Assembly: GCA_949358305.1 (NCBI GenBank)
Contig: OX442314.1
Location: 43,470,581 to 43,534,580, forward strand
Reading direction: 5' to 3'
Length of the DNA: 64,000 nucleotides
DNA from: Strigamia acuminata
Lineage: Eukaryota > Arthropoda > Chilopoda > Geophilomorpha > Linotaeniidae
Shown here: positions 1 through 64,000 of the stretch, piece after piece
How positions within the stretch are numbered: position 1 is the stretch's first letter
Layout: each line of letters starts with the position of its first letter
Made by a program: the position numbers and the translations under genes
The notes under the pieces: generated by a model
Told to the model about the DNA's origin: nothing
Database searches by the model: none
The model's input: only the letters and a program-made list of their open reading frames with translations

Positions 1-591
1 TTTTAATTGTTTACTTGAAGATTTTGAAGGGAAAAAAGTGAGTCATTGTTAAAAAAGGGAACTTTTTGTCCTGTTTTCCGAGAACTTGTTAATTTTCACC
101 AGATGTGGTGACATGCATTGTTTTGGGTTTTTGACCTTTTTTCTGTCTTTTGTTCTTGATTCCAAGAACAAACCAATTATCTGTAGCATAAAAGTAGTTT
201 TCTTTGCTTAAATAAATCAGTACAACATTTTACCTCAACTGAGGAGAGTTACTTGTGTCAAGCAGCTAAAAAATCACTTGTATTCGCAAACACTGAACCA
301 GAAAGAAACTTGGACAATTTTCGAGACATTGAATTTGGAGACCGTTTATTTCATCAAAAAGGAACTTTAACATTTTACGTTTGTGGATTTCACACACACT
401 TCGGATTTTTCCCCAAATAGGGGTGAAAATATGAGAGGGCAGTTCTCCTCTCCTCATTATGTAATTTGGTTTGGCGTGCGCCAAACCAAACAAAACAAAC
501 AAACAAACAAAATAATACAATTTCTTCCGTGGTGACCATTTATTTAATAAAAGCACATAAAATTACTAAATAACGACTCAGGGTCACCACA
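1..591 (-). repeat. Partial or solo Gypsy-type LTR
   Basis: The stretch ends at 591 with GGTCACCACA, the same terminus as the LTRs of elements 1, 2 and 4. Positions about 410-490 resemble the end of the element 4 LTR (about 47970-48050): a short GGGGTGA hairpin, a TCTCCTCTC tract and a TTTGGCGTGCGCCAAA motif (TTGGCGTGTGCCA in element 4). No second copy lies in the window, so the left border is unknown and may be before position 1. The strand is inferred from the related minus-strand elements. A frame open at about 186-420 on the plus strand has no start codon and is not called. Confidence 0.5.
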
Positions 592-593
592 AG

Positions 594-626
594 CTTAAAT
601 TGATTTTCTGGTATAAGGAAAAAGTA
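594..626 (+). pseudogene. Relic of a Sidestep-like Ig exon
   Basis: About 25 bp starting at 594 match the V-domain exon of the receptor gene at about 17153-17177 with two differences. They encode the same LIFWYK core, and a GTAAAAC follows as it does after that receptor exon. The LTR end at 591 lies just upstream, so an LTR insertion probably destroyed the rest of the exon. This is a fragment, not a gene. Confidence 0.4.
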
Positions 627-880
627 AAACAAAACAAAACAACTAAAGTTTCAAGTGAGCCAGATTTATTCACTAATTCCTGTCAAGAAAACCGTCTAGC
701 ACACAACTACGCTGTTTTCTCGTGTAATAAGAATTTTTACCGGTATCATGAAAGGCGATGGGCAATTTGGCGACTGCAAAGAAATGTGGTCCCAAATTGG
801 CGATTTTCTAAGAAGTAACAATAAAGAATACAAGATATACAGAGTATGAATTTTTATTTTATTAAAAGGCTGATGAACTT

Positions 881-1022
881 TTAAGCAAATAATTGACGGA
901 GGTTGTTGCACTTTTTTACTTCTTCGCCACACACATGGCATTTTAGTTGAACGTCCGCTTGGACTGCCCTCTTTGCACACGCTGCACAAACCATGTGTCC
1001 GCACTTGTACAATATATTGCAC
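881..1022 (-). pseudogene. Truncated copy of the RING-finger C-terminus
   Basis: The minus-strand frame matches the last 46 or so residues of the RING protein at 2148-2942. It keeps CGHMVCAAC, the second CxxC pair and the LRQLF ending before the stop at 881-883. Similarity stops abruptly at 1022, so the first zinc-ligand pair and the proline-rich N-terminal part are missing. The copied block reaches left to about 676 and includes the tail of the neighbouring channel exon (compare 1972-2294). This is therefore a segmental duplication and not a retrocopy. It is probably non-functional, although the retained piece has no stop. Confidence 0.7.
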
Positions 1023-1315
1023 AGGCGAAGTTTAATGTCATGTATTTAAATGTAGTGCATGAAGTTAGTATTAATTCTACGAAATGGTTGGCTGGCGTCA
1101 TGGAAAACACTTAAAACTCGGCGGGCGAATGGTTTATGCTGGAGATTTGGAAGAAACACAACGTCTAGCAAAAAGGAAATCTTCATTCCACTATGCTGGC
1201 AAGGCTTAGGACAACGTGAAGATTTGTGTGTTCTGTTTCTACAGCAACGTTATAATGCATGAATAAATGTGATAGCAAACGGCAGTGCGGAACTTCACTT
1301 GATTTTTGTGCAATC

Positions 1316-2024
1316 ATCGTGTGTGTTTGAGTGTGTTTCTGTATCCAAATGAAATCGAAGTGTCAGTCACAAAAGTACAAGCACGAAATAAACAGAAACA
1401 CTACAGCTGTATTCGAAAATCATGTTGAAAAATGCGATTAAAATTTAAAAATGACTTTTCGTATGCAGCTACTGAATCCATTTCGAAATCCATCTAAATT
1501 TTGTCTCCTTACTCAGTTTAACTACCTAAATCTCGCTCAAAATCCTTGCGTGCAAATCGAGTGTCTCAACATCAGCACAAACGCGTATTTGAACAACTAC
1601 AAAGCCGAATGCAAGTAAATGTCATCAGTCATCGTAATTCAATGTAAATATTAAAATTAACTTACCGTAACCTTTTTTTCTCAGACGGCCCTTGTTCGAG
1701 TCGGAGTTGGCATACAGCGACAGGAAGACGTGCTCCTGTGCAAACACTTGCAATCAAACCAAATACTCGATCGTCCGAGTGGTCAACTAAGTGAGATCAC
1801 TCGACAATCTTTACGTCCCAATGTTTTTCAGCTCAAACAACAAACAAATCGTGTCGAAATTCTTCTTCTATCCCCTCTCTTCCCTCGTCTCCGATCTGGG
1901 CGGCAACATCGGCCTCTTTCTCGGCATCTCTCTCTTCTCTACGCTAACAAGTTCCTCGCAATTCATTCGACGATTCCCGTCAAGAAAACCGTCTCGCACA
2001 CAACCAGCCTGTTTTATCGTTTAA
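1316..2024 (+). pseudogene. DEG/ENaC (pickpocket-like) sodium channel, 3' remnant
   Basis: Three coding blocks resemble the extracellular loop and C-terminus of amiloride-sensitive sodium channels. Block 1316-1428 has a VFLYPNEI motif. Block 1517-1614 has C-x4-C followed by a GTAAAT donor. Block 1685-2024 follows a TTTTTTTCTCAG acceptor; it has a CSCANTC motif and then the family signature SDLGGNIGLFLGIS before the second membrane span. The splice phase between the last two blocks is consistent. A TAA at 1788-1790 breaks the frame just before the NLYVPMFF segment, and the first two blocks do not join in phase. The N-terminal half (first membrane span) is absent. The family call is strong; loss of function is inferred from the stop and the truncation. 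Confidence 0.65.
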
Positions 2025-2147
2025 TAATAATTAGTACCGGTATTATGAAAGGCGATGGGCAATTTGGCGACTGTAAATAACAATAAAGAATATGAATTTA
2101 TTTTTTTATTTTATTAATTTATTAAACTGAAATGCAATGAATACACT

Positions 2148-2942
2148 TTAGGGAAATAATTGACGGAGGTGTTTGCACTTTTCGACTACTTCACCACACA
2201 CATGGCATTTCAGTTGAACGTCCATTAGGACTGCCTTCTTTGCACACGCTGCACAAACCATGTGCCCACACTTGTACGATATATTGCACTGATTTCTGGA
2301 ACAAAGCTGGCAGGTCAAGTCGTTGAGTTCGCGCGAAGGGACCAGGTTTTCGGCCGCTGCAGTCAAGAAGTACACCAAATCAATGGCCAATACGTGCACT
2401 GACGGAGCTAAGTTTCCGATAGTACGTAATCGCCGTTGCTCCCAAATCTCATCCCGCTCATCTGGCGGCAATGGAGGAGCTGATGGCGGAAATTGTGCAG
2501 GCGGTTGCGGCAATTGAGCAGGTGGTGGTGGCGGCGGTTGCGGCAATTGAGCAGGTGGTGGCGGCGGCGGTTGAGCAGTTAAGCGACGCCGTATGTTGCA
2601 AAGCATTTGCGGCAATTGAAGCGGAAATTGAAAAGCTAAGCCACGCCATACGCTGCGAAGCAGTTGCGGCAATTGAGCAGGTGGTGGTGGCGGCAATTGA
2701 GCAGGCGGCGGCGGTAGAGCAGTTAAGCGACGCCGTATGCTGCGAAGCATTTGCGGTAATTGAGGCGGAAATTGAAAAACTAAGCCACGCCATATGCCGC
2801 GAGGAGGTGACGGCGGAAATTGAAAAGCGAAGCCACGCTGCTGTATGCTGATGTGAGTGATGTTATTAGCCATGGTTATTACGACACTTTGCGACGTTCT
2901 CCAGCTTTCACGACGCCTTGGCTCTGGTTGTCTGCGTGACAT
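2148..2942 (-). CDS. Proline-rich RING-finger protein (putative E3 ligase)
   Basis: The product is 264 residues, with an ATG at 2942. The C-terminus holds a RING-HC domain with ligands C211, C214, C225, H227, C230, C233, C246 and C249 (C3HC4 order); the CGHMVC core is of the kind seen in IAP and Mind-bomb RINGs. RING domains of this class bind ubiquitin-conjugating enzymes, so an E3 role is likely by family. Residues about 35-155 are built from imperfect repeats with PPPPPAQLPQ tracts and FQFP..LPQML..IRRRLTA units. No BIR, ankyrin or membrane segment is seen. Several AATAAA signals lie just past the stop (2095-2125). The repeats also leave long alanine-rich frames open on the other strand, which are shadows. 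The substrate is unknown. Confidence 0.75.
   Translation of the reverse strand: MSRRQPEPRRRESWRTSQSVVITMANNITHISIQQRGFAFQFPPSPPRGIWRGLVFQFPPQLPQMLRSIRRRLTALPPPPAQLPPPPPAQLPQLLRSVWRGLAFQFPLQLPQMLCNIRRRLTAQPPPPPPAQLPQPPPPPPAQLPQPPAQFPPSAPPLPPDERDEIWEQRRLRTIGNLAPSVHVLAIDLVYFLTAAAENLVPSRELNDLTCQLCSRNQCNISYKCGHMVCAACAKKAVLMDVQLKCHVCGEVVEKCKHLRQLFP
2471..2840 (-). repeat. Imperfect internal tandem repeat in the RING gene
   Basis: Two or more diverged copies of a unit of about 130-190 bp are present, mixed with GGTGGTGGCGGC-type microrepeats. They encode the alternating proline tracts and FQFP/LPQML/RRRLTA segments of the RING protein. Copy number is likely to vary between individuals. Confidence 0.6.
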
Positions 2943-3353
2943 CGCGGATCAGTTCGGAATAATTGCTGCTTCGAATAAGTCAAACCGTGCTTTACGTTGG
3001 AATTCTCGGATCCGGAACAATAGAACTGTACAACTGTACAACTAGGGTCAAATTACACGGGTCAAATACAAAGATAATCAGCCCTGATTGGCTGTCATAC
3101 GAGACGTTCGCTGGGCGTATCAACAATTCGCGTGATACGTCCGCGCGCCCTCTTGCGACGTATTGGCGGCCGACATACACAATCTCTGTCAAATGCTGAC
3201 ACTAGTTCTCAATTTTAAGTAGTGAGTTCCAAAGTCCTAGTTGCAAATGATGATTTGAAGTTGAAAATTTGATATTTCTTGTAGATTCCAAGATGGCAGT
3301 CAGAGTAGAAAATAAAGCACACACACACAGTTTTGAGTCTAAAGCTATACTGA
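2943..3353. other. Intergenic stretch upstream of the RING gene
   Basis: No coding frame is supported. It holds a short (AC)n run at 3319-3331 and would contain the RING gene's promoter, but no clear TATA box or initiator was found. Confidence 0.4.
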
Positions 3354-3357
3354 AGGT

Positions 3358-4177
3358 TGTCGCGTCCTACTTGGTATAGGTTTAAATAGCGCTAACGTGT
3401 AATACTTTACCTGTGATCAATTATGTAAATACCCAAAGGAATACCAAATGTATGTAAATAAACAGGTAATTTATTCACCAGGCTTTATGCCTTTAAAATA
3501 CACTCAGTAATAATTCTAGAGTCGACGTGGTCAGCGTCGAACAAAGGATTTCTCAAGATGGCGTCGTCGATTCCGCGTGGTCGGCGGAACAAAGGCGGCG
3601 TCTCGAGTTGTCGTTAATTCGTCACGGATTCGTCTTCACGGACGCGGTGGAATGCTCTTTCGAGTCTTCTATCCGTGCCTGTTGTCTAGGGTTTGTTTAG
3701 CGTCGCAGAGGCCTCGTCTAGGAACTTTGGGGTTCCCTACAAAGCACTCGGACACTTACTTCGGCGAATAATCGTCTGGGCGATTATTCTGGGTGATTTC
3801 ACAAGGGCTATTCTCGTGCTTTCGCAGGAATAGCTCGCAAGTGACTTCGTGAGAGTTACAGTTTGCACTTTACTCAGCGATCCTCGATCAATCCTAACTT
3901 GTAGTTGAAGTTGGCCTGACGGTGAGGTAGTTGCTGTGTTCTTGGTGTCGTTTGTGTAAGTTCTGTCTTTAGGCGGGAAACACAGCCTTTTATGCAGTGG
4001 GGTGAAGGGCCGGCGATCAACCAATGGGGGCTGACCACCAGCCGCTTCCTCCCCCTCGGGGCACACACCTGCCATGGGGAGGTGGAGCCAACTCGGGGGG
4101 GAACGACTCTTTAATCATAGTGACTCATAGGACAAGTATCCGCCCTGGGGGGACACTTATCCAACTGGGTCACCACA
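3358..4177 (-). repeat. Element 1 LTR (3' LTR)
   Basis: TG...CA ends and the same length and sequence as the partner at 15407-16226. Read on the minus strand, CATAAAAGG near 4000 is a possible TATA-like box. The GGCGTCGTCGATTCC region at 3558 and the open frames inside are LTR sequence and not genes. Confidence 0.95.
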
Positions 4178-4189
4178 CGTCCCTCCTCC
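4178..4189 (-). other. Element 1 polypurine tract
   Basis: On the minus strand GGAGGAGGGACG directly abuts the 3' LTR. This is where the primer for plus-strand DNA synthesis is expected. Confidence 0.7.
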
Positions 4190-4224
4190 AGCTTCGATCT
4201 CGGATCGGAGCGATCTCAATTTTC

Positions 4225-7011
4225 TCATCGCTCTCCTCTGCGAAGAGCCGGCAGCACTCCTCTGCATGGGCGGAGGATCACGGGTGGCACTGCCGGTGGC
4301 GGCGGTGGTAAATCCGGGGGCAGAGAGGTTGTCAGATCCGCAGGATTTTGTCGCTCGTTGATGAAGTACTGCGGGTGACTGCCGGCTGGCTCGCCAACCA
4401 ACCCCGTACGCTCATGGATCCAAATCCGGGTAGACGCGGGGAATCGATCGGGGACGAGTCGGATCCTTCGCGACTCGGCGCTCGATCCGGGTTTCCTGTG
4501 GGCCCGTAGGATACGGCGATGGAAGACGGCGTCCATGGTGGATCGGGCTTCTCTGTTTAGCCATTTGAGGATTGATTCGCCGTGATCGTCGGAGTCAATG
4601 ATGCGTTGTCGCGTGAACTCCGACATCTGAAGGAAGGGGTATTCCACTCCCAGCCTCAAATAAAGCTGCGCTGCTGGGGGCGGCGGAGGCGATGGTGGGA
4701 GCGGAATCTCCATTGGGCTCTCCAACGGTGGCGTAGCCGGCTCTGCAGAGAGAGCGGCCAGCCCTGCCGCTGGTGGTGAAGGAGAGGGCAGCGGAGGAGT
4801 TCGGGGTCCTCGCTTGGAACGCTTCGGAATCAATATGGGCCGATTCGCGTGTCGCTTCTCCTTCGGGAATACCGGCTTTGGGGTCGGTATGTATGGTTGG
4901 ACCGCCGCCTCTGGGGGGGCGGTCTCGATGGCCTGTGGAAGGCTCGCCGCCGTTCCCGGTATCTCCGGAACCTCCCGAATTGTTCGCAACAAGGAAGGGT
5001 GGACTCCGGGGTTCCGGTAGCGGAATGCTAACGAACGCATCTTTGAAAACTGTAGGCCTGGGTTTTCCGTATTTCTGGCCAGGTCGAAGCGCAGCGAGGC
5101 GGGCTCAGGAGTCCATCCGGCCCATACCTGGTACAACGCCCGAGGAAGGTGAACTCCCTCACGGTCGACGATTGTCCAGGCCGCCATAGCTTGCCGACTG
5201 TCCAAGAAGACGCCCAGGGATAGCAGCTGGGCCAGTACGTTCGTCACAGCCAAATTCAAACTGCTCCGATGGCAGGGGTGAGCGCGGTCCGGATTGTCAC
5301 TGAATTGTTGTGACAACGTCCGCATCTGTTCGATCGCCCAGTTGATGTGGTGAGTTTGGGCGGCGTCGGCCTGTCGTATGGCCAACTCGGCAATCGCGGG
5401 GTTCTCGTATTCGGCCAGATATTCTTGTAACTCGCTGAGTGGGGGATAGGCCGCTTCACGCCGGCATCTGGCGTCCATCTCCCGCTGCGCGTACCACTCG
5501 GCGTTGCGATGAGGATGGTACACTCGTGGCGTCGGGGGTGACGGTGGACGGCCCATCCCTGGTAGGTCGTCGTATCTGACCCGTTTGGGAGTTGGATCTC
5601 CCACCGGAATCATCCGGGGAGGGGTCCACGTGGTCACTGCTGGGTTTGTACCCTCGAGGAGTGGCGGCCATCGCGATTGCACCTGTGGGGGCACAAGCGC
5701 GGTGGGCACAGCCGGTGTTGAGCCCGACGGCCGGTTGGCCGCGTATCCTCGGAAGGCGTTCTTCAATGCCATGGCCAGATCTTGTTTCGTGACCGGTCCA
5801 TCCTTGTCCGACTCTTCTTGGGATATTTGTTCTTCCGTCAATTCTCCCAAATCAATCTCTGCCTGGAGCCTGGACGGCCCAGCCGCGGATCCGAGACTTC
5901 GGGGTTCGGACCTTTTTGCGGCGGCCATCTCTCGCTCTTTCTCCAATCCTTTCGCGATCAGAGACCGCGCACGCGTCTTCTGTCGTACTTTACGCTTCCG
6001 ATTCCTCCTGGTGTTGGCTGCGACGGATCTTCGTTGGACCGTCCTCTGGGGGACGTCCGTCGGGGAATCAGGTCTCTGGTGTGTTGAGACGGTTCGTCGC
6101 GACGAGGATTGATCTGACGACTGTGTGGTAATCGCCATAAACAACGAGGATCTTTTCTTTCCTCGATCTTGGTGTGTCTCGGTCCTCGCAGCCCAGTGGG
6201 CGGAAGATTCGACCGTTCGCTCAGCCCGCGCGTCGTCTGGCGAGGCAGGCTCGAGCGTTACTACTCGGCGACACTCCGAGCGCACGACAACTCGAGTTCG
6301 GGAACTGGAGCTGCTCGAGCGGCTGCGGTAGTCGCGACTCGTTGACGGGCCGGCCTCTGTTGGGGAGACGGCCTGTCTTCTTCGTGCGGGTCCGCGTGGG
6401 GCGGACTCCGCCGGACGCTTCGATCTTCTGTGATGGCGGCGACTTCCCAGGATACCAGCGTGGTATAACTGCCACATCTCAGACTGCGTGGCCGTAAAAT
6501 TCGCCGGTGGTATCCATCTGGGTGTCAAATGGTCTTCTTCGATGTCGCGAAGCCATCTACGGATTTCTTCGGGGGAGAAACCGTTTCTCTCGAGAACTCG
6601 GGTTACTCCGTGAGTCTCGGTGCGCTTTAAGCGTTCGATCTCGTCGTCCACTATTTTCTGGCGGGCTGCCAAGGTCGGGGCCTCGCTCCACCTGTGGGAG
6701 GTGTGCAGCTCGGCCACCGTGCCTGGGTAAGCCTCTTCCAGGTACCCGGAGTAAACGGGGCTCGGCGGATCCGCATCGGGTGGGATCCGCGGCCCCACTC
6801 GCTCCCTCATCTCCTTCGTCATGCACTCGACCAGCGTTTTCGATCGCTCGAATTTTTCCTCGAGGGTCCTGGAGTACATCAATCGGATTTTCCAGGCGCT
6901 GGTCTCTGCAGGATAGGCCTGCCGCAGGTAAATCGGCAGGGCTCCGCGAAAGATGTTGTTGGCGGTTGACACCGTCGAAGGCAGGGCGTCCCACGATTCT
7001 AGCGGGTCGAC
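4225..7011 (-). CDS. Element 1 third ORF, main exon (non-env protein)
   Basis: This exon encodes 928 residues and occupies the env position but has no signal peptide or membrane span. The frame has no ATG at its start: a TGA lies a few codons upstream of ATTATTCAG, and coding sequence that aligns with element 2 begins right after that AG at 7011. Joined in phase 0 to the leader exon at 7572-7688 it gives 967 residues. Conserved blocks shared with the third ORFs of elements 2 and 4 are an N-terminal IFRGALP...WKIRL..SR segment; an Rx-rich, serine/arginine-rich disordered linker; a helical middle region with MAAWTIVDREGVHLP; and a C-terminal block LRAHRKP...IWIHERTG...NERQNPAD. No known family is recognised. 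The basic linker could bind RNA, but that is a guess. Confidence 0.8.
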   Translation of the reverse strand, partial: VDPLESWDALPSTVSTANNIFRGALPIYLRQAYPAETSAWKIRLMYSRTLEEKFERSKTLVECMTKEMRERVGPRIPPDADPPSPVYSGYLEEAYPGTVAELHTSHRWSEAPTLAARQKIVDDEIERLKRTETHGVTRVLERNGFSPEEIRRWLRDIEEDHLTPRWIPPANFTATQSEMWQLYHAGILGSRRHHRRSKRPAESAPRGPARRRQAVSPTEAGPSTSRDYRSRSSSSSSRTRVVVRSECRRVVTLEPASPDDARAERTVESSAHWAARTETHQDRGKKRSSLFMAITTQSSDQSSSRRTVSTHQRPDSPTDVPQRTVQRRSVAANTRRNRKRKVRQKTRARSLIAKGLEKEREMAAAKRSEPRSLGSAAGPSRLQAEIDLGELTEEQISQEESDKDGPVTKQDLAMALKNAFRGYAANRPSGSTPAVPTALVPPQVQSRWPPLLEGTNPAVTTWTPPRMIPVGDPTPKRVRYDDLPGMGRPPSPPTPRVYHPHRNAEWYAQREMDARCRREAAYPPLSELQEYLAEYENPAIAELAIRQADAAQTHHINWAIEQMRTLSQQFSDNPDRAHPCHRSSLNLAVTNVLAQLLSLGVFLDSRQAMAAWTIVDREGVHLPRALYQVWAGWTPEPASLRFDLARNTENPGLQFSKMRSLAFRYRNPGVHPSLLRTIREVPEIPGTAASLPQAIETAPPEAAVQPYIPTPKPVFPKEKRHANRPILIPKRSKRGPRTPPLPSPSPPAAGLAALSAEPATPPLESPMEIPLPPSPPPPPAAQLYLRLGVEYPFLQMSEFTRQRIIDSDDHGESILKWLNREARSTMDAVFHRRILRAHRKPGSSAESRRIRLVPDRFPASTRIWIHERTGLVGEPAGSHPQYFINERQNPADLTTSLPPDLPPPPPAVPPVILRPCRGVLPALRRGER

Positions 7012-7571
7012 CTGAATAATTTTAGATCACAAGATTAATATAATAAATCCCAGTTTAACGATGGGGATCAGAAATATGCTCAAGATCGACGGTGGCAGCA
7101 ACTCCTTTCTTTTGTTGCGGCCGTCGGTCTTATTTTCTTGTTTCGCAGTTCTGCGATGATCTCCGCCGTCGTAGCGCTGATCCAACACTACCTTTGAACT
7201 CAGGTGATCCGCTTTTTAGGAAGGGGTCGCAGGCAAAACCGATCGTTAAATTCTTAATATTACGTTAAACTTTTTATTTTAACTCTAATCGTATTTTAAT
7301 TTATTACGATGTTTAATTTTAAAAGAAAGAAAACCTTTAGTTTTGGTTTTGGTTTGCCACGACGCCATTCCGCGAACACTTCCTTTGTTCTAGTTTTTTG
7401 GCGGCCTTGACTCCGAGGTGAATCTGGGTCCACTCTCGGGTTTTTAGCCAGCCTTAAATCAATAATAAAACAGAAAGAAATATATCAGTCACAAGTCACG
7501 CTCCAATCTGGGTTGGATGCAACAGATTCAAAGAATTATGTGATTTCTCTGGGGAAATCACACTAATTTAC

Positions 7572-7688
7572 CTGCAACGGCGGTTGTTCGTCCCAATTCT
7601 CATCGTCTTCTGCATTTACGATTAGGCCGTCGCTCTCGTCTCTCGACGATGCGCTCGGCTCTAATCGTGGGTTGCGTCGATCGGCCAT
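7572..7688 (-). CDS. Element 1 third ORF, leader exon
   Basis: A 39-codon exon starts with ATG at 7688 (MADRRNPRLE...) and ends ENWDEQPPLQ at a CAG|GTAAAT donor at 7572. It is acidic and lies about 380 nt downstream of the pol stop on the minus strand. The intron 7012-7571 joins it in phase 0 to the main exon. A TTCTCCCCCAAAG upstream may be the acceptor that brings the 5' leader of the genomic RNA onto it. The matching exon in element 2 shares the NWDE motif. Confidence 0.65.
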
Positions 7689-8068
7689 TTCAATTTAGGA
7701 AAATGAAGTTTTGTTTGAGAGGTCTTTGTCTTTCTCTTTGGGGGAGAAGCAAAAACACGTCTCGTCGTGTTAAAAACAGTCGGAAACTGGGCCTATCGAC
7801 GCTGAGAATTGTGGGTCTCGAACGCGTCTCGTATTTTGCGAGATCCGCCGTGCTGGCAATGACGCTACGGGGTCGACCGCGTGGTTTCATTGTCACGTGG
7901 TCGCCCGATACGTCATAACTTCTCGTCTGTTAGTGGTGACTGCGACAATTCGTTGCGAAGTTTGGACTTAGCCAAATTTTCGCGTTTCAACATGTGCAGC
8001 AGCTCTCGTAAGTAAATCTTTTTATTTTACAAGGCCTCCGCTCCATGTTATCACATTTTCTTTTATTT

Positions 8069-11000
8069 TTAGTTCTTCCCCACGACTTTGCCGTCCCGAA
8101 TGAACGGATTATTGCTTCGTCGTGGTCGAAGGTTGATTTTCGACGTGCTCGTAGATCGTGACTCTACTTGCTCGTTCATCTCCGATGTGTTGGCATTTTT
8201 CTCATTATTAATTTTTTTATTTTCCATTTCAGAAGTACATTCTTCTGCTTCCTCCCTCTCCGAAATTGCTTGCTCCGGCTGTGCTGGAGCCTCGTCGGCC
8301 GGAGATTCGGCGTCGAAGAATTCATCCTCGTCCTCCGCTATATTTTCAGCTTCATTTGTTTTTTGGAACGTGTCGACCACGGTGCCCCCTTGGCCGCTGT
8401 GTGTCTGACCTTCCAGCCAGATTTCTTGGGGAAACTCTGGCAGATATGGCCTTAAATCTCGGCCATGTATCGACTGAAAATTTTTGTTGTCCTCTAAGCG
8501 GCGTAGTTGGTATGCGTTGCCGCCGTGTTCGGCCACAATTACATAGGGACCGTCCCTCTTGTCGGCTAAACCTGCGGCGATGCCCCTCGCTGCATTGGAC
8601 AACGTGTGTGCCTCCTTCCACACTAGATCATTCACTTTAAAGTTCGCGAAAGCGAGATCGCCTTCTTTATCTGCGATTCTTTCTCTCATGTTGAAAATAT
8701 GCGCCATCATATGCTGGTATGTGTCGGATATAGTCTGTTCCAACCGGCACACGTACTCGTGTGGGCTCGATGGGTCTAATACGTTAACAGCTTCGGCAAC
8801 GCGTGGGTCCCATGGCATCCTTAATTCGCGGGCGAAGTTGAGGTACGCCGGTGAGAATTCGCGTGTTCTTGACACGGTTGAGCGAATGCTGAAAGCGATT
8901 TCTCGCAGGTATTCGTCCCATCGATTGTGAATGTCGGTGAATACTGTCAGCGCATATTTTATATCTTTATTTAATCTCTCGACTGGGTTTGTCTGAGGAT
9001 TATATGTGGAGGTGTTCGATGCATCCATTTTAAATTTCCTACAGAAGTCCTTATATATTCTTGATCGGAATTGGGGGCCGTTATCCGAAATGAGTTTTCT
9101 GGGAAACCCAAATCGCATTGCCACGTCGTAAAGGCACTCGACTATGTTTTCAGCCGAGGGCTTCGCGAGGGCGTACAGCTCCGGCCATCGGGTGGCCACG
9201 TCCATAATTACGAGAATATACATGTTCTTGTTTCCCGTTGTGGGCTTGGGGCCCATCAAGTCTATGCTTAAGCAGTCAAACGGTGCGTAGGGTCCGAGAG
9301 ACATGGCGTTTCTGGCTACTTTATCTCGCGGTCTGCATGCTTGGCACCGGGGGCAGTGTCGGATAAATTTCGTTATCTTTTGCCGCGCGCCCGGCCAGAA
9401 GAAAAGTTGCTTTACTCGATAAAGGGTTCTCGCTATGCCGGAATGGCTGGCGAGCGGGTGTCCGTGCATCAGCCACAACAGTCGGTTGTGCAGTGATGCC
9501 GGTACGACCACTTTCACCGAGTTTCCCGCTCCACTGAGGTCATCTTGAAATGTCGGGTGGTATTTTACCAGGAGTTCATCATCTATGAGGTAGCTTGTTG
9601 CTTCTTTGACGAACTGTTTCCGGCGGTGTGGGTTTGTCATCCCTTCCGGAAATTCGCCGTTCAGCAAATATTGTGTTATAATTTGACATTTTGTGTCTGC
9701 TGCCTGGTGTTCGACGAACTCACGTCTCGTGGGTGGAGCATATTGCGTTTTTTCTTCAATTTTTGCTGTGAAGGCGCGTAGTAGTGTTTTGTGGGTTTCT
9801 CCGGGGGGCGGAGGTTGAATTGCGGACGTTGAATCGCTCGTCCCAGCTGGCTGGTACGTTCGAGTCCAAAAACCACAAAACGTTCTATCTTCGGGCTCCA
9901 TCACCGGCAGTTCGTTTGCTTTTCGTAAGCGCCATATTCTGCGTGGAGTTGGGCAGTACAAGAGGTGGGTGTCGTCCTCGCCGTCGTCGTCTGGTCCCTG
10001 GGGGTCAGAGGCTGGGGCTCTTGAGAGGGCGTCGGCCACATGATTGTACTTCCCGGGGCGGTACGTAATTGTTATATCGCACGCCATTAACTCCAGTTGC
10101 CATCTTGCGAGTCGGCCGGAAGGTTCCTTGAGCTTCATCAACCAGCTTAGTGCCTGGTGATCTGTCTGAACCTCGAAGTTCGTGTACTCCAGATAGTCGC
10201 GAAATTTTCGAACTGCCCAAATTACGGCTAGGCATTCTAGTTCCGTTGCCGTGTAATTTTTCTCCGCGCCCTGTATTTTCCTGCTTATAAACATACAGGG
10301 TACTTCTTGCGAGATTCCGTTGTACACGTGGGTCTGCAGAAGGGCTGCACCCAGTCCGATTTTACTCGCGTCGGTGTGCAACACGAACGGTCGGTTTAGG
10401 TCCGGCAATGGCATCTTTTCGACGTCAGCCAGCATTTGCTTGATAGTGCTAAATGCGGCCTCGCACTGGACCGTCCACTCAAACTCTTTATCCGTTCGTA
10501 AGAGATCCGTTATAGGCGCGGCCACCTCAGCCAGACCAGAGAGTAGTCGGCCGAAGAAATTGACCATGCCCATGAATCTTTGGACACCTTTTATATCTTC
10601 GGGGGCGGGGAATCCGTTTATTGCTTTGACCTTTTCGGGGTCAATCGCGATTCCCTCGACTCCTATTCGATATCCTAGGAAGGCAAGCTCTTTTCTGCAA
10701 AACTTGCTCTTCCCTGGATGGATGTGGAGTCCCGCCTTGGCTAGGCGAGAGACCACTCTGTCGATGTGGTCTATATGCTCTTCGAATGTGTCCGACGTTA
10801 TTATTATGTCGTCGAGATACGCCCACACGAAGTCGTGAAGCATATCTCCCAACACGCTTTCGATCAATTTCTGGAACGTGCTCGGGGCGTTTACAAGCCC
10901 GAACGGCATCACGTTGAACATTAATCTTCCTATCGGGGAGTAGAAAGCCGTTTTTAGTTTGTCTTCTGGTTTTAGCTCCACTTGCCAATACCCCTTTGAC

Positions 11001-12199
11001 AGATCCATCGTGGTTACCCACTTGAACGGGCTCAGTTCCCGGAGGATCGAGTCTATAGACGGCATCTGAATCGGGTCTATAACTGTTATCGCATTCAGGG
11101 GGCGATAATCAATGCATAGTCGAGGCTCCGAGCCTGGACGCATTACCAGGACGATCCGCATCGCGTATTCGCCCAGCGCTTGAGTTACTATGCCCTTGTC
11201 GAGCATGTCTTGGCACATCTGCGTCACAATGTCTCTTTTCTGGGGGTTCATCCCCTTGTAAGGCACTCGAATCGGCTTGTCTGTGGTTAAGACTATTTCG
11301 TGGGTTGCTTCCGTCGTTCGACCAGGTGTCTTGGTCAGAATTCTTTCATGTTTTCGAAGCACTCGCCTTAGTAGCGATGCCTCGTTAACACGCAGTGCTG
11401 CCTCCTCGACCAGTGTGTCCACGACGTTACTCCTCTGTAATTCCAGAGTGAAGGCTGCGAAATCGTAATCTTGGACGAATTTTCGCAATCCTCTTCCGTA
11501 TTCCTCTTTGTCCTTGGCTTCGTCCAGTAATTTTTGGGGAACTACGGGGACTGGCCGTTCTCCCTCGGGACTTATCCAGTTCCATGAACGGGTTATCGGG
11601 TTTGGCTGAATTTTCAGTTTTGCCATGATATCCATCCCTAAGAGGAATACTTTGTCGTGGGATGGCAAGACTATGAAGGGGTGGGACAGGTTCCCCCCCT
11701 TCCAGTCGATCATGATGCGAACTACGCCCCTCGGCTTGACGTAGCCGTTGGCGGTGAGCAATTCTACGTTCGCGTTCACTTGTGCCACCTTTTTTTCAAT
11801 ATCCAAGTCCTTTACTATATCTTCGGATATGAATGAACGATCTGCTCCTGAATCCAGCAGACCGAACAATTTTTGGTTTTCGATCTCCACTGGCAGCATA
11901 CACAGAGTTTCGCAATGTGTTTTCGTGACATTGCAGTGAAAAACGCGTAATGTTTGGGGCTCAACCTCCAGATTGAACGGGAGGTCCGTCCAATCTATGT
12001 CGACCTCCGGCTTCGTTCTCACTTGCATACTTGTCAGCGTCACTGTTTCTTCCTTCTTCGGAATGGTCTGCATGCGATCTTTGATCTGTGCTTCTGCCAA
12101 GGCATGACCTGCGGGTCCAGTGTGATATTTCTTCTTTTTAATTTCCGCGGCTGGCGCAGACGAAGCTGAATTTATTTCGGCGACGCCTGCGCTTGGGAG
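8069..12199 (-). CDS. pol: Element 1 Pol: protease, reverse transcriptase, RNase H, integrase
   Basis: The frame is read after a -1 shift at 12199-12205 and gives 1376 residues beyond the slip. There is no suitable ATG, which fits Gag-Pol fusion. Counted from the TTG at 12100 (add about 33 from the slip site), the landmarks are: protease LLDSGADRSF near 81-90; RT with LCIDYRPLN near 330 and YLDD near 428; RNase H TDAS near 576; integrase zinc finger H..H..CPRC..C near 879-922; and the catalytic triad D947, D1006, E1041. All catalytic residues are present and no frame is broken. The C-terminus after the integrase is acidic. Confidence 0.95.
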   Translation of the reverse strand, partial: LPSAGVAEINSASSAPAAEIKKKKYHTGPAGHALAEAQIKDRMQTIPKKEETVTLTSMQVRTKPEVDIDWTDLPFNLEVEPQTLRVFHCNVTKTHCETLCMLPVEIENQKLFGLLDSGADRSFISEDIVKDLDIEKKVAQVNANVELLTANGYVKPRGVVRIMIDWKGGNLSHPFIVLPSHDKVFLLGMDIMAKLKIQPNPITRSWNWISPEGERPVPVVPQKLLDEAKDKEEYGRGLRKFVQDYDFAAFTLELQRSNVVDTLVEEAALRVNEASLLRRVLRKHERILTKTPGRTTEATHEIVLTTDKPIRVPYKGMNPQKRDIVTQMCQDMLDKGIVTQALGEYAMRIVLVMRPGSEPRLCIDYRPLNAITVIDPIQMPSIDSILRELSPFKWVTTMDLSKGYWQVELKPEDKLKTAFYSPIGRLMFNVMPFGLVNAPSTFQKLIESVLGDMLHDFVWAYLDDIIITSDTFEEHIDHIDRVVSRLAKAGLHIHPGKSKFCRKELAFLGYRIGVEGIAIDPEKVKAINGFPAPEDIKGVQRFMGMVNFFGRLLSGLAEVAAPITDLLRTDKEFEWTVQCEAAFSTIKQMLADVEKMPLPDLNRPFVLHTDASKIGLGAALLQTHVYNGISQEVPCMFISRKIQGAEKNYTATELECLAVIWAVRKFRDYLEYTNFEVQTDHQALSWLMKLKEPSGRLARWQLELMACDITITYRPGKYNHVADALSRAPASDPQGPDDDGEDDTHLLYCPTPRRIWRLRKANELPVMEPEDRTFCGFWTRTYQPAGTSDSTSAIQPPPPGETHKTLLRAFTAKIEEKTQYAPPTRREFVEHQAADTKCQIITQYLLNGEFPEGMTNPHRRKQFVKEATSYLIDDELLVKYHPTFQDDLSGAGNSVKVVVPASLHNRLLWLMHGHPLASHSGIARTLYRVKQLFFWPGARQKITKFIRHCPRCQACRPRDKVARNAMSLGPYAPFDCLSIDLMGPKPTTGNKNMYILVIMDVATRWPELYALAKPSAENIVECLYDVAMRFGFPRKLISDNGPQFRSRIYKDFCRKFKMDASNTSTYNPQTNPVERLNKDIKYALTVFTDIHNRWDEYLREIAFSIRSTVSRTREFSPAYLNFARELRMPWDPRVAEAVNVLDPSSPHEYVCRLEQTISDTYQHMMAHIFNMRERIADKEGDLAFANFKVNDLVWKEAHTLSNAARGIAAGLADKRDGPYVIVAEHGGNAYQLRRLEDNKNFQSIHGRDLRPYLPEFPQEIWLEGQTHSGQGGTVVDTFQKTNEAENIAEDEDEFFDAESPADEAPAQPEQAISEREEAEECTSEMENKKINNEKNANTSEMNEQVESRSTSTSKINLRPRRSNNPFIRDGKVVGKN

Positions 12200-12205
12200 T
12201 TTTTT
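12154..12205 (-). promoter_or_regulatory. Element 1 -1 ribosomal frameshift signal
   Basis: On the minus strand the heptamer A AAA AAC (12199-12205) lies in the gag frame as X XXY YYZ. A 6-nt spacer follows, then a stem GCGCAGGCG (12184-12192) pairing with CGTCTGCGC (12154-12162) over 9 bp with one G-U. The gag stop lies in the loop. After a -1 slip the pol frame is open. Function is inferred from matching the standard form. Confidence 0.85.
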
Positions 12206-15200
12206 GCTAGATTAGTATTTAACTCCATCATCATTTTCATCAAGGTTTGCATGATGCCTTTTTCTTTGACGGTTTTTTCGCATTTGTCGGAGTAGTGACC
12301 GTATTCTCCGCAGCTGTAACATTTGATGTTACTTTTATCCCCTGTGGGAGTGAATCCCGGTTTTTTCGGGACGAAGGGCGTCGGGAATCGTCTTTTTCCT
12401 CCCAATGCCCCTCTCGCTTTTGTTGCCTGCACGTGTGCTCTGAATTGTGCGATTGCTAAGGCCCGGTGTGCATGGTGCAAATAGGGACCTTGATCGTCGC
12501 ATCCCGTCGACAAGTTTTCGAGGTGCTCATTTAGGGCTTCCTCGTCGCTTGATGCTGGCTCCTCTTCTTTAGCCGTGGCGAGAGGTGTTGTCTCTTCGAC
12601 TTTCTCCATCTGGGTGGAGTCCGTCGAGGTCACCTGCATCGCCGTTGCTGCCGGTGCTTTCTTTGGGGCAGCTATCGGGTTGGCTGGAAGAATACTGCCT
12701 GCTTTAGGCGTCAGCATTCGTCCGAAGGATGCTTCGGTGAGACTCATTATGCCGCTCAAATATTCACTTGGCCTCATTAATTTCTCTGAGGTCTTGTGAC
12801 GTTCGGCGCTCGTCTGCAACCGTTTCTCGTGCGCGTCAGCTTCCTCCGGGGGCAGAGTGGCGTAATACCGCTGTTCTATTTCTAACGTGTTTGTTAGAAG
12901 ATAGTTACTGACATCTTGGTAATCGCCAGTGCGGGGTGCACGCATGTCTAGCAGAATTCTTTGCGAGTGGGCCGATAATCCTCCGTAAAAGATCATCGTA
13001 AAACCAGCGGGGTTTATTTCGTACGGCGCTCTTGCAAACAGGAGTTTCGCTCGGGCGTCGTAGTCGGCTAATGTTTCTCCTGGGGCTTGTCGTAGACCCC
13101 GTAATTTGTTACTGATCTCGTCTGGAGTCTCGCCGTATCGGAGATCGAAACGGACGAGAAAATCGTCCCAGGTTGGGTTTTTCAGTCCCTGGTACCATTC
13201 TCGAGCTGACCCCGTAGTTAGCTCCACTAGCCCGTGGGTTAGCATGTCGGCGACGGTGGCTTTTGTCGCTTTCTTGATACGCATTACTTCGTCCAGGAAG
13301 CGGTCTCCGGCCTTCCACGAACCGTCAAATCGCGTTTGAATATAGTGTTGCCAGCGGATGTTACCCGTGGCTTCACTGCTTGGTTCGTTTCGTACGCCAT
13401 ATTTGCGCTTAACCCTCTCTCCAGCGCGATTATGTTCGTCGCCTGGATGGCCTAGATCGATTCCTTCTCTTCTGAAAGAGTTCAGCAGGGCTCGGCCTAG
13501 CTCAGACATCGTGTAATGTCGGCCAGATGAGTCCTGAAAGTTCCCTTCCTCTGAACGAGGGTTGGAGCTCCGGGAAGAGCGGTCTGAAGCATTCGGCCGG
13601 TTCGACCGGTGCCCATCGCTGCCTTCTTGACTCCTTCCTGTAGACGGTCGACTCGGATGGTCGTCGTCCGACGAATCGGAGGGCTCGGAGGGATCTCCTT
13701 GGGGGTGAAACCTCGGCCCTCTCGGTGGGGTCTCTCCGCCAGCCTTCTTCTGTTTCGAGCCTCCGGATGGCGGCGGCTCCCCTCCGTCGTTGTTCTCGTA
13801 AAAAGAATGCCATCTGTTTTCCTCGCTTTCGGGGCGTTCCCGATTTTTATTTGCGTTTTTCTTTTCGAGTAACGCGTCGATGGCTGCTCCCGTCTCGGAT
13901 CTTTTTGAGGGGTGACGGTCCTTTGTTTTTGGGACCGACTCGTCTCTCTTTTGAGATTTCCCCCTTTTCGCCGTTTTTGCCGGCTTTGTTGCACCTTCTC
14001 CTGTGTCGGTATCAGAGCCGCTGGGGGGTTCTGGTTTCCGTTTCAGGTTTTCTTCATTTTTCTTCCTGTCCGAGACGTCTTGTGCGTACTCTTTCTGGAA
14101 CTTTTCTGTCTCCTTCTCCCAGTTTTCGGCTTCCCATCTTTTTTGCTCATCTATTATAGCTTGTTTCTTCGCTTTGTACTCTTCGGTCCATCTGACTCGA
14201 TCCCACTCTTCTTTCTCTTTCAGAAACTGTTCTTTTTCTTTTCTGGCTTCCTCTTCTCTCAACCTCTCGCGATGTTGTTCTTCCCATTTCTGATGTTGTA
14301 GAATGGCCTCTTTTCGCAACATTTGTAGTTTTTCTGTTTTTCTTTGAGCTATTAGCGCTTGAAATTGGTCCTCGTACTCTTGAGCTTCTCGATGTCGCCC
14401 TTCTACTGTTGCGTTCCATTCTTTTCGAATTTTAGCTTCTCGTTCTTCCCTCATTTTTTGGACCAGTTTCTCTGTTCTCTCGGTGGTTCTTCTCTCGCGT
14501 TGCTCCCTTTCTTCCTCTTCCTTCCAGAGTTCTCGCCGCTCTGCGCTCAGCCTTCGTTGGCGACTAGTCGCTTCTTGTCTGGCTTCCTCGCGGGCCTTCT
14601 CTCTGGATTCGTGAAGTGTTCGGTTGGGGTCTGGCGCGAAACCTCCGGTGTCACTGGGCGTTACCTGGGGCATGGGCGTCTCCGCTGCTGGTCTTGCGAC
14701 CGGCGTCGGGGCTTGTGCCGCACAGATAGCGTCAGTGAGTAGGGTAATCGATTCCCAGACTGACGTTCCTACTGGAATGTCTATCATCGCTTTTAGCTGG
14801 GCAGCTTGCTGCGTCAACCGAATTAGGTGAGATACTTCGAAGGAAACAACTGCAGGACTCGCCGTAACTCGGGGGGTTATCGGGGTCCCGCCGTCGTTTT
14901 TCCGTGGGGTTTGTTTTACGGACGTCTGAGCCGTTGGTGGCGATGGGTCTGTGCCGATCGTGACCGTTATTTTCGGAGCTTCATTCGTCTCCTCGGTCAT
15001 CAATATCGATACTCGTCCTGGCGATACGTCGCGAATTTCTTCTCGATTTTCTATGGCTTCCGGATCGGTATCTTCGAAGGGTTGCATATTCAAGGGAACC
15101 CGCTCTCGCTCTGGCCCGTCTAGGGCCGCGAGCGATGCAGCTTGCTCCTCTTTCTGCGCCTTCGCTCTCCTTTTATTCGCTCGGGCTTTCGCCTTTGCGG

Positions 15201-15312
15201 ACATTTCAGGGACGGGACCATCCGATCTCAGGTGGTAGTCGGAGGTCCTTTTTTCCTTCTCGGGCATTCTCTGCTCGGTTTCAGACGTGGATTGCTCGTC
15301 TTTGTCTGACAT
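12172..15312 (-). CDS. gag: Element 1 Gag
   Basis: The product is 1046 residues, with ATG at 15312. The first 600 or so residues are low-complexity and very highly charged, with a long Glu/Lys/Arg coiled-coil-like tract at about 225-410. A retrotransposon-Gag (capsid) region follows near 650-800, containing REWYQGLKNPTWDDF. A single zinc knuckle CYSCGEYGHYSDKC (CX2CX4HX4C) sits near the C-terminus. It packages genomic RNA and forms the particle. It is much longer than typical Gypsy Gags (about 300-500 residues), and the extra length is the charged N-terminal extension. Confidence 0.9.
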   Translation of the reverse strand: MSDKDEQSTSETEQRMPEKEKRTSDYHLRSDGPVPEMSAKAKARANKRRAKAQKEEQAASLAALDGPERERVPLNMQPFEDTDPEAIENREEIRDVSPGRVSILMTEETNEAPKITVTIGTDPSPPTAQTSVKQTPRKNDGGTPITPRVTASPAVVSFEVSHLIRLTQQAAQLKAMIDIPVGTSVWESITLLTDAICAAQAPTPVARPAAETPMPQVTPSDTGGFAPDPNRTLHESREKAREEARQEATSRQRRLSAERRELWKEEEEREQRERRTTERTEKLVQKMREEREAKIRKEWNATVEGRHREAQEYEDQFQALIAQRKTEKLQMLRKEAILQHQKWEEQHRERLREEEARKEKEQFLKEKEEWDRVRWTEEYKAKKQAIIDEQKRWEAENWEKETEKFQKEYAQDVSDRKKNEENLKRKPEPPSGSDTDTGEGATKPAKTAKRGKSQKRDESVPKTKDRHPSKRSETGAAIDALLEKKNANKNRERPESEENRWHSFYENNDGGEPPPSGGSKQKKAGGETPPRGPRFHPQGDPSEPSDSSDDDHPSRPSTGRSQEGSDGHRSNRPNASDRSSRSSNPRSEEGNFQDSSGRHYTMSELGRALLNSFRREGIDLGHPGDEHNRAGERVKRKYGVRNEPSSEATGNIRWQHYIQTRFDGSWKAGDRFLDEVMRIKKATKATVADMLTHGLVELTTGSAREWYQGLKNPTWDDFLVRFDLRYGETPDEISNKLRGLRQAPGETLADYDARAKLLFARAPYEINPAGFTMIFYGGLSAHSQRILLDMRAPRTGDYQDVSNYLLTNTLEIEQRYYATLPPEEADAHEKRLQTSAERHKTSEKLMRPSEYLSGIMSLTEASFGRMLTPKAGSILPANPIAAPKKAPAATAMQVTSTDSTQMEKVEETTPLATAKEEEPASSDEEALNEHLENLSTGCDDQGPYLHHAHRALAIAQFRAHVQATKARGALGGKRRFPTPFVPKKPGFTPTGDKSNIKCYSCGEYGHYSDKCEKTVKEKGIMQTLMKMMMELNTNLAKNSQAQASPK

Positions 15313-15384
15313 TTTCTTTCGGTAATTCTACGATTTGGGTTATCTTATTGAGAGATCACAAGTTCAGATTTGAGATTTATTTCT

Positions 15385-15404
15385 AAATCCCGGACAGGCC
15401 CCCA
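15385..15404 (-). other. Element 1 primer binding site
   Basis: On the minus strand TGGGGGCCTGTCCGGGATTT begins 2 nt after the 5' LTR. It is complementary to a tRNA 3' end reading ...CCCGGACAGGCCCCCA. From memory the nearest tRNA is tRNA-Pro with two mismatches, so the assignment is tentative. Confidence 0.65.
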
Positions 15405-15406
15405 CG

Positions 15407-16226
15407 TGTCGCGTCCTACTTGGTATAGGTTTAAATAGCGCTAACGTGTAATACTTTACCTGTGATCAATTATGTAAATACCCAAAGGAATACCAAATGT
15501 ATGTAAATAAACAGGTAATTTATTCACCAGGCTTTATGCCTTTAAAATACACTCAGTAATAATTCTAGAGTCGACGTGGTCAGCGTCGAACAAAGGATTT
15601 CTCAAGATGGCGTCGTCGATTCCGCGTGGTCGGCGGAACAAAGGCGGCGTCTCGAGTTGTCGTTAATTCGTCACGGATTCGTCTTCACGGACGCGGTGGA
15701 ATGCTCTTTCGAGTCTTCTATCCGTGCCTGTTGTCTAGGGTTTGTTTAGCGTCGCAGAGGCCTCGTCTAGGAACTTTGGGGTTCCCTACAAAGCACTCGG
15801 ACACTTACTTCGGCGAATAATCGTCTGGGCGATTATTCTGGGTGATTTCACAAGGGCTATTCTCGTGCTTTCGCAGGAATAGCTCGCAAGTGACTTCGTG
15901 AGAGTTACAGTTTGCACTTTACTCAGCGATCCTCGATCAATCCTAACTTGTAGTTGAAGTTGGCCTGACGGTGAGGTAGTTGCTGTGTTCTTGGTGTCGT
16001 TTGTGTAAGTTCTGTCTTTAGGCGGGAAACACAGCCTTTTATGCAGTGGGGTGAAGGGCCGGCGATCAACCAATGGGGGCTGACCACCAGCCGCTTCCTC
16101 CCCCTCGGGGCACACACCTGCCATGGGGAGGTGGAGCCAACTCGGGGGGGAACGACTCTTTAATCATAGTGACTCATAGGACAAGTATCCGCCCTGGGGG
16201 GACACTTATCCAACTGGGTCACCACA
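15407..16226 (-). repeat. Element 1 LTR (5' LTR)
   Basis: The 820-bp partner of 3358-4177, with TG...CA ends. The PBS side is at 15406 and the flanking duplication AGGT at 16227-16230. Confidence 0.95.
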
Positions 16227-16230
16227 AGGT

Positions 16231-16988
16231 TTTATTTCACTGGGTGGGGGATATATACAACAGATGCTCCCATTGGTTAAATGGATTCAAACCCAACAGG
16301 TGGGTGTAATTAAAGATGGAGACACATTCCAAACTTGGAAGTGTCTCTGAGGTTATCTCTGGGGTCACAGACCTCAATTTGAGTGAAAATAAAACCAAAT
16401 ACAATAAAACAAGTAAAAACGTTATTTGGAATATTTAAAATAATGGAAATACAAAAAACACTTTAGCAACTACAAAATTAATATAAGAATAAAGAGTTTC
16501 AACAAAATAGATTTAAGCAATTTAGTAAATAAAAAACACACAAATTGTACACTTAAGGTATTTAAAAATCACGATATAAAATGCACAAAATAGTAAAACA
16601 CAATAATTCAAAAAATAGACAAACATGTAATTTGTAAAACCACACGGTTTTCACAATCTCCAACAACATATTAATTACGGTATGCTTTACAAATTCGATT
16701 TCTCTTAATCTGGCCATTCATGTTCGAAAACTTCTTCGTCTTCCCTCGCTGTTTCCGAATTTGCGCAATAAAATTTCCTGTATTGACTTTATTCCGCGTT
16801 AAGCGATACAACGGCTCAAGCGAGGTGGAAAGGTTTGCAATGAAGCGACCATAATTTTTATTTTTATCACTCACTTTATTCAATAAAAATTGATTTCCCA
16901 ATCAAAACATCGCGTGCGCTCCTCATTTGGCTTCCATTGTCCATCCAACAATTAAACTAGAGCGTGGGAGATTTTTACAAACACAAAC
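16231..16988. other. AT-rich upstream region of the Sidestep-family gene
   Basis: No coding frame is supported. An almost perfect inverted repeat lies at 16319-16347 (GAGACAC-A-TTCCAA-AC-TTGGAA-GTGTCTC). The sequence just before it (16231-16318) may be old LTR-like DNA. The receptor promoter should lie near 16850-16980, but no TATA box stands out. Confidence 0.4.
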
Positions 16989-18557
16989 ATGTTGGTTTCT
17001 CGGCTGTTTCTCTTCCTGTGCGTCCCACCAACACTTGCCACCCAAGAAAAGGTGTGTAACACACCGAGCACAACCCACCTGTCCGTATTGAAAGACACCG
17101 AGACGCAACTCACGTGCAACTACGGAAGCGAATCGTCACCCGACGACAAACTTCAATTGATTTTCTGGTACAAGGACTCGTCCAACAACCCCTTCTACAG
17201 GTAAAACTAAGAAAAATAAAAAACAACATCGAACCAATCAAAACAATCCTCATTTCTCAGCGTCGATCTCCGCAACAAATCCCTCGTCCAAGCCGAGCAC
17301 ATCGTGCACTCGCAAAAAGACCGAATGCACTTCAACCAAACCAGCGCGTATCTATCAATCCCAAACACCCAACCGGGCGACCAAGGACACTACTGCTGCC
17401 GCGTCGACTTCCTCAAATCACCCACACGTTACTACGCCGTCAACTTGTCGGTCATAAGTACGAAATTGTACCCGAAACCCCACCAAAACCCAATTTTCCC
17501 CCCATTTTCAGCCTCGCCTTCACTGTCCGTCATCACCAACGAGCGCGGCCTGCGACTGGCTTCCTTCCCGCCGCCCTATGACGAGGGATCGCCGCTCTAC
17601 CTCTCGTGCAAAGTCGAACAAGGTGAACAAGAAATAAAATGGCAAACCGCTAATAACTCACGGTTAAAAATCTTAGGCCAACCACGACCGAGCGTCACCT
17701 GGTGGCACGACGACGTCCTCATTACCGACGCCCGACAATTCGTCTCCTCGGGAATCGTCCGCAACGACTTGACCGTCCCGGCGCTGCCACGCACGCACTT
17801 CAACACCACTTACACGTGCAGGGCGTCCAACACGAACCTGACGTCGCCGAGCACGACCAGCGTCACCATCGACATGAACCGTAAACAATCTGACCACTTG
17901 ACCAATCAAATCGGTTGAAATCGTCGCTTTCAGTCAAACCCATCCGAGTGACAATCCAACGGCCACTTCGCCCGCTGTCGGCGCAACACAAGTGCCAGCT
18001 GGAGTGCCAATGCGTCGGCTCCAGACCCGCAGCGGTCATCACCTGGTGGCTGGACCGCATCAAACTGCTGTCCGCCGAGCAGTACACGAGCCGCGACAAA
18101 GCTAGCACCCGCAGCGTGCTCATGCTCGTGCCCAGCAGCACCGACCACGGCAAACAACTCGTGTGCACGGCGCACAATCCTGTCGTGCCCAATAGCGACA
18201 TCCACGACAGTTGGACCCTCAACATTTATTGTGGGTATTTTTGCCGTTTTTCATTTTTCACTTCGAAAATTTTTTTTCGATTTTCAGACAGACCGGTGGT
18301 GGCGGTGGAAATGACGGCACCGCCGGACGAGGAAAACGTCGAGGAAAACACGGACGTGCACTTGGAATGCCACGTCGCTTCCAATCCGCTCGTGGTCGCC
18401 GTCAAGTGGAATTTCAAGGCAATGCGACGTCAAAACACATTCGCGTATATCACCTATAACCGATTTCTTCATTTTGCCAGTCCGCAAACGTGGAAAACAA
18501 CCCGGCAAACGGCATTACTGTGAGCGAGCAATCCCTGGTTATCCAATCCGTGCAACG
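16989..18557 (+). CDS. Sidestep-family Ig receptor, exons 1-7 (5' part)
   Basis: Exons: 16989-17200, 17261-17457, 17512-17622, 17677-17880, 17934-18230, 18288-18418 and 18481-18557 (interrupted). All introns are about 54-63 nt. All are GT-AG except 18419-18480, which is GC-AG (AAG|GCAATG). Every junction keeps phase. The protein starts with a signal peptide (residues 1 to about 18), then a V-type Ig domain (C43, W60, C116), a second Ig domain (C169, then RPSVTWW, C near 227) and two more Ig domains. The RPSVTWW core, the string of Ig domains, one FN3-like domain and one membrane span match the Sidestep family, axon-guidance surface proteins that bind Beaten path proteins. Exon 7 is cut at 18557 by element 2, so the intact coding order resumes at 30348. 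Confidence 0.85.
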
Positions 18558-19188
18558 TGTCGTGATTCGACTTTGTGGTTAAAGATAATAAATAATACAC
18601 TCGGGAATACAATATATTTCAAATACTGCTTTATTAAAACACGCTTACTAATACAAATATAAGTCAAGATGTTTCCTGTGTTGGTCCTCGGATTCGGCTG
18701 CGAATACGAGTTGCCGCTAAACAATGGCGGATCCAATTGTTTAGTCCTACGCGTGGTCTATGTTTGTTGTCTAGGGTATTTCCACGTGTTGTTATGAACA
18801 CGCGAGAATTCGCTTTCTCGTGCGAATTAAACGAATATCGTTCGAATATTTATTCTAGCGTAGATTGGCTACGCTAAATAAACGTGGCTGTTGTACAGTT
18901 GAGATGGTCAGCGGGCACCGGTCCTCGATCAATCCGTGAAACGGCCTGAAAGGTGAGGTAAATGGTGCTCTTGCTGAAATGTGGTAACTGTAGTGTCGTT
19001 TCCGGTCAAGTATCGGCGTTATATACTAACCGGAAATGACGTCATATGCAAATCCTTCCGATTATGCAGGTTCGCAGAAACACGAGACTAGTCAGTCTAG
19101 TCGGTATTTCTAGCGCGCTCTAGTGGCGAGTATTAGTAACACAATAATCACCGCTAATTACTTCTTCAGGTGATGCCGAATCACCACA
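18558..19188 (-). repeat. Element 2 LTR (3' LTR)
   Basis: 631 bp with TG...CA ends, matching 29713-30343. On the minus strand TATATAA at 19019-19025 is a plausible TATA box. It is followed directly by CGTCCCTCCCCGAG (plus strand), which is the polypurine tract of the minus strand. Confidence 0.95.
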
Positions 19189-19202
19189 CGTCCCTCCCCG
19201 AG
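19189..19202 (-). other. Element 2 polypurine tract
   Basis: On the minus strand CTCGGGGAGGGACG ends at the 3' LTR. It shares GGAGGGACG with element 1. Confidence 0.65.
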
Positions 19203-19387
19203 AATAAATCATCGGGGTCCCTTAAATAAAAGGAGGAACAATATCTAATCATAAAATAATCTTTTTATTTAAATGATGATGAATGGTGCATAAAATATTT
19301 TACATTCTTAAATAATTGATACGCAAACAAATAATAATAATTTCCTAGTTTGGAGAAGACAGTCTTCTCGTCACGATTTCTAATTAC

Positions 19388-22078
19388 TTATTTCTTCAAG
19401 TTATCGGCATAACTCGGCTTATCTTCCGAACTTGGTTCGTCCAGGTTGGGAGATGTGGTCAGTCTTGAAGAGTAGTCCGAGGGGTCTTCGCTCTCATTCA
19501 AGTAGAAACGTAGGTGTCCCGGCGCTTCCAGCGGATTTCCCGTTCGTTCGTGGGCCCAAATTGGTGGCAGGAAGGCCGACATACCTTGATTGGTGTGGTG
19601 GATTCTTTGGGCCTCGGCGATGCTGGTTGGTGCGCGATGGGCTCGGAGTAGTCGTTGATGTTGGATGAAGCGCTCGCCTCCGGCTCCGGCTTCGATAGCG
19701 TCCTTCATCCAGACGTAAAGAGAATAGCCACGATCTGGAGACTGGAGTAGTTTTGCCTCCGTGTCCTTCGTAAAGGACAACCCTGGGAAGTACATCCTGA
19801 GTCTGGCGGCGATTTGAGGCTCTGTCGTCTTTGGAACCTTCTTGCTCGACTTTGGGAGGAGCATCTTTTTCTTGGGTTCCTTCTTCTTGAGCGGGACTGG
19901 TTCGGCCAGTGGCTCGGAGGGTCCCTTCTCCCTCGGCGGAGGCGGAGGAGGAGGCGTCGGATCCCTGGGAACCGGAGCCTCTGCGGTTGGCGTGGCCGCC
20001 GAAGGTGACGGGAGCGAGCGTTGAATTATCGCTCGAACGTTCTGGTAGGAGGCCTCTGGATCCGGGTCCTGGGCCACCATTTGGGCTCGAATTACTGCCG
20101 CAGAGGGCACCAGACGTGTCCAGCTGTCTACGAGAGCCGGCGGAACTTGGAAACCCTCGTGGGCCACCACGATCCAGGCTGCTACAGCAACACGTGCGTT
20201 TCGGAAGGTGGCGGCGGCCAGCAAAATCGACATCAAGTCGGTAATGGCAACCACGATCCTCGTATTCCAATTTGGATGATCCCGATTTTTGTTCTGCGTA
20301 TATTCAATTGAGATCCGCTGAAGGTTCGTGATGACGTTTTGGATCACGTTTTGTTGGTAGGAGTCCATCTCGCACAAAAGCGCTCTAGCTTGCTCCACGG
20401 TCGTTACCTCCAGAAACTGTTGCAACGTTACCTCCGAAGGGTTGATTGGAGTCGAGGCTTGGATGACTGCTGGGGCTGGCAACATCGGATTGGGTCCCGT
20501 GGATGTCGTTGGCTGAGGCACAGATCTGACCAGACGTCTTGATTTTTCCGGTTCGGGCTTGTCCCAAACGATTGGAGTTCTCGTTGAAGTTGAGGCTTCG
20601 GGGATAGTTGGGAGAGGTTCGACTTTGGTCGGTCCAAAGCGAGCTTCTCGATGTCTGAGTTGTTCTTCAGAACTCAGTGTCGGTGCGCCGATTATCACTT
20701 TCTTGCGAAAGGCGCTTGGGAGGCTGACGCTGGATGTTACGCTTCTCGTCTGTGAGAGTTCCGGCTTGATGAAAGCACTTGGCGCCGTCTCTAGACTCGA
20801 GGCGGTCGAGGGAGTCGGGCGGTAGACTGGTTTCGGCTGCATTTGTTGGTATTTCATAACCACCGCGAGGAGATCCGCCTGAGTATACATCTTCTTCTGC
20901 TCGGGGACCTCGTCGATAATCACTTCGTCGTCAATCTTCATCGGTTCGGGACTGTCCCAAATCGATTTGATGACTTCACAGCGTCTCCTATCTCGCTGTC
21001 GTAATTCCTCTTCGCGATACGCTTTCCATGAACGTGCGCGACTCTCCGATCCTCTCCTTCTTCGTTCGTCCTGTAACCGGAGGTTCTCTCGTTCACGTCG
21101 GGCTTTCTCATCACGTTCGCGTAGGAACTCCTCTCGATGTCTATTCCAGGATTCCTTGTTTTCTTCCCGCCGTCGGAAGTAATTTCTACGATAATCGTCC
21201 CAATTTTCTTGGTTCCTATCGCGTCTGCGTTGATCCTCTCGACGGTCGGGGCGTTCGCGCACATTTTCTCTTCTTCGGCTGGTTGACGGGGCGTCCCTGG
21301 ATTGAAATCGCGATGTTTGTGGGGCCTCCGTCTTTCCCAGGCGAGAGAGAGCGCTTGGTTTGGCCAGGCGTTTCTCTGTCGCGGGTTTCTTATTCTGCGC
21401 GCTGCTGGAAGTGCTTGGCTTGTCCAGGCATTGTTTCTTCGCTGAGCAGCCTGCTTCGTCGTGCTCGTTGGAGAGACGTTTCTCGGCTTTCTGGCGTTTG
21501 CGACCAAAGAAGCCCAAAAAATGCAATTGATGCATTGCTCGTTGCGAGGTGATGAAACCGTGTCTCGGTCTCCAATCTGGGCGGTCGGGCCGGTCTTCGC
21601 GGATCTGAAGGAGCCAAAACCTGATTTCCTCGGTCGAGTAACCGTCCGGCTGTAGATAATTGAAAACCTCGTCATGTGCGGTCCGCCTTACTTCTTCGTA
21701 ATATGCCATATGGATCTGGTGTTTTTCTTCATCTGTTTCGGCGTCGCGCCATTGTTCGTAAACGTCCCATCCTCGCTGGTCGTCAGGAAAGGCGGCTCGG
21801 ATTAGTGGATTCGGGATTGGCGCTGGCGGGTCCATATTTCTCGAGATAACTGCCCGTAAAGCTGCTTGATATTGGCGCGGCATGTAGTGGATCAACGTTT
21901 GCTGGCTGGACCAGTAGCGGCTGATCGCACGGGACAATAAAAGGCGAATTTTCCATGGTTCAAAGTCGACCGCTTCTTCGAGCGCTTGTCGGAACAGTAT
22001 GGGGATTACTTCGCGCCATAAGCTGCCTGCGGAAACTCTTTTCGGGTCGATTTGCCCCCACGTAGTGCGATATCCGTC
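19388..22078 (-). CDS. Element 2 third ORF, main exon (non-env protein)
   Basis: The exon encodes 896 residues after a TATTTAG acceptor, starting GAC at 22078. Together with the leader exon 22357-22509 it gives 947. The N-terminal stretch that aligns with element 1 (QIDP..., PILFRQALE, WKIRLLLSR) lies upstream of the first in-frame ATG, which argues that translation enters from a spliced leader. Blocks shared with elements 1 and 4 are RQAL..WKIRL..SR; AMHQLHFLGFFG; an Arg/Glu-rich linker near residues 270-400; AVAAWIVVAHEGFQVPP; LLRAHRAPTSIAEAQRI; and IWAHERTG..LNESEDPSD. A PPPPPPP tract precedes the C-terminal block. No signal peptide or membrane span is seen. Function unknown. Confidence 0.8.
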   Translation of the reverse strand, partial: DGYRTTWGQIDPKRVSAGSLWREVIPILFRQALEEAVDFEPWKIRLLLSRAISRYWSSQQTLIHYMPRQYQAALRAVISRNMDPPAPIPNPLIRAAFPDDQRGWDVYEQWRDAETDEEKHQIHMAYYEEVRRTAHDEVFNYLQPDGYSTEEIRFWLLQIREDRPDRPDWRPRHGFITSQRAMHQLHFLGFFGRKRQKAEKRLSNEHDEAGCSAKKQCLDKPSTSSSAQNKKPATEKRLAKPSALSRLGKTEAPQTSRFQSRDAPSTSRRRENVRERPDRREDQRRRDRNQENWDDYRRNYFRRREENKESWNRHREEFLRERDEKARRERENLRLQDERRRRGSESRARSWKAYREEELRQRDRRRCEVIKSIWDSPEPMKIDDEVIIDEVPEQKKMYTQADLLAVVMKYQQMQPKPVYRPTPSTASSLETAPSAFIKPELSQTRSVTSSVSLPSAFRKKVIIGAPTLSSEEQLRHREARFGPTKVEPLPTIPEASTSTRTPIVWDKPEPEKSRRLVRSVPQPTTSTGPNPMLPAPAVIQASTPINPSEVTLQQFLEVTTVEQARALLCEMDSYQQNVIQNVITNLQRISIEYTQNKNRDHPNWNTRIVVAITDLMSILLAAATFRNARVAVAAWIVVAHEGFQVPPALVDSWTRLVPSAAVIRAQMVAQDPDPEASYQNVRAIIQRSLPSPSAATPTAEAPVPRDPTPPPPPPPREKGPSEPLAEPVPLKKKEPKKKMLLPKSSKKVPKTTEPQIAARLRMYFPGLSFTKDTEAKLLQSPDRGYSLYVWMKDAIEAGAGGERFIQHQRLLRAHRAPTSIAEAQRIHHTNQGMSAFLPPIWAHERTGNPLEAPGHLRFYLNESEDPSDYSSRLTTSPNLDEPSSEDKPSYADNLKK

Positions 22079-22356
22079 CTAAATATTAGAATATTAATAA
22101 ATATATTAGGATCGTTGATTAATTTGTCATATTTTTGTAGAGATTCTTTCGTCTAACACAAGATGGCGTCATGGTCGGCCATGTGCTTTTCGACCACGTG
22201 TTTTGAAGTTAATTTTTCTTTCGGTATTTGATTAATTTTGATAATTTGTCACTTAAAGTTAAATTATTTTTTCGTTTGTGGTCAGTCCACGAACTTATTT
22301 CGTATTTTTGATTATCGATACTTGAATTTTTTCTATTTTTTTTTTTTTTTACTTAC

Positions 22357-22509
22357 GTCGGGTTGGACATCGGGTTCATTGGGTTCGTCCCAATTTCCCT
22401 CTTCGTTGTTTACAATGATTTGTAACAAATCCACTTGATCTTCATCGTCATCCTCGGAAGCGTTGTTTACGGCCCGTTCAATTTCTTTCTTCCAATCATT
22501 TCTTTTCAT
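22357..22509 (-). CDS. Element 2 third ORF, leader exon
   Basis: A 51-codon exon runs from ATG at 22509 (MKRNDWKKEIERAVNN...) to ...NWDEPNEPDVQPD at a strong donor GAC|GTAAGT. It is acidic. The intron 22079-22356 (278 nt) joins it in phase 0 to the main exon. The NWDE motif just before the donor is shared with the element 1 leader. Confidence 0.7.
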
Positions 22510-22694
22510 TTTTCGGAAATTAATTTGATACTTTGATTTACGGCTGCCTCGAGGTGATCGTCGCTTAGTCGGAGATGACAGTGATAAATGTGGGTCGGGT
22601 TAGAGGTTAACTATTAGTCTCATGTCATCTTTGATTGGTTTGGCCAATTAAGACGCATTGTGGGACGTAACAGGTGTCCCCCCTGTGGTTGTTT

Positions 22695-25600
22695 TTATCG
22701 ATTGTTTGAGACAATGGCCGGAGTCGCTTTTTGTTTTCCGACGAGTTTCCCGTCTTTTATGAACGGGTTTGGCTTGTGTCGACGCATACCGTATATTTTA
22801 TCAGGTTTGAGGATTCTTGTAGTCTTATTTTTGTTTGATTGCTTTCCTTTTTTAGGAGATTCTTCGACTATTTCCTCCCTCTCCGAAATCTCATCCGGGG
22901 CGTCGGCCGCTTCGTGTGACTCATCTTGAACTAAATTGGTTGGGCCAGTTTGTTCATCTAAAAACATGTCGCGAATAATTGGATTTTGCGCTGGTTTCGT
23001 CTGATATTCCGTCCAAGCCTCTTGAGGAAACTCAGGTAAGTATGGAGTTAATTCTCGGGCGTGGATCGATCTAAAATTAACGTTGTCTGCCAATCTTTTT
23101 AGCTTGAAAGCGTTTCCGCCGTGGGCTTCGAGTATGACGTACGGGCCGTCGCGTTTGTCTGCTAAGCCTGCGTGGACCCCCTTATTGGCGCTGGACTGAA
23201 TATGTGTGTCTTTCCAGACGAGGTCATTGACTTTAAAATTGCAGAAGGGCCGATCCTTTCCAGCAATGCTAATACGATCTCTCATGTCGAATATGTGTGA
23301 CATCATGTGCTGATAAGTGGCCGAAATTATTTGCTCCAGTCTGTCGACATAAATATGAGGCTTCTCAGGATCAATTTCCAGTATTTCCTCCGGTATTCGT
23401 GGGTCCCAGGGTACTCTGAGTTCCCGAGCGAAGTTTAGAAACGCGGGAGAAAATTTGCGGTTCCTTGAGATCGTTGTGCGGATGCTGAAGGCAATTTCAC
23501 GAAGATATTCGTCCCAGCTGGAGTGAACATCGGTGAAAATTGCTAGTGCATATTTTATATCGCGATTTAACCTTTCGACGGGATTGGCCCGTGGATTATA
23601 GGTTGATGTATATGATGTCTCGATGTCGAATTTTTTACAGAAGTCTTTGTACAAATTTGACGCGAATTGTGGTCCATTATCGGAGATTAATTTTCGAGGG
23701 AATCCAAAATGAAGCGCCACTTCGTACAAACATCGAATGATTTTTTGCTTAGTTGGTCTCTCCATTGGAAAGAGTTCGGGCCATCCAGTCGCGACATCCA
23801 TGATTACTAATATATATTTGTTTTTATTGGATGACGTGGGCTTTGGGCCCATTAAATCCACGCTCCAGCAATCGAAGGGTGCGAAAGGGCCAAGTGAGAT
23901 TCTCTCGTAGCTCTTGGGCGTCCTCGGCTTGCACGCTTGGCATCTGGGGCAGTGATGAATAAAACGAACGATATCTCGGGTCATTTTTGGCCAGAAATAA
24001 AGTTGATTTGCTCGGTAGATCGTTCTGGCCACTCCAGAATGTCCGGCGAGCGGGTGTCCGTGGACCATCCACAGAAACCTTGTCAGCAGACTCCTGGGTA
24101 TAACGACTTTCATCGAAGTTCCCGTCTCCGTCAGATCATCGCGGAAATTCGGGTGGTGTTTTAGTAGAAGTCCATCCTCGATTAAGTACGTGGAGGCTTC
24201 TCTTTCGAATTCTTCGCGTTGGATTTCGTCGAAATTCTCGTCGGGAAATTTTTTATCTGTGATGAAGTTTCGATAAGTTTTACAGAAGTCGTCTGTCATC
24301 TGGGCGGCTATTAATTCGTCCCTGGTGGGCGGCTTACTATTCGTCCCCTTGCTTACGTGGGCGACGAATGCTCGAACGTACTTGTCGGAGATTCGAGGTT
24401 CTATCGTTAGCTCGTAATTTGGGTGAGCGTCCTTGACAGACTGGTATGCTCGGAGCCAATAATTGTAATAATTTTGGTCTCCTGACTCGAGTTTCTCCTT
24501 GGGTAATTCGTTTAGCTTTTTAAATTCCCATTTTCGGACGGGGTTCGGACAGTAGAAGAGGCGTGAGTCGTCCTCTCCGCAGTCGGTCTCGTCTTCGGGG
24601 TCTGAAGCTGGGGCTCGTGAGAGGGCGTCTGCCACGACGTTGAATTTTCCGGGTCGGTATTCAATGATTAAGTCACAAGCCATTAATTCTAGCTGCCAGC
24701 GAGCCATTCTTCCGGACGGTTCCTTCAACGCCATTAACCACTTTAGTGCTTCGTGGTCAGTTTGTACGTTGAACTTGGTAAATTCCAGGTATGGTCTGAA
24801 TTTTCGGATTGCCCAGACGACGGCTAGACATTCTAACTCTGTCGCATTATAATTCTTTTCGGCTGCTTGTAATTTCCGGCTGATGAACATCGTCGGGACC
24901 TCTAACACTACTCCGTCGATGTCATGCTTTTGAAGCAACGCAGCACCTAGGCCAATTCGACTGGCGTCGGTGTGAAGAGTGAATTCTCGATTAAGATCTG
25001 GTAGGGGAATTCGTTTTACATCGATCAGCATTTGTTTTATCTTGTTAAACGATGTTTCGCAGTGGTCAGTCCACTCGAAATCTTTATCGTTGCGTAACAG
25101 ATCTGTGATGGGTGCCGCGACGTCTGCCAAATTTGGGAGCAATCGATTGAAGAAATTCACCATGCCCATGAAACGTTGGACTCCTTTTACATCTTCCGGG
25201 GCGGGGAACTGGCTAATCGCCTGGGTCTTTTTCGGGTCGATGGATAGGCCACCTGTTCCGACTGTGTAACCCAGGAATGCCAATTCTTTGCGGCAAAATT
25301 TACTTTTCCCTGGATGAATGTTTAGACCGGCTTTTGTGAGTCGCTCCATGACGTCATTCACGTGTATCAGGTGGTCTTCAAAAGTTTGGGAGACTATGAC
25401 TATATCATCGAGGTAAGCCCATGCGTATTTGTGTAAGGCATCGCCGAGAACTTTTTCTATTAGTTTTTGAAAGGTGGCGGGTGCGTTTACTAACCCGAAG
25501 GGCATTACATTAAACATCAGTCGACCCTGTGGTGCCCAAAAAGCTGTTTTCTCTTTATCCTCTTCCCGCAATTCAACCTGCCAGTAACCCTTGGACAAGT

Positions 25601-26801
25601 CCATGGTCGTGACCCAGTTAAATGGGGCGAGCTCCCGTAGAATCGCTTCTATTGACGGCATTTGGATGGGGTCGATGACGGTTATGGCGTTTAAAGGTCT
25701 ATAATCGATGCAGAGGCGCGGTTCGGAGCCTGGTCGCATGACGAGGACAATCCTCATTCCATATTCTCCGATGGCGTGCGACACGATCCCTTTTTCGAGC
25801 AACTCGTTGCACATCGTTCTTACGATATGTCTCTTTTGGGGATTCATAGTTTTAAAAGGTACTCGCACCGGTTTTCCCGTAACCAATTCGATCTCGTGCA
25901 TTACGTAACTAGTCTTTCCTGGATCTTTATTTAAGTTCTTCGAGTGCTTCTTGAGCATTTCCTCGAGGAGTTTCGTTTGTTCTTCTCCGAGATTGGCGTC
26001 CATGGCCAGATTATGTATTAAATTCTCCTCTTGGAGGATAGTATTAAACGACTTAAAATTATAGTCTTGGATGAACTTCTTAATTTCGCCTCCTCCCCAT
26101 TCCTCGTCGTCCTTAGCTTTGTCTAGGAGTTCCGGAGGTATTATGGGTAGTCGTGGGTCCTCGTGGTTGTCGATGTAATTCCACGAACGTGTGACTGGGT
26201 TGGGCTGGATGTTCATCCGTTCCATCAAATCCATTCCTATCAGCAGGATTGTGTCTCGGGTTGGTAACACGATGAAGAAATGCTTAATCGTGCCTCCTTC
26301 CCATACAAAATCGGTTGATAACGTCCCCACTGCTCTAACTTCTCCCGCTGCTGTAAGAACTCGAATGTTCTCGTTCATTCCCCGTAATTTTTTCTGTATT
26401 TTTTCTTCGAGTGATTCGAATAAGTCGGTGGAGATAAACGACTGATCCGCTCCCGAGTCGAGTAGTCCCATTAACACCTTTTTGCCGAAAGAGACTGGTA
26501 TTTTAGCCAGTACGCTCTTCGCTTCTGTTGATAGGTTGCAACGAAGTATTCGCTTTTTAAGAGGATTGGCCCCTTGGTCAAGCGGCAAAGTCATGAAAGC
26601 GTTGGCTATACCGTCTTCGTCTCTAATTTCGAATTTCCGTTTTTTGGTTGGAGTTGTGACTTCCTCGTTGGCAGCTTCCTCGAAGAATTCCAACAATTTT
26701 TCCATTTCTTTAATTTGTTTTTCCACCAGAGTAAGGTCCATCGTTTTCGAAGTTATCGCGAGCGGATGTGGAATCACTTTTGTTCCGCCCGCGAGTTCCA
26801 G
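22695..26801 (-). CDS. pol: Element 2 Pol: protease, reverse transcriptase, RNase H, integrase
   Basis: 1368 residues in the -1 frame relative to gag, entered at the slippery site 26801-26807. Landmarks counted from the codon at 26777: protease LLDSGADQSF near 105-114; RT LCIDYRPLN and YLDD near 455; RNase H LHTDASRIGLG; integrase zinc finger HGHPLAGHSG...CPRCQAC; core SVDLMGP, ISDNGPQF and NPVERLN for the D, D, E residues. The frame is unbroken. The sequence is close to element 1 Pol over RT and integrase, so the two elements belong to one lineage. Confidence 0.95.
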   Translation of the reverse strand: MELAGGTKVIPHPLAITSKTMDLTLVEKQIKEMEKLLEFFEEAANEEVTTPTKKRKFEIRDEDGIANAFMTLPLDQGANPLKKRILRCNLSTEAKSVLAKIPVSFGKKVLMGLLDSGADQSFISTDLFESLEEKIQKKLRGMNENIRVLTAAGEVRAVGTLSTDFVWEGGTIKHFFIVLPTRDTILLIGMDLMERMNIQPNPVTRSWNYIDNHEDPRLPIIPPELLDKAKDDEEWGGGEIKKFIQDYNFKSFNTILQEENLIHNLAMDANLGEEQTKLLEEMLKKHSKNLNKDPGKTSYVMHEIELVTGKPVRVPFKTMNPQKRHIVRTMCNELLEKGIVSHAIGEYGMRIVLVMRPGSEPRLCIDYRPLNAITVIDPIQMPSIEAILRELAPFNWVTTMDLSKGYWQVELREEDKEKTAFWAPQGRLMFNVMPFGLVNAPATFQKLIEKVLGDALHKYAWAYLDDIVIVSQTFEDHLIHVNDVMERLTKAGLNIHPGKSKFCRKELAFLGYTVGTGGLSIDPKKTQAISQFPAPEDVKGVQRFMGMVNFFNRLLPNLADVAAPITDLLRNDKDFEWTDHCETSFNKIKQMLIDVKRIPLPDLNREFTLHTDASRIGLGAALLQKHDIDGVVLEVPTMFISRKLQAAEKNYNATELECLAVVWAIRKFRPYLEFTKFNVQTDHEALKWLMALKEPSGRMARWQLELMACDLIIEYRPGKFNVVADALSRAPASDPEDETDCGEDDSRLFYCPNPVRKWEFKKLNELPKEKLESGDQNYYNYWLRAYQSVKDAHPNYELTIEPRISDKYVRAFVAHVSKGTNSKPPTRDELIAAQMTDDFCKTYRNFITDKKFPDENFDEIQREEFEREASTYLIEDGLLLKHHPNFRDDLTETGTSMKVVIPRSLLTRFLWMVHGHPLAGHSGVARTIYRANQLYFWPKMTRDIVRFIHHCPRCQACKPRTPKSYERISLGPFAPFDCWSVDLMGPKPTSSNKNKYILVIMDVATGWPELFPMERPTKQKIIRCLYEVALHFGFPRKLISDNGPQFASNLYKDFCKKFDIETSYTSTYNPRANPVERLNRDIKYALAIFTDVHSSWDEYLREIAFSIRTTISRNRKFSPAFLNFARELRVPWDPRIPEEILEIDPEKPHIYVDRLEQIISATYQHMMSHIFDMRDRISIAGKDRPFCNFKVNDLVWKDTHIQSSANKGVHAGLADKRDGPYVILEAHGGNAFKLKRLADNVNFRSIHARELTPYLPEFPQEAWTEYQTKPAQNPIIRDMFLDEQTGPTNLVQDESHEAADAPDEISEREEIVEESPKKGKQSNKNKTTRILKPDKIYGMRRHKPNPFIKDGKLVGKQKATPAIVSNNR

Positions 26802-26807
26802 TTTTTT
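26757..26807 (-). promoter_or_regulatory. Element 2 -1 ribosomal frameshift signal
   Basis: The minus-strand heptamer A AAA AAC (26801-26807) lies in the gag frame, followed by a 7-nt spacer. The stem CGCGGGCGGA (26784-26793) pairs with TCCGCTCGCG (26757-26766) over 10 bp with one G-U. The gag TGA falls in the loop and the -1 frame is open into pol. Confidence 0.85.
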
Positions 26808-29620
26808 GTCATACTGTCGAGTTTGGCGGTGAGTTCCTTCAAGATTTTGTCTTGTTCCTTCGCGAGCAATTTCACTAGCTCCTCACGCTCTGCGGCCTTG
26901 TCGTCGGCTTTTTTCTTTGCCAGTTTTGGGCAGGCCTGACGCCAGTGGCCGTCTTCGTTACAGAAATTACAAGGGCTTTTCTTCTTTCCCTCCCGCTCAA
27001 AAGGTTTTTTGGGGTAGTCCTTCTTCTCGGAAGTCGCCTCTGTTTTCGGGTTGTGGTGTTCCGATTTTCTGGACTTCATCTGAGGTCGGTAGCTGGGCGC
27101 CAGTTCCTTCCCCATGTTTGCGTGTACCACATCGTTGATACCTTCGTCAGCCTCATCGCTTTCCGAGAATTGCTCAGAGTCTTCGCTTACTTCGTCTTCC
27201 GACTTTTCCTCGGCGGCGTTAGTTTGCGTGCGATAGGCCTTACTCGGAGGTGGTAAAGGGTTAGAAGCTTGTTGGTTTTTCTTTGAGGGGAGTGGCTCTA
27301 TACTTCCGTTTAGATAATTTCGCGATTGGAGCAGCTTAGTGGAGTCTATGCTGCGCTCCTGTATTCGTTGCTGTCGGGCCACTCCTAGAGCTCGCTCTTC
27401 TTTTGTCAGATTTTCGTTATACCGAGCATTTACTTCGGTGTGTTTCTTCTCGACGAAAGCTAGGATGGCTTTGAAATTATCCCCCTTAGGAGCGTTCATT
27501 TCTCGTAGGACTTTGGTTGCGGTTTCGTTTAGTCCTTGTTCGAAGAGAGCTTTCTGAGCGTGTTGGTCAAATGGTTTGTCCATTTCACGGAACAGGCTGT
27601 CGGCTCGTTGTACGTATTCCCTCAGAGTTTCCCCGGGAGCTTGCTTCATAGAGCTTACTCTTTTCTGGATTTCTTGGCTCGTCTCGCCATATTGATTGTG
27701 GAACTTTATGACGAAATCTTCCCAGTTTCGGGGTTGGACATCAGCGTACCAGTTTCGGGCCCGGTTGATCAGCATTTCTGGTATTCCGCGTGCAACCATT
27801 TCGTCGGGTTCCGCTCCTAAGCGATTAATCGTCAGGGCGACTTCGTCCAAAAACAAGTTGCCGGCGTTCCAGGATCCGTCGAACTTAATTAGTCTCAGGG
27901 TCGTCCACTTGATGTTGTTATCCTTGCGAGAATACAGCCATCGGTCTGCGGAGTAACGTTTCAACAATCCTTCGCTTCGATCGTCCTCCTCGGTCTCTTG
28001 GCCACGGCTTTGTTGAAGCTTTTGGTCCATGGCCTGAAGGAGTTCGTCTCTCATCGTCCGTAGTTGGTTGCTTAGCGAGTCAGTCTCACTAAGCAGCGGT
28101 GATGATCGTGGATTGTCGGAAGGGAGGCTTGGGTAATGCGTACCGTTGCCCGTCAGTCCGAACTGATTGTGTTGGAACGACGTTTTCCCTGATGATCCCG
28201 CGGTGTTCGGGTTATTCGTGAGGTCTTGCGCTATGGTTGAGTTATCTGGGTTCGCTTTCTCTGGAGCGGAGGTTTGGCTCAACTTTGTTCCGGGCGGTAT
28301 CAGATCGTCCAGTCGGGTCCCCGTGAGGCCTTGGTTCGTTTTTTTGATAAAAACGTAGGAATCTCTCCCAGCATACGCTTCGGCGGCGTGTTTCTTTTCG
28401 AGGTGATTTTTAACTGCGTTAATCTCCTCGAGCGTCGGCATGGCCAGTTTATTTTGACCTACTTCGTTGCGTATTTGATTCTTCTGATTTATACATCTGA
28501 TTAGTTCTGCGTTAGGGTCGCCTGGGTTGTTATTACTGGTTTGGCCAGTTTTCATTGCGAATGAGTTTTTTATTGCCCATGATTGCGCGCCCTGATTATT
28601 CCTCCTATCTTGTATAAACGCCTCGTACAGTTCTCCTTTGACTTCGTCCGATTCGTTCAAGATGCTATCTAGTCCGTTGACTCGGATACTGCCGTGAGAT
28701 GCTTGAGAGTCGATACTTTCGCTGTCTGACGTTGCTTCGCCGCCTGTCTCGGACTGTTGTCGATCTGCTCCGACCCGACGTCGTTTCTCTCCGCGTCTGG
28801 CCGTGTTATCTGCCGATCGTTTTTCAGTCCTCTGATTTACTAGGTCGATTACTCGGCTTAGCTCTGCGTAGGGATCCTTGTCCTGGTCGATCTCGATGCC
28901 GTGTGCGCAAGCTACCCGAGTTACTTCTATTGCTTTGGCTACCAGCTCCTTAGCTGTGTGAGACCGTTCTGGGGAGCTCTGTACGGAGTTTGGCTCCGAA
29001 TGCTGGCTTAACCCGTTGCTTGGCGGCCGGATCTGGCAGTCCTTTGCCATTTCTCGTTCGATTATTTTCTGCTTCGCGAGCAATTCTCGAGCCAGCTCGC
29101 GCTCCAGTGCCATTTGTTTAGCTTGGTGTTCTTGTGCCAAGCTCTGTTCCATGGCAGCTAATTTCTCGCGATGCTCTCTGGCTAAATCTTCCATCAATTC
29201 GTTTTTCTTCTTCTCTAACGCGACTGTTCTTGCTTGGTCTGCGCGGGCAGCCTCGTTGATCATTGCGGCACTTGTGTTTGCCGCTTTATTTAGAAGAGTC
29301 ATTAGATCCATTTCACTGGGATCCTTTTCGACAGGTCTTGGGCTTTTCAATCCGAATCGAGGGTTTTCGAACGATTTATTTAGTCCGTTTTCTTCGTGAG
29401 AGCTTCCTGATCCTTCGAATTCGCCTCCCGTAAACGGAAGTTGTCTTGCAAGGGGAAGGCTTTCACTTGGTGATTCCGTTGAAACTTTAGTCGAGTTAGT
29501 CTCGACTTCTGGTTCCACGTGGTTCGCTTCTTCCGCTTTTTGGCGTTCGATTTCTTCGGCTTCTTTTCTATCCTTTTCGTCGTTACGCCTTTTTCTATCT
29601 TCTGCGGTAGTTTTTGTCAT
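26774..29620 (-). CDS. gag: Element 2 Gag
   Basis: The product is 948 residues, with ATG at 29620. The N-terminal half is charged, with a long Glu/Ala/Lys coiled-coil-like segment near 110-195. A capsid-like region follows with WNAGNLFLDEV, ARNWYADVQPRNWEDFVIKF and a YVQRADSLFREM segment. The zinc knuckle CNFCNEDGHWRQAC is near the C-terminus, followed by a basic/acidic tail that ends in the frameshift site. Length and plan match the Gag of element 1. Confidence 0.9.
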   Translation of the reverse strand: MTKTTAEDRKRRNDEKDRKEAEEIERQKAEEANHVEPEVETNSTKVSTESPSESLPLARQLPFTGGEFEGSGSSHEENGLNKSFENPRFGLKSPRPVEKDPSEMDLMTLLNKAANTSAAMINEAARADQARTVALEKKKNELMEDLAREHREKLAAMEQSLAQEHQAKQMALERELARELLAKQKIIEREMAKDCQIRPPSNGLSQHSEPNSVQSSPERSHTAKELVAKAIEVTRVACAHGIEIDQDKDPYAELSRVIDLVNQRTEKRSADNTARRGEKRRRVGADRQQSETGGEATSDSESIDSQASHGSIRVNGLDSILNESDEVKGELYEAFIQDRRNNQGAQSWAIKNSFAMKTGQTSNNNPGDPNAELIRCINQKNQIRNEVGQNKLAMPTLEEINAVKNHLEKKHAAEAYAGRDSYVFIKKTNQGLTGTRLDDLIPPGTKLSQTSAPEKANPDNSTIAQDLTNNPNTAGSSGKTSFQHNQFGLTGNGTHYPSLPSDNPRSSPLLSETDSLSNQLRTMRDELLQAMDQKLQQSRGQETEEDDRSEGLLKRYSADRWLYSRKDNNIKWTTLRLIKFDGSWNAGNLFLDEVALTINRLGAEPDEMVARGIPEMLINRARNWYADVQPRNWEDFVIKFHNQYGETSQEIQKRVSSMKQAPGETLREYVQRADSLFREMDKPFDQHAQKALFEQGLNETATKVLREMNAPKGDNFKAILAFVEKKHTEVNARYNENLTKEERALGVARQQRIQERSIDSTKLLQSRNYLNGSIEPLPSKKNQQASNPLPPPSKAYRTQTNAAEEKSEDEVSEDSEQFSESDEADEGINDVVHANMGKELAPSYRPQMKSRKSEHHNPKTEATSEKKDYPKKPFEREGKKKSPCNFCNEDGHWRQACPKLAKKKADDKAAEREELVKLLAKEQDKILKELTAKLDSMTKNWNSRAEQK

Positions 29621-29690
29621 TTCTTACGATATAATGATCGATCGAAAGATCCCGGTTATTATTTAAAGTATTGTCTTAAGGTTAGCAAAT

Positions 29691-29710
29691 CTATCCCGGA
29701 CAGACCCCCA
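29691..29710 (-). other. Element 2 primer binding site
   Basis: On the minus strand TGGGGGTCTGTCCGGGATAG begins 2 nt after the 5' LTR. It matches the element 1 site except for a few bases, so both use the same or a similar tRNA (tRNA-Pro-like, tentative). Confidence 0.6.
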
Positions 29711-29712
29711 CG

Positions 29713-30343
29713 TGTCGTGATTCGACTTTGTGGTTAAAGATAATAAATAATACACTCGGGAATACAATATATTTCAAATACTGCTTTATTAAAACACGCT
29801 TACTAATACAAATATAAGTCAAGATGTTTCCTGTGTTGGTCCTCGGATTCGGCTGCGAATACGAGTTGCCGCTAAACAATGGCGGATCCAATTGTTTAGT
29901 CCTACGCGTGGTCTATGTTTGTTGTCTAGGGTATTTCCACGTGTTGTTATGAACACGCGAGAATTCGCTTTCTCGTGCGAATTAAACGAATATCGTTCGA
30001 ATATTTATTCTAGCGTAGATTGGCTACGCTAAATAAACGTGGCTGTTGTACAGTTGAGATGGTCAGCGGGCACCGGTCCTCGATCAATCCGTGAAACGGC
30101 CTGAAAGGTGAGGTAAATGGTGCTCTTGCTGAAATGTGGTAACTGTAGTGTCGTTTCCGGTCAAGTATCGGCGTTATATACTAACCGGAAATGACGTCAT
30201 ATGCAAATCCTTCCGATTATGCAGGTTCGCAGAAACACGAGACTAGTCAGTCTAGTCGGTATTTCTAGCGCGCTCTAGTGGCGAGTATTAGTAACACAAT
30301 AATCACCGCTAATTACTTCTTCAGGTGATGCCGAATCACCACA
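29713..30343 (-). repeat. Element 2 LTR (5' LTR)
   Basis: 631-bp partner of 18558-19188. The host exon resumes at 30344. Confidence 0.95.
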
Positions 30344-31334
30344 AACCTCAACACGCTGGCCCTTACACGTGCGTCGCCGTCAACAGCGAAGGCGAAGGTC
30401 AAAGCACAGCGCTAAACCTGCAAATAAGACGTAAAGAGGCGCTAAAGAGCGCTAAAGAGGCGCTAAAACATGCTAAAATGCCAAATTTGATTCAATTCTC
30501 TAATTAGACAAGCCCGTTTGTTCGAAACAGCAGCAATTTACGTACGGTTTCGTGCGCGTCAATCAAACGCTGGCGATATCGTGCCGAGTCGAGGCGCACC
30601 CGCCAAACGTGACCTTCCACTGGACATCGGCGTCGGCCAGGGGCACCAAGACTTTATTGCCGTTCGAGGTGAAATCAAACGCGGACTCGGAGCAAACCAC
30701 CAGCTCGGTGCTGTACACGGTCAACTCGGAATCCGACTTGGGAAGCGTGTCCTGCTGGGCGACCAATCAACTCGGCACGCAGGTCGAGCACTGCGTTTTC
30801 GGAATCGTCTTTGCCGGTAAACGATCCATTTTAGCAAATATTTTTCGAGTCTTTAATATTTTTTTCTTTCTCTTTCTCGCTAGAAAAACCTCGTCCGCTT
30901 GAAAACTGTACGGCGTACGACATCGGTGGTACGTCGCTTCGAGTCGGGTGCGTCGTCGCACAACCCGACGACGGATTAGCGCGCAATTTTACCATCAGAG
31001 TGCACGACGGCGAAACCGCTAAAGTGAGCAATACATTCATTAAATCGCCGGCAAAATACACATTCACGTTTCGTAACAGCTTATACAAGCAGAGACGAAC
31101 CCAAGCGCTCATTTCCAGGTGACAGACCTTGAACCAGTGCGGAAATACGTGCTCAAGCTTTATGCGACTAACGTCAAAGGCGAAAGCGACATAGTTCAAC
31201 TGACAGCTCAAACTCTCGAGTCCAAACAAAACCAAACATTATTAAACGGTGAAAGCAAGTCAAATCGCTTTTTCTCGTTCAATAACATGATTTTACGCCT
31301 ACAGATGGCGACAACGATCTTTCCGCAATCCCCG
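30344..31334 (+). CDS. Sidestep-family Ig receptor, exons 7 (rest) to 11 (first part)
   Basis: Exon 7 resumes at 30348 and ends at 30430. Exon 8 is 30508-30816, exon 9 is 30884-31023, exon 10 is 31119-31248, and exon 11 begins at 31305 and is cut at 31334 by element 3. The splice phases chain without error through all of them. Exon 7 completes an Ig domain (GPYTCVAVNSEGEG). Exon 8 encodes the fifth Ig domain, with LAISCRVEAHPPNVTFHW and VSCWATNQLG. Exons 9-10 encode an FN3-like domain starting PRPLENCTAYD. This domain order is that of Sidestep proteins. The exons carry no stops or frameshifts. Confidence 0.85.
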
Positions 31335-31693
31335 TGTGACAAATTAGCAATAGATGGCGCCACTAGTACTAGCGGCAAATTCAACCTCGAACTTACTATT
31401 TTACATAGAAATGGTTCACAAAACATATTGTTATGTTTGCTATGACTAAATATAATTTAGATCGATAATATAAAGTTATATTATCAATACTCAATAAGTC
31501 AAAGCAGGTATTCTTGCTTTATCACGGGTACGCGACCTGAAACCCATTTTCAGAATGTATTTCCGTTCTGTGTATCCATTTCCTGTCCCCGGTATCCAGT
31601 TCCGGTTTATGCTAAAAGATTAGCATAATCCCAATTTGCGTCTCCATATCCACTTCCTGCGATACGAGATTGGTGGAACCTAATCCCACCGAG

Positions 31694-31700
31694 TATAAAA
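31694..31700 (+). promoter_or_regulatory. Element 3 TATA box
   Basis: TATAAAA in the context CCGAGTATAAAACTCCC. It is the only good TATA box before the hairpin-rich leader. Confidence 0.6.
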
Positions 31701-31965
31701 CTCCCTGACAACAGGAAATAAAGCTAGTTCTTGATTTCTGGTTATTTGGTATGTTCCGCATGTCAAATAACTGTTTCTTACTCAGGGCATGGGCCTACCG
31801 GTCCATGCATAGCATGGCTCTGCTGAGCCATGCAACCCCCGTCAACTGAAGGCGAAGTTCGGACTGTTAATGTTTCCGTCAAACGGTCTTGCCGAGGAGA
31901 AAGCCTCCCGCATAAGTATCCTCGTGGTCGGACAATAGAGTCACGTGTGATACCAAAGTATTTAG

Positions 31966-32125
31966 TAACCGTTAGTAGCACTGTTACTGAAAGAGATTGA
32001 CTCCATCACTTGATGGTGCCAAAGCAGTCTGCATGCAAAACATGCAGTTACCGCCAGTAGCACTATGTGTTTGGGAAAGTTATATCTCTTCGGTGATGGT
32101 GCCAAAGCAGTCTACTTATGAGTAG
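31966..32125 (+). repeat. Duplicated hairpin module in the element 3 LTR
   Basis: There are two diverged copies of a unit of about 80 nt, at 31966-32047 and 32048-32125. Each contains AGTAGCACT, a short hairpin around GATGG, the invariant GGTGCCAAAGCAGTCT, and a closing hairpin. The first closing stem is CTGCATG/CATGCAG (32029-32047) and the second is CTACT/AGTAG (32112-32125). The closing stems differ in sequence but both pair, which suggests that structure is kept. A separate 9-bp stem lies just upstream at 31812-31833. The same array is present in the other LTR. Confidence 0.6.
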
Positions 32126-32992
32126 TATCTCAGGTGATTAATTCTGTTGTGCAGAACTGCGGGCTATATCCCCCTGAATACCAGTGCCGTCTCTCACCGC
32201 ACTGTTATTTAGGGCACGCGCGATACTGTTCTGCTCAGCAAGGCGAACTTTGACGGCAATTGTGTGTTGCGCTGTTTAATCTTTATTATATCTTGTAGTC
32301 GATAAAAAACCTTAATTGTTTAAACTTGGCAACAAGTTAACAACCGAAGTAAGTCACGAGACTTATTTCACTGTATGACGAATCAAATTCGTAACAATAA
32401 ATTGAATACAATTTATTGAGTTAATTTATTAAACTCACAACATCGCGAATTAAATATAATTCGCAAGCGGAACCTTGGCGAATAAATGACTTCATTTATT
32501 CATTACCAATTTCCAACCCTAGTTGTGGCGGTGCACATGAGTCAACCGCACCTCTCGGATCGAACCAAACCAGCATTACACGGACCATTACACCATACGA
32601 ACCCGGAACGCGAACGAAGCAGTTCCATGATTACGGAGCACCGACGGAAGCCGCGAGGACACAGCCAGCCCGGCTACGCATAGATGACATCATTAACTCG
32701 GTCGAGCGGGCGTTTTGCCGTTCCCGAACCCCGGATCACCATTAACCGTAATCATATTATTTTAGGGCTGTTTCACAGCCAATTATTTGTATAGTTTAAC
32801 TTGTATTTAACTTGCCAAATGTCGGCATTAGAATTTGTATAACTCTTAGGATTGATTATATTGTTTAGCAACAATAAATGTAGTGTTTTGAGAAACTTGT
32901 TGTCTTTATTTTATCTCGTATTAATCACTTATTCACGCGACTTATACCCGGTACTATCATGCGATAGGAGTTGTGGTCGTCACCGTCACACG

Positions 32993-33010
32993 TGGAGGTC
33001 CCACCGAGAT
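32993..33010 (+). other. Element 3 primer binding site
   Basis: TGGAGGTCCCACCGAGAT begins 2 nt after the LTR. It is complementary to the 3' end of insect tRNA-Gln as I recall it (…ATCTCGGTGGAACCTCCA) with a single mismatch. Confidence 0.7.
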
Positions 33011-33858
33011 AGGTTGCAAAGTTTAAATTTACCGAATTTAATAGAAAGTGAAAATTGAGATAAATAAAGATTATAACATTTTGAAACGAATTATATATTT
33101 CTACTTTTACGAAGTAAGAAAATGTTTTTAAAAACGTTGGAATTCATAAGAATATCTAACATTAAAGGGAATGTTATGTTGTGTTATAAAACACTCCAAC
33201 AATTGAAAGAATTTATTTTCTAAATTTTCACGGAAGGTCTGTAAAAACAGTTTCAATGTTGATTGAATATTTTCGAAAGAATTATCCAATCAATAACGAG
33301 ATTGACCAGACCAAAGTGCGGACGTAGTAGAAAACTACTGTAAGTAAAGGATTAGTCTCCATTTTATCATTGGATAAAAAGATTTTCCACCAATAAAGTA
33401 TCGAGGGATTAAAGGATTATCGATCCTCGATACCACGCGGATCCAGACTGCAGAGGACCATTCGTACCCAGACCAGACCCGCGTACACGTGTTCCAGTAG
33501 CCATCTTGACCACGCCGTCCCGTTTAGTCCCGATTCGAAATTTCCACGCCGTAGACCAGCAAAGTTAAGTGTATTCCATCTACTATTCTAATAATAGTTT
33601 AAAGCGTATTTCTTTCCAAACGCTAGTTTACCTGTAGAAGATTTCGTTTTATTTTGTTCTAGTTTGATAATAGTTTAACGCGTATTAAACCACGCGAAAT
33701 TTAATTTTCTTTTGTTTAAAGTTTGTCGATAGTTTAACACGTTTAACCACCACGTGGAGTTTAAGCTTAACCTTATCGAAGTGTATTGTTATTTTTAAGT
33801 GTATATTTTATAAAGTGTGTTATCGTTCTTTAGTAATAAAGAATTTAAAACTTTTATT
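33011..33858 (+). other. Element 3 untranslated leader
   Basis: AT-rich sequence between the PBS and the gag ATG. Three imperfect copies of a GATAGTTTAACRCGT-type motif occur near 33590-33790 (AGTTTAAAGCGTATTTC, AGTTTAACGCGTATTAAACC, AGTTTAACACGTTTAACC). No coding frame is supported. Confidence 0.5.
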
Positions 33859-35970
33859 ATGTCTGACGAAAACATTCATATGAATGAACGAGAAGTCGAT
33901 GACAGAAACTTGGAAAATAGTTACGTCCGACTCGAAGACCAAACGGATTTAATTCCGGACGATTTAACAGAGTATTGTCAACTCTATAATCTGAATCGGG
34001 TTGATTTCAAAACAATAACCGAAGCGGTTAATCATGTACGCGTACTTGAGAAAAGAAATCAGAGAATTAGACCCGATGAAGATGAAGATTCGGAGAACGA
34101 AAGTCGGCATTCGCGGACTTCACACCGAACCCCACGGAAAACGATTCCCACGAATCGTAAGCTGGACTTTCCCTCTCCTAAAAAGAGGTTGGGATATCAA
34201 GCCCGGATAGGGTCGACTCCCCAGCTAAACGATAGAATGGTACGCGAGCCATCGTTTAGCCGATCCCGTAGTCAACAAAGTTCTGGACAAAGAACACCCA
34301 GTTCTAATAGTCCTTTAAATCTAGCCAAACCAAGGTCTAGATCGACTAGTGTTAATCGAATAATTAACAATAGTAATTCGGGTTTTATCCCCCAAACTTC
34401 AGGGAATAGACAAAATGTCTCCCAAAACTCAGGACATAGACAGTATGTTACTCCAACATCTGGAAATAGACATTATGCACCTCCGACACCGGGGAAAGGA
34501 CAGTTTGTCCCCCCAACACAGTCAAAAAGAGTGTCAAATCGAACTCCAAGGAGATCCGATCCGATCTCACCGTCCCCCGTCATTCAAAATTTACCGGCGG
34601 GAAGAACTCGTTCAAATCAGACACCCCCAGAACGTGTACAAAATAAAAGTAGTGTTCCACATGGACAACATGTACCATCCGGCAATCATACACAGCATGA
34701 AAATTATGTTCCTCCAAGGAGAGAAATCCCCCAGGACAATCAGGTCCCTAAGGGAAATCTGCCCAATTTTGAACAAAATTCTGGTTCGGCATCCTCCGCT
34801 GGTAGTTCATCTCAAGCGAGATTTTCTACCGACGACTTGGGAACCATCCTTACCTATGTGCGAAATATTCAAACTGATTGTGCACAGCAAGTACAACAAT
34901 TTATGCAGAATAATGCACAGCAAAATAATAATGCAAACAATTCAAATAAAACCTTTTTCAAAGGTCAAGATATGCCTGTTTTTGATGGAAAACAGAAGGA
35001 CGTGGCTAAATTTTTAGCTACAGCCAAAACAGTCGCTGTCGCTAAAGGTTTAACTCTAGATGAGATGGTAAAACGCGGAATACCAACTTATTTATCTGGT
35101 ATAGCCCACGAATGGCATACCGATAACCTCGACAAATTTGTTGACTGGAAAACTTTCGAAAAGATGTTTTTGGCGGAGTTTGACATGATCCCTGTCACCC
35201 GAGCCCGAAAGCTTCGAAATTTAATCCAGGGCCCAGAAGAGCCACTCTATACATTTCTTTTGAGATTTAAACAAGCTCAAGGATCTTATTCAAAAAGAGA
35301 TGAAGCTCCTACTCTTCTCGAGAATTTGAACTTAGTTAGTTACAATCGAATAATCGATAGAGGTCTCTATGAAGAATCATTTAATGACATATTTCAATTT
35401 GTCCGACAAAATAGGGCCCTTTTTGAAGCCCAAAATGCTAGTGTGGACACTATTGCCAATAAAGAGGACGAAACTGTCCCGTCAAATACTCAAAAAGGTA
35501 AAGACGCCAGGAGTTCGCGCCCACTCATACGCTCTACTCAGACGTTGAACGCCGAACCAGAAGTTGTACCTATGGAATCTGACGAGACAGACAATCTTGA
35601 AAACGATGTTGGATTCAGCAACATGGTATGTGCCCTATCGGAGAAAGCAACTGGAAAATGTTTCCATTGCAATCAACCAGGACACTTTAAGAGGGAATGT
35701 CCTTTGTTACAAAAAAGAAAATTTGTTCAGGACAAGCCCCAAGGTACTGGTAATAATACCAATTCCAATCCCACCTCTGATCTTTTTAAACGACAGAGGC
35801 AAAATTGGGTGACCGCTGAATCTTTGGACCAAAAACTTGAAGACTTCAAAACTACTATGCAAACTAGTATGACAAAATCCATGTCGGACTTATTCACTAA
35901 ATTTTTGGATCCAAAAAATGCAACCACTCCACCTTTGGCGATTGAAGGTCCACCGGCCCCAAAAAACTAG
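33859..35970 (+). CDS. gag: Element 3 Gag
   Basis: The product is 703 residues. The start is taken as ATG at 33859 (MSDENIHMNE); the frame is open further upstream only through a GTG. Residues about 165-235 hold a repeated NRQ/SGNR..PPTPG motif with tandem copies. A capsid-like region follows, with VFDGKQKDVAKFL, WHTDNLDKFVDWKTFEKMF and a LRNLIQGPEEPL segment. One zinc knuckle CFHCNQPGHFKREC is near residue 617. It ends AAAAAACTAGTAG, with the frameshift heptamer directly before two stop codons. Confidence 0.93.
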   Translation: MSDENIHMNEREVDDRNLENSYVRLEDQTDLIPDDLTEYCQLYNLNRVDFKTITEAVNHVRVLEKRNQRIRPDEDEDSENESRHSRTSHRTPRKTIPTNRKLDFPSPKKRLGYQARIGSTPQLNDRMVREPSFSRSRSQQSSGQRTPSSNSPLNLAKPRSRSTSVNRIINNSNSGFIPQTSGNRQNVSQNSGHRQYVTPTSGNRHYAPPTPGKGQFVPPTQSKRVSNRTPRRSDPISPSPVIQNLPAGRTRSNQTPPERVQNKSSVPHGQHVPSGNHTQHENYVPPRREIPQDNQVPKGNLPNFEQNSGSASSAGSSSQARFSTDDLGTILTYVRNIQTDCAQQVQQFMQNNAQQNNNANNSNKTFFKGQDMPVFDGKQKDVAKFLATAKTVAVAKGLTLDEMVKRGIPTYLSGIAHEWHTDNLDKFVDWKTFEKMFLAEFDMIPVTRARKLRNLIQGPEEPLYTFLLRFKQAQGSYSKRDEAPTLLENLNLVSYNRIIDRGLYEESFNDIFQFVRQNRALFEAQNASVDTIANKEDETVPSNTQKGKDARSSRPLIRSTQTLNAEPEVVPMESDETDNLENDVGFSNMVCALSEKATGKCFHCNQPGHFKRECPLLQKRKFVQDKPQGTGNNTNSNPTSDLFKRQRQNWVTAESLDQKLEDFKTTMQTSMTKSMSDLFTKFLDPKNATTPPLAIEGPPAPKN

Positions 35971-35995
35971 TAGAGGGGGTTACCAAAAACCCCCT
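35961..35995 (+). promoter_or_regulatory. Element 3 -1 ribosomal frameshift signal
   Basis: A AAA AAC at 35961-35967 is in the gag frame, then a 6-nt spacer made of two TAG stops, then a hairpin of 8 bp (35974-35981 with 35988-35995; AGGGGGTT/AACCCCCT) and a 6-nt loop. After -1 slippage the frame runs open from 35967 to the pol stop at 40292. Confidence 0.9.
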
Positions 35996-38900
35996 AAAAA
36001 ACCAGAGTAGTACATTATCCTCAGAAATAGAAAATGTTCTAAACGAAACTCTGAACAAATTAGTAATTCAAGATGAGGAAATTAAACGACCTAATCGTAA
36101 AACTAGGAAAAGGAATCCAAAGTATGTATTTAAGGAACCTTATCCCAACACTCCTTTTTCGATGGAAGAGACTGAAAATCCATTTACATCATTCGATGAC
36201 GACCTCTTCCCTGCGGATAAGGGGGACGAATCTTGGCGAGAGTCCTTGAATGCAATAATTGAAAGCGCTATAAATCCTCCTGTTCGAGAGGAAACCACTA
36301 GTTCTAGTGGAGGAGTATGCGAAAGTTTGGAGGCAATGATGGAAAATTTAGATATCTCCTCGAAATTATCTAGACATCATAGACTTCGTAAATATGTCAA
36401 AGAACATCAGCTCAAGAGAGCTGAAGTAGTTGAACGCATCAAACGTTTGGGAAACAGTATCGACGACCCCCGAATGAAAGTAACAATAGGTGGACTCACC
36501 TATAATGCTTTAATGGATTCAGGAGCCACCCAATGTTTTATTGGATTACAATTACTTGACAGTACTTGTGCCTCCCCTGACTTCATTCAAGATTGCCCCC
36601 GAAATATGAAAGTTTGTGCCGTCGGCATAACTCATATCCCGCTAGGACAAATAACCCTTTGTGTTCAATGGGCGGATGGAGTAGAATTCACTCCAATGAA
36701 TTTCATCATTTTAGACAGAAATGTGTGTGGCCTAATTTTAGGCCACAATTTTATGCGTCGTACCACAATCAATTTAAATCCAGCACGAGCTGAATTTGAT
36801 TGTGACAACAAACCTGGTTGGACTGCGCCTTACGTAGATAACGAACTTAATGACAGTCTAGCGAGGTTACGCACAATAAAAAACGACGGAACAATCACTC
36901 ATACACCCGACAATTGGGAAGAATTGTTGGTGAAAGATTGTGATTGCTCCGACGAGGAAAAGACCAAATTACTAGAAGTAATTTCCGGAATCAAGCACGT
37001 CTTTCGGGACAAAGTTGGTTGTACGAACCTTGCTAAACATAAGATTACGTTTAAAAAGGACGCGAAATGGAAAAAACAACCATTTCGCATGTACAATCCA
37101 GCTAAAATTGCGATTATGACCAAACTAGTTGAAGAGCTAGAAGCAGAGAATCTCATTGAGAAATCTACGGGACCTTATATAAGTCATCCCGTAATAGTTG
37201 CCAAACCAAATGGCACATATAGGTTATGTATTGATTACCGATGGCTAAATGCGATCACCGAAATCAATGCAATCCAAATGCCCAGTATTGATTTGCTCAT
37301 GCACAATACGAATCAGGCAAAATACTTCACCTCACTTGACCTTACAAAAGGATATTATCAAGTAGAAATGGAAGATGAAGATAAACAGAAAACTGCTTTC
37401 TATACTCCAAAAGGCAACTATCAATTTGTACGTATGCCATTTGGGTTATGTAACGCGCCTTGTACATTTCAAGCTCTAATGGAACAGGTTATGGGTGACG
37501 CGTTATATAAACATGCATTAGTCTATTTAGACGATGTAATCATCTTTTCTCAGACCTGGGACCAACATCTCGGTCACATTAAAGATGTCTTAGAACGACT
37601 AGACAAAGCCAACTTGTCCGTAAATAAAGAAAAGTCTAAGTTCGGCAGAACTACGCTAAAATTTCTGGGACATTTAATCACTCCAAATGGATTGGCCCCG
37701 GATCCTGACAAAATCGCGTCAGTACGAAAATTTCCAACCCCAAAAACATCGAAAGATGTTCAAAGGTTTCACGGGTTGGCAAATTTCTTTAGGAAGTTTA
37801 TTCCTAACCACGGTGAAATTGCTACTCCACTGACTAGCATAATGCATGAGAAAGCAACTTTTGTCTGGGGACAAGAGCAAATGGACGCTTTCGAAAGAAT
37901 TAAAGACATCTTATGCGACGAAACTCAAGTTTTATTAATGCCTAATATGCTCGAACCCTTTGTGATTCTAACAGACGCTTCACATTCAGGATTAGGAGCG
38001 GTATTATGCCAAGATGTGGATTTTCTTGACAAAAACAAGGACAAATGGATTAAAACTCCAAGACCCGTAGCTTACGCTAGTCGCGTACTTCGAGGAGCCG
38101 AGCAACGTTACACTACTCCCGAACTAGAGTGTCTAGCGGTAGTATGGGCTGTAGAACGCTTCCGCCCTTACATAGAATACACGTCTTTCACCCTGGAGTC
38201 AGATGCAGAAGCCTTAAAATGGCTAATGGGGACGCCAGAACCTTCTGGTCGTTTTGGCCGATGGGCAATTAAACTGCAATGCGGCGCCTTTAAAATTAAG
38301 TATCGTCGTGGTACTCAAAATCAAGTCGCAGACGCATTTTCAAGAGCTCCTTTGAGTATTGAAGACATTCCGAAGGATGATTATATCGAACCCACAGAAA
38401 TAACTCAATTCTGGCCCGAGTGGGACGGAAATAAAGAAGTTACTCGTAGAGAAGAACCAAAACCCTGTCAGTTCTTAACAAACGTGTCAGTAAAGTTTGA
38501 TTATTCCAAAAAATTAAATAATTCTTTGGAAAAGGGGGAGAAAGGTCATGTTGAACCAGAAACTTTATTTAGTGCGTTAACCGAAGTACTAAGTATAGTT
38601 CCTCCTACCAGAGCAGAAATCATCGAAGCTCAGCTCAAAGATTACGAATGCAGAAAAATAATAACTCATCTAAAGTTAGATGAAGTTGAACAAAAGAAAA
38701 ATAGGAAAACTAAGCGATGGATGAAAGACATCAAAGGCTACCAACTAGATTTCAAAGAAAATCATGATAATGAAGATGAGAATAGTAATGATTCTGAAAT
38801 GTTAATCTTCTTCAAACCAACATTTGAAGAAGAATTAAATGATTCCGGCAACGGATTTAAAGCGGTGATTCCACCGTCTTTAGTACGACGAGTGTTGTTC

Positions 38901-40292
38901 GCATGCCACGGACATCCGTTAAGTGGACATGCGGGGATGAGTAAAACGCTCGAACGAGCGAAACTCATCTATTATTGGCCTAAAATGAGCAAAGACACGT
39001 GTAATTATGTTCGTAGTTGTGTTCATTGCCAACAATACAAACCTAGTCAACACCGCAAACACAGAGCGAGTTATACTCCTCACAATATGGCACAGCCATG
39101 GGAAGTTCTTTGTTTAGACTTCATGGGTCCCAAACCCGCTGGACAATACCAACATAAATATATTTTAGTAGGAATCGATCAATGTACTAAATGGGTAGAA
39201 TTAGCCCCATTAAGCAAAGCTTCAAGTGAAGCAATTATAACAAAATTAGGTGATATCGTACATAGATGGGGTTACCCCAGGAAAATTATCAGCGATAATG
39301 GAAAACAGTTCGCATCCACCATCTATGAGGGTTTCTGTAAAAGGCACAACATTAAAATGACTCATATAAGTCCTTATCATGCTCAGGCCAACCCCACAGA
39401 ACGGGCAAACAGGGATATCAAAATAATGCTTGCAATTTATTCTGATGTGCACTCTCACTGGCCACGTTTTCTGAATGAATTTGCATTTGCATCCAGGACG
39501 GCAAAATCCGAAGCAACCGGATCGACGCCATTTTTATTAAATACGGGAAGAATAGTAACACTACCTTTCGACCCGCGAATTATTCAACACGCGAATAAAT
39601 TCGATAAAAATAACCCTGAGGAATTCGTGTTTAATTTACTCGGGATTCTACGAAGAGCACACCAAGAAATGCACCGTAGGATCCAACTAAATTACGAGAA
39701 ACACGACAGAATTCACCGTAATAAATTTCATATTTGCAAATATGAAGTAGGTGATTTAGTCTGGAAAAATACACATATTCTTTCCAATCAAGACAAAGGC
39801 ATTATTAAAGGATTTGCTGAAAAACGAGACGGACCGTGGGAAATCACGGCCGTATTAACAGGAGGTGCATACGCCTTACGAAAATTATTAGATGATTCAA
39901 TTGAACCATCAATAAATACGGATGATCTCACCCCGTATATCCCTTCATACCCGATTGAGACATGGACTCTGGGTCAGAAAAAAGGAAAATTGGAAGATCA
40001 CCCAAACCCTGATTGGATGTCGGCAAATTCCGAATTTAACAAATCTAATTCACAAGAATTAGATAATCAAGATATGGAAGAACTTCCTCAAGAAAGTCTT
40101 GAACAAGAAGAAAGAATAATTCCTACCTCAAATGAAAATGGAAACGAGATTATCGATCCACGAAGTAATAACTCGAATAAACGGAAGCGAACAGCTGACC
40201 TTCCGGAAATAATCTCGAGACCAAAAAGAACTTCGAGGCCAAATCCGAAATACACTACGGATTTTGTGCAGATGATTCAAGAACGTCGTTAA
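35967..40292 (+). CDS. pol: Element 3 Pol: protease, reverse transcriptase, RNase H, integrase
   Basis: 1441 residues in the -1 frame from the slip site; the first ATG in this frame is at 36162. Landmarks counted from that ATG: protease LMDSGATQCF near 116; RT LCIDYRWLN near 350 and a YLDD near 455; RNase H LTDASHSGLG near 605; integrase zinc finger HGHPLSGHAG...CVHCQQ; core CLDFMGP, ISDNGKQF and NPTERAN for D, D, E. The frame is unbroken. It is the most diverged of the four related Pols in this window but has the same layout and C-terminal acidic tail. Confidence 0.96.
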   Translation, partial: LVEGVTKNPLKNQSSTLSSEIENVLNETLNKLVIQDEEIKRPNRKTRKRNPKYVFKEPYPNTPFSMEETENPFTSFDDDLFPADKGDESWRESLNAIIESAINPPVREETTSSSGGVCESLEAMMENLDISSKLSRHHRLRKYVKEHQLKRAEVVERIKRLGNSIDDPRMKVTIGGLTYNALMDSGATQCFIGLQLLDSTCASPDFIQDCPRNMKVCAVGITHIPLGQITLCVQWADGVEFTPMNFIILDRNVCGLILGHNFMRRTTINLNPARAEFDCDNKPGWTAPYVDNELNDSLARLRTIKNDGTITHTPDNWEELLVKDCDCSDEEKTKLLEVISGIKHVFRDKVGCTNLAKHKITFKKDAKWKKQPFRMYNPAKIAIMTKLVEELEAENLIEKSTGPYISHPVIVAKPNGTYRLCIDYRWLNAITEINAIQMPSIDLLMHNTNQAKYFTSLDLTKGYYQVEMEDEDKQKTAFYTPKGNYQFVRMPFGLCNAPCTFQALMEQVMGDALYKHALVYLDDVIIFSQTWDQHLGHIKDVLERLDKANLSVNKEKSKFGRTTLKFLGHLITPNGLAPDPDKIASVRKFPTPKTSKDVQRFHGLANFFRKFIPNHGEIATPLTSIMHEKATFVWGQEQMDAFERIKDILCDETQVLLMPNMLEPFVILTDASHSGLGAVLCQDVDFLDKNKDKWIKTPRPVAYASRVLRGAEQRYTTPELECLAVVWAVERFRPYIEYTSFTLESDAEALKWLMGTPEPSGRFGRWAIKLQCGAFKIKYRRGTQNQVADAFSRAPLSIEDIPKDDYIEPTEITQFWPEWDGNKEVTRREEPKPCQFLTNVSVKFDYSKKLNNSLEKGEKGHVEPETLFSALTEVLSIVPPTRAEIIEAQLKDYECRKIITHLKLDEVEQKKNRKTKRWMKDIKGYQLDFKENHDNEDENSNDSEMLIFFKPTFEEELNDSGNGFKAVIPPSLVRRVLFACHGHPLSGHAGMSKTLERAKLIYYWPKMSKDTCNYVRSCVHCQQYKPSQHRKHRASYTPHNMAQPWEVLCLDFMGPKPAGQYQHKYILVGIDQCTKWVELAPLSKASSEAIITKLGDIVHRWGYPRKIISDNGKQFASTIYEGFCKRHNIKMTHISPYHAQANPTERANRDIKIMLAIYSDVHSHWPRFLNEFAFASRTAKSEATGSTPFLLNTGRIVTLPFDPRIIQHANKFDKNNPEEFVFNLLGILRRAHQEMHRRIQLNYEKHDRIHRNKFHICKYEVGDLVWKNTHILSNQDKGIIKGFAEKRDGPWEITAVLTGGAYALRKLLDDSIEPSINTDDLTPYIPSYPIETWTLGQKKGKLEDHPNPDWMSANSEFNKSNSQELDNQDMEELPQESLEQEERIIPTSNENGNEIIDPRSNNSNKRKRTADLPEIISRPKRTSRPNPKYTTDFVQMIQERR

Positions 40293-40887
40293 AAAGATTC
40301 TTAATATAAAAGGAATATTCTAAAAAAATATTTGATTTAAATCAGATACCGAATATTCAAATCCGAAAATTCGCGAAGTCACCTGATAGGTTACGACCCC
40401 GGGTGGAGAGTAAAAGATTCGTTCTATATTCAGTCTTCTAACACACACGTGAGAGAAGAAGAACTTCGTCGAATTCAACGAAAAACACGGTCAAACGCGT
40501 TGACATTGTTAGCTATAAATCAGCGAATACAGGTATTATGATTATGCATATAAAGTTATATCTATATATCATGAAATTTCTTTGAATATTCGAAGAAATA
40601 CGAACCAGCGGAATTCGTTTACTAGCGGCGGAGGATTTGAAAGCCACGTGCTCTAAACTCCAAGTTATCGTCGAGGCGACTACACTTAGAATTCTACAAG
40701 CTACGCTTCTAAAGGAAGCAGGACATTTTCGTAAGTTCGATGAAATTATCAATACACAAAAGTGAAAAGTTGTAACGAATTATAATTATAAAATTCGTAA
40801 ATTGAGTTACGCGTCTTCTCAATAGAGGGCGCGCGCATACAAAAGTATTGCAAATAAAACTAAAACGTTTTCTATATTTGTAGAATT
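40293..40887 (+). other. Element 3 spacer between pol and the third ORF
   Basis: Non-coding or an untranslated exon. A strong donor-like CATTTTC|GTAAGT at about 40731 follows a frame open without ATG (about 40590-40730). TATATTTGTAG just before 40885 is a good acceptor directly ahead of the third ORF's ATG. A short intron is thus possible, but the frames do not join as coding. Confidence 0.4.
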
Positions 40888-42498
40888 ATGGTCAAGAAGA
40901 TACCAATTAAAAAGCGGCGAATTGTGATTCAGTCGAGTTCTTCGGAGGAAGAAGACACGCCAACAGTCAACCCAACCATCGTAACGGTCCCGGGAGCGCC
41001 AAACACTCCTATTGTGCTCGACCAAAAAGGATGGGACATATTAACCTGGGCCCGAAACAACCCAGATGCCCTCCCAAAGGAAATTCGCCCAAAGACGGCT
41101 GTACCCAAAACGGCGATGGAGGTTACCCAAGAAACCTTCATTATACCGAAAAAGGACAGTTTCTCTAAAAGCCACCCTTTACAGCCGATCCATAAACCAA
41201 GTACGAGTCGAATGGAAGATTCGTCGACCTCTCATGAGAGAAGTCTGGACGAGATTGTCAAATTAGAGGCAAATCGAAATCCCGAAGGAAATCGCCACCA
41301 AGACAACAAACGCAAACAGCGGGAGTACGTTCATTACGACTCACCGCCACCCACGACTTCGCGCGAAGTAGTGTATACTCCCAGATATAATACGGCTAGA
41401 GGGAAACGTACGTTTGTGTCCACCAGAGCCCCCAAACTGCAGCCGATGACTGCTCAACAAAGAGCAGCTAATAAACAAGAAAAGGCACTACGTCGAAAAG
41501 CCGCCTGCGATCGTGACTTAGAATTGGGAATTCCACACGACAATTTGGAGCTCGCAAAGGGCGAAATACCGTGCCCCTTCTGTTTCGGGGTTGGTTGGAT
41601 GTCCGGCTCCGGGACAGGGTGCCATTTAGCATCATGCGGGAATTGTCTCGGATCAAAACGACGATTGAAAATCCAACCCTGGAACCCCAAGTTTGTTTCA
41701 TTCGTGGTTAAAGGGTTGTTCGATCCAGTACCCCGAAAATGGGCAACCTGCCACCTTTGTAAGGCTTTACTATCTAACGATGGCAAAGCTGTATACGAGG
41801 ATCCCGAATTTATGAATTCGCGAAGAACGCCCCTTGGTCTTCAAATGGGTTTGGAAAAAATGCCAAGTGTTGTCTGCGTAGATAACGCGACCCAAACGGA
41901 AGAAGCCACATTGGTTCCCATGCCAAATATCGCGGAACACGGGATTTCGAACGAATTCTTAATCGAACCCTACCAAGTTCCCCCGAACACCAAGATAGGA
42001 CAGTTATTCGTTTGGGAGGTCGAATACTACTACCCCATCGTAGCTCGACTTGCGATAATAATTTCTCGCCAATTGATTACGGGTCTTCCCGATCAAATAA
42101 CGGTAGGATACGTGACCAGGATCATGCAAATGATCTTGAATCCACGTCGCGTTGAGGGCTTCAACATTTTGGAGCACCTTTGGAATCTGCTCGTGGGAAA
42201 AATCGCAGCTGAGATGAAAAACCAAATATGTGAAGGCTGGATTTTGGTTTTGCCCCCGGTGATTGACATCTACGAAGATCTCAAAAAGATGATCGATGAA
42301 GAAGACGGATCGACTGATCAGCCTGAAGCAGGGGATAAAGCACCCGAAACGCCCATCGCCACGGAAGTTGTTGCGACCGCTGCATTTTTCATAGATCGGC
42401 AACCGGAAGAACCCCTTCCCGCCAAGAAACGTGGCAAAAAGTCTTCTTCAAAGGACAGGCAAAAGCCCGCCTCGGAGACCGAAAAAGGTCAAGATTAA
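40888..42498 (+). CDS. Element 3 third ORF: zinc-motif protein, not Env
   Basis: The product is 536 residues, with ATG at 40888 just after a likely 3' splice site. The N-terminus is basic (MVKKIPIKKRR) and is followed by a serine/acidic stretch and a disordered basic region. A cysteine cluster CPFCFGVGW (229-237), C245, C250, C253 and CHLC (288-291) has the CxxCxGxG spacing of DnaJ-type zinc centres, set beside a second CxxC. A mostly hydrophobic helical region (about 365-460) follows, then an acidic and finally a lysine-rich tail. No signal peptide or convincing membrane span is seen, so it is not an envelope protein. It shows no clear similarity to the third ORFs of elements 1, 2 and 4. Confidence 0.8.
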   Translation: MVKKIPIKKRRIVIQSSSSEEEDTPTVNPTIVTVPGAPNTPIVLDQKGWDILTWARNNPDALPKEIRPKTAVPKTAMEVTQETFIIPKKDSFSKSHPLQPIHKPSTSRMEDSSTSHERSLDEIVKLEANRNPEGNRHQDNKRKQREYVHYDSPPPTTSREVVYTPRYNTARGKRTFVSTRAPKLQPMTAQQRAANKQEKALRRKAACDRDLELGIPHDNLELAKGEIPCPFCFGVGWMSGSGTGCHLASCGNCLGSKRRLKIQPWNPKFVSFVVKGLFDPVPRKWATCHLCKALLSNDGKAVYEDPEFMNSRRTPLGLQMGLEKMPSVVCVDNATQTEEATLVPMPNIAEHGISNEFLIEPYQVPPNTKIGQLFVWEVEYYYPIVARLAIIISRQLITGLPDQITVGYVTRIMQMILNPRRVEGFNILEHLWNLLVGKIAAEMKNQICEGWILVLPPVIDIYEDLKKMIDEEDGSTDQPEAGDKAPETPIATEVVATAAFFIDRQPEEPLPAKKRGKKSSSKDRQKPASETEKGQD

Positions 42499-42869
42499 GC
42501 CATGTTCAAAGTTAAAACAATTAGCAGTTTGTTTGTGTGTTCTGTGATAAAAACAAAAATATAATATGTAACCAGAAAATTCTTTAACGAAGATTTTTGT
42601 AAGAAGTGCTTCTTCGTTATACGAAAAGACTTCATGTTTATTGTTTTAATAATAACCAAACTATTTTTTATAACCGTCTCTGAAAGGAGAAAATAAAAAA
42701 GCATTTTTTGAGCATCCTAAGGATAAGAACATGTTTATTAAAAAACACTCGTGGGCCTTATAAATATTGGAAATAAAATATTTATTGACATGGATGAATT
42801 TGACACGAATGATATTCCTAAAGAATAACATAAAATATAAGAGTATATGTTTAGTTATTAAGGGGGATG
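42499..42869 (+). other. Element 3 3' untranslated region and polypurine tract
   Basis: AT-rich sequence without a supported frame. AAGGGGGATG at 42860-42869 directly abuts the 3' LTR and is the polypurine tract. Confidence 0.7.
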
Positions 42870-44525
42870 TGTGACAAATTAGCAATAGATGGCGCCACTA
42901 GTACTAGCGGCAAATTCAACCTCGAACTTACTATTTTACATAGAAATGGTTCACAAAACATATTGTTATGTTTGCTATGACTAAATATAATTTAGATCGA
43001 TAATATAAAGTTATATTATCAATACTCAATAAGTCAAAGCAGGTATTCTTGCTTTATCACGGGTACGCGACCTGAAACCCATTTTCAGAATGTATTTCCG
43101 TTCTGTGTATCCATTTCCTGTCCCCGGTATCCAGTTCCGGTTTATGCTAAAAGATTAGCATAATCCCAATTTGCGTCTCCATATCCACTTCCTGCGATAC
43201 GAGATTGGTGGAACCTAATCCCACCGAGTATAAAACTCCCTGACAACAGGAAGTAAAGCTAGTTCTTGATTTCTGGTTATTTGGTATGTTCCGCATGTCA
43301 AATAACTGTTTCTTACTCAGGGCATGGGCCTACCGGTCCATGCATAGCATGGCTCTGCTGAGCCATGCAACCCCCGTCAACTGAAGGCGAAGTTCGGACT
43401 GTTAATGTTTCCGTCAAACGGTCTTGCCGAGGAGAAAGCCTCCCGCATAAGTATCCTCGTGGTCGGACAATAGAGTCACGTGTGATACCAAAGTATTTAG
43501 TAACCGTTAGTAGCACTGTTACTGAAAGAGATTGACTCCATCACTTGATGGTGCCAAAGCAGTCTGCATGCAAAACATGCAGTTACCGCCAGTAGCACTA
43601 TGTGTTTGGGAAAGTTATATCTCTTCGGTGATGGTGCCAAAGCAGTCTACTTATGAGTAGTATCTCAGGTGATTAATTCTGTTGTGCAGAACTGCGGGCT
43701 ATATCCCCCTGAATACCAGTGCCGTCTCTCACCGCACTGTTATTTAGGGCACGCGCGATACTGTTCTGCTCAGCAAGGCGAACTTTGACGGCAATTGTGT
43801 GTTGCGCTGTTTAATCTTTATTATATCTTGTAGTCGATAAAAAACCTTAATTGTTTAAACTTGGCAACAAGTTAACAACCGAAGTAAGTCACGAGACTTA
43901 TTTCACTGTATGACGAATCAAATTCGTAACAATAAATTGAATACAATTTATTGAGTTAATTTATTAAACTCACAACATCGCGAATTAAATATAATTCGCA
44001 AGCGGAACCTTGGCGAATAAATGACTTCATTTATTCATTACCAATTTCCAACCCTAGTTGTGGCGGTGCACATGAGTCAACCGCACCTCTCGGATCGAAC
44101 CAAACCAGCATTACACGGACCATTACACCATACGAACCCGGAACGCGAACGAAGCAGTTCCATGATTACGGAGCACCGACGGAAGCCGCGAGGACACAGC
44201 CAGCCCGGCTACGCATAGATGACATCATTAACTCGGTCGAGCGGGCGTTTTGCCGTTCCCGAACCCCGGATCACCATTAACCGTAATCATATTATTTTAG
44301 GGCTGTTTCACAGCCAATTATTTGTATAGTTTAACTTGTATTTAACTTGCCAAATGTCGGCATTAGAATTTGTATAACTCTTAGGATTGATTATATTGTT
44401 TAGCAACAATAAATGTAGTGTTTTGAGAAACTTGTTGTCTTTATTTTATCTCGTATTAATCACTTATTCACGCGACTTATACCCGGTACTATCATGCGAT
44501 AGGAGTTGTGGTCGTCACCGTCACA
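42870..44525 (+). repeat. Element 3 LTR (3' LTR)
   Basis: 1656-bp partner of 31335-32990. The target duplication CCCG follows at 44526-44529. Confidence 0.97.
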
Positions 44526-45119
44526 CCCGAATGGAACGTGTTAACCGCATTTCTCGCTATTCTATTAGCGATAGTCATTCTAACCATTTACATATTGAAA
44601 TACAAAAAACGACAAATGCAACTACAACTAACCCAAAGGTGAAGTCAAAAAATTAATCAATTTATATATTTATACATTTATATTTAAGTTGTAGTCATAG
44701 TTCGACAACTCCGCTTTGCCCGAACGATGAGCATCAACTGGCGGAAGAAATCACGTACAGCAAAAGCAGTAAAAATCGAGATTCACGCAAGATTTACTCC
44801 ATTTTCCTTCACATTTTCGTTTATATTGCAGAAGCCCGTCCGCCTCTCTGGCCGTGTTGCAACAGCTGCAACAAACAAGAGCACCGTGTTTACGACTTGT
44901 ATAGCAACTCGAACGATCGCCGAGCGGTAATTTGAATTAATTCCGTTAGCATTATCGATTCAATTTCGTTTCTCTTTCGCGCAGCAATGGCGTCGAGTGG
45001 AATTCCAAGAAAACCTACAAACCATCCTGTTGACCAACACCAAACGCGAAGAAAACAACACAACCGCCGAGTACAAACACGAACAACGACGCCAGTCGTG
45101 GATAGAAATGAATTTTTAA
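44526..45119 (+). CDS. Sidestep-family Ig receptor, exons 11 (rest) to 14, membrane span and tail
   Basis: Exon 11 resumes at 44530 and ends at 44638. Exon 12 is 44701-44768, exon 13 is 44832-44926, and exon 14 is 44985-45119 with stop TAA at 45117-45119. The resumed exon encodes the single membrane span (VLTAFLAILLAIVILTIYIL, about residues 644-663), followed by a KYKKRQ stop-transfer. Exons 12-14 encode a cytoplasmic tail of about 105 residues rich in charged residues. All phases join and the whole chain of 14 exons is 2328 nt (775 codons plus stop). The only damage seen in the gene is the two LTR insertions. Confidence 0.85.
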
Positions 45120-45258
45120 AAATATTCTCCCACCACAATATTGATCACAAAAAACACAATCTTTCCATCCCTACAGAGTACATACAAGACTAAGTTAATC
45201 AAACGTGTATTTATTAAATCAATTGCATTTATGTTAGATTTTATTGATTTTATTGAAA

Positions 45259-45876
45259 TCAGTTAGTCGACGCCACTACATTTTGAATTGCTGTTAATAA
45301 AGAAAATTAAGAAATTGGATTTTTTTTAAAAAAAGAATAAAAATACTTACAAAGAGGTTTAGCAAACACAAACTGTGCCAATTCGTTTTTATGCTCGGCC
45401 ACTGTTGTTTCAACGGTTATTTCGTTAGAAGGTAAAGGCACGTTCGTTTCAATTTTGGCGAAATAACTACTGTCCCAGAAATGCACAATTCCACTCGATG
45501 GATTAATTTCTGCTAATTTTCTGATAAATTGTTTAACGTGGTCATCTGAAGATGTGCATGGAGACATGCTCGGATTTGGTTTAAACTGGTCGTAACTTAA
45601 TTTTTTCTTTCCATCTTTTCTGCAATGAGGCTTCATTCCGGTTGACTTGAAAGTAATGTCCTCCATTGGCTTCACGTGCGTTTTCATTGGTCTGGGCACT
45701 GTCAACTTGCAAGGCTGGGATGTAGAGGACTCTGTTCCAGCTTGGAACGACACCCAGTGGTAAGTAAAACGGCTTATTAATTGTTTGGCTTTACAAATGG
45801 TTTCAGCGCCACAATGAGAGGATTTACAGTAACTTATTCTCGGATTTTTTGGTAACGTTCTCTTGTGGTCTTTCAA
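45259..45876 (-). CDS. Two-exon gene of unknown function
   Basis: Exon A is about 45351-45876 and ends at a GTAAGT donor (TTT|GTAAGT). Exon B is 45259-45290 after TTCTTTATTAACAG and adds a short ending ...IQNVVASTN before the stop. AATAAA signals follow at about 45240-45252. The frame is about 185 residues. The 5' end is unsettled: the frame runs back to a possible acceptor at about 45875 (TTTGAAAG) without an in-frame ATG there, so an upstream exon may be missing. Features visible are scattered Cys/His in the first 50 residues and a SSGIVHFWDSSYF segment. No family is recognised. It converges with the receptor gene (139 bp between stops). Confidence 0.6.
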
Positions 45877-46055
45877 ATTTTAATGTAGAAAAAACAATAA
45901 TTAAATTAAACGACGTGGCACCGACGTCACGCGATTGTAACGTTTTCCCTAACACATTCAGTTATTAAACCAATAAACAATCTTTACACTTTCTCATTCT
46001 CCGTCGTGCCTAGAGTAGAAACAATCGACTTATTATTTTTCCCTTTTCATCATTC

Positions 46056-47186
46056 ATGACATTCACCTTGGACGTGCCGAATTTCCAGGACGCCATGCTG
46101 GCCGAAACGTCAGTTCGTTTGTGGAAAGATTTCTTCATTTCCACGACTTGCCAATGTACGAAACACCGCTCGTTTCCGGAATTGTGGATCCAAAACGAAG
46201 AAAAAGTAATTAGACGAGCGGAAGATTTGATTCTTCCCTTCTACCTAAAACCACGTCTAATCCAATACGTCATATACGTCGGAAGGCAGTTCCGGGATTG
46301 GATAGTAGCATTATCAATCCACGTGTTTAGTTTCGACGACAATTACCAGCTGGAACTCTTCAAACAAACGTCCGACTGCTCACAATGGACCGTGAACGGG
46401 AGACTGAACATGACGGAATCGGCGAGAAATCTTTCCCGACTGGAGGATTTGCGACTCGCGTGGCGTTTCGAAATCGCGTGTCAGTTTTGTTTGCAAGACG
46501 AAGTCGAGTGTTTTCTGGCCGATTCCGTTTTGGACGAATATTTCGAGGAGAACGAACGTCTCAAACCGATGGTCAGTTTCTGGAAAGACCACGAATGCGT
46601 CGAAATCAGCACGGAGATGAAGTACGACATGTTTTTTCGATGCATGAAATGGAGAAACCAAAGCGGAGTGGAATTCTTTTGGTCGCTGTTGGGAAACGAT
46701 GAAAGAAACGAATTGGCCGTGAAATTCGCGCGGCCTCGCAACAAATTTCACGATTTTATTAAATGCACGATTAACGATTTTATCCTGGATCCGAGCGAAG
46801 ATGAGCACGTTGCATTTCCCGCGGGAAATTGCGATAGTTTTGCCGTCGTTATCGTTTGTTTTCTGCTTTCGCAGTTGAACGAGGAGCAAGCCGACGCCAT
46901 TTTGGGCTCGGATTTTTCGTCGCTGATTTACGCGGTTTTGCTGTTCGATTTTTTGTTCGTCGAGTTTTTCACGTCGAATCGTGTTCTGCAGTTGATTTCG
47001 GACGACGGGTTTTTTTATTTACTCGTTTTGTTGATTAAAATGACTAGTTTGGAGGATTGCGTGCACGTTTGCAAGGTTAAGGATTGCTTGACGGATTTGT
47101 TGACGAATGCATCGTCCGCTGCTAAAAGTCGTGTTTGTGGACGTGTCGTGTGCTGCGATCCGGGTTTTTATCCACTTAATTTCTAA
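46056..47186 (+). CDS. Single-exon gene of unknown function (376 aa)
   Basis: The ATG at 46056 follows a pyrimidine-rich leader, and an AATAAA overlaps the stop region (47184-47192). The protein is mostly helical by composition, rich in Phe, Trp, Cys and acidic residues, with no signal peptide. A segment LEDLRLAWRFEIACQFCLQDEVE (about 130-150) and later FMKW-like and LLxxL repeats suggest a helical-repeat fold. Residues 285-345 are hydrophobic but interrupted by acidic residues, so a membrane location is uncertain. The style resembles arthropod-specific uncharacterised families, but this is an impression only. Confidence 0.6.
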   Translation: MTFTLDVPNFQDAMLAETSVRLWKDFFISTTCQCTKHRSFPELWIQNEEKVIRRAEDLILPFYLKPRLIQYVIYVGRQFRDWIVALSIHVFSFDDNYQLELFKQTSDCSQWTVNGRLNMTESARNLSRLEDLRLAWRFEIACQFCLQDEVECFLADSVLDEYFEENERLKPMVSFWKDHECVEISTEMKYDMFFRCMKWRNQSGVEFFWSLLGNDERNELAVKFARPRNKFHDFIKCTINDFILDPSEDEHVAFPAGNCDSFAVVIVCFLLSQLNEEQADAILGSDFSSLIYAVLLFDFLFVEFFTSNRVLQLISDDGFFYLLVLLIKMTSLEDCVHVCKVKDCLTDLLTNASSAAKSRVCGRVVCCDPGFYPLNF

Positions 47187-47244
47187 TAAATTAAGCAGAA
47201 ACCGCAGGTGAATGCTTTACAAGACTTATATCGCGGCCGAAACT

Positions 47245-48109
47245 TGTCTAGGGTTAAGTTTACGGAAATAGGAATAAAAAGACAGTTTATTATGGTAATA
47301 AAAATCACACAAATGTTTTATTCGATAAATTACAATATATACTAATTATGATTATGAATATCACAGAATAAAATGAGCGGGAAACAATGAAACAAAGGAA
47401 GGGCTTGCAACGACTGTTGCAAGCTACAAAGCGTCAGAAATGGCGCTTAAACAACTTGAAGTTGTTAGGCGAAGGCAAATTGTCTTCGTTCTACGAACTC
47501 ACGAACGATGGTCGAAGACGATGGTTCTCGTGGGCTCCTTCTACGGCTCGTGCGACGGCTCGGCGGCGGTGGTTGACGGCTGTAGGCGTCCGGCTTTCGT
47601 ACGATGGCGGTGGCTGTCGTTCGCGCAACAGCGACGGCGATGGTTCACGATCGTCGGGAATCTTCTCTTCTCGATTGCTGGAATTAGCGACGGCTAATTC
47701 AAGCAGGATTGCTGGCTTTGTGCGTTTGATACACAAAGATAGCAGGTGAAACTGAGTTACAACGGTCCTCTATCAATACTTTTCTTTCAGGAGCAAAAGC
47801 AGTGATGTTGAGGTTGTTGTTGTATTTTTCAGAGTCCCGATTTGAGCCAAGACGCGAGCCCAGCACGCTTCAATATTGCGCAGAAAACCTGCGCACTTAG
47901 CTCAAATGGGTGCAACTAGTGGTTATTACACCATATTGCACCATAACGGCTAATAACCGTTTTCACCCCGGACAACCTGGGGTGATATGTGCCTAGAGAG
48001 GATTTCTCCCCTCGGTCACATGATCTGACTTGGCGTGTGCCACAGTCAAATTAATTAGAAGATAATTAATTTAATCTTCTAAGTTGGTGAATATTTTGAG
48101 ATCACCACA
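47245..48109 (-). repeat. Element 4 LTR (3' LTR), outer border tentative
   Basis: About 865 bp. The inner end ATCACCACA matches the other minus-strand elements. A hairpin CACCCC...GGGGTG and the TTGGCGTGTGCCA motif near 48032 also occur in the partial LTR at 1-591. Confidence 0.7.
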
Positions 48110-48121
48110 CATCCCCCCATT
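48110..48121 (-). other. Element 4 polypurine tract
   Basis: On the minus strand AATGGGGGGATG ends at the LTR. The GGGGGATG core is shared with the element 3 tract. Confidence 0.65.
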
Positions 48122-48161
48122 TAAGACGAATCTTACATGGAGAGAAAATGAACGAACCAAT

Positions 48162-50444
48162 TTATGATTCGTCCATAGTCTGAGTTCGCTCAGGCGTCAA
48201 CGGGCGCATCATATCCGTGGTGTCGTCCCTCGGGTTGGACCGCTCGTTAACCGTACACAGGTCGCGACCTGCGTTTGGTCCGGAGACCATTCCAGGGTTG
48301 ACATGAAGCCAAACCTGGATGATTCTTGCCGAGTTCGCTCGGTTGAAGAATCCTAGCGCCGCGAACTCGATTGGATCCTCTGGCGCTAATCGTGCTCTCA
48401 GGAGTCGATCATGGAGTACCGATGGTGGGCTTAACACCCGGATGTGGTCCTCGAGCCACATAAACACCTGCCTCGACAACTTGTGGTTGTTGCTAAGCAG
48501 TGTTCGCGTATCCGGCGTCAAATAGAAGTGCGGATACAGGCGCATTAGGGTCTTGAAAGCCGACTCTTTTTTCAGCGGCTTGACCTTCGTCTCCGGCTTG
48601 GCTGGCGGCGGCGGCGGCGGACGTGAGTCTTCCGTCGTGGCATCGTCAAACTGGCACTGCGGGCCCAAGAAAACCAACGCGGGTGCGGAGGTTGACGAGG
48701 GTGTGACGCCTCGTCCCGGTGCTCGACCCACACCGGGGAGCTGACGGGTTTCGACTACCCGTTGAACTCCGGCTGGAGTTTGAGAACTTCCGGCGTTCTC
48801 TGGCCAAAATGAACATCCAGCGCCCTCTTGGGCCGACTGGAAAACAGCCAGTGACGCAGCTGCTGTGGCGCTTGTAACTGGAAGCGGTGGTCTTCCGGCC
48901 ATTCGCGCCGTGGCCTTCGCAAAGGACCACTCGGTTCGCAACCGAACGGCGGCCTCTTCTTCGGTCTCACCGTTTGCTACGACTTGCTTTATTAGCTCGG
49001 CTAAGATCGTAGGCGGGTCGAGCCTGAGGTGGTACCACAGCTCGACTTTCTTCTCCGACAGGCCCATCGGCGCGGTCCAAAGGTACGTTATGGCCGCTAA
49101 CGCCTGTCCTGGCGAAGGAAGAACACCAGGGTACAACACCCTAGTCATCCCCGGAATTAGCTGACGCTGAAAATCCATCAGACGGGGATCATCAATGGTA
49201 TTGATGTCGGAGACTTCTAGCCTTTCAGCTAGTCTCTGCCAGTCCTTCTGCGACTCGGCGATCTGGGCGCTTTGGTATGCGTCCAGCTTCTGGAGCACTT
49301 CCTGCTGTGCTCTAATGGGTTGCTGCTCGTAGCAGGTCCATTGTGGGCCGAATGACTCACTAAAAAATGGCCGGAGTTGCAGGTTGCTAACTCCAGCCGG
49401 CAAGCGGGAAACATATCCTTGTTCGGGCAAGCGGCTAGCATGTCCAGGTACTGGCACGCTACAGTCGGGAGAAATATCACCGACAACACGTCTCATGGCG
49501 TATGGAGTAGCCGAGTTGTCCACTTTGAACGTGGAGGCGGTTCGGCTACTTCGGGCGGACTTAATTGTGGAGTCCGATTCAAAACTCAGCGAAGACGACG
49601 AGCCAAACGACTCTGGTGTCCGTCCTCGTCGCGACTGCGGGCGTGATGGCTGCGCGTCAGTCGAATATGGGCGTGATCGCCTCTGACGTTCCTCTCGATC
49701 GCGGCTTGATTCGCGGAACATCGGTCGGACTGGAACCGGCGGAGGGAGTTGCCCCACCCTCAAATCCTCGTCTTGCGGCGGAGGATTGATGGCCGCTGGG
49801 GCCGGAATTTCATCTTCTTGATAAAAAGGGAGAGCGCAACGCGCTTGCTCCTCTGCCTCGTGTTCTCGAGCCAGTTGTCGATTTTCGTCGACGCGAAGCT
49901 GCACCGCGGCAGCTCGGAGTGCTTTGGACGGGAAAAATCCCGGAAAATCGTTAAAACACCCGGCGAGCGCCAACTGGTGGAGCTCGGTTTGTGTGACGGG
50001 AAGTTGTGGGTTCCCGTCACGAACGGATTTGCGATACCGTTTAACGACTTCGCGTTGTGTCGTCTTGAGGTTCTTCCTCAATTGGGTTAGAGCACCGTAA
50101 TTAATTCCGGTACTCTTTAGCGCTCTTCTGCGCTCGTGACGCTCTCGTGGCGTCACTGGCCACTGGTTGTGCAGCAACTCTGCTGCAAGCGGTCCTGGGG
50201 GGCTCTCGTCGAGCGTCCACTCGATTTCGTCGACACCGTCCACGTGAAGGCGCTCGATGAATCTTCCTTTTGCACCAAATCCTTGCAGCGCTGATCTGCT
50301 GAAGTCGTGGCGCAACTTCCACCAGGTATTGTTTGCCGTCTTCAGTCTTCTGATTTTTTCGGGCAATGCCGCTCGAAAAATCAGCGGGTGCTGAGTCGGC
50401 ACGTGATCGGGAAGCGCGAATGGCGTTTCTCGATCCCTCTCGAT
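48162..50444 (-). CDS. Element 4 third ORF, main exon (non-env protein)
   Basis: The exon encodes 760 residues after acceptor GAATATAG, starting ATC at 50444. With two leader exons it gives about 819. It is homologous to the third ORFs of elements 1 and 2: N-terminal LIFRAALPEKIRR..TWWKLRHDFSR; VTQTELHQLALAGCF; a basic Arg/Ser linker; and a C-terminal block with LLRARLAPEDPIEFAAL, VWLHVNPG and VNERSNPRDDTT. The HERTG motif of the other two is replaced by HVNPG. PPPPPP precedes the C-terminal block as in element 2. No signal peptide or membrane span. Function unknown. Confidence 0.78.
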   Translation of the reverse strand: MERDRETPFALPDHVPTQHPLIFRAALPEKIRRLKTANNTWWKLRHDFSRSALQGFGAKGRFIERLHVDGVDEIEWTLDESPPGPLAAELLHNQWPVTPRERHERRRALKSTGINYGALTQLRKNLKTTQREVVKRYRKSVRDGNPQLPVTQTELHQLALAGCFNDFPGFFPSKALRAAAVQLRVDENRQLAREHEAEEQARCALPFYQEDEIPAPAAINPPPQDEDLRVGQLPPPVPVRPMFRESSRDREERQRRSRPYSTDAQPSRPQSRRGRTPESFGSSSSLSFESDSTIKSARSSRTASTFKVDNSATPYAMRRVVGDISPDCSVPVPGHASRLPEQGYVSRLPAGVSNLQLRPFFSESFGPQWTCYEQQPIRAQQEVLQKLDAYQSAQIAESQKDWQRLAERLEVSDINTIDDPRLMDFQRQLIPGMTRVLYPGVLPSPGQALAAITYLWTAPMGLSEKKVELWYHLRLDPPTILAELIKQVVANGETEEEAAVRLRTEWSFAKATARMAGRPPLPVTSATAAASLAVFQSAQEGAGCSFWPENAGSSQTPAGVQRVVETRQLPGVGRAPGRGVTPSSTSAPALVFLGPQCQFDDATTEDSRPPPPPPAKPETKVKPLKKESAFKTLMRLYPHFYLTPDTRTLLSNNHKLSRQVFMWLEDHIRVLSPPSVLHDRLLRARLAPEDPIEFAALGFFNRANSARIIQVWLHVNPGMVSGPNAGRDLCTVNERSNPRDDTTDMMRPLTPERTQTMDES

Positions 50445-50714
50445 CTATATTCGAAGAAAAATAAATAAATTAATTTATTTAAAAATAAACAAATAATTTC
50501 TTATTTGAAATATTTTTTAAGCTTAGCGCTTGTGGCTGTGAGTCACTAAGGGATGTTGGTTGTCATGGCAACTCCCTTCGCACATGCTTGAAGCACGTGA
50601 CTTTTATAGCCGCCATTTTTATTTTTTAGCGGCTTGTGTTTGAAGTCAGGAAAAGTGAAATTACTCAATTTTTCTGACTTAAACACTTGGTAAAAATTTA
50701 TTCTAATAATTTAC

Positions 50715-50842
50715 CCGTTGTTGAAGCGTCAATTGAACGTCTTCATTTGCCCCTTCCATGGGCATTTCTCCGTCCGCCTGGAGTTGGATCGCTTCCTCGT
50801 CCATTCTCTTTCGTTTTCCGGTAATTTCGGAAATTCTTTCGT
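50715..50842 (-). CDS. Element 4 third ORF, second leader exon
   Basis: 128 nt between TATTATTTCTCTTTCAAG and a CGG|GTAAAT donor. It encodes ERISEITGKRKRMDEEA... and an acidic stretch ending QLTLQQR. It joins in phase 0 to the main exon across intron 50445-50714. Its internal ATG (MDEEA) could also serve as a start. Confidence 0.6.
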
Positions 50843-50908
50843 CTTGAAAGAGAAATAATACATAAATCTTATGTTTTATCAAATTTTTCATACAGAAAAA
50901 TTACTTAC

Positions 50909-50957
50909 GATCAGGTTGTCGAACTATTCGGGTCGTAACGTAGGCGATGCGATGCAT
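50909..50957 (-). CDS. Element 4 third ORF, first leader exon
   Basis: 49 nt from ATG (MHRIAYVTTRIVRQPD) to a GTAAGT donor. It joins in frame across a 66-nt intron (50843-50908) to the next leader exon. The ATG choice is plausible but not certain. Confidence 0.5.
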
Positions 50958-51146
50958 ACACTCTCGAAACTTTTGAAAAAGTGACTAAGTTCGTTGATTG
51001 CAAACACAAACTTGGATTAGAGACGCTTTGTGACGTCACTAATTATAACGTATGATTAACGTTGTCATTCGAGTGGGTACTACGAATGACGTCACGAGAT
51101 TGCTTTCTCGGATCTTTTGGGTAAACCCAAAAGGTGAAAGACAACA

Positions 51147-54100
51147 CTATGTCTTGGCTCGCGGAACGCGAGATCTCAAGTTGTACTTTGACTTTCGCGA
51201 AGTACAATCCAACTTGTTTAGATTGTCATCAGCATCGTCTCCAATGTCAGATGAGTTATATACTTTATTGTTTGAAATTTTCTCTTTTTCTAAAAACATT
51301 TCCTTTTCTAGATTTTCATCAAGAGAAACATTTTCAAGTCGCTGGTTTATTTCATCGACTTCGTTATTTTTGAGTTTCGATTTTTTACTCGATTCCGTGT
51401 TTTCGACAGGAATTTTGGATAATTTAGCATCATCCAAGGTATTAACAATATTTTTTGTTTTTTGACCCACTTCCTCCCCTTCCAGCCAAATTTCTTGGTT
51501 GAAAACGGGAAAGTACGGCATTAATTCAGTGCCGTGAACAGCTGGATAAATTTTATTATCACTCAGCCGTCGAAGTTGAAAGGCGCCTCCTTGTAACCTT
51601 TTGATAATTACATAAGGCCCATTCCTTTTCGGTGAAATGCCTGCTGCTATTCCTTTAGCGGCATTTGAGAGAATATGAGACTCTCGCCAGACTAAATCAT
51701 TTTGTCTGAAGTTGTCGAATTTCTTATCTGATTTTTCAGCTTCGACACGGCGTCTCAAATCTAAGACGTGAGACATCATATGCTGATACGTCTCTGCAAT
51801 TATTGTTTCTAATTTCTGAACATATAAATGCGGATTTTTTGGATCAATGACTAAAATTCCTTCCGGAATTCTTGGATCCCAAGGAATTCTTAATTCTCGG
51901 AAAAAATTTAAGAAAGCAGGAGAATAATCTCTGCCTCTTGTTACAGTTGTTCTCAAACTGAATGCAAATTCGCGTAGATACTCATCCCATTGGTCATGAA
52001 TATCTAAATAAATCGAAACTAAATATTTAATATCTCGATTGGTTCTCTCCACAGGATTGCTTTGTGGATGATAAATCAATGTCGGTGTTCGCGACATGTC
52101 GAATTTTTTGCAAAATTCTTTATAGACCTGTGATCGAAATTGTGGTCCATTATCACTTATGATTTGTCTCGGAAATCCGAAAGTCATTGATAAGTGATAA
52201 ATTGTGTTGGCAACTTTTATTGCCGTTGGATTACACATTGGAAATAATTCGGGCCAATGTGTAGCGACATCTACGATGACGCAAATGTGGGTATTGTTTT
52301 TTCTGGTTCTTGGTTTGGGACCAGACAAATCCACACTGAGGCAGTCAAATGGTCCAAATGGTCCAATTTGAGCGCCTTCAATTTCGGTCTTTGATCTCGG
52401 CTTACATGCCTGACATCCTTGACAATGTTGAATAAAACGTGTAATATCACGTTTCATACCTTTCCAGGTATAAACTCTTCGAGTTCGGTACATTGTCCTC
52501 GCAATGCCTGGGTGGCCGGACAGTGGATGTCCGTGCATCAACCAAATGATTTTATAAATCAATTTTCTTGGCACAACAACTTTAAGTGCCCTACCATCCT
52601 CTCCCAATTCATCGGTGGAGGTAGGATGATAATGGAGTAGCATATCTTCTTCAATGAGATAAGTACTCGCGTGTCTTTCAAAGTTTCTTCTTTGAAGACG
52701 AGTTACTATGTAACTTGGATATTGCTTGTTTAGCAAGTAATTGCGAATATGTTGGCAAAATTCGTCTGCTTTTTGCGCTGCAATAATGTCATCTCTCGTT
52801 GGAGGATCACATTCTAATTGCTTCGCAATTTTAGCTGCAAATGCTTTAATTAAAACATTTGTTGTTGGCAGCTCGAATTTTTTAGCCATCATAGCTCTTA
52901 ATTCGACGTCAGGGGTTCCTGACGGATCATGCATGTTAATACAAAAATTAATTAATGCTTGATCGTCGTCATTAACTATTATTGACTTGGGTAATTCGTT
53001 CAATTTTCCCATTTGCCAACTTCGGCAAGGAGATGGACAATATGATAATAAATCATCATTATCGCCATCGTCTTCTGGTTCGTCAGGTGCGCTGACAGGT
53101 GCACGTGACAATGCGTCTGCTATTACATTTAGCGGACCTTTGACGTATTGTATTTCGAACGAATACGCCATCAGCTCCATTTGCCAACGAGCTAATCTGC
53201 CCGACGGGTCAGATAACGACATCAACCACTTAAGTGCTTGGTGATCCGTTTGTACAGTGAATGTAGTGTACTCTAAGTATGGGCGAAATTTGCGTAATCC
53301 CCATACTACTGCGAGACATTCTAATTCTGTCACAGTATAATTCTTCTCAGCGGGTTGCAAGCTTCTGCTTGCATACACGCATGGCATTTCGACTTCTTGG
53401 CCATCCACAATTTTCTTTTGTGTAAGGGCTGCACCCAACCCTTGTTTACTGGCGTCAGTATGAACAATAAATGGCATGTACAAGTCAGGCATCTTCATTG
53501 TTTCAGCATTCGTAAGCAAGTCTTTTATTGCGTCGAATGCTGCCTGATGATGCAGTTCCCAATCGAACTCCGCATCTTTCTTCAAGAGAGGCCTTAGTGG
53601 TTCTGCCACTGTGGCCAAATTCTTGATTAGGCGGTGAAAGAAATTCACCATGCCTAGAAATCTTTGTAATTCCTTAAGATTGGTAGGAGCCGGAAATTGC
53701 GTAATTGCAGCGACTTTTTTAGGGTCTACTGCAAGTCCTTCTACTCCTACTTTGTAGCCTAGAAAAATTAATTCCTTTCTACAGAGATGCGTCTTGCCAG
53801 GGTGCGCATGTAAATTAGCTTCTGCCAATTTTTTAAACACTATATCTAAATGTTTAATGTGTTCTTCGAACGATTTGGATACAACAATTATGTCATCCAA
53901 ATATGCCCATGCAAATTTTCTGTAAACGTCACCCAAAACCTTTTCCATCAATTCTTGGAAAGTAGTTGGTGCGTTTACTAATCCGAAAGGCATGACTAAA
54001 AACATTAGTCTTCCCATTGGGCTCCAGAAGGCAGTTTTTTCTCTGTCTTCAGGTCGCAATTCTATCTGCCAATATCCCTTGGTCAGATCTATAGTACTGA

Positions 54101-55400
54101 CCCATTCGAATTCTCCGATTTCTCGCAGAATTTCCTCAATTGTTGGCATTTGAGGTGGGTTGTACTTAGTATGTGTATTGATGGGGCGAAAATCAATGCA
54201 CAAGCGTGGGTCGTTTCCTGGTCGCATGACTAGGACTGGCCGCATTCCGTAATCGCCTTCAGCTTTGACGACTACGCCTTTGTCAATCATGTCTTGACAA
54301 AGTTGTCTGATTATTTCCCTTTTTTGAGGGTTTATGCTCTTAAAGGGGACACGGATGGGTTTCTCCGTGTCAAGCTCAATTTTGTGCTTAACCAGGTGTG
54401 TTTTACCTGGATCTTTAGAAATAATCCTTTTATGTTTGGATAACATCTTTTCTAATAATTTGGATTGCTCCAAATTTAAGTTAGCTTCTTCGACTAACTT
54501 TTGGATGAAATTCTCTTCATCAATTTTGCCTTGAGTTACACTTGCAGCGTAAGCTTTTGCAAAGGTCATAAATGAGGAATCGGGTTCCTCTATTTTCTCC
54601 AAATAACGATCCAGCAACGCTTGTGGAATGTAGGGTAAATCTGCATCCATAGGTTGCGTGAAATTCCAAGACATCGTCTGTGGATTAGGTTGGATTTTTA
54701 ATTTATTCATAAAATCGCAACCCAATAGTACCATTGGATACTTATTTGGTATTACGATGAACGGATGACGTAACGTGCCATGTGTCCATCGAAATGAAAG
54801 ATGGATGGTTCCATCTGGAGTGACTTCTTCACTTGCCGTCGTAACTCTGACACCAGGTCCGATAGGTCGTAGATATTTTTCTAGACCTAATTGATTAATA
54901 ACTGAAGTGGCTAGGAAGCTTTTATTTGCTCCTGAGTCCAACATTCCGGTTATTACACCTTTTAACGTTTCTAACTTTAACGTCGGAAGGTCTTGGCTGT
55001 TTGGTATTCCAGCCACTTTGCACTCAAACTTGCGCAATTTATGAGGAATTGTAATTGGAGGCTCCAAAGGCAATTCATCTAATAACTCATTGGTATCAAG
55101 AGTTGTAGTTGCAAATAACTTAATGCATTCCTCAATTCCAGGTGTCTCTGGAACTGAGCTTGGTCTATCGTCTTTAACTTCGACTTTATCTTGAATATTG
55201 GAAGTGTCTTCTTCAGTCGGGGTTTCGCCGACAATCTCCTTTTTTACATCAAGAGATCCATTTTCTTTTAGTTCAGTTTGACGAATTAATTCATCAATAG
55301 CTTCTCCAACATCTTCCATTATCTTCAGATTTTCATTCTCTGATTCCGATTTCGGAGGTGACGCAGCGTCCACTAGACCTGATGGATCTGCGTCTACAAG
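51147..55400 (-). CDS. pol: Element 4 Pol: protease, reverse transcriptase, RNase H, integrase
   Basis: 1417 residues in the -1 frame from the slip site at 55400-55406; no ATG is near its start. Landmarks from the codon at 55373: protease MLDSGANKSF near 150; RT LCIDFRPIN and YLDD near 495; RNase H HTDASKQGLG; integrase zinc finger HGHPLSGHPG...CQGCQAC; core SVDLSGP, ISDNGPQF and NPVERTN. The frame is intact. It belongs to the same lineage as elements 1 and 2. Confidence 0.95.
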   Translation of the reverse strand, partial: LVDADPSGLVDAASPPKSESENENLKIMEDVGEAIDELIRQTELKENGSLDVKKEIVGETPTEEDTSNIQDKVEVKDDRPSSVPETPGIEECIKLFATTTLDTNELLDELPLEPPITIPHKLRKFECKVAGIPNSQDLPTLKLETLKGVITGMLDSGANKSFLATSVINQLGLEKYLRPIGPGVRVTTASEEVTPDGTIHLSFRWTHGTLRHPFIVIPNKYPMVLLGCDFMNKLKIQPNPQTMSWNFTQPMDADLPYIPQALLDRYLEKIEEPDSSFMTFAKAYAASVTQGKIDEENFIQKLVEEANLNLEQSKLLEKMLSKHKRIISKDPGKTHLVKHKIELDTEKPIRVPFKSINPQKREIIRQLCQDMIDKGVVVKAEGDYGMRPVLVMRPGNDPRLCIDFRPINTHTKYNPPQMPTIEEILREIGEFEWVSTIDLTKGYWQIELRPEDREKTAFWSPMGRLMFLVMPFGLVNAPTTFQELMEKVLGDVYRKFAWAYLDDIIVVSKSFEEHIKHLDIVFKKLAEANLHAHPGKTHLCRKELIFLGYKVGVEGLAVDPKKVAAITQFPAPTNLKELQRFLGMVNFFHRLIKNLATVAEPLRPLLKKDAEFDWELHHQAAFDAIKDLLTNAETMKMPDLYMPFIVHTDASKQGLGAALTQKKIVDGQEVEMPCVYASRSLQPAEKNYTVTELECLAVVWGLRKFRPYLEYTTFTVQTDHQALKWLMSLSDPSGRLARWQMELMAYSFEIQYVKGPLNVIADALSRAPVSAPDEPEDDGDNDDLLSYCPSPCRSWQMGKLNELPKSIIVNDDDQALINFCINMHDPSGTPDVELRAMMAKKFELPTTNVLIKAFAAKIAKQLECDPPTRDDIIAAQKADEFCQHIRNYLLNKQYPSYIVTRLQRRNFERHASTYLIEEDMLLHYHPTSTDELGEDGRALKVVVPRKLIYKIIWLMHGHPLSGHPGIARTMYRTRRVYTWKGMKRDITRFIQHCQGCQACKPRSKTEIEGAQIGPFGPFDCLSVDLSGPKPRTRKNNTHICVIVDVATHWPELFPMCNPTAIKVANTIYHLSMTFGFPRQIISDNGPQFRSQVYKEFCKKFDMSRTPTLIYHPQSNPVERTNRDIKYLVSIYLDIHDQWDEYLREFAFSLRTTVTRGRDYSPAFLNFFRELRIPWDPRIPEGILVIDPKNPHLYVQKLETIIAETYQHMMSHVLDLRRRVEAEKSDKKFDNFRQNDLVWRESHILSNAAKGIAAGISPKRNGPYVIIKRLQGGAFQLRRLSDNKIYPAVHGTELMPYFPVFNQEIWLEGEEVGQKTKNIVNTLDDAKLSKIPVENTESSKKSKLKNNEVDEINQRLENVSLDENLEKEMFLEKEKISNNKVYNSSDIGDDADDNLNKLDCTSRKSKYNLRSRVPRAKT

Positions 55401-55406
55401 TTTTTT
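55360..55406 (-). promoter_or_regulatory. Element 4 -1 ribosomal frameshift signal
   Basis: The minus-strand heptamer A AAA AAC (55400-55406) is in the gag frame, followed by a 5-nt spacer and a stem GACGCAG (55388-55394) with CTGCGTC (55360-55366), 7 bp perfect, probably extended inside by TCC/GGA. The gag TAG overlaps the spacer and stem. The pol frame is open after the slip. Confidence 0.8.
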
Positions 55407-57282
55407 CGAAACATGTCAGTTATGATCTTGACTGCTTTTTCAAACTCAGCTGTTGACACTGGTTTGTCCTTTTTAGAGGAAGGGCAGTCTTTTTGCCAAT
55501 GTCCTAATTTTTTGCATAAATTGCATGGATCAGTGGCAGGCGATTTCTTTTTCGTTGCTGCTGGCGAGGCAGAACGAGAACGAGCGTCAGACCGGCGCTC
55601 TGGCGACACCGCGGGTGATTTTGAATTCCTTTCGGTATTCACCTTTGATGCGTCAAATGAAACATTTTTTGGTTTCATTTTTGGCTTCCATTTGCCTGCA
55701 ACGGGGTTATTTTTTGCTAACAGCGCCGCTGCTTTGGCTAATAAAGCCAACGTCTCGTCTCCCGTTTCCTCCTCCTCTTCAGCTTCTTCAGCTTCAGATG
55801 GCGGAGTTTCAGCTCCAGTTATATTGGCGTGTAACTTAGGGACTGAATGAGGATTTTTGACGTCCTTTTTGGAAGATTCTTTTTTCGAACTCTTCTCATC
55901 CACTTCGTCTAGAAAGTCTTCGTAACTAGGTGGCTGCAACAATTTCAAACCATTAAAGGTTTCATTGTTTTGCTCAGCGAGTCTTTTCTCTCGCTTTAAG
56001 TACGCTGACCTTTCGGCTTCTGTAAGATAAGCTTTGTACTTTTCGTCAATGCGCAATTGATTGACTTCCATGAACTCGTTTAACTCGGAGAATTTCCCCG
56101 GGTCGGGAGCGTCCGACATCATCAGAATATTTTTACTATATTCTGTGAGGCCAGCTCTAAACTGATCATCTGCTGTTGCATCAGTAACAGCATGTGGCAT
56201 TCTGCCAAGCAGATTCTCTGCTCTTAGCATGTACGAATGTAAGCTTTCGCCTTTTCGTTGCTTAAGACATCTCCAGAGCGTCTTGATGTCTTCGCTCGAT
56301 TCACCAAATTTAAACATAAATTGTTTAACGAAGTCATCCCACTTCGTGAAGTTTTTCCTGCGAAACCACTCCTTGACACCGCCAACTAGTATTCTTGGTA
56401 CTAGATGGGCCAATGCACCTTCACAGCTAAAACTGTGAACTTTGCCTAGTTCGAATATTTCCAGCAAGAGGTTTGACCCTGCTTGCCAATTTCCATTATA
56501 GGCATGTGGGATAACTCGATCCCATCTAATGAACTTTTCATCTGTTGTTTGATGAGTCCATTTATCAGAAGTAAATTCACTTATTTTTTGCAAAATAATT
56601 TTATCCCTTCTGCTTTTTCGCTGTTGTTGAGCATTTTGCCTCAACAACTGGTCAATCTCATCTTTCGTGTAGAAATCGGGTCTTTGAGTTCTACTACGTG
56701 TTCTGTGACGAGATCGCCCTCTCACACTGGGGCGTGAGGAATCTGTATCAGACGCAGATTCATAATTCGGATTTGGCGGCGGATCGGGGTCCGGAGGATC
56801 GTCGCCATCTGGCGGACGACGGTCTCCATTTGGTGGTCCCCTTCCATTTCGATTGCCATTCGAATTGTGGTCACGTGAGTGGCCACCTCCATGTCCATCT
56901 GAACTATCTCCACCTGGTGGGTCACCACCTGGCGGATTTCCACGGTATCTCGGCCCATCACGGATGTCGTTATGACAATCGCGTTTTGGTGAGCCTTTTC
57001 GCGGATTATCGTGTGACCGTCCACGATCGTGTGGTTTCTCACGTTCTTTATTTTTTCTCTCTAGCAATCCGATTAATCGGTCACTATTGCTAAAGAATCG
57101 ATCCGAATTTTGCGGAACGTTTGGGGAATGATATTCGGTCGGGTCTGGTTGTCGCTTTCGCTTTTTGCGACTGTGATGACTATTGCGGCTTCCACGACTA
57201 CTGCGTGAGTCATCACTGTCAGTCCAACTTGATTGTCGACTGACTTTTGGTTTAGCTGATGTTAAATCAATCAACTCAGGTG
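55394..57282 (-). CDS. gag: Element 4 Gag, N-terminus missing in gap
   Basis: About 628 residues are visible; the frame is open into the N run and no ATG lies near the break. The first 200 residues are rich in Ser/Arg and Gly/Asp/Pro (repeated PPGGDPPGGD and PPDGDDPPDPDPP). A capsid-like region then holds GVKEWFRRKNFTKWDDFVKQF and LRAENLLGRMP. The zinc knuckle CNLCKKLGHWQKDC is near the C-terminus, which ends in the frameshift site. Confidence 0.88.
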
Positions 57283-57482
57283 NNNNNNNNNNNNNNNNNN
57301 NNNNNNNNNNNNNNNNNNNNNNNNNNNNNNNNNNNNNNNNNNNNNNNNNNNNNNNNNNNNNNNNNNNNNNNNNNNNNNNNNNNNNNNNNNNNNNNNNNNN
57401 NNNNNNNNNNNNNNNNNNNNNNNNNNNNNNNNNNNNNNNNNNNNNNNNNNNNNNNNNNNNNNNNNNNNNNNNNNNNNNNNNN
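57283..57482. other. Assembly gap of 200 N
   Basis: Exactly 200 Ns, probably a placeholder, so true length is unknown. It separates element 4 gag from satellite DNA and hides the element 4 5' LTR. Confidence 0.99.
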
Positions 57483-57928
57483 GATAAAAATAGAGAAAAA
57501 ACTATAAAAAGGTAAAAATCGATAAAAATGGGGAAAAAACGATAAAAATCGGTTTTAACAATTTCTACCGATTTTTATCGATTTTTACCGATTTTTACCG
57601 ATTTTTAACGATTTTTACCGATTTTTATCGATTTTTACCGATTTTTATCAATTTTTACCGAATTTTATCGATTTTTACCGATTTTTATTGATTTTTATTG
57701 ATTTTTATCGATTTTTATCGATTTTTATCAATTTTTACCAATTTTTATCGATTTTTACCGATTTTTATCGATTTTTACCGATTTTTATCGATTTTTATCA
57801 ATTTTTACCGATTTTTATTGATTTTTACCGATTTTTATCGTTTTTTCTCTATTTTTATCAATTTTTACCGATTTTTAACGATTTTTACCGATTTTTATCG
57901 ATTTTTATCGTTTTTTCTCTATTTTTAT
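57483..57928. repeat. AT-rich decamer satellite, left block
   Basis: Tandem ATTTTTACCG / ATTTTTATCG decamers (a period of 10, often alternating as 20). The first 70 or so bases (57483-57552) carry the units on the opposite strand (CGATAAAAAT). The array switches strand near 57553-57570. Occasional TTTTTTCTCT variants interrupt it. Long frames here only reflect the period. Confidence 0.95.
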
Positions 57929-58192
57929 TGTGGAGTTTTGGGGTTTCGACAGGCGACAACGGTCGCCAGGGGGCGGGGCGGGCATACGCGAATATGTCCG
58001 ATAGACGTTTTGGGGGTAGACAGCCAATTGGGGGCTGTTCCTTGTGGTCAGCCAATCAGGGCTGACCAGTCTCATATTTAAATGTAATAATTTGTAATAA
58101 AGATCACTTTGAATTTAACAAGCTAGTGTGTGCGTCGCGGACCAGCGGGTCCGCCATTTTGTTTATTTGGAGTCAGCTAGTAATAGTTTACA
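57929..58192 (+). repeat. Element 5 LTR (5' LTR)
   Basis: 264 bp with TG...CA ends. It contains a TATTTAAA and two closely spaced signals TAATAATTTGTAATAAAG. Confidence 0.96.
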
Positions 58193-58205
58193 TCAGAAGT
58201 GGGAT
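58193..58205 (+). other. Element 5 primer binding site (probable)
   Basis: TCAGAAGTGGGAT lies directly next to the LTR. It is complementary to ATCCCACTTCTGA, the acceptor/T-arm part of insect tRNA-Leu as I recall it, but the bases that would pair with the tRNA's last five positions (…CACCA) are absent: TTTACA, the LTR end, stands there. Confidence 0.5.
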
Positions 58206-58392
58206 AGAAGGATTCGATGCGACGATAGATGATAAAGTAGACGAAAAAGTAGAGAAAGTGAGAGGCAACGACTGTTTTTGGCGACGGGAACGAAATTCGG
58301 GGTAACAAATAACGCGTGGACGGTTCGGGAAACGAGAGACGATTCGCCGAATAAACACGTGCTACGAAGGTTAGCCGAACTTCGAACGAGAG

Positions 58393-61300
58393 ATGGCCGA
58401 CGCGGAAGCAGTATTAGCAAAAATCCAACGTAAAGAGATTCCAACGTACGAAGAATTAAACGTGCTGAGGACCCGGGAGATTAAACCACTGTTACGAGAG
58501 CGAAAAATCGTACCACAAAAGTTGAAAACAGACATGCTGGGACAGTTATGGCGCGCGATGCGTATGGAGGCGGGAATCATAGAAGAAGTAGGAAGCGACG
58601 ATGAAGACGACGACGAGAAAGGCGAAGAGGAAGGCGAAGAGAAAGACGAAGAGAAAGTAGAAGACAACGATCCGGAGATAGAAGAAAACCCACCGGTACA
58701 AGCAATGATGAACGGCGGATTTAGTGCGGATCAAGTACAAGAGATGATGAAGCAAATGATGGCGTCGATGCTAGCGATGCAGACGAAACCAGAGGCGCCG
58801 AAAGAGCCGAAAGAAGTGAAAAACGCGCCAAAACTGCCACGATTTTCGGGAGACCAGAACGAGTTGCGGACAACGACGCAGTGGTTGGCGGACGTTCACG
58901 AATACGCGAAAGAATACAAATGGACGAACGCAACCAAAGTAACGACGGCGGCGGCGGCGTTGGATGGTCCGGCGAAGGTATGGCACGAAAATTCCGGAAC
59001 GACGATACGGAAATTTGACGCGTGGGAGGCCGAGTTGAAGAAGAATTTTCCGGATCAACGACTAACATACGACGAGAAAGAAAGGTTGATTCGGGCACCG
59101 CAGAAGAACGACGAGACGGCCGAAACCTATTTACGACGGAAATGGGCCACGTGCGAAAAGTTGGGAATGACGATCGGGGACGCACAGGAATATTTGTTGG
59201 ACGGGCTAAAACTCAAGACCGCCACGGCGCCAATGTATTTTCTCCAGTACCAACATATCACCGAAATCGTCCGAACGATGCGAAGCGTGGAAGCGCGGAC
59301 CAAAGTCGCGATCGTCGAAACAAAAGTGAAGACGTCTACAGCGAAGCCAACCGGGAACGCGATGATCAAGTGTTACAAATGCGGCGAGAAGGGGCACCGA
59401 AAGGAGGACTGTCCAAACGAGTTGAAGTGTTTTAAATGTCACGAGTCGGGGCATTTATCGAACGCGTGTCCAAACGGGACAAAATGTTTTAATTGTAGCG
59501 GATTTGGGCACATGGCGAACACGTGCCCAGAGCCAAAGAAAGAGCGGAAGCAGCCATCGAAGGACAAGTTGGACGTTAAGACGAAGAAGATTTACAAGAT
59601 CGAAGCCGAGGAGATGCAGCCAGAATTCGAGACCATGATGTGGGTCGATGGAAAGAAATGCAGCGCGGGAATCGATACGCAAAGCGCCGTGTGTCTAATT
59701 AGTAAGACGTTTGCGAAACGTACGAAAATCGAGGAGCCGGACTACGAATTCGTGATCGAAGGATTTAATCAAGACGCAAGTCGCTATCGCGGGCGAACGA
59801 GATGTGATGTGGAAAGCGCAAACGTGAAATTGACGGATGTCGAGTTCTACGTGGTCGACGACGCCAGGATGCCGACGGAAGTCTGGATAGGGAAGCCATT
59901 CTTGAAACACCCAACGATCACGATGCAGTCCGATGGAGGATACGTAACGTTCAGACCGAGGGAAGGGATGCAAGACCAAGCAGGAATTACCAGAATCGAG
60001 CCGAAAATCACTGCAGCAAAGCCGCGAGCGCTCGTGATCGACGAGAACAAAGTGGTGCCAGCCCACTCGATAAGTTTGGTGACGGTACGAGCAAAGAATC
60101 AATCAGACGGGTTGTTTTACGTAGAAAACGAACGCGCGGTGACGGATCGATTAGAAGTACCAGAAGGTTTGATCGAAGTAAAGAACGAGCGGGCAATAAT
60201 GCCAATAATCAACGATGGACCGGAAGAAGTACGAGTCACACGAGGTCGAAAGCTTGGACACGTTGAAATCACCGAAGAAGAACCGTCGTTGCACCAAGTA
60301 CAAGTCAAGAAAGTCGCGACGACCGAGGCGAGTCCGAGGATGCGAATAACGGCCGACGAAATTAATTTGGGCAAATCGGTGACGCCAGAAGAGACGGAGA
60401 TTGTACTGACGATGATCAACGACGAATTTCGAGACTGCTTCGCTACGAGTTTGGAGGAGGTCGGATGTTTCCCAGATCTCAAGATGGAAATCGAAGTTAC
60501 AACGACAAGACCAACGAATTTGCGGCGATACCAGTATTCGGCGGCGCAACAGAAAGAAATCGACAAAATGGTCGCCGAGTTGGAAGGAGCAGGATTCGTG
60601 ACGCGATCAAAAAGTCCATTCAACAGTCCGATCGTGATGGTGCGCAAGAAAACTGGCGAATGGAGAATTTGTATTGATTTCAGGTCGCTCAACGAAATAA
60701 CGGTGAAGGAACACTTTCCGTGCCCCAGGATGGATGAGTTACTCGACGGGACGCACGAATGGCGAGTCTTCCTAGTGTTCGATTTGGCGTCGGGTTACTA
60801 CCAGATCGAATTGACGGCCGGAGCGCAAGAGAAAACAGCATTTTCGACAATGAACGGCAAATACCAGTTTGTACGGATGCCGTTTGGGTTGATAAACGCG
60901 CCGTTTGTTTTCAATCGAGTGATGGAGTTGGCGTTCGGACATTTGCCATACGAAGTACTGCGCAGATATATGGACGATCTTCTATCGGGTGCGAAAACGA
61001 ACGCGGAGTTAATCGAGAAGATGCGAAAGATCTTAATCGAGGTGAGAAGATCGAAGCTCACATTGAAGTTGAGCAAGTGCCACTTCCTCTGCGAAGAAGT
61101 ACAGTTTCTCGGGCTACGACTGACGAAAGACGGCCTACGACCAGGATTCGAGAAAACAAGCGCGATCAAGAATTTTGCGAGGCCAAAAGACATACGAGGC
61201 GTAAGGAGCTTTTTGGGATTATGTGGGTATTTCCGACGATTTATCGCAGGATACGCGACAAAAACGAGAGCGCTGACGAAATTAACTCGCAAGAACGAAA

Positions 61301-63141
61301 CGTTTGTGTGGACGACTGAGTGTGAAGCGGCGTTTCAGGGGTTAATTGGAGAATTGATTGCGGAGCCCGTGTTGAAGATCTACGATAACACACGACCGTG
61401 CGAGGTGCATACGGACGCATCACAAGACGGGATCGGAGCAGTGTTGATGCAGCGAGGCGAAGGAAACGATCTGCACCCGATTATCTACGCGAGTAGAACG
61501 ACGACCGAATGCGAGAAGCGATATCATTCAACGGAGCTCGAGTTGATGGCGGTAGTTTGGGCAGTATTGAAATTTCGGATGTATTTGTACGGCTCGGAGT
61601 TTACGGTGGTGACAGATTGCGAGGCGGTACGGTACGGGTTGAAGAAACGGGAGTTGACGCCACGAATCGGGAGATGGGTGTTGGCGCTTTCGGAATATAA
61701 TTTCAAAGCAATACATCGACCAGGATTACTCATGGGCCACGTCGACGCCCTGAGTAGGAACGCGGAACCAGCAAGCGGCGAGGAAACGGAGATGGAACGA
61801 CGGTTCAAAGTTAACCAAATTAAATTTACAGAAGGCGACTGGCTCGTGGCTGCGCAGGAAAGCGATCCCGAGTGTAAAGAGTTGAAGGACGCGCTGTCGG
61901 TAGAAGATAAAAGTTCATTGGACGAACGAATGCAGCACAAGAGTCGGGGATACAAAATCAAGAAGGGACACGTTTATTTCGAATTGACGGCAAATGGACG
62001 GCGAAGGGATGTATTGTATTTGCCCAAGATGATGCGGAGACAGATCACGAACGAAGTACATATTGGACACGCGCATCCAGGAGTCGACGCAACGATTGAG
62101 GCGATTCGGAAGAGGTTTTGGTTCCCCAGGATGCGAAGTTACGTAAAGGCAGCCGTAGGAACGTGCGTCGAGTGTTTGATGAGGAAGGAACCAGGAGGAA
62201 AACGGGCCGGCGAGTTGAATATTATCGAGAGACAAAGGGTGCCATTCCACACTGTTCACCTGGATCATGTGGGCCCCTTTCCGAAGAGCGGCATTGGATA
62301 TCGACACATTCTGGTGGCGGTATGCAATTTTTCGAAATTGGTCTTTCTGATGCCGGTGAAATCAACGAACGCAACGACTACGTGCAAAGAGATTCGGAAG
62401 CTGTGTGCACGAATGTGGATCCCGACGCGGATTATTACAGATCGAGGAACTGCGTTCACCAACGCATTATTTGCAGAGATGTGCACGGAACTCGAGATTC
62501 GACACGTGCTGACTTCGACGGAAAATCCGAGAGCGAATGGACAAGTGGAAAGGATGAACCGAACGATAGTTCCAATGTTGGCGAGCCAAACGACGAAGGA
62601 CGACGGGAGCGATTGGAGCAAAGGGATTGACAAGGTTGAAATCGCGATCAACTCAAGAATCAACCAGTCGACCAAGAAAACACCGTTGGAGGTGTTGTAT
62701 GGATTCCAGCCGAGAACGATCATCGAGCCAAGATTAGCAGCGATAGTAGTCGAGGAAAACGATGGAGACGGGACAGAAATCGAAGACATAAGAAACGAAG
62801 CATACGAAACAATGACGGAAAACCAGATCAAGCAGAAAAAGGCGTTCGATAGACATCGAGGACCAAGCCGGACATACGAGGTCGGAGATGTGGTCGTCGT
62901 ACGAAGGAAAGCGATCGCAATACAAGGCAAAGCAGGGAAACTCAGTAATCTATACCGAGGACCATTGCGAGTAAGTCGGCGAATTTCGAGCACAGTGTAC
63001 GAGGTTACGAGTCTTGAGAACCCACCTCGATACAAAACGACCGCACCAATCGACCAGATGAAGAAGTGGACATTCGAGGACGACGCAGCATCGGGAGCCG
63101 AAGACGAGTTAACAGGTGTCGGCGGGGGCGCCGACATTTAG
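58393..63141 (+). CDS. gag-pol: Element 5 fused Gag-Pol polyprotein
   Basis: 1582 residues in a single frame, with ATG at 58393. An acidic region (about 68-102) precedes a Gag core. Three zinc knuckles follow at about 325-380 (CYKCGEKGHRKEDC, CFKCHESGHLSNAC, CFNCSGFGHMANTC). The protease has GIDTQSAVCLIS near 425, keeping the Asp-Thr but with Gln in place of the usual Gly. RT has ICIDFRSLN and YMDD near 859. RNase H has HTDASQDGIG near 1008. The integrase zinc finger runs H..H..CVEC near 1224-1258, with catalytic residues in LDHVGP, ITDRGTAF and NGQVERMN. No frameshift is needed between gag and pol. No break is seen. Confidence 0.96.
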   Translation: MADAEAVLAKIQRKEIPTYEELNVLRTREIKPLLRERKIVPQKLKTDMLGQLWRAMRMEAGIIEEVGSDDEDDDEKGEEEGEEKDEEKVEDNDPEIEENPPVQAMMNGGFSADQVQEMMKQMMASMLAMQTKPEAPKEPKEVKNAPKLPRFSGDQNELRTTTQWLADVHEYAKEYKWTNATKVTTAAAALDGPAKVWHENSGTTIRKFDAWEAELKKNFPDQRLTYDEKERLIRAPQKNDETAETYLRRKWATCEKLGMTIGDAQEYLLDGLKLKTATAPMYFLQYQHITEIVRTMRSVEARTKVAIVETKVKTSTAKPTGNAMIKCYKCGEKGHRKEDCPNELKCFKCHESGHLSNACPNGTKCFNCSGFGHMANTCPEPKKERKQPSKDKLDVKTKKIYKIEAEEMQPEFETMMWVDGKKCSAGIDTQSAVCLISKTFAKRTKIEEPDYEFVIEGFNQDASRYRGRTRCDVESANVKLTDVEFYVVDDARMPTEVWIGKPFLKHPTITMQSDGGYVTFRPREGMQDQAGITRIEPKITAAKPRALVIDENKVVPAHSISLVTVRAKNQSDGLFYVENERAVTDRLEVPEGLIEVKNERAIMPIINDGPEEVRVTRGRKLGHVEITEEEPSLHQVQVKKVATTEASPRMRITADEINLGKSVTPEETEIVLTMINDEFRDCFATSLEEVGCFPDLKMEIEVTTTRPTNLRRYQYSAAQQKEIDKMVAELEGAGFVTRSKSPFNSPIVMVRKKTGEWRICIDFRSLNEITVKEHFPCPRMDELLDGTHEWRVFLVFDLASGYYQIELTAGAQEKTAFSTMNGKYQFVRMPFGLINAPFVFNRVMELAFGHLPYEVLRRYMDDLLSGAKTNAELIEKMRKILIEVRRSKLTLKLSKCHFLCEEVQFLGLRLTKDGLRPGFEKTSAIKNFARPKDIRGVRSFLGLCGYFRRFIAGYATKTRALTKLTRKNETFVWTTECEAAFQGLIGELIAEPVLKIYDNTRPCEVHTDASQDGIGAVLMQRGEGNDLHPIIYASRTTTECEKRYHSTELELMAVVWAVLKFRMYLYGSEFTVVTDCEAVRYGLKKRELTPRIGRWVLALSEYNFKAIHRPGLLMGHVDALSRNAEPASGEETEMERRFKVNQIKFTEGDWLVAAQESDPECKELKDALSVEDKSSLDERMQHKSRGYKIKKGHVYFELTANGRRRDVLYLPKMMRRQITNEVHIGHAHPGVDATIEAIRKRFWFPRMRSYVKAAVGTCVECLMRKEPGGKRAGELNIIERQRVPFHTVHLDHVGPFPKSGIGYRHILVAVCNFSKLVFLMPVKSTNATTTCKEIRKLCARMWIPTRIITDRGTAFTNALFAEMCTELEIRHVLTSTENPRANGQVERMNRTIVPMLASQTTKDDGSDWSKGIDKVEIAINSRINQSTKKTPLEVLYGFQPRTIIEPRLAAIVVEENDGDGTEIEDIRNEAYETMTENQIKQKKAFDRHRGPSRTYEVGDVVVVRRKAIAIQGKAGKLSNLYRGPLRVSRRISSTVYEVTSLENPPRYKTTAPIDQMKKWTFEDDAASGAEDELTGVGGGADI

Positions 63142-63154
63142 TCGGATGACCGAG

Positions 63155-63418
63155 TGTGGAGTTTTGGGGTTTCGACAGGCGACAACGGTCGCCAGGGGGC
63201 GGGGCGGGCATACGCGAATATGTCCGATAGACGTTTTGGGGGTAGACAGCCAATTGGGGGCTGTTCCTTGTGGTCAGCCAATCAGGGCTGACCAGTCTCA
63301 TATTTAAATGTAATAATTTGTAATAAAGATCACTTTGAATTTAACAAGCTAGTGTGTGCGTCGCGGACCAGCGGGTCCGCCATTTTGTTTATTTGGAGTC
63401 AGCTAGTAATAGTTTACA
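63155..63418 (+). repeat. Element 5 LTR (3' LTR)
   Basis: 264-bp partner of 57929-58192; no difference noticed. The sequence just upstream (GTCGGATGACCGAG) is a poor polypurine tract, which is unusual. Confidence 0.96.
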
Positions 63419-63895
63419 TTATCAATTTTTACCGATTTTTATCGATTTTTACCGATTTTTATCGATTTTTACCGATTTTTATCGATTTTTATCAATTTTT
63501 ACCGATTTTTATCGATTTTTACCGATTTTTATTGATTTTTACCGATTTTTATCGTTTTTTCTCTATTTTTATCAATTTTTACCGATTTTTAACGATTTTT
63601 ACCGATTTTTATCGATTTTTACCGATTTTTACCGATTTTTAACAATTTTTACCGATTTTTACCGATTTTTATTGATTTTTACCGATTTTTATCAATTTTT
63701 GCCGATTTTTATCGATTTTTACTGATTTTTATCGATTTTTACCGATTTTTACCGATTTTTATCGTTTTTTTCTCCATTTTTATCGATTTTTACCGATTTT
63801 TATCGATTTTTACCGATTTTTATCGTCTTTTCTCCATTTTTATCGATTTTTACCGATTTTTATCGTTCTTTCTCCATTTTTATCGATTTTTTATA
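63419..63895. repeat. AT-rich decamer satellite, right block
   Basis: The same ATTTTTACCG / ATTTTTATCG decamers as the left block. They continue from the TTAT target duplication to about 63895, with TTTCTCCATTTTTATCG variants at higher spacing near the end. Confidence 0.95.
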
Positions 63896-64000
63896 TCAAA
63901 TTGTAATGTTTTTTAAAAATTTATTGTTGAATAAAATCATAGATTTTTAGTCAAAAAATTGATTTTTGTGATTTGTGAGTCAAAAAATAAATTTCTGTGA
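63896..64000. other. AT-rich sequence after the satellite
   Basis: No gene seen. GTCAAAAAATTGATTTTTGTGA and GTCAAAAAATAAATTTCTGTGA look like two diverged copies of a unit of about 30 bp, perhaps the start of another simple repeat. Confidence 0.4.

Follow-up and report, generated by a model that had tools for sequence, protein, structure and literature searches.

The protein CERV of Cer1, a Gypsy/Ty3 element of C. elegans, is spliced, is not an Env and is required for export of the genomic RNA, acting on Cer1 as Rev acts on the unspliced RNA of HIV-1; as far as the excerpted sections of its description go, it diverges fast, is 517 aa long and has three structured domains connected by flexible linkers, together with an essential cysteine loop and S214; three of its five exons use the gag frame, and it has no obvious homology outside nematodes (PMC10309623). 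The env gene of errantiviruses (gypsy) follows pol, is expressed by splicing and encodes a membrane fusion protein (cf. PMC12992720). Non-Env third genes with spliced messages are also found in LTR elements of bdelloid rotifers, the ORF3 products named in the excerpted source being GDSL esterases, DEDDy exonucleases and small transmembrane/coiled-coil proteins (PMC5408684). For the MDG1 group, the excerpted account describes sORF1 and sORF2 of about 110 and 70 aa, respectively, both located upstream of gag, with a nuclear sORF1 product, and gives no evidence of splicing of their transcripts (PMC11952523).

In the window analyzed here, a stretch of 64,000 nucleotides of Strigamia acuminata DNA, elements 1, 2 and 4 (E1, E2 and E4) form a single pol clade and share one third gene (family A). 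The host elements possess LTRs and the protease, RT, RNase H, then integrase order of Ty3/Gypsy. The third gene lies after pol on the minus strand, as do all the E1, E2 and E4 features given below, and its stop-to-stop frames comprise 933, 896 and 760 aa, respectively. E1 is bounded by identical LTRs of 820 bp (5′ LTR, 15407–16226; 3′ LTR, 3358–4177) and contains gag (12172–15327), homologous to the gags of E2 and E4 and producing a weak zinc-knuckle match, and pol (8069–12211) with Pfam RT, RNase H, integrase and protease. Its third gene consists of exon 1 (7572–7688), an intron (7012–7571, the donor 7571 being predicted) and the main coding exon (4225–7011), an open frame with the stop at 4225–4227; the stop-to-stop frame (4225–7026) includes intron positions 7012–7026. 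The LTRs of E2 are identical as well (29713–30343 and the 3′ LTR at 18558–19188, its first base placed by eye at the TGT start), pol occupies 22695–26882, and the third gene comprises exon 1 (22357–22509), a predicted intron (22079–22356) and the main coding exon (19388–22078). In E4, pol is located at 51147–55415, and two GT-AG introns at 50843–50908 (66 nt) and 50445–50714 (270 nt) separate the first (50909–50957), middle (50715–50842) and main (48162–50444) coding exons of the third gene; no LTR pair was found for E4 in the window, and a run of 200 N is present at its 5′ end.

Splicing and selection were tested using copies of the elements from other places in this 237.5-Mb genome. Two E4 copies are natural splice products: L049 lacks exactly 50445–50714 and retains the first intron, and L050 lacks exactly both introns, its middle coding exon being contiguous with its neighbors and its frame extending back to the ATG equivalent to 50957. 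The E1 copy L053 lacks exactly 7012–7191, that is, the predicted acceptor 7012 was used with another donor. The third gene is spliced in RNA, at both E4 introns and at the E1 acceptor; a genome can prove splicing without RNA reads, through reverse-transcribed spliced copies. The E1 donor 7571 and the E2 intron are predicted, no natural spliced copy of E2 having been found among the genomic copies. These two donors are the only ones scoring at least 7/9 in their post-pol regions, and the donor 7191 of L053 scores below this cut. Exon 1 of E1 and E2 begins with an ATG in a favorable start context and is in phase 0, and the predicted splice sites are kept in four of the five E2 copies (donor and acceptor) and in 4/4 E1 copies compared, with the E1 exon 1 frame likewise kept in all four. 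The preliminary description had the frames opening at a 3′ splice site, which the natural spliced copies bear out for E4 and the E1 acceptor and which for E2 is a prediction from the letters.

Pairing of exon 1 with the downstream ORF took in 34 of 49 (E1), 27 of 51 (E2) and 52 of 59 (E4) ORF places, and all pairs found (27, 26 and 35, respectively) retain the intron. Among the 59 E4 matches listed, two have longer frames, both spliced (the other 57 were not individually inspected). Since the introns are usable yet kept in the paired genomic copies, the unspliced RNA appears to be usually copied. Both spliced E4 copies still contain pol; spliced, pol-containing E4 RNA was thus reverse-transcribed at least twice, and therefore intron retention is not strictly needed.

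In BLASTP comparisons without filters, the E1 and E2 third genes scored 210 bits (100 locally shuffled controls reached at most 37.7), E1 and E4 50.8 bits (shuffled-control maximum 36.2), and E2 and E4 48.5 bits (34.3), the pairwise significance for the last pair being limited to the C-terminal block. Three conserved blocks had been proposed earlier; the N- and C-terminal ones were recovered as described, and the supposedly separate 'HQL..AG' block turned out to be the end of the N-domain. A middle domain, absent from that proposal, is clear between E1 and E2 in pairwise comparison (E1 residues 533–669) and is joined by E4, by alignment alone, in a cropped alignment. The family A protein is built of three constrained domains on less constrained linkers, in E1 the N-domain (6352–7026, frame residues 1–225), the middle domain (5002–5466, residues 521–675) and the C-domain (4327–4668, residues 787–900). 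Among the best matches, all 49 scored for E1 (of 2731 candidates), all 51 for E2 (of 3654) and 57 of 59 for E4 (of 1494) are free of stops, i.e., 157/159 of the matches listed for the three families together. Median dN/dS was 0.09 in the E2 family and 0.13 in the E1 family, which confirms purifying selection between copies. Within families, omega for the middle and C domains was 0–0.11; in E1 it was 0–0.09 for the middle domain among the compared copies and 0.04–0.06 for the C-domain in the two of four copies having silent changes there. Between E1, E2 and E4 silent sites are saturated while 27–30% of residues remain, in agreement with the earlier suggestion of a long-kept gene.

The product had been described as a non-envelope protein devoid of signal peptide and membrane spans. 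Hydropathy and family searches agree on this: the highest 19-residue hydropathy was 1.75, 1.84 and 1.01 in E1, E2 and E4, respectively, the peak in E1 and E2 falling within the middle domain, on a marginal stretch that is not hydrophobic in E4. Family A gave no Pfam, NCBIfam, PHROG or PDB family match and, judged by sequence, no match to an Env or fusogen. Env or fusogen identity was rejected for lack of anchor, signal peptide and match, and a third ORF should be tested before it is called Env on account of its position in the env slot. A duplicate of gag was rejected too, since hhalign of the third gene against gag produced no match. Among 5.8 billion proteins, no third-gene relative was found at E ≤ 1e-3 (about 8000 word-sharing candidates scored per search), versus 2098 pol relatives in the same database. 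Searches of IMG/VR with the third-gene and pol alignments, and of a phage collection with pol, gave no match and are therefore uninformative. Structure prediction from three-sequence alignments gave mostly helices, with pLDDT of 49 and 46. Among the matches listed in the PMC literature, no title or opening lines describe the third gene.

Like CERV, family A is a non-Env third gene in the env position, is spliced with introns remaining in genomic copies (directly for E4 and the E1 acceptor, not for E2), has three domains on linkers, diverges fast and has no outside relatives found. Unlike CERV, with its first exons in the gag frame and its cysteine loop, the E1 and E2 proteins have a predicted length of about 950 aa, the putative first exon or exons with their own ATG lie downstream of pol and apparently do not share the gag frame, and no conserved cysteine cluster is present, cysteine being absent from the invariant columns. 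Nothing among the candidates scored in the protein searches revealed a similarity to CERV. With errantivirus env, family A shares the slot after pol and splicing, but it shows neither an evident signal peptide nor an anchor and produced no match. As to the subgenomic strategy of errantivirus env, which the preliminary description suggested for this lineage, the stretch from the LTR to the gag ATG contains no donor of at least 7/9 in either E1 or E2, two E1 candidates of at least 7/9 lie inside the gag start, at 14764 and 14664, and the spliced genomic copies retain pol. The bdelloid ORF3 is likewise a spliced non-Env third gene, whereas family A has no Pfam match, neither a GDSL nor a DEDDy domain being found by Pfam search. 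Like the MDG1 sORFs, family A is an accessory gene of Env-less Gypsy elements; unlike them, it is large, follows pol and is spliced. In complex retroviruses, Rex and Tax are made from spliced mRNAs and act in trans, on the RNA or promoter of the virus itself. The working mode that we propose for family A (spliced mRNA, trans action) would resemble that of Rev, Rex and Tax, although family A is far larger and no sequence match to them was found.

The third gene may help the element to manage its own RNA, a role already known from one worm element and from complex retroviruses. Our tentative reading is that family A could be a nuclear trans-acting regulator of its own element RNA, working like Cer1 CERV or Rev, relatedness to which is undemonstrated. 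Default splicing would strip the third-gene introns and yield the mRNA of the third protein, which would then bind the element RNA or its ribonucleoprotein and let the intron-containing genomic RNA escape splicing and exit the nucleus; the exported unspliced RNA would serve Gag/Pol translation and packaging. Such a regulator is supported by the usable introns of a genomic RNA that nevertheless seems usually copied unspliced, and by the third-gene intron itself, with no detected coding role and kept in three families with saturated silent sites. The constrained domains, the main frames of pI 9.2–10.1 with basic clusters in E1, E2 and E4, and the lack of a membrane span point the same way, as do the precedent of CERV and the unrelated third gene of element 3 with its NLS-like start and cysteines. 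Furthermore, E2 derivatives with most of the third gene deleted exist at five loci in three places, and therefore the product may either work in trans or not be needed for spread. If the regulator reading is true, CERV is one case of a recurring solution for unspliced-RNA export by intron-bearing retroelements.

The same reading is weakened by the lack of a recognized domain, conserved cysteine cluster or sequence match, and by the reverse transcription of spliced pol-containing RNA. Export-signal-like patterns are below shuffles in E1 (4 versus 5.6) and E4 (5 versus 7.8) and above them in E2 (10 versus 6.0), thus not consistently raised; the SR-like linker was rejected, as RS/RE/RD dipeptides (z of 0.4–1.6 in E1, E2 and E4) are no more frequent than composition predicts. 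The introns also fold unremarkably in E1 and E2. Whole-intron folding z was −5.0 (E1), −0.6 (E2) and −8.2 (E4), and the means of 200-nt windows were −1.71, −1.44 and −5.28 in introns versus −1.95, −1.07 and −3.26 outside, 6 of 162 outside windows of E4 being as low as its best intron window; hence the idea of an intronic response element with a defined structure was rejected, E1 and E2 being not distinctive and E4 displaying a mild excess only. Finally, divergence of the intron between E2 copies amounts to about half to all of that at silent sites in the neighboring end of pol. It is lower than the divergence of the downstream frame, which recombination can explain, since these copies are mosaics.

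Apart from regulation of its own RNA, the third protein might belong to the particle, as a second component attaching to Gag or nucleic acid via basic linkers. Such a structural or packaging role, which we regard as rather unlikely, would suit a basic, arginine-rich protein and its E1–E2 identity of 0.30, near that of the gag capsid region (0.32), but the gene has no profile similarity to gags, is not part of the Gag-Pol frame but follows spliced introns, and is mostly deleted in derivatives at several places. Foamy virus Tas and HTLV Tax are transcriptional transactivators of their LTRs. An analogous role at the element's own LTR, with exon 1 as an activation segment, is unlikely: the first exons of E1 and E2 encode acidic peptides (39 and 51 aa) with NWDE in common and the protein is basic, yet no DNA-binding domain was recognized, and the first exons of E4 are less acidic and devoid of NWDE. 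It is slightly less probable still that the protein suppresses small-RNA silencing in the host or counteracts some other host restriction factor, in favor of which fast divergence between families, the lack of outside relatives found and the accessory position speak; the strong purifying selection on the middle and C domains (omega 0–0.11) gives no arms-race sign there. A soluble transmission factor or degenerate Env, suggested by the env position and the marginal hydrophobic segment of E1 and E2, is very improbable considering that this segment is not hydrophobic in E4, that no evident signal peptide, anchor or Pfam/PDB sequence match was found, and that the protein is much larger than the MDG1 sORF2 of ~70 aa (PMC11952523, as excerpted). 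Frames that are open by chance, or only because the insertions are young, are conceivable because the two LTRs within each of E1 and E2 are identical and best-match lists could hold young copies open without constraint; they are refuted by homology across saturated silent sites, dN/dS of about 0.1 and precise natural splice products, and retain a negligible probability.

Element 3, which adjoins the E1/E2/E4 clade in a quick tree with long-branch warnings, carries on the plus strand (40864–42498) a third gene of an unrelated non-Env family (family B) without a profile match to family A, its ATG closely following a candidate 3′ splice site. It is possible, albeit doubtful, that this Gypsy lineage is an env-less analog of complex retroviruses, in which families A and B would both be splice-site-started nuclear controllers of the splicing or export of their own RNA, with independent origins of the Rev/CERV type, and in which the deleted derivatives would spread by complementation. 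The family B protein (544 aa) is in outline nearer to CERV than family A is, owing to its NLS-like start and conserved cysteine cluster, and 12 matches to it at 37–38% identity, among the matches listed, are free of stops.

The window contains four Gypsy elements that each carry a third gene (E1-E4) and a fifth, gag-pol element; the Gypsy domain order is present in their pol proteins. Two elements of the minus strand, E1 (LTRs at 3358-4177 and 15407-16226) and E2 (with LTR ends at 19188 and 30343), each have an identical pair of LTRs. The LTRs of E3 (31334-44526, plus strand) differ at 1 of 1658 positions. E4 is again a minus-strand element, for which no LTR pair was found; its third gene spans 48162-50444, its pol extends to 55415, and 200 N stand in a row at its 5' end. 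The primer binding sites of E1 (15385-15406) and E2 (29690-29712) presumably correspond to tRNA-Pro and that of E3 (32992-33013) to tRNA-Gln.

The third genes of E1, E2 and E4 had been described as alignable in conserved blocks, and pairwise matches between their products indeed exceeded shuffled controls, which fell far under the E1-E2 score and clearly under the scores of the E4 pairs. E1 and E2 match in the N-terminal, middle and C-terminal domains, E1 and E4 in the N- and C-terminal domains, and E2 and E4 only in the C-terminal one; in a cropped alignment the E4 middle domain joins the others as a candidate. Judged by these alignments, the three genes (family A) are homologous. In a rapidly built tree of 120 RT rows the E1, E2 and E4 clade received an SH-aLRT of 99; E3 adjoins it (SH-aLRT 99), in a region for which the program issued a long-branch warning. 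Since E1 and E2 are the closest pair by both pol and third gene, the simplest reading is that the third gene was inherited along with the element.

Between the families, fourfold sites of the aligned blocks are saturated (identity 0.26-0.31), 27-30% of residues are kept, and second codon positions are the most conserved. Within families, 10 of 51 E2 and 10 of 49 E1 matches were fetched, mostly from the more diverged ones. The median dN/dS between these copies is low, 0.09 (0.07-0.15) for E2 and 0.13 (0.06-0.22) for E1, calculated from pairs with dS > 0.02 (48/55 and 50/55, respectively). The one high value (0.45, L032 against the window) reflects 3 silent changes and 4 replacements. By domain (5/10 E2 and 4/10 E1 copies), dN/dS was 0-0.11 in the middle domain, 0.04-0.06 in the C-domain of copies having silent changes there, and 0.05-0.06 in the E2 N-domain (one copy, having 3 changes, gave 0.14); the E1 N-domain gave 0 to 0.96 from few changes and is hence uninformative. 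The main linker showed 0.11-0.21, and the proline/lysine linker 0.17-0.47 in E2 versus 0-0.16 in E1. Genome-wide, 49/49 (E1), 51/51 (E2) and 57/59 (E4) scored matches were stop-free, counts biased to young copies, as these matches rank highest among thousands of candidates.

The frames of two E4 copies measure 821 and 827 aa versus about 760, which is explained by the absence of introns in the fetched copies L049 and L050. L049 is collinear with the window to 50715 and resumes at 50444; L050 makes the same jump and another from 50909 to 50842. Both gaps start with GT, end with AG and equal the introns predicted earlier (50445-50714 and 50843-50908). In L050 the reading frame runs uninterrupted from the counterpart of the ATG at 50957 through to the main exon, and each copy retains at least 1.8 kb of upstream pol. 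Five additional E4 copies yielded no further splice products. Among 13 E1 copies with the short upstream exon 1 and no listed ORF, one (L053) lacks exactly 7191-7012; of the predicted intron 7012-7571 it thus confirms the acceptor, the donor being 7191 instead of 7571. Frames upstream of this donor are closed, and L053 represents alternative splicing of element RNA without coding extension. No splice products were found in 14 such E2 copies. In L019, exon 1 is missing together with most of the intron, but here the loss is a deletion at a short repeat and not a product of splicing. The intron is kept in paired exon-1/ORF copies of E1 (27 pairs, gaps 545-546 nt), E2 (26 pairs, 270-291 nt) and E4 (35 pairs, 270 nt).

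Five E2-family loci (L070, L073, L074, L075 and L078) share a deletion from 22259 to 19682, which removes the greater part of the third gene; the scar holds a 60-nt inverted pol piece and is followed by a 3' LTR. They are 99.2-99.9% alike, L074 being compared only with its sister loci; 1.7 kb was read per locus. As three of them lie within 20 kb of one contig, they represent at least three places, and this spread suggests that the third-gene product acts in trans or is unneeded for mobility. Five other E2 copies (L034-L038), whose silent divergence from the window varies along pol from 0.01 to 0.34, are mosaics, probably produced by recombination among subfamilies; in a sixth (L033) the good match is confined to the pol end region.

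The family A protein is basic, and neither a signal peptide nor a membrane anchor is evident in it. The unspliced RNA of the element is needed in the cytoplasm, though its introns are used; in C. elegans Cer1 the same need is met by CERV, a spliced non-Env third-gene protein (PMC10309623). Family A resembles CERV in position, splicing and modular layout, a parallel that need not reflect common descent, and differs in the absence of gag-frame exons and of the cysteine loop. Similarity searches with the family A protein gave no match, a negative qualified by the databases themselves, which seem to contain distant pol relatives only (for the 120 listed out of 2098, RT identity peaks at about 45%). 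Neither export-signal patterns nor intron structure consistently supported a CERV-like role. Considering these missing features, we propose, at somewhat below an even chance, that the protein regulates export or splicing of element RNA; it may instead be a structural protein, a transactivator or a silencing suppressor.

The E3 third gene (40864-42498, plus strand), examined together with L086-L089, constitutes a second non-Env family (family B); kinship of its product with family A was rejected by profile comparison. Family B proteins start with an NLS-like motif (KK..KKR or KR, then SSSS(E/D)EE) and have a conserved cysteine cluster, CPFC...C.NC...CxxC; in size, NLS-like motif and cysteines they may be said to recall CERV in outline. 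In a subfamily near 38% identity, 12 listed matches are stop-free, 4 of which were fetched.

The fifth element (58375-63141) is a single gag-pol frame of 1588 aa in which three zinc knuckles and, below cutoff, a weak Tf2-1-like SH3 match were detected; no long third frame follows up to the window end. A 10-bp tandem repeat array (57445-58034) adjoins the N run of E4. Over much of 47000-57400, E4 RNA folding is stabler than that of shuffles, more so than in E1 or E2 (mean z of -3.26 for windows outside the intron, each compared with 30 shuffles). Two frames outside the listed genes, 46014-47186 and the proline-rich 2148-2948 with its cysteine-rich end, had no Pfam match. Between E1 and E2 (16227-18554) lie Ig-domain frames matching PDB chains of titin (best E-value) and of Sidestep IV and VII. 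Sidestep is an arthropod family, which makes an arthropod host probable; by these matches the frames probably belong to a Sidestep-like host gene.
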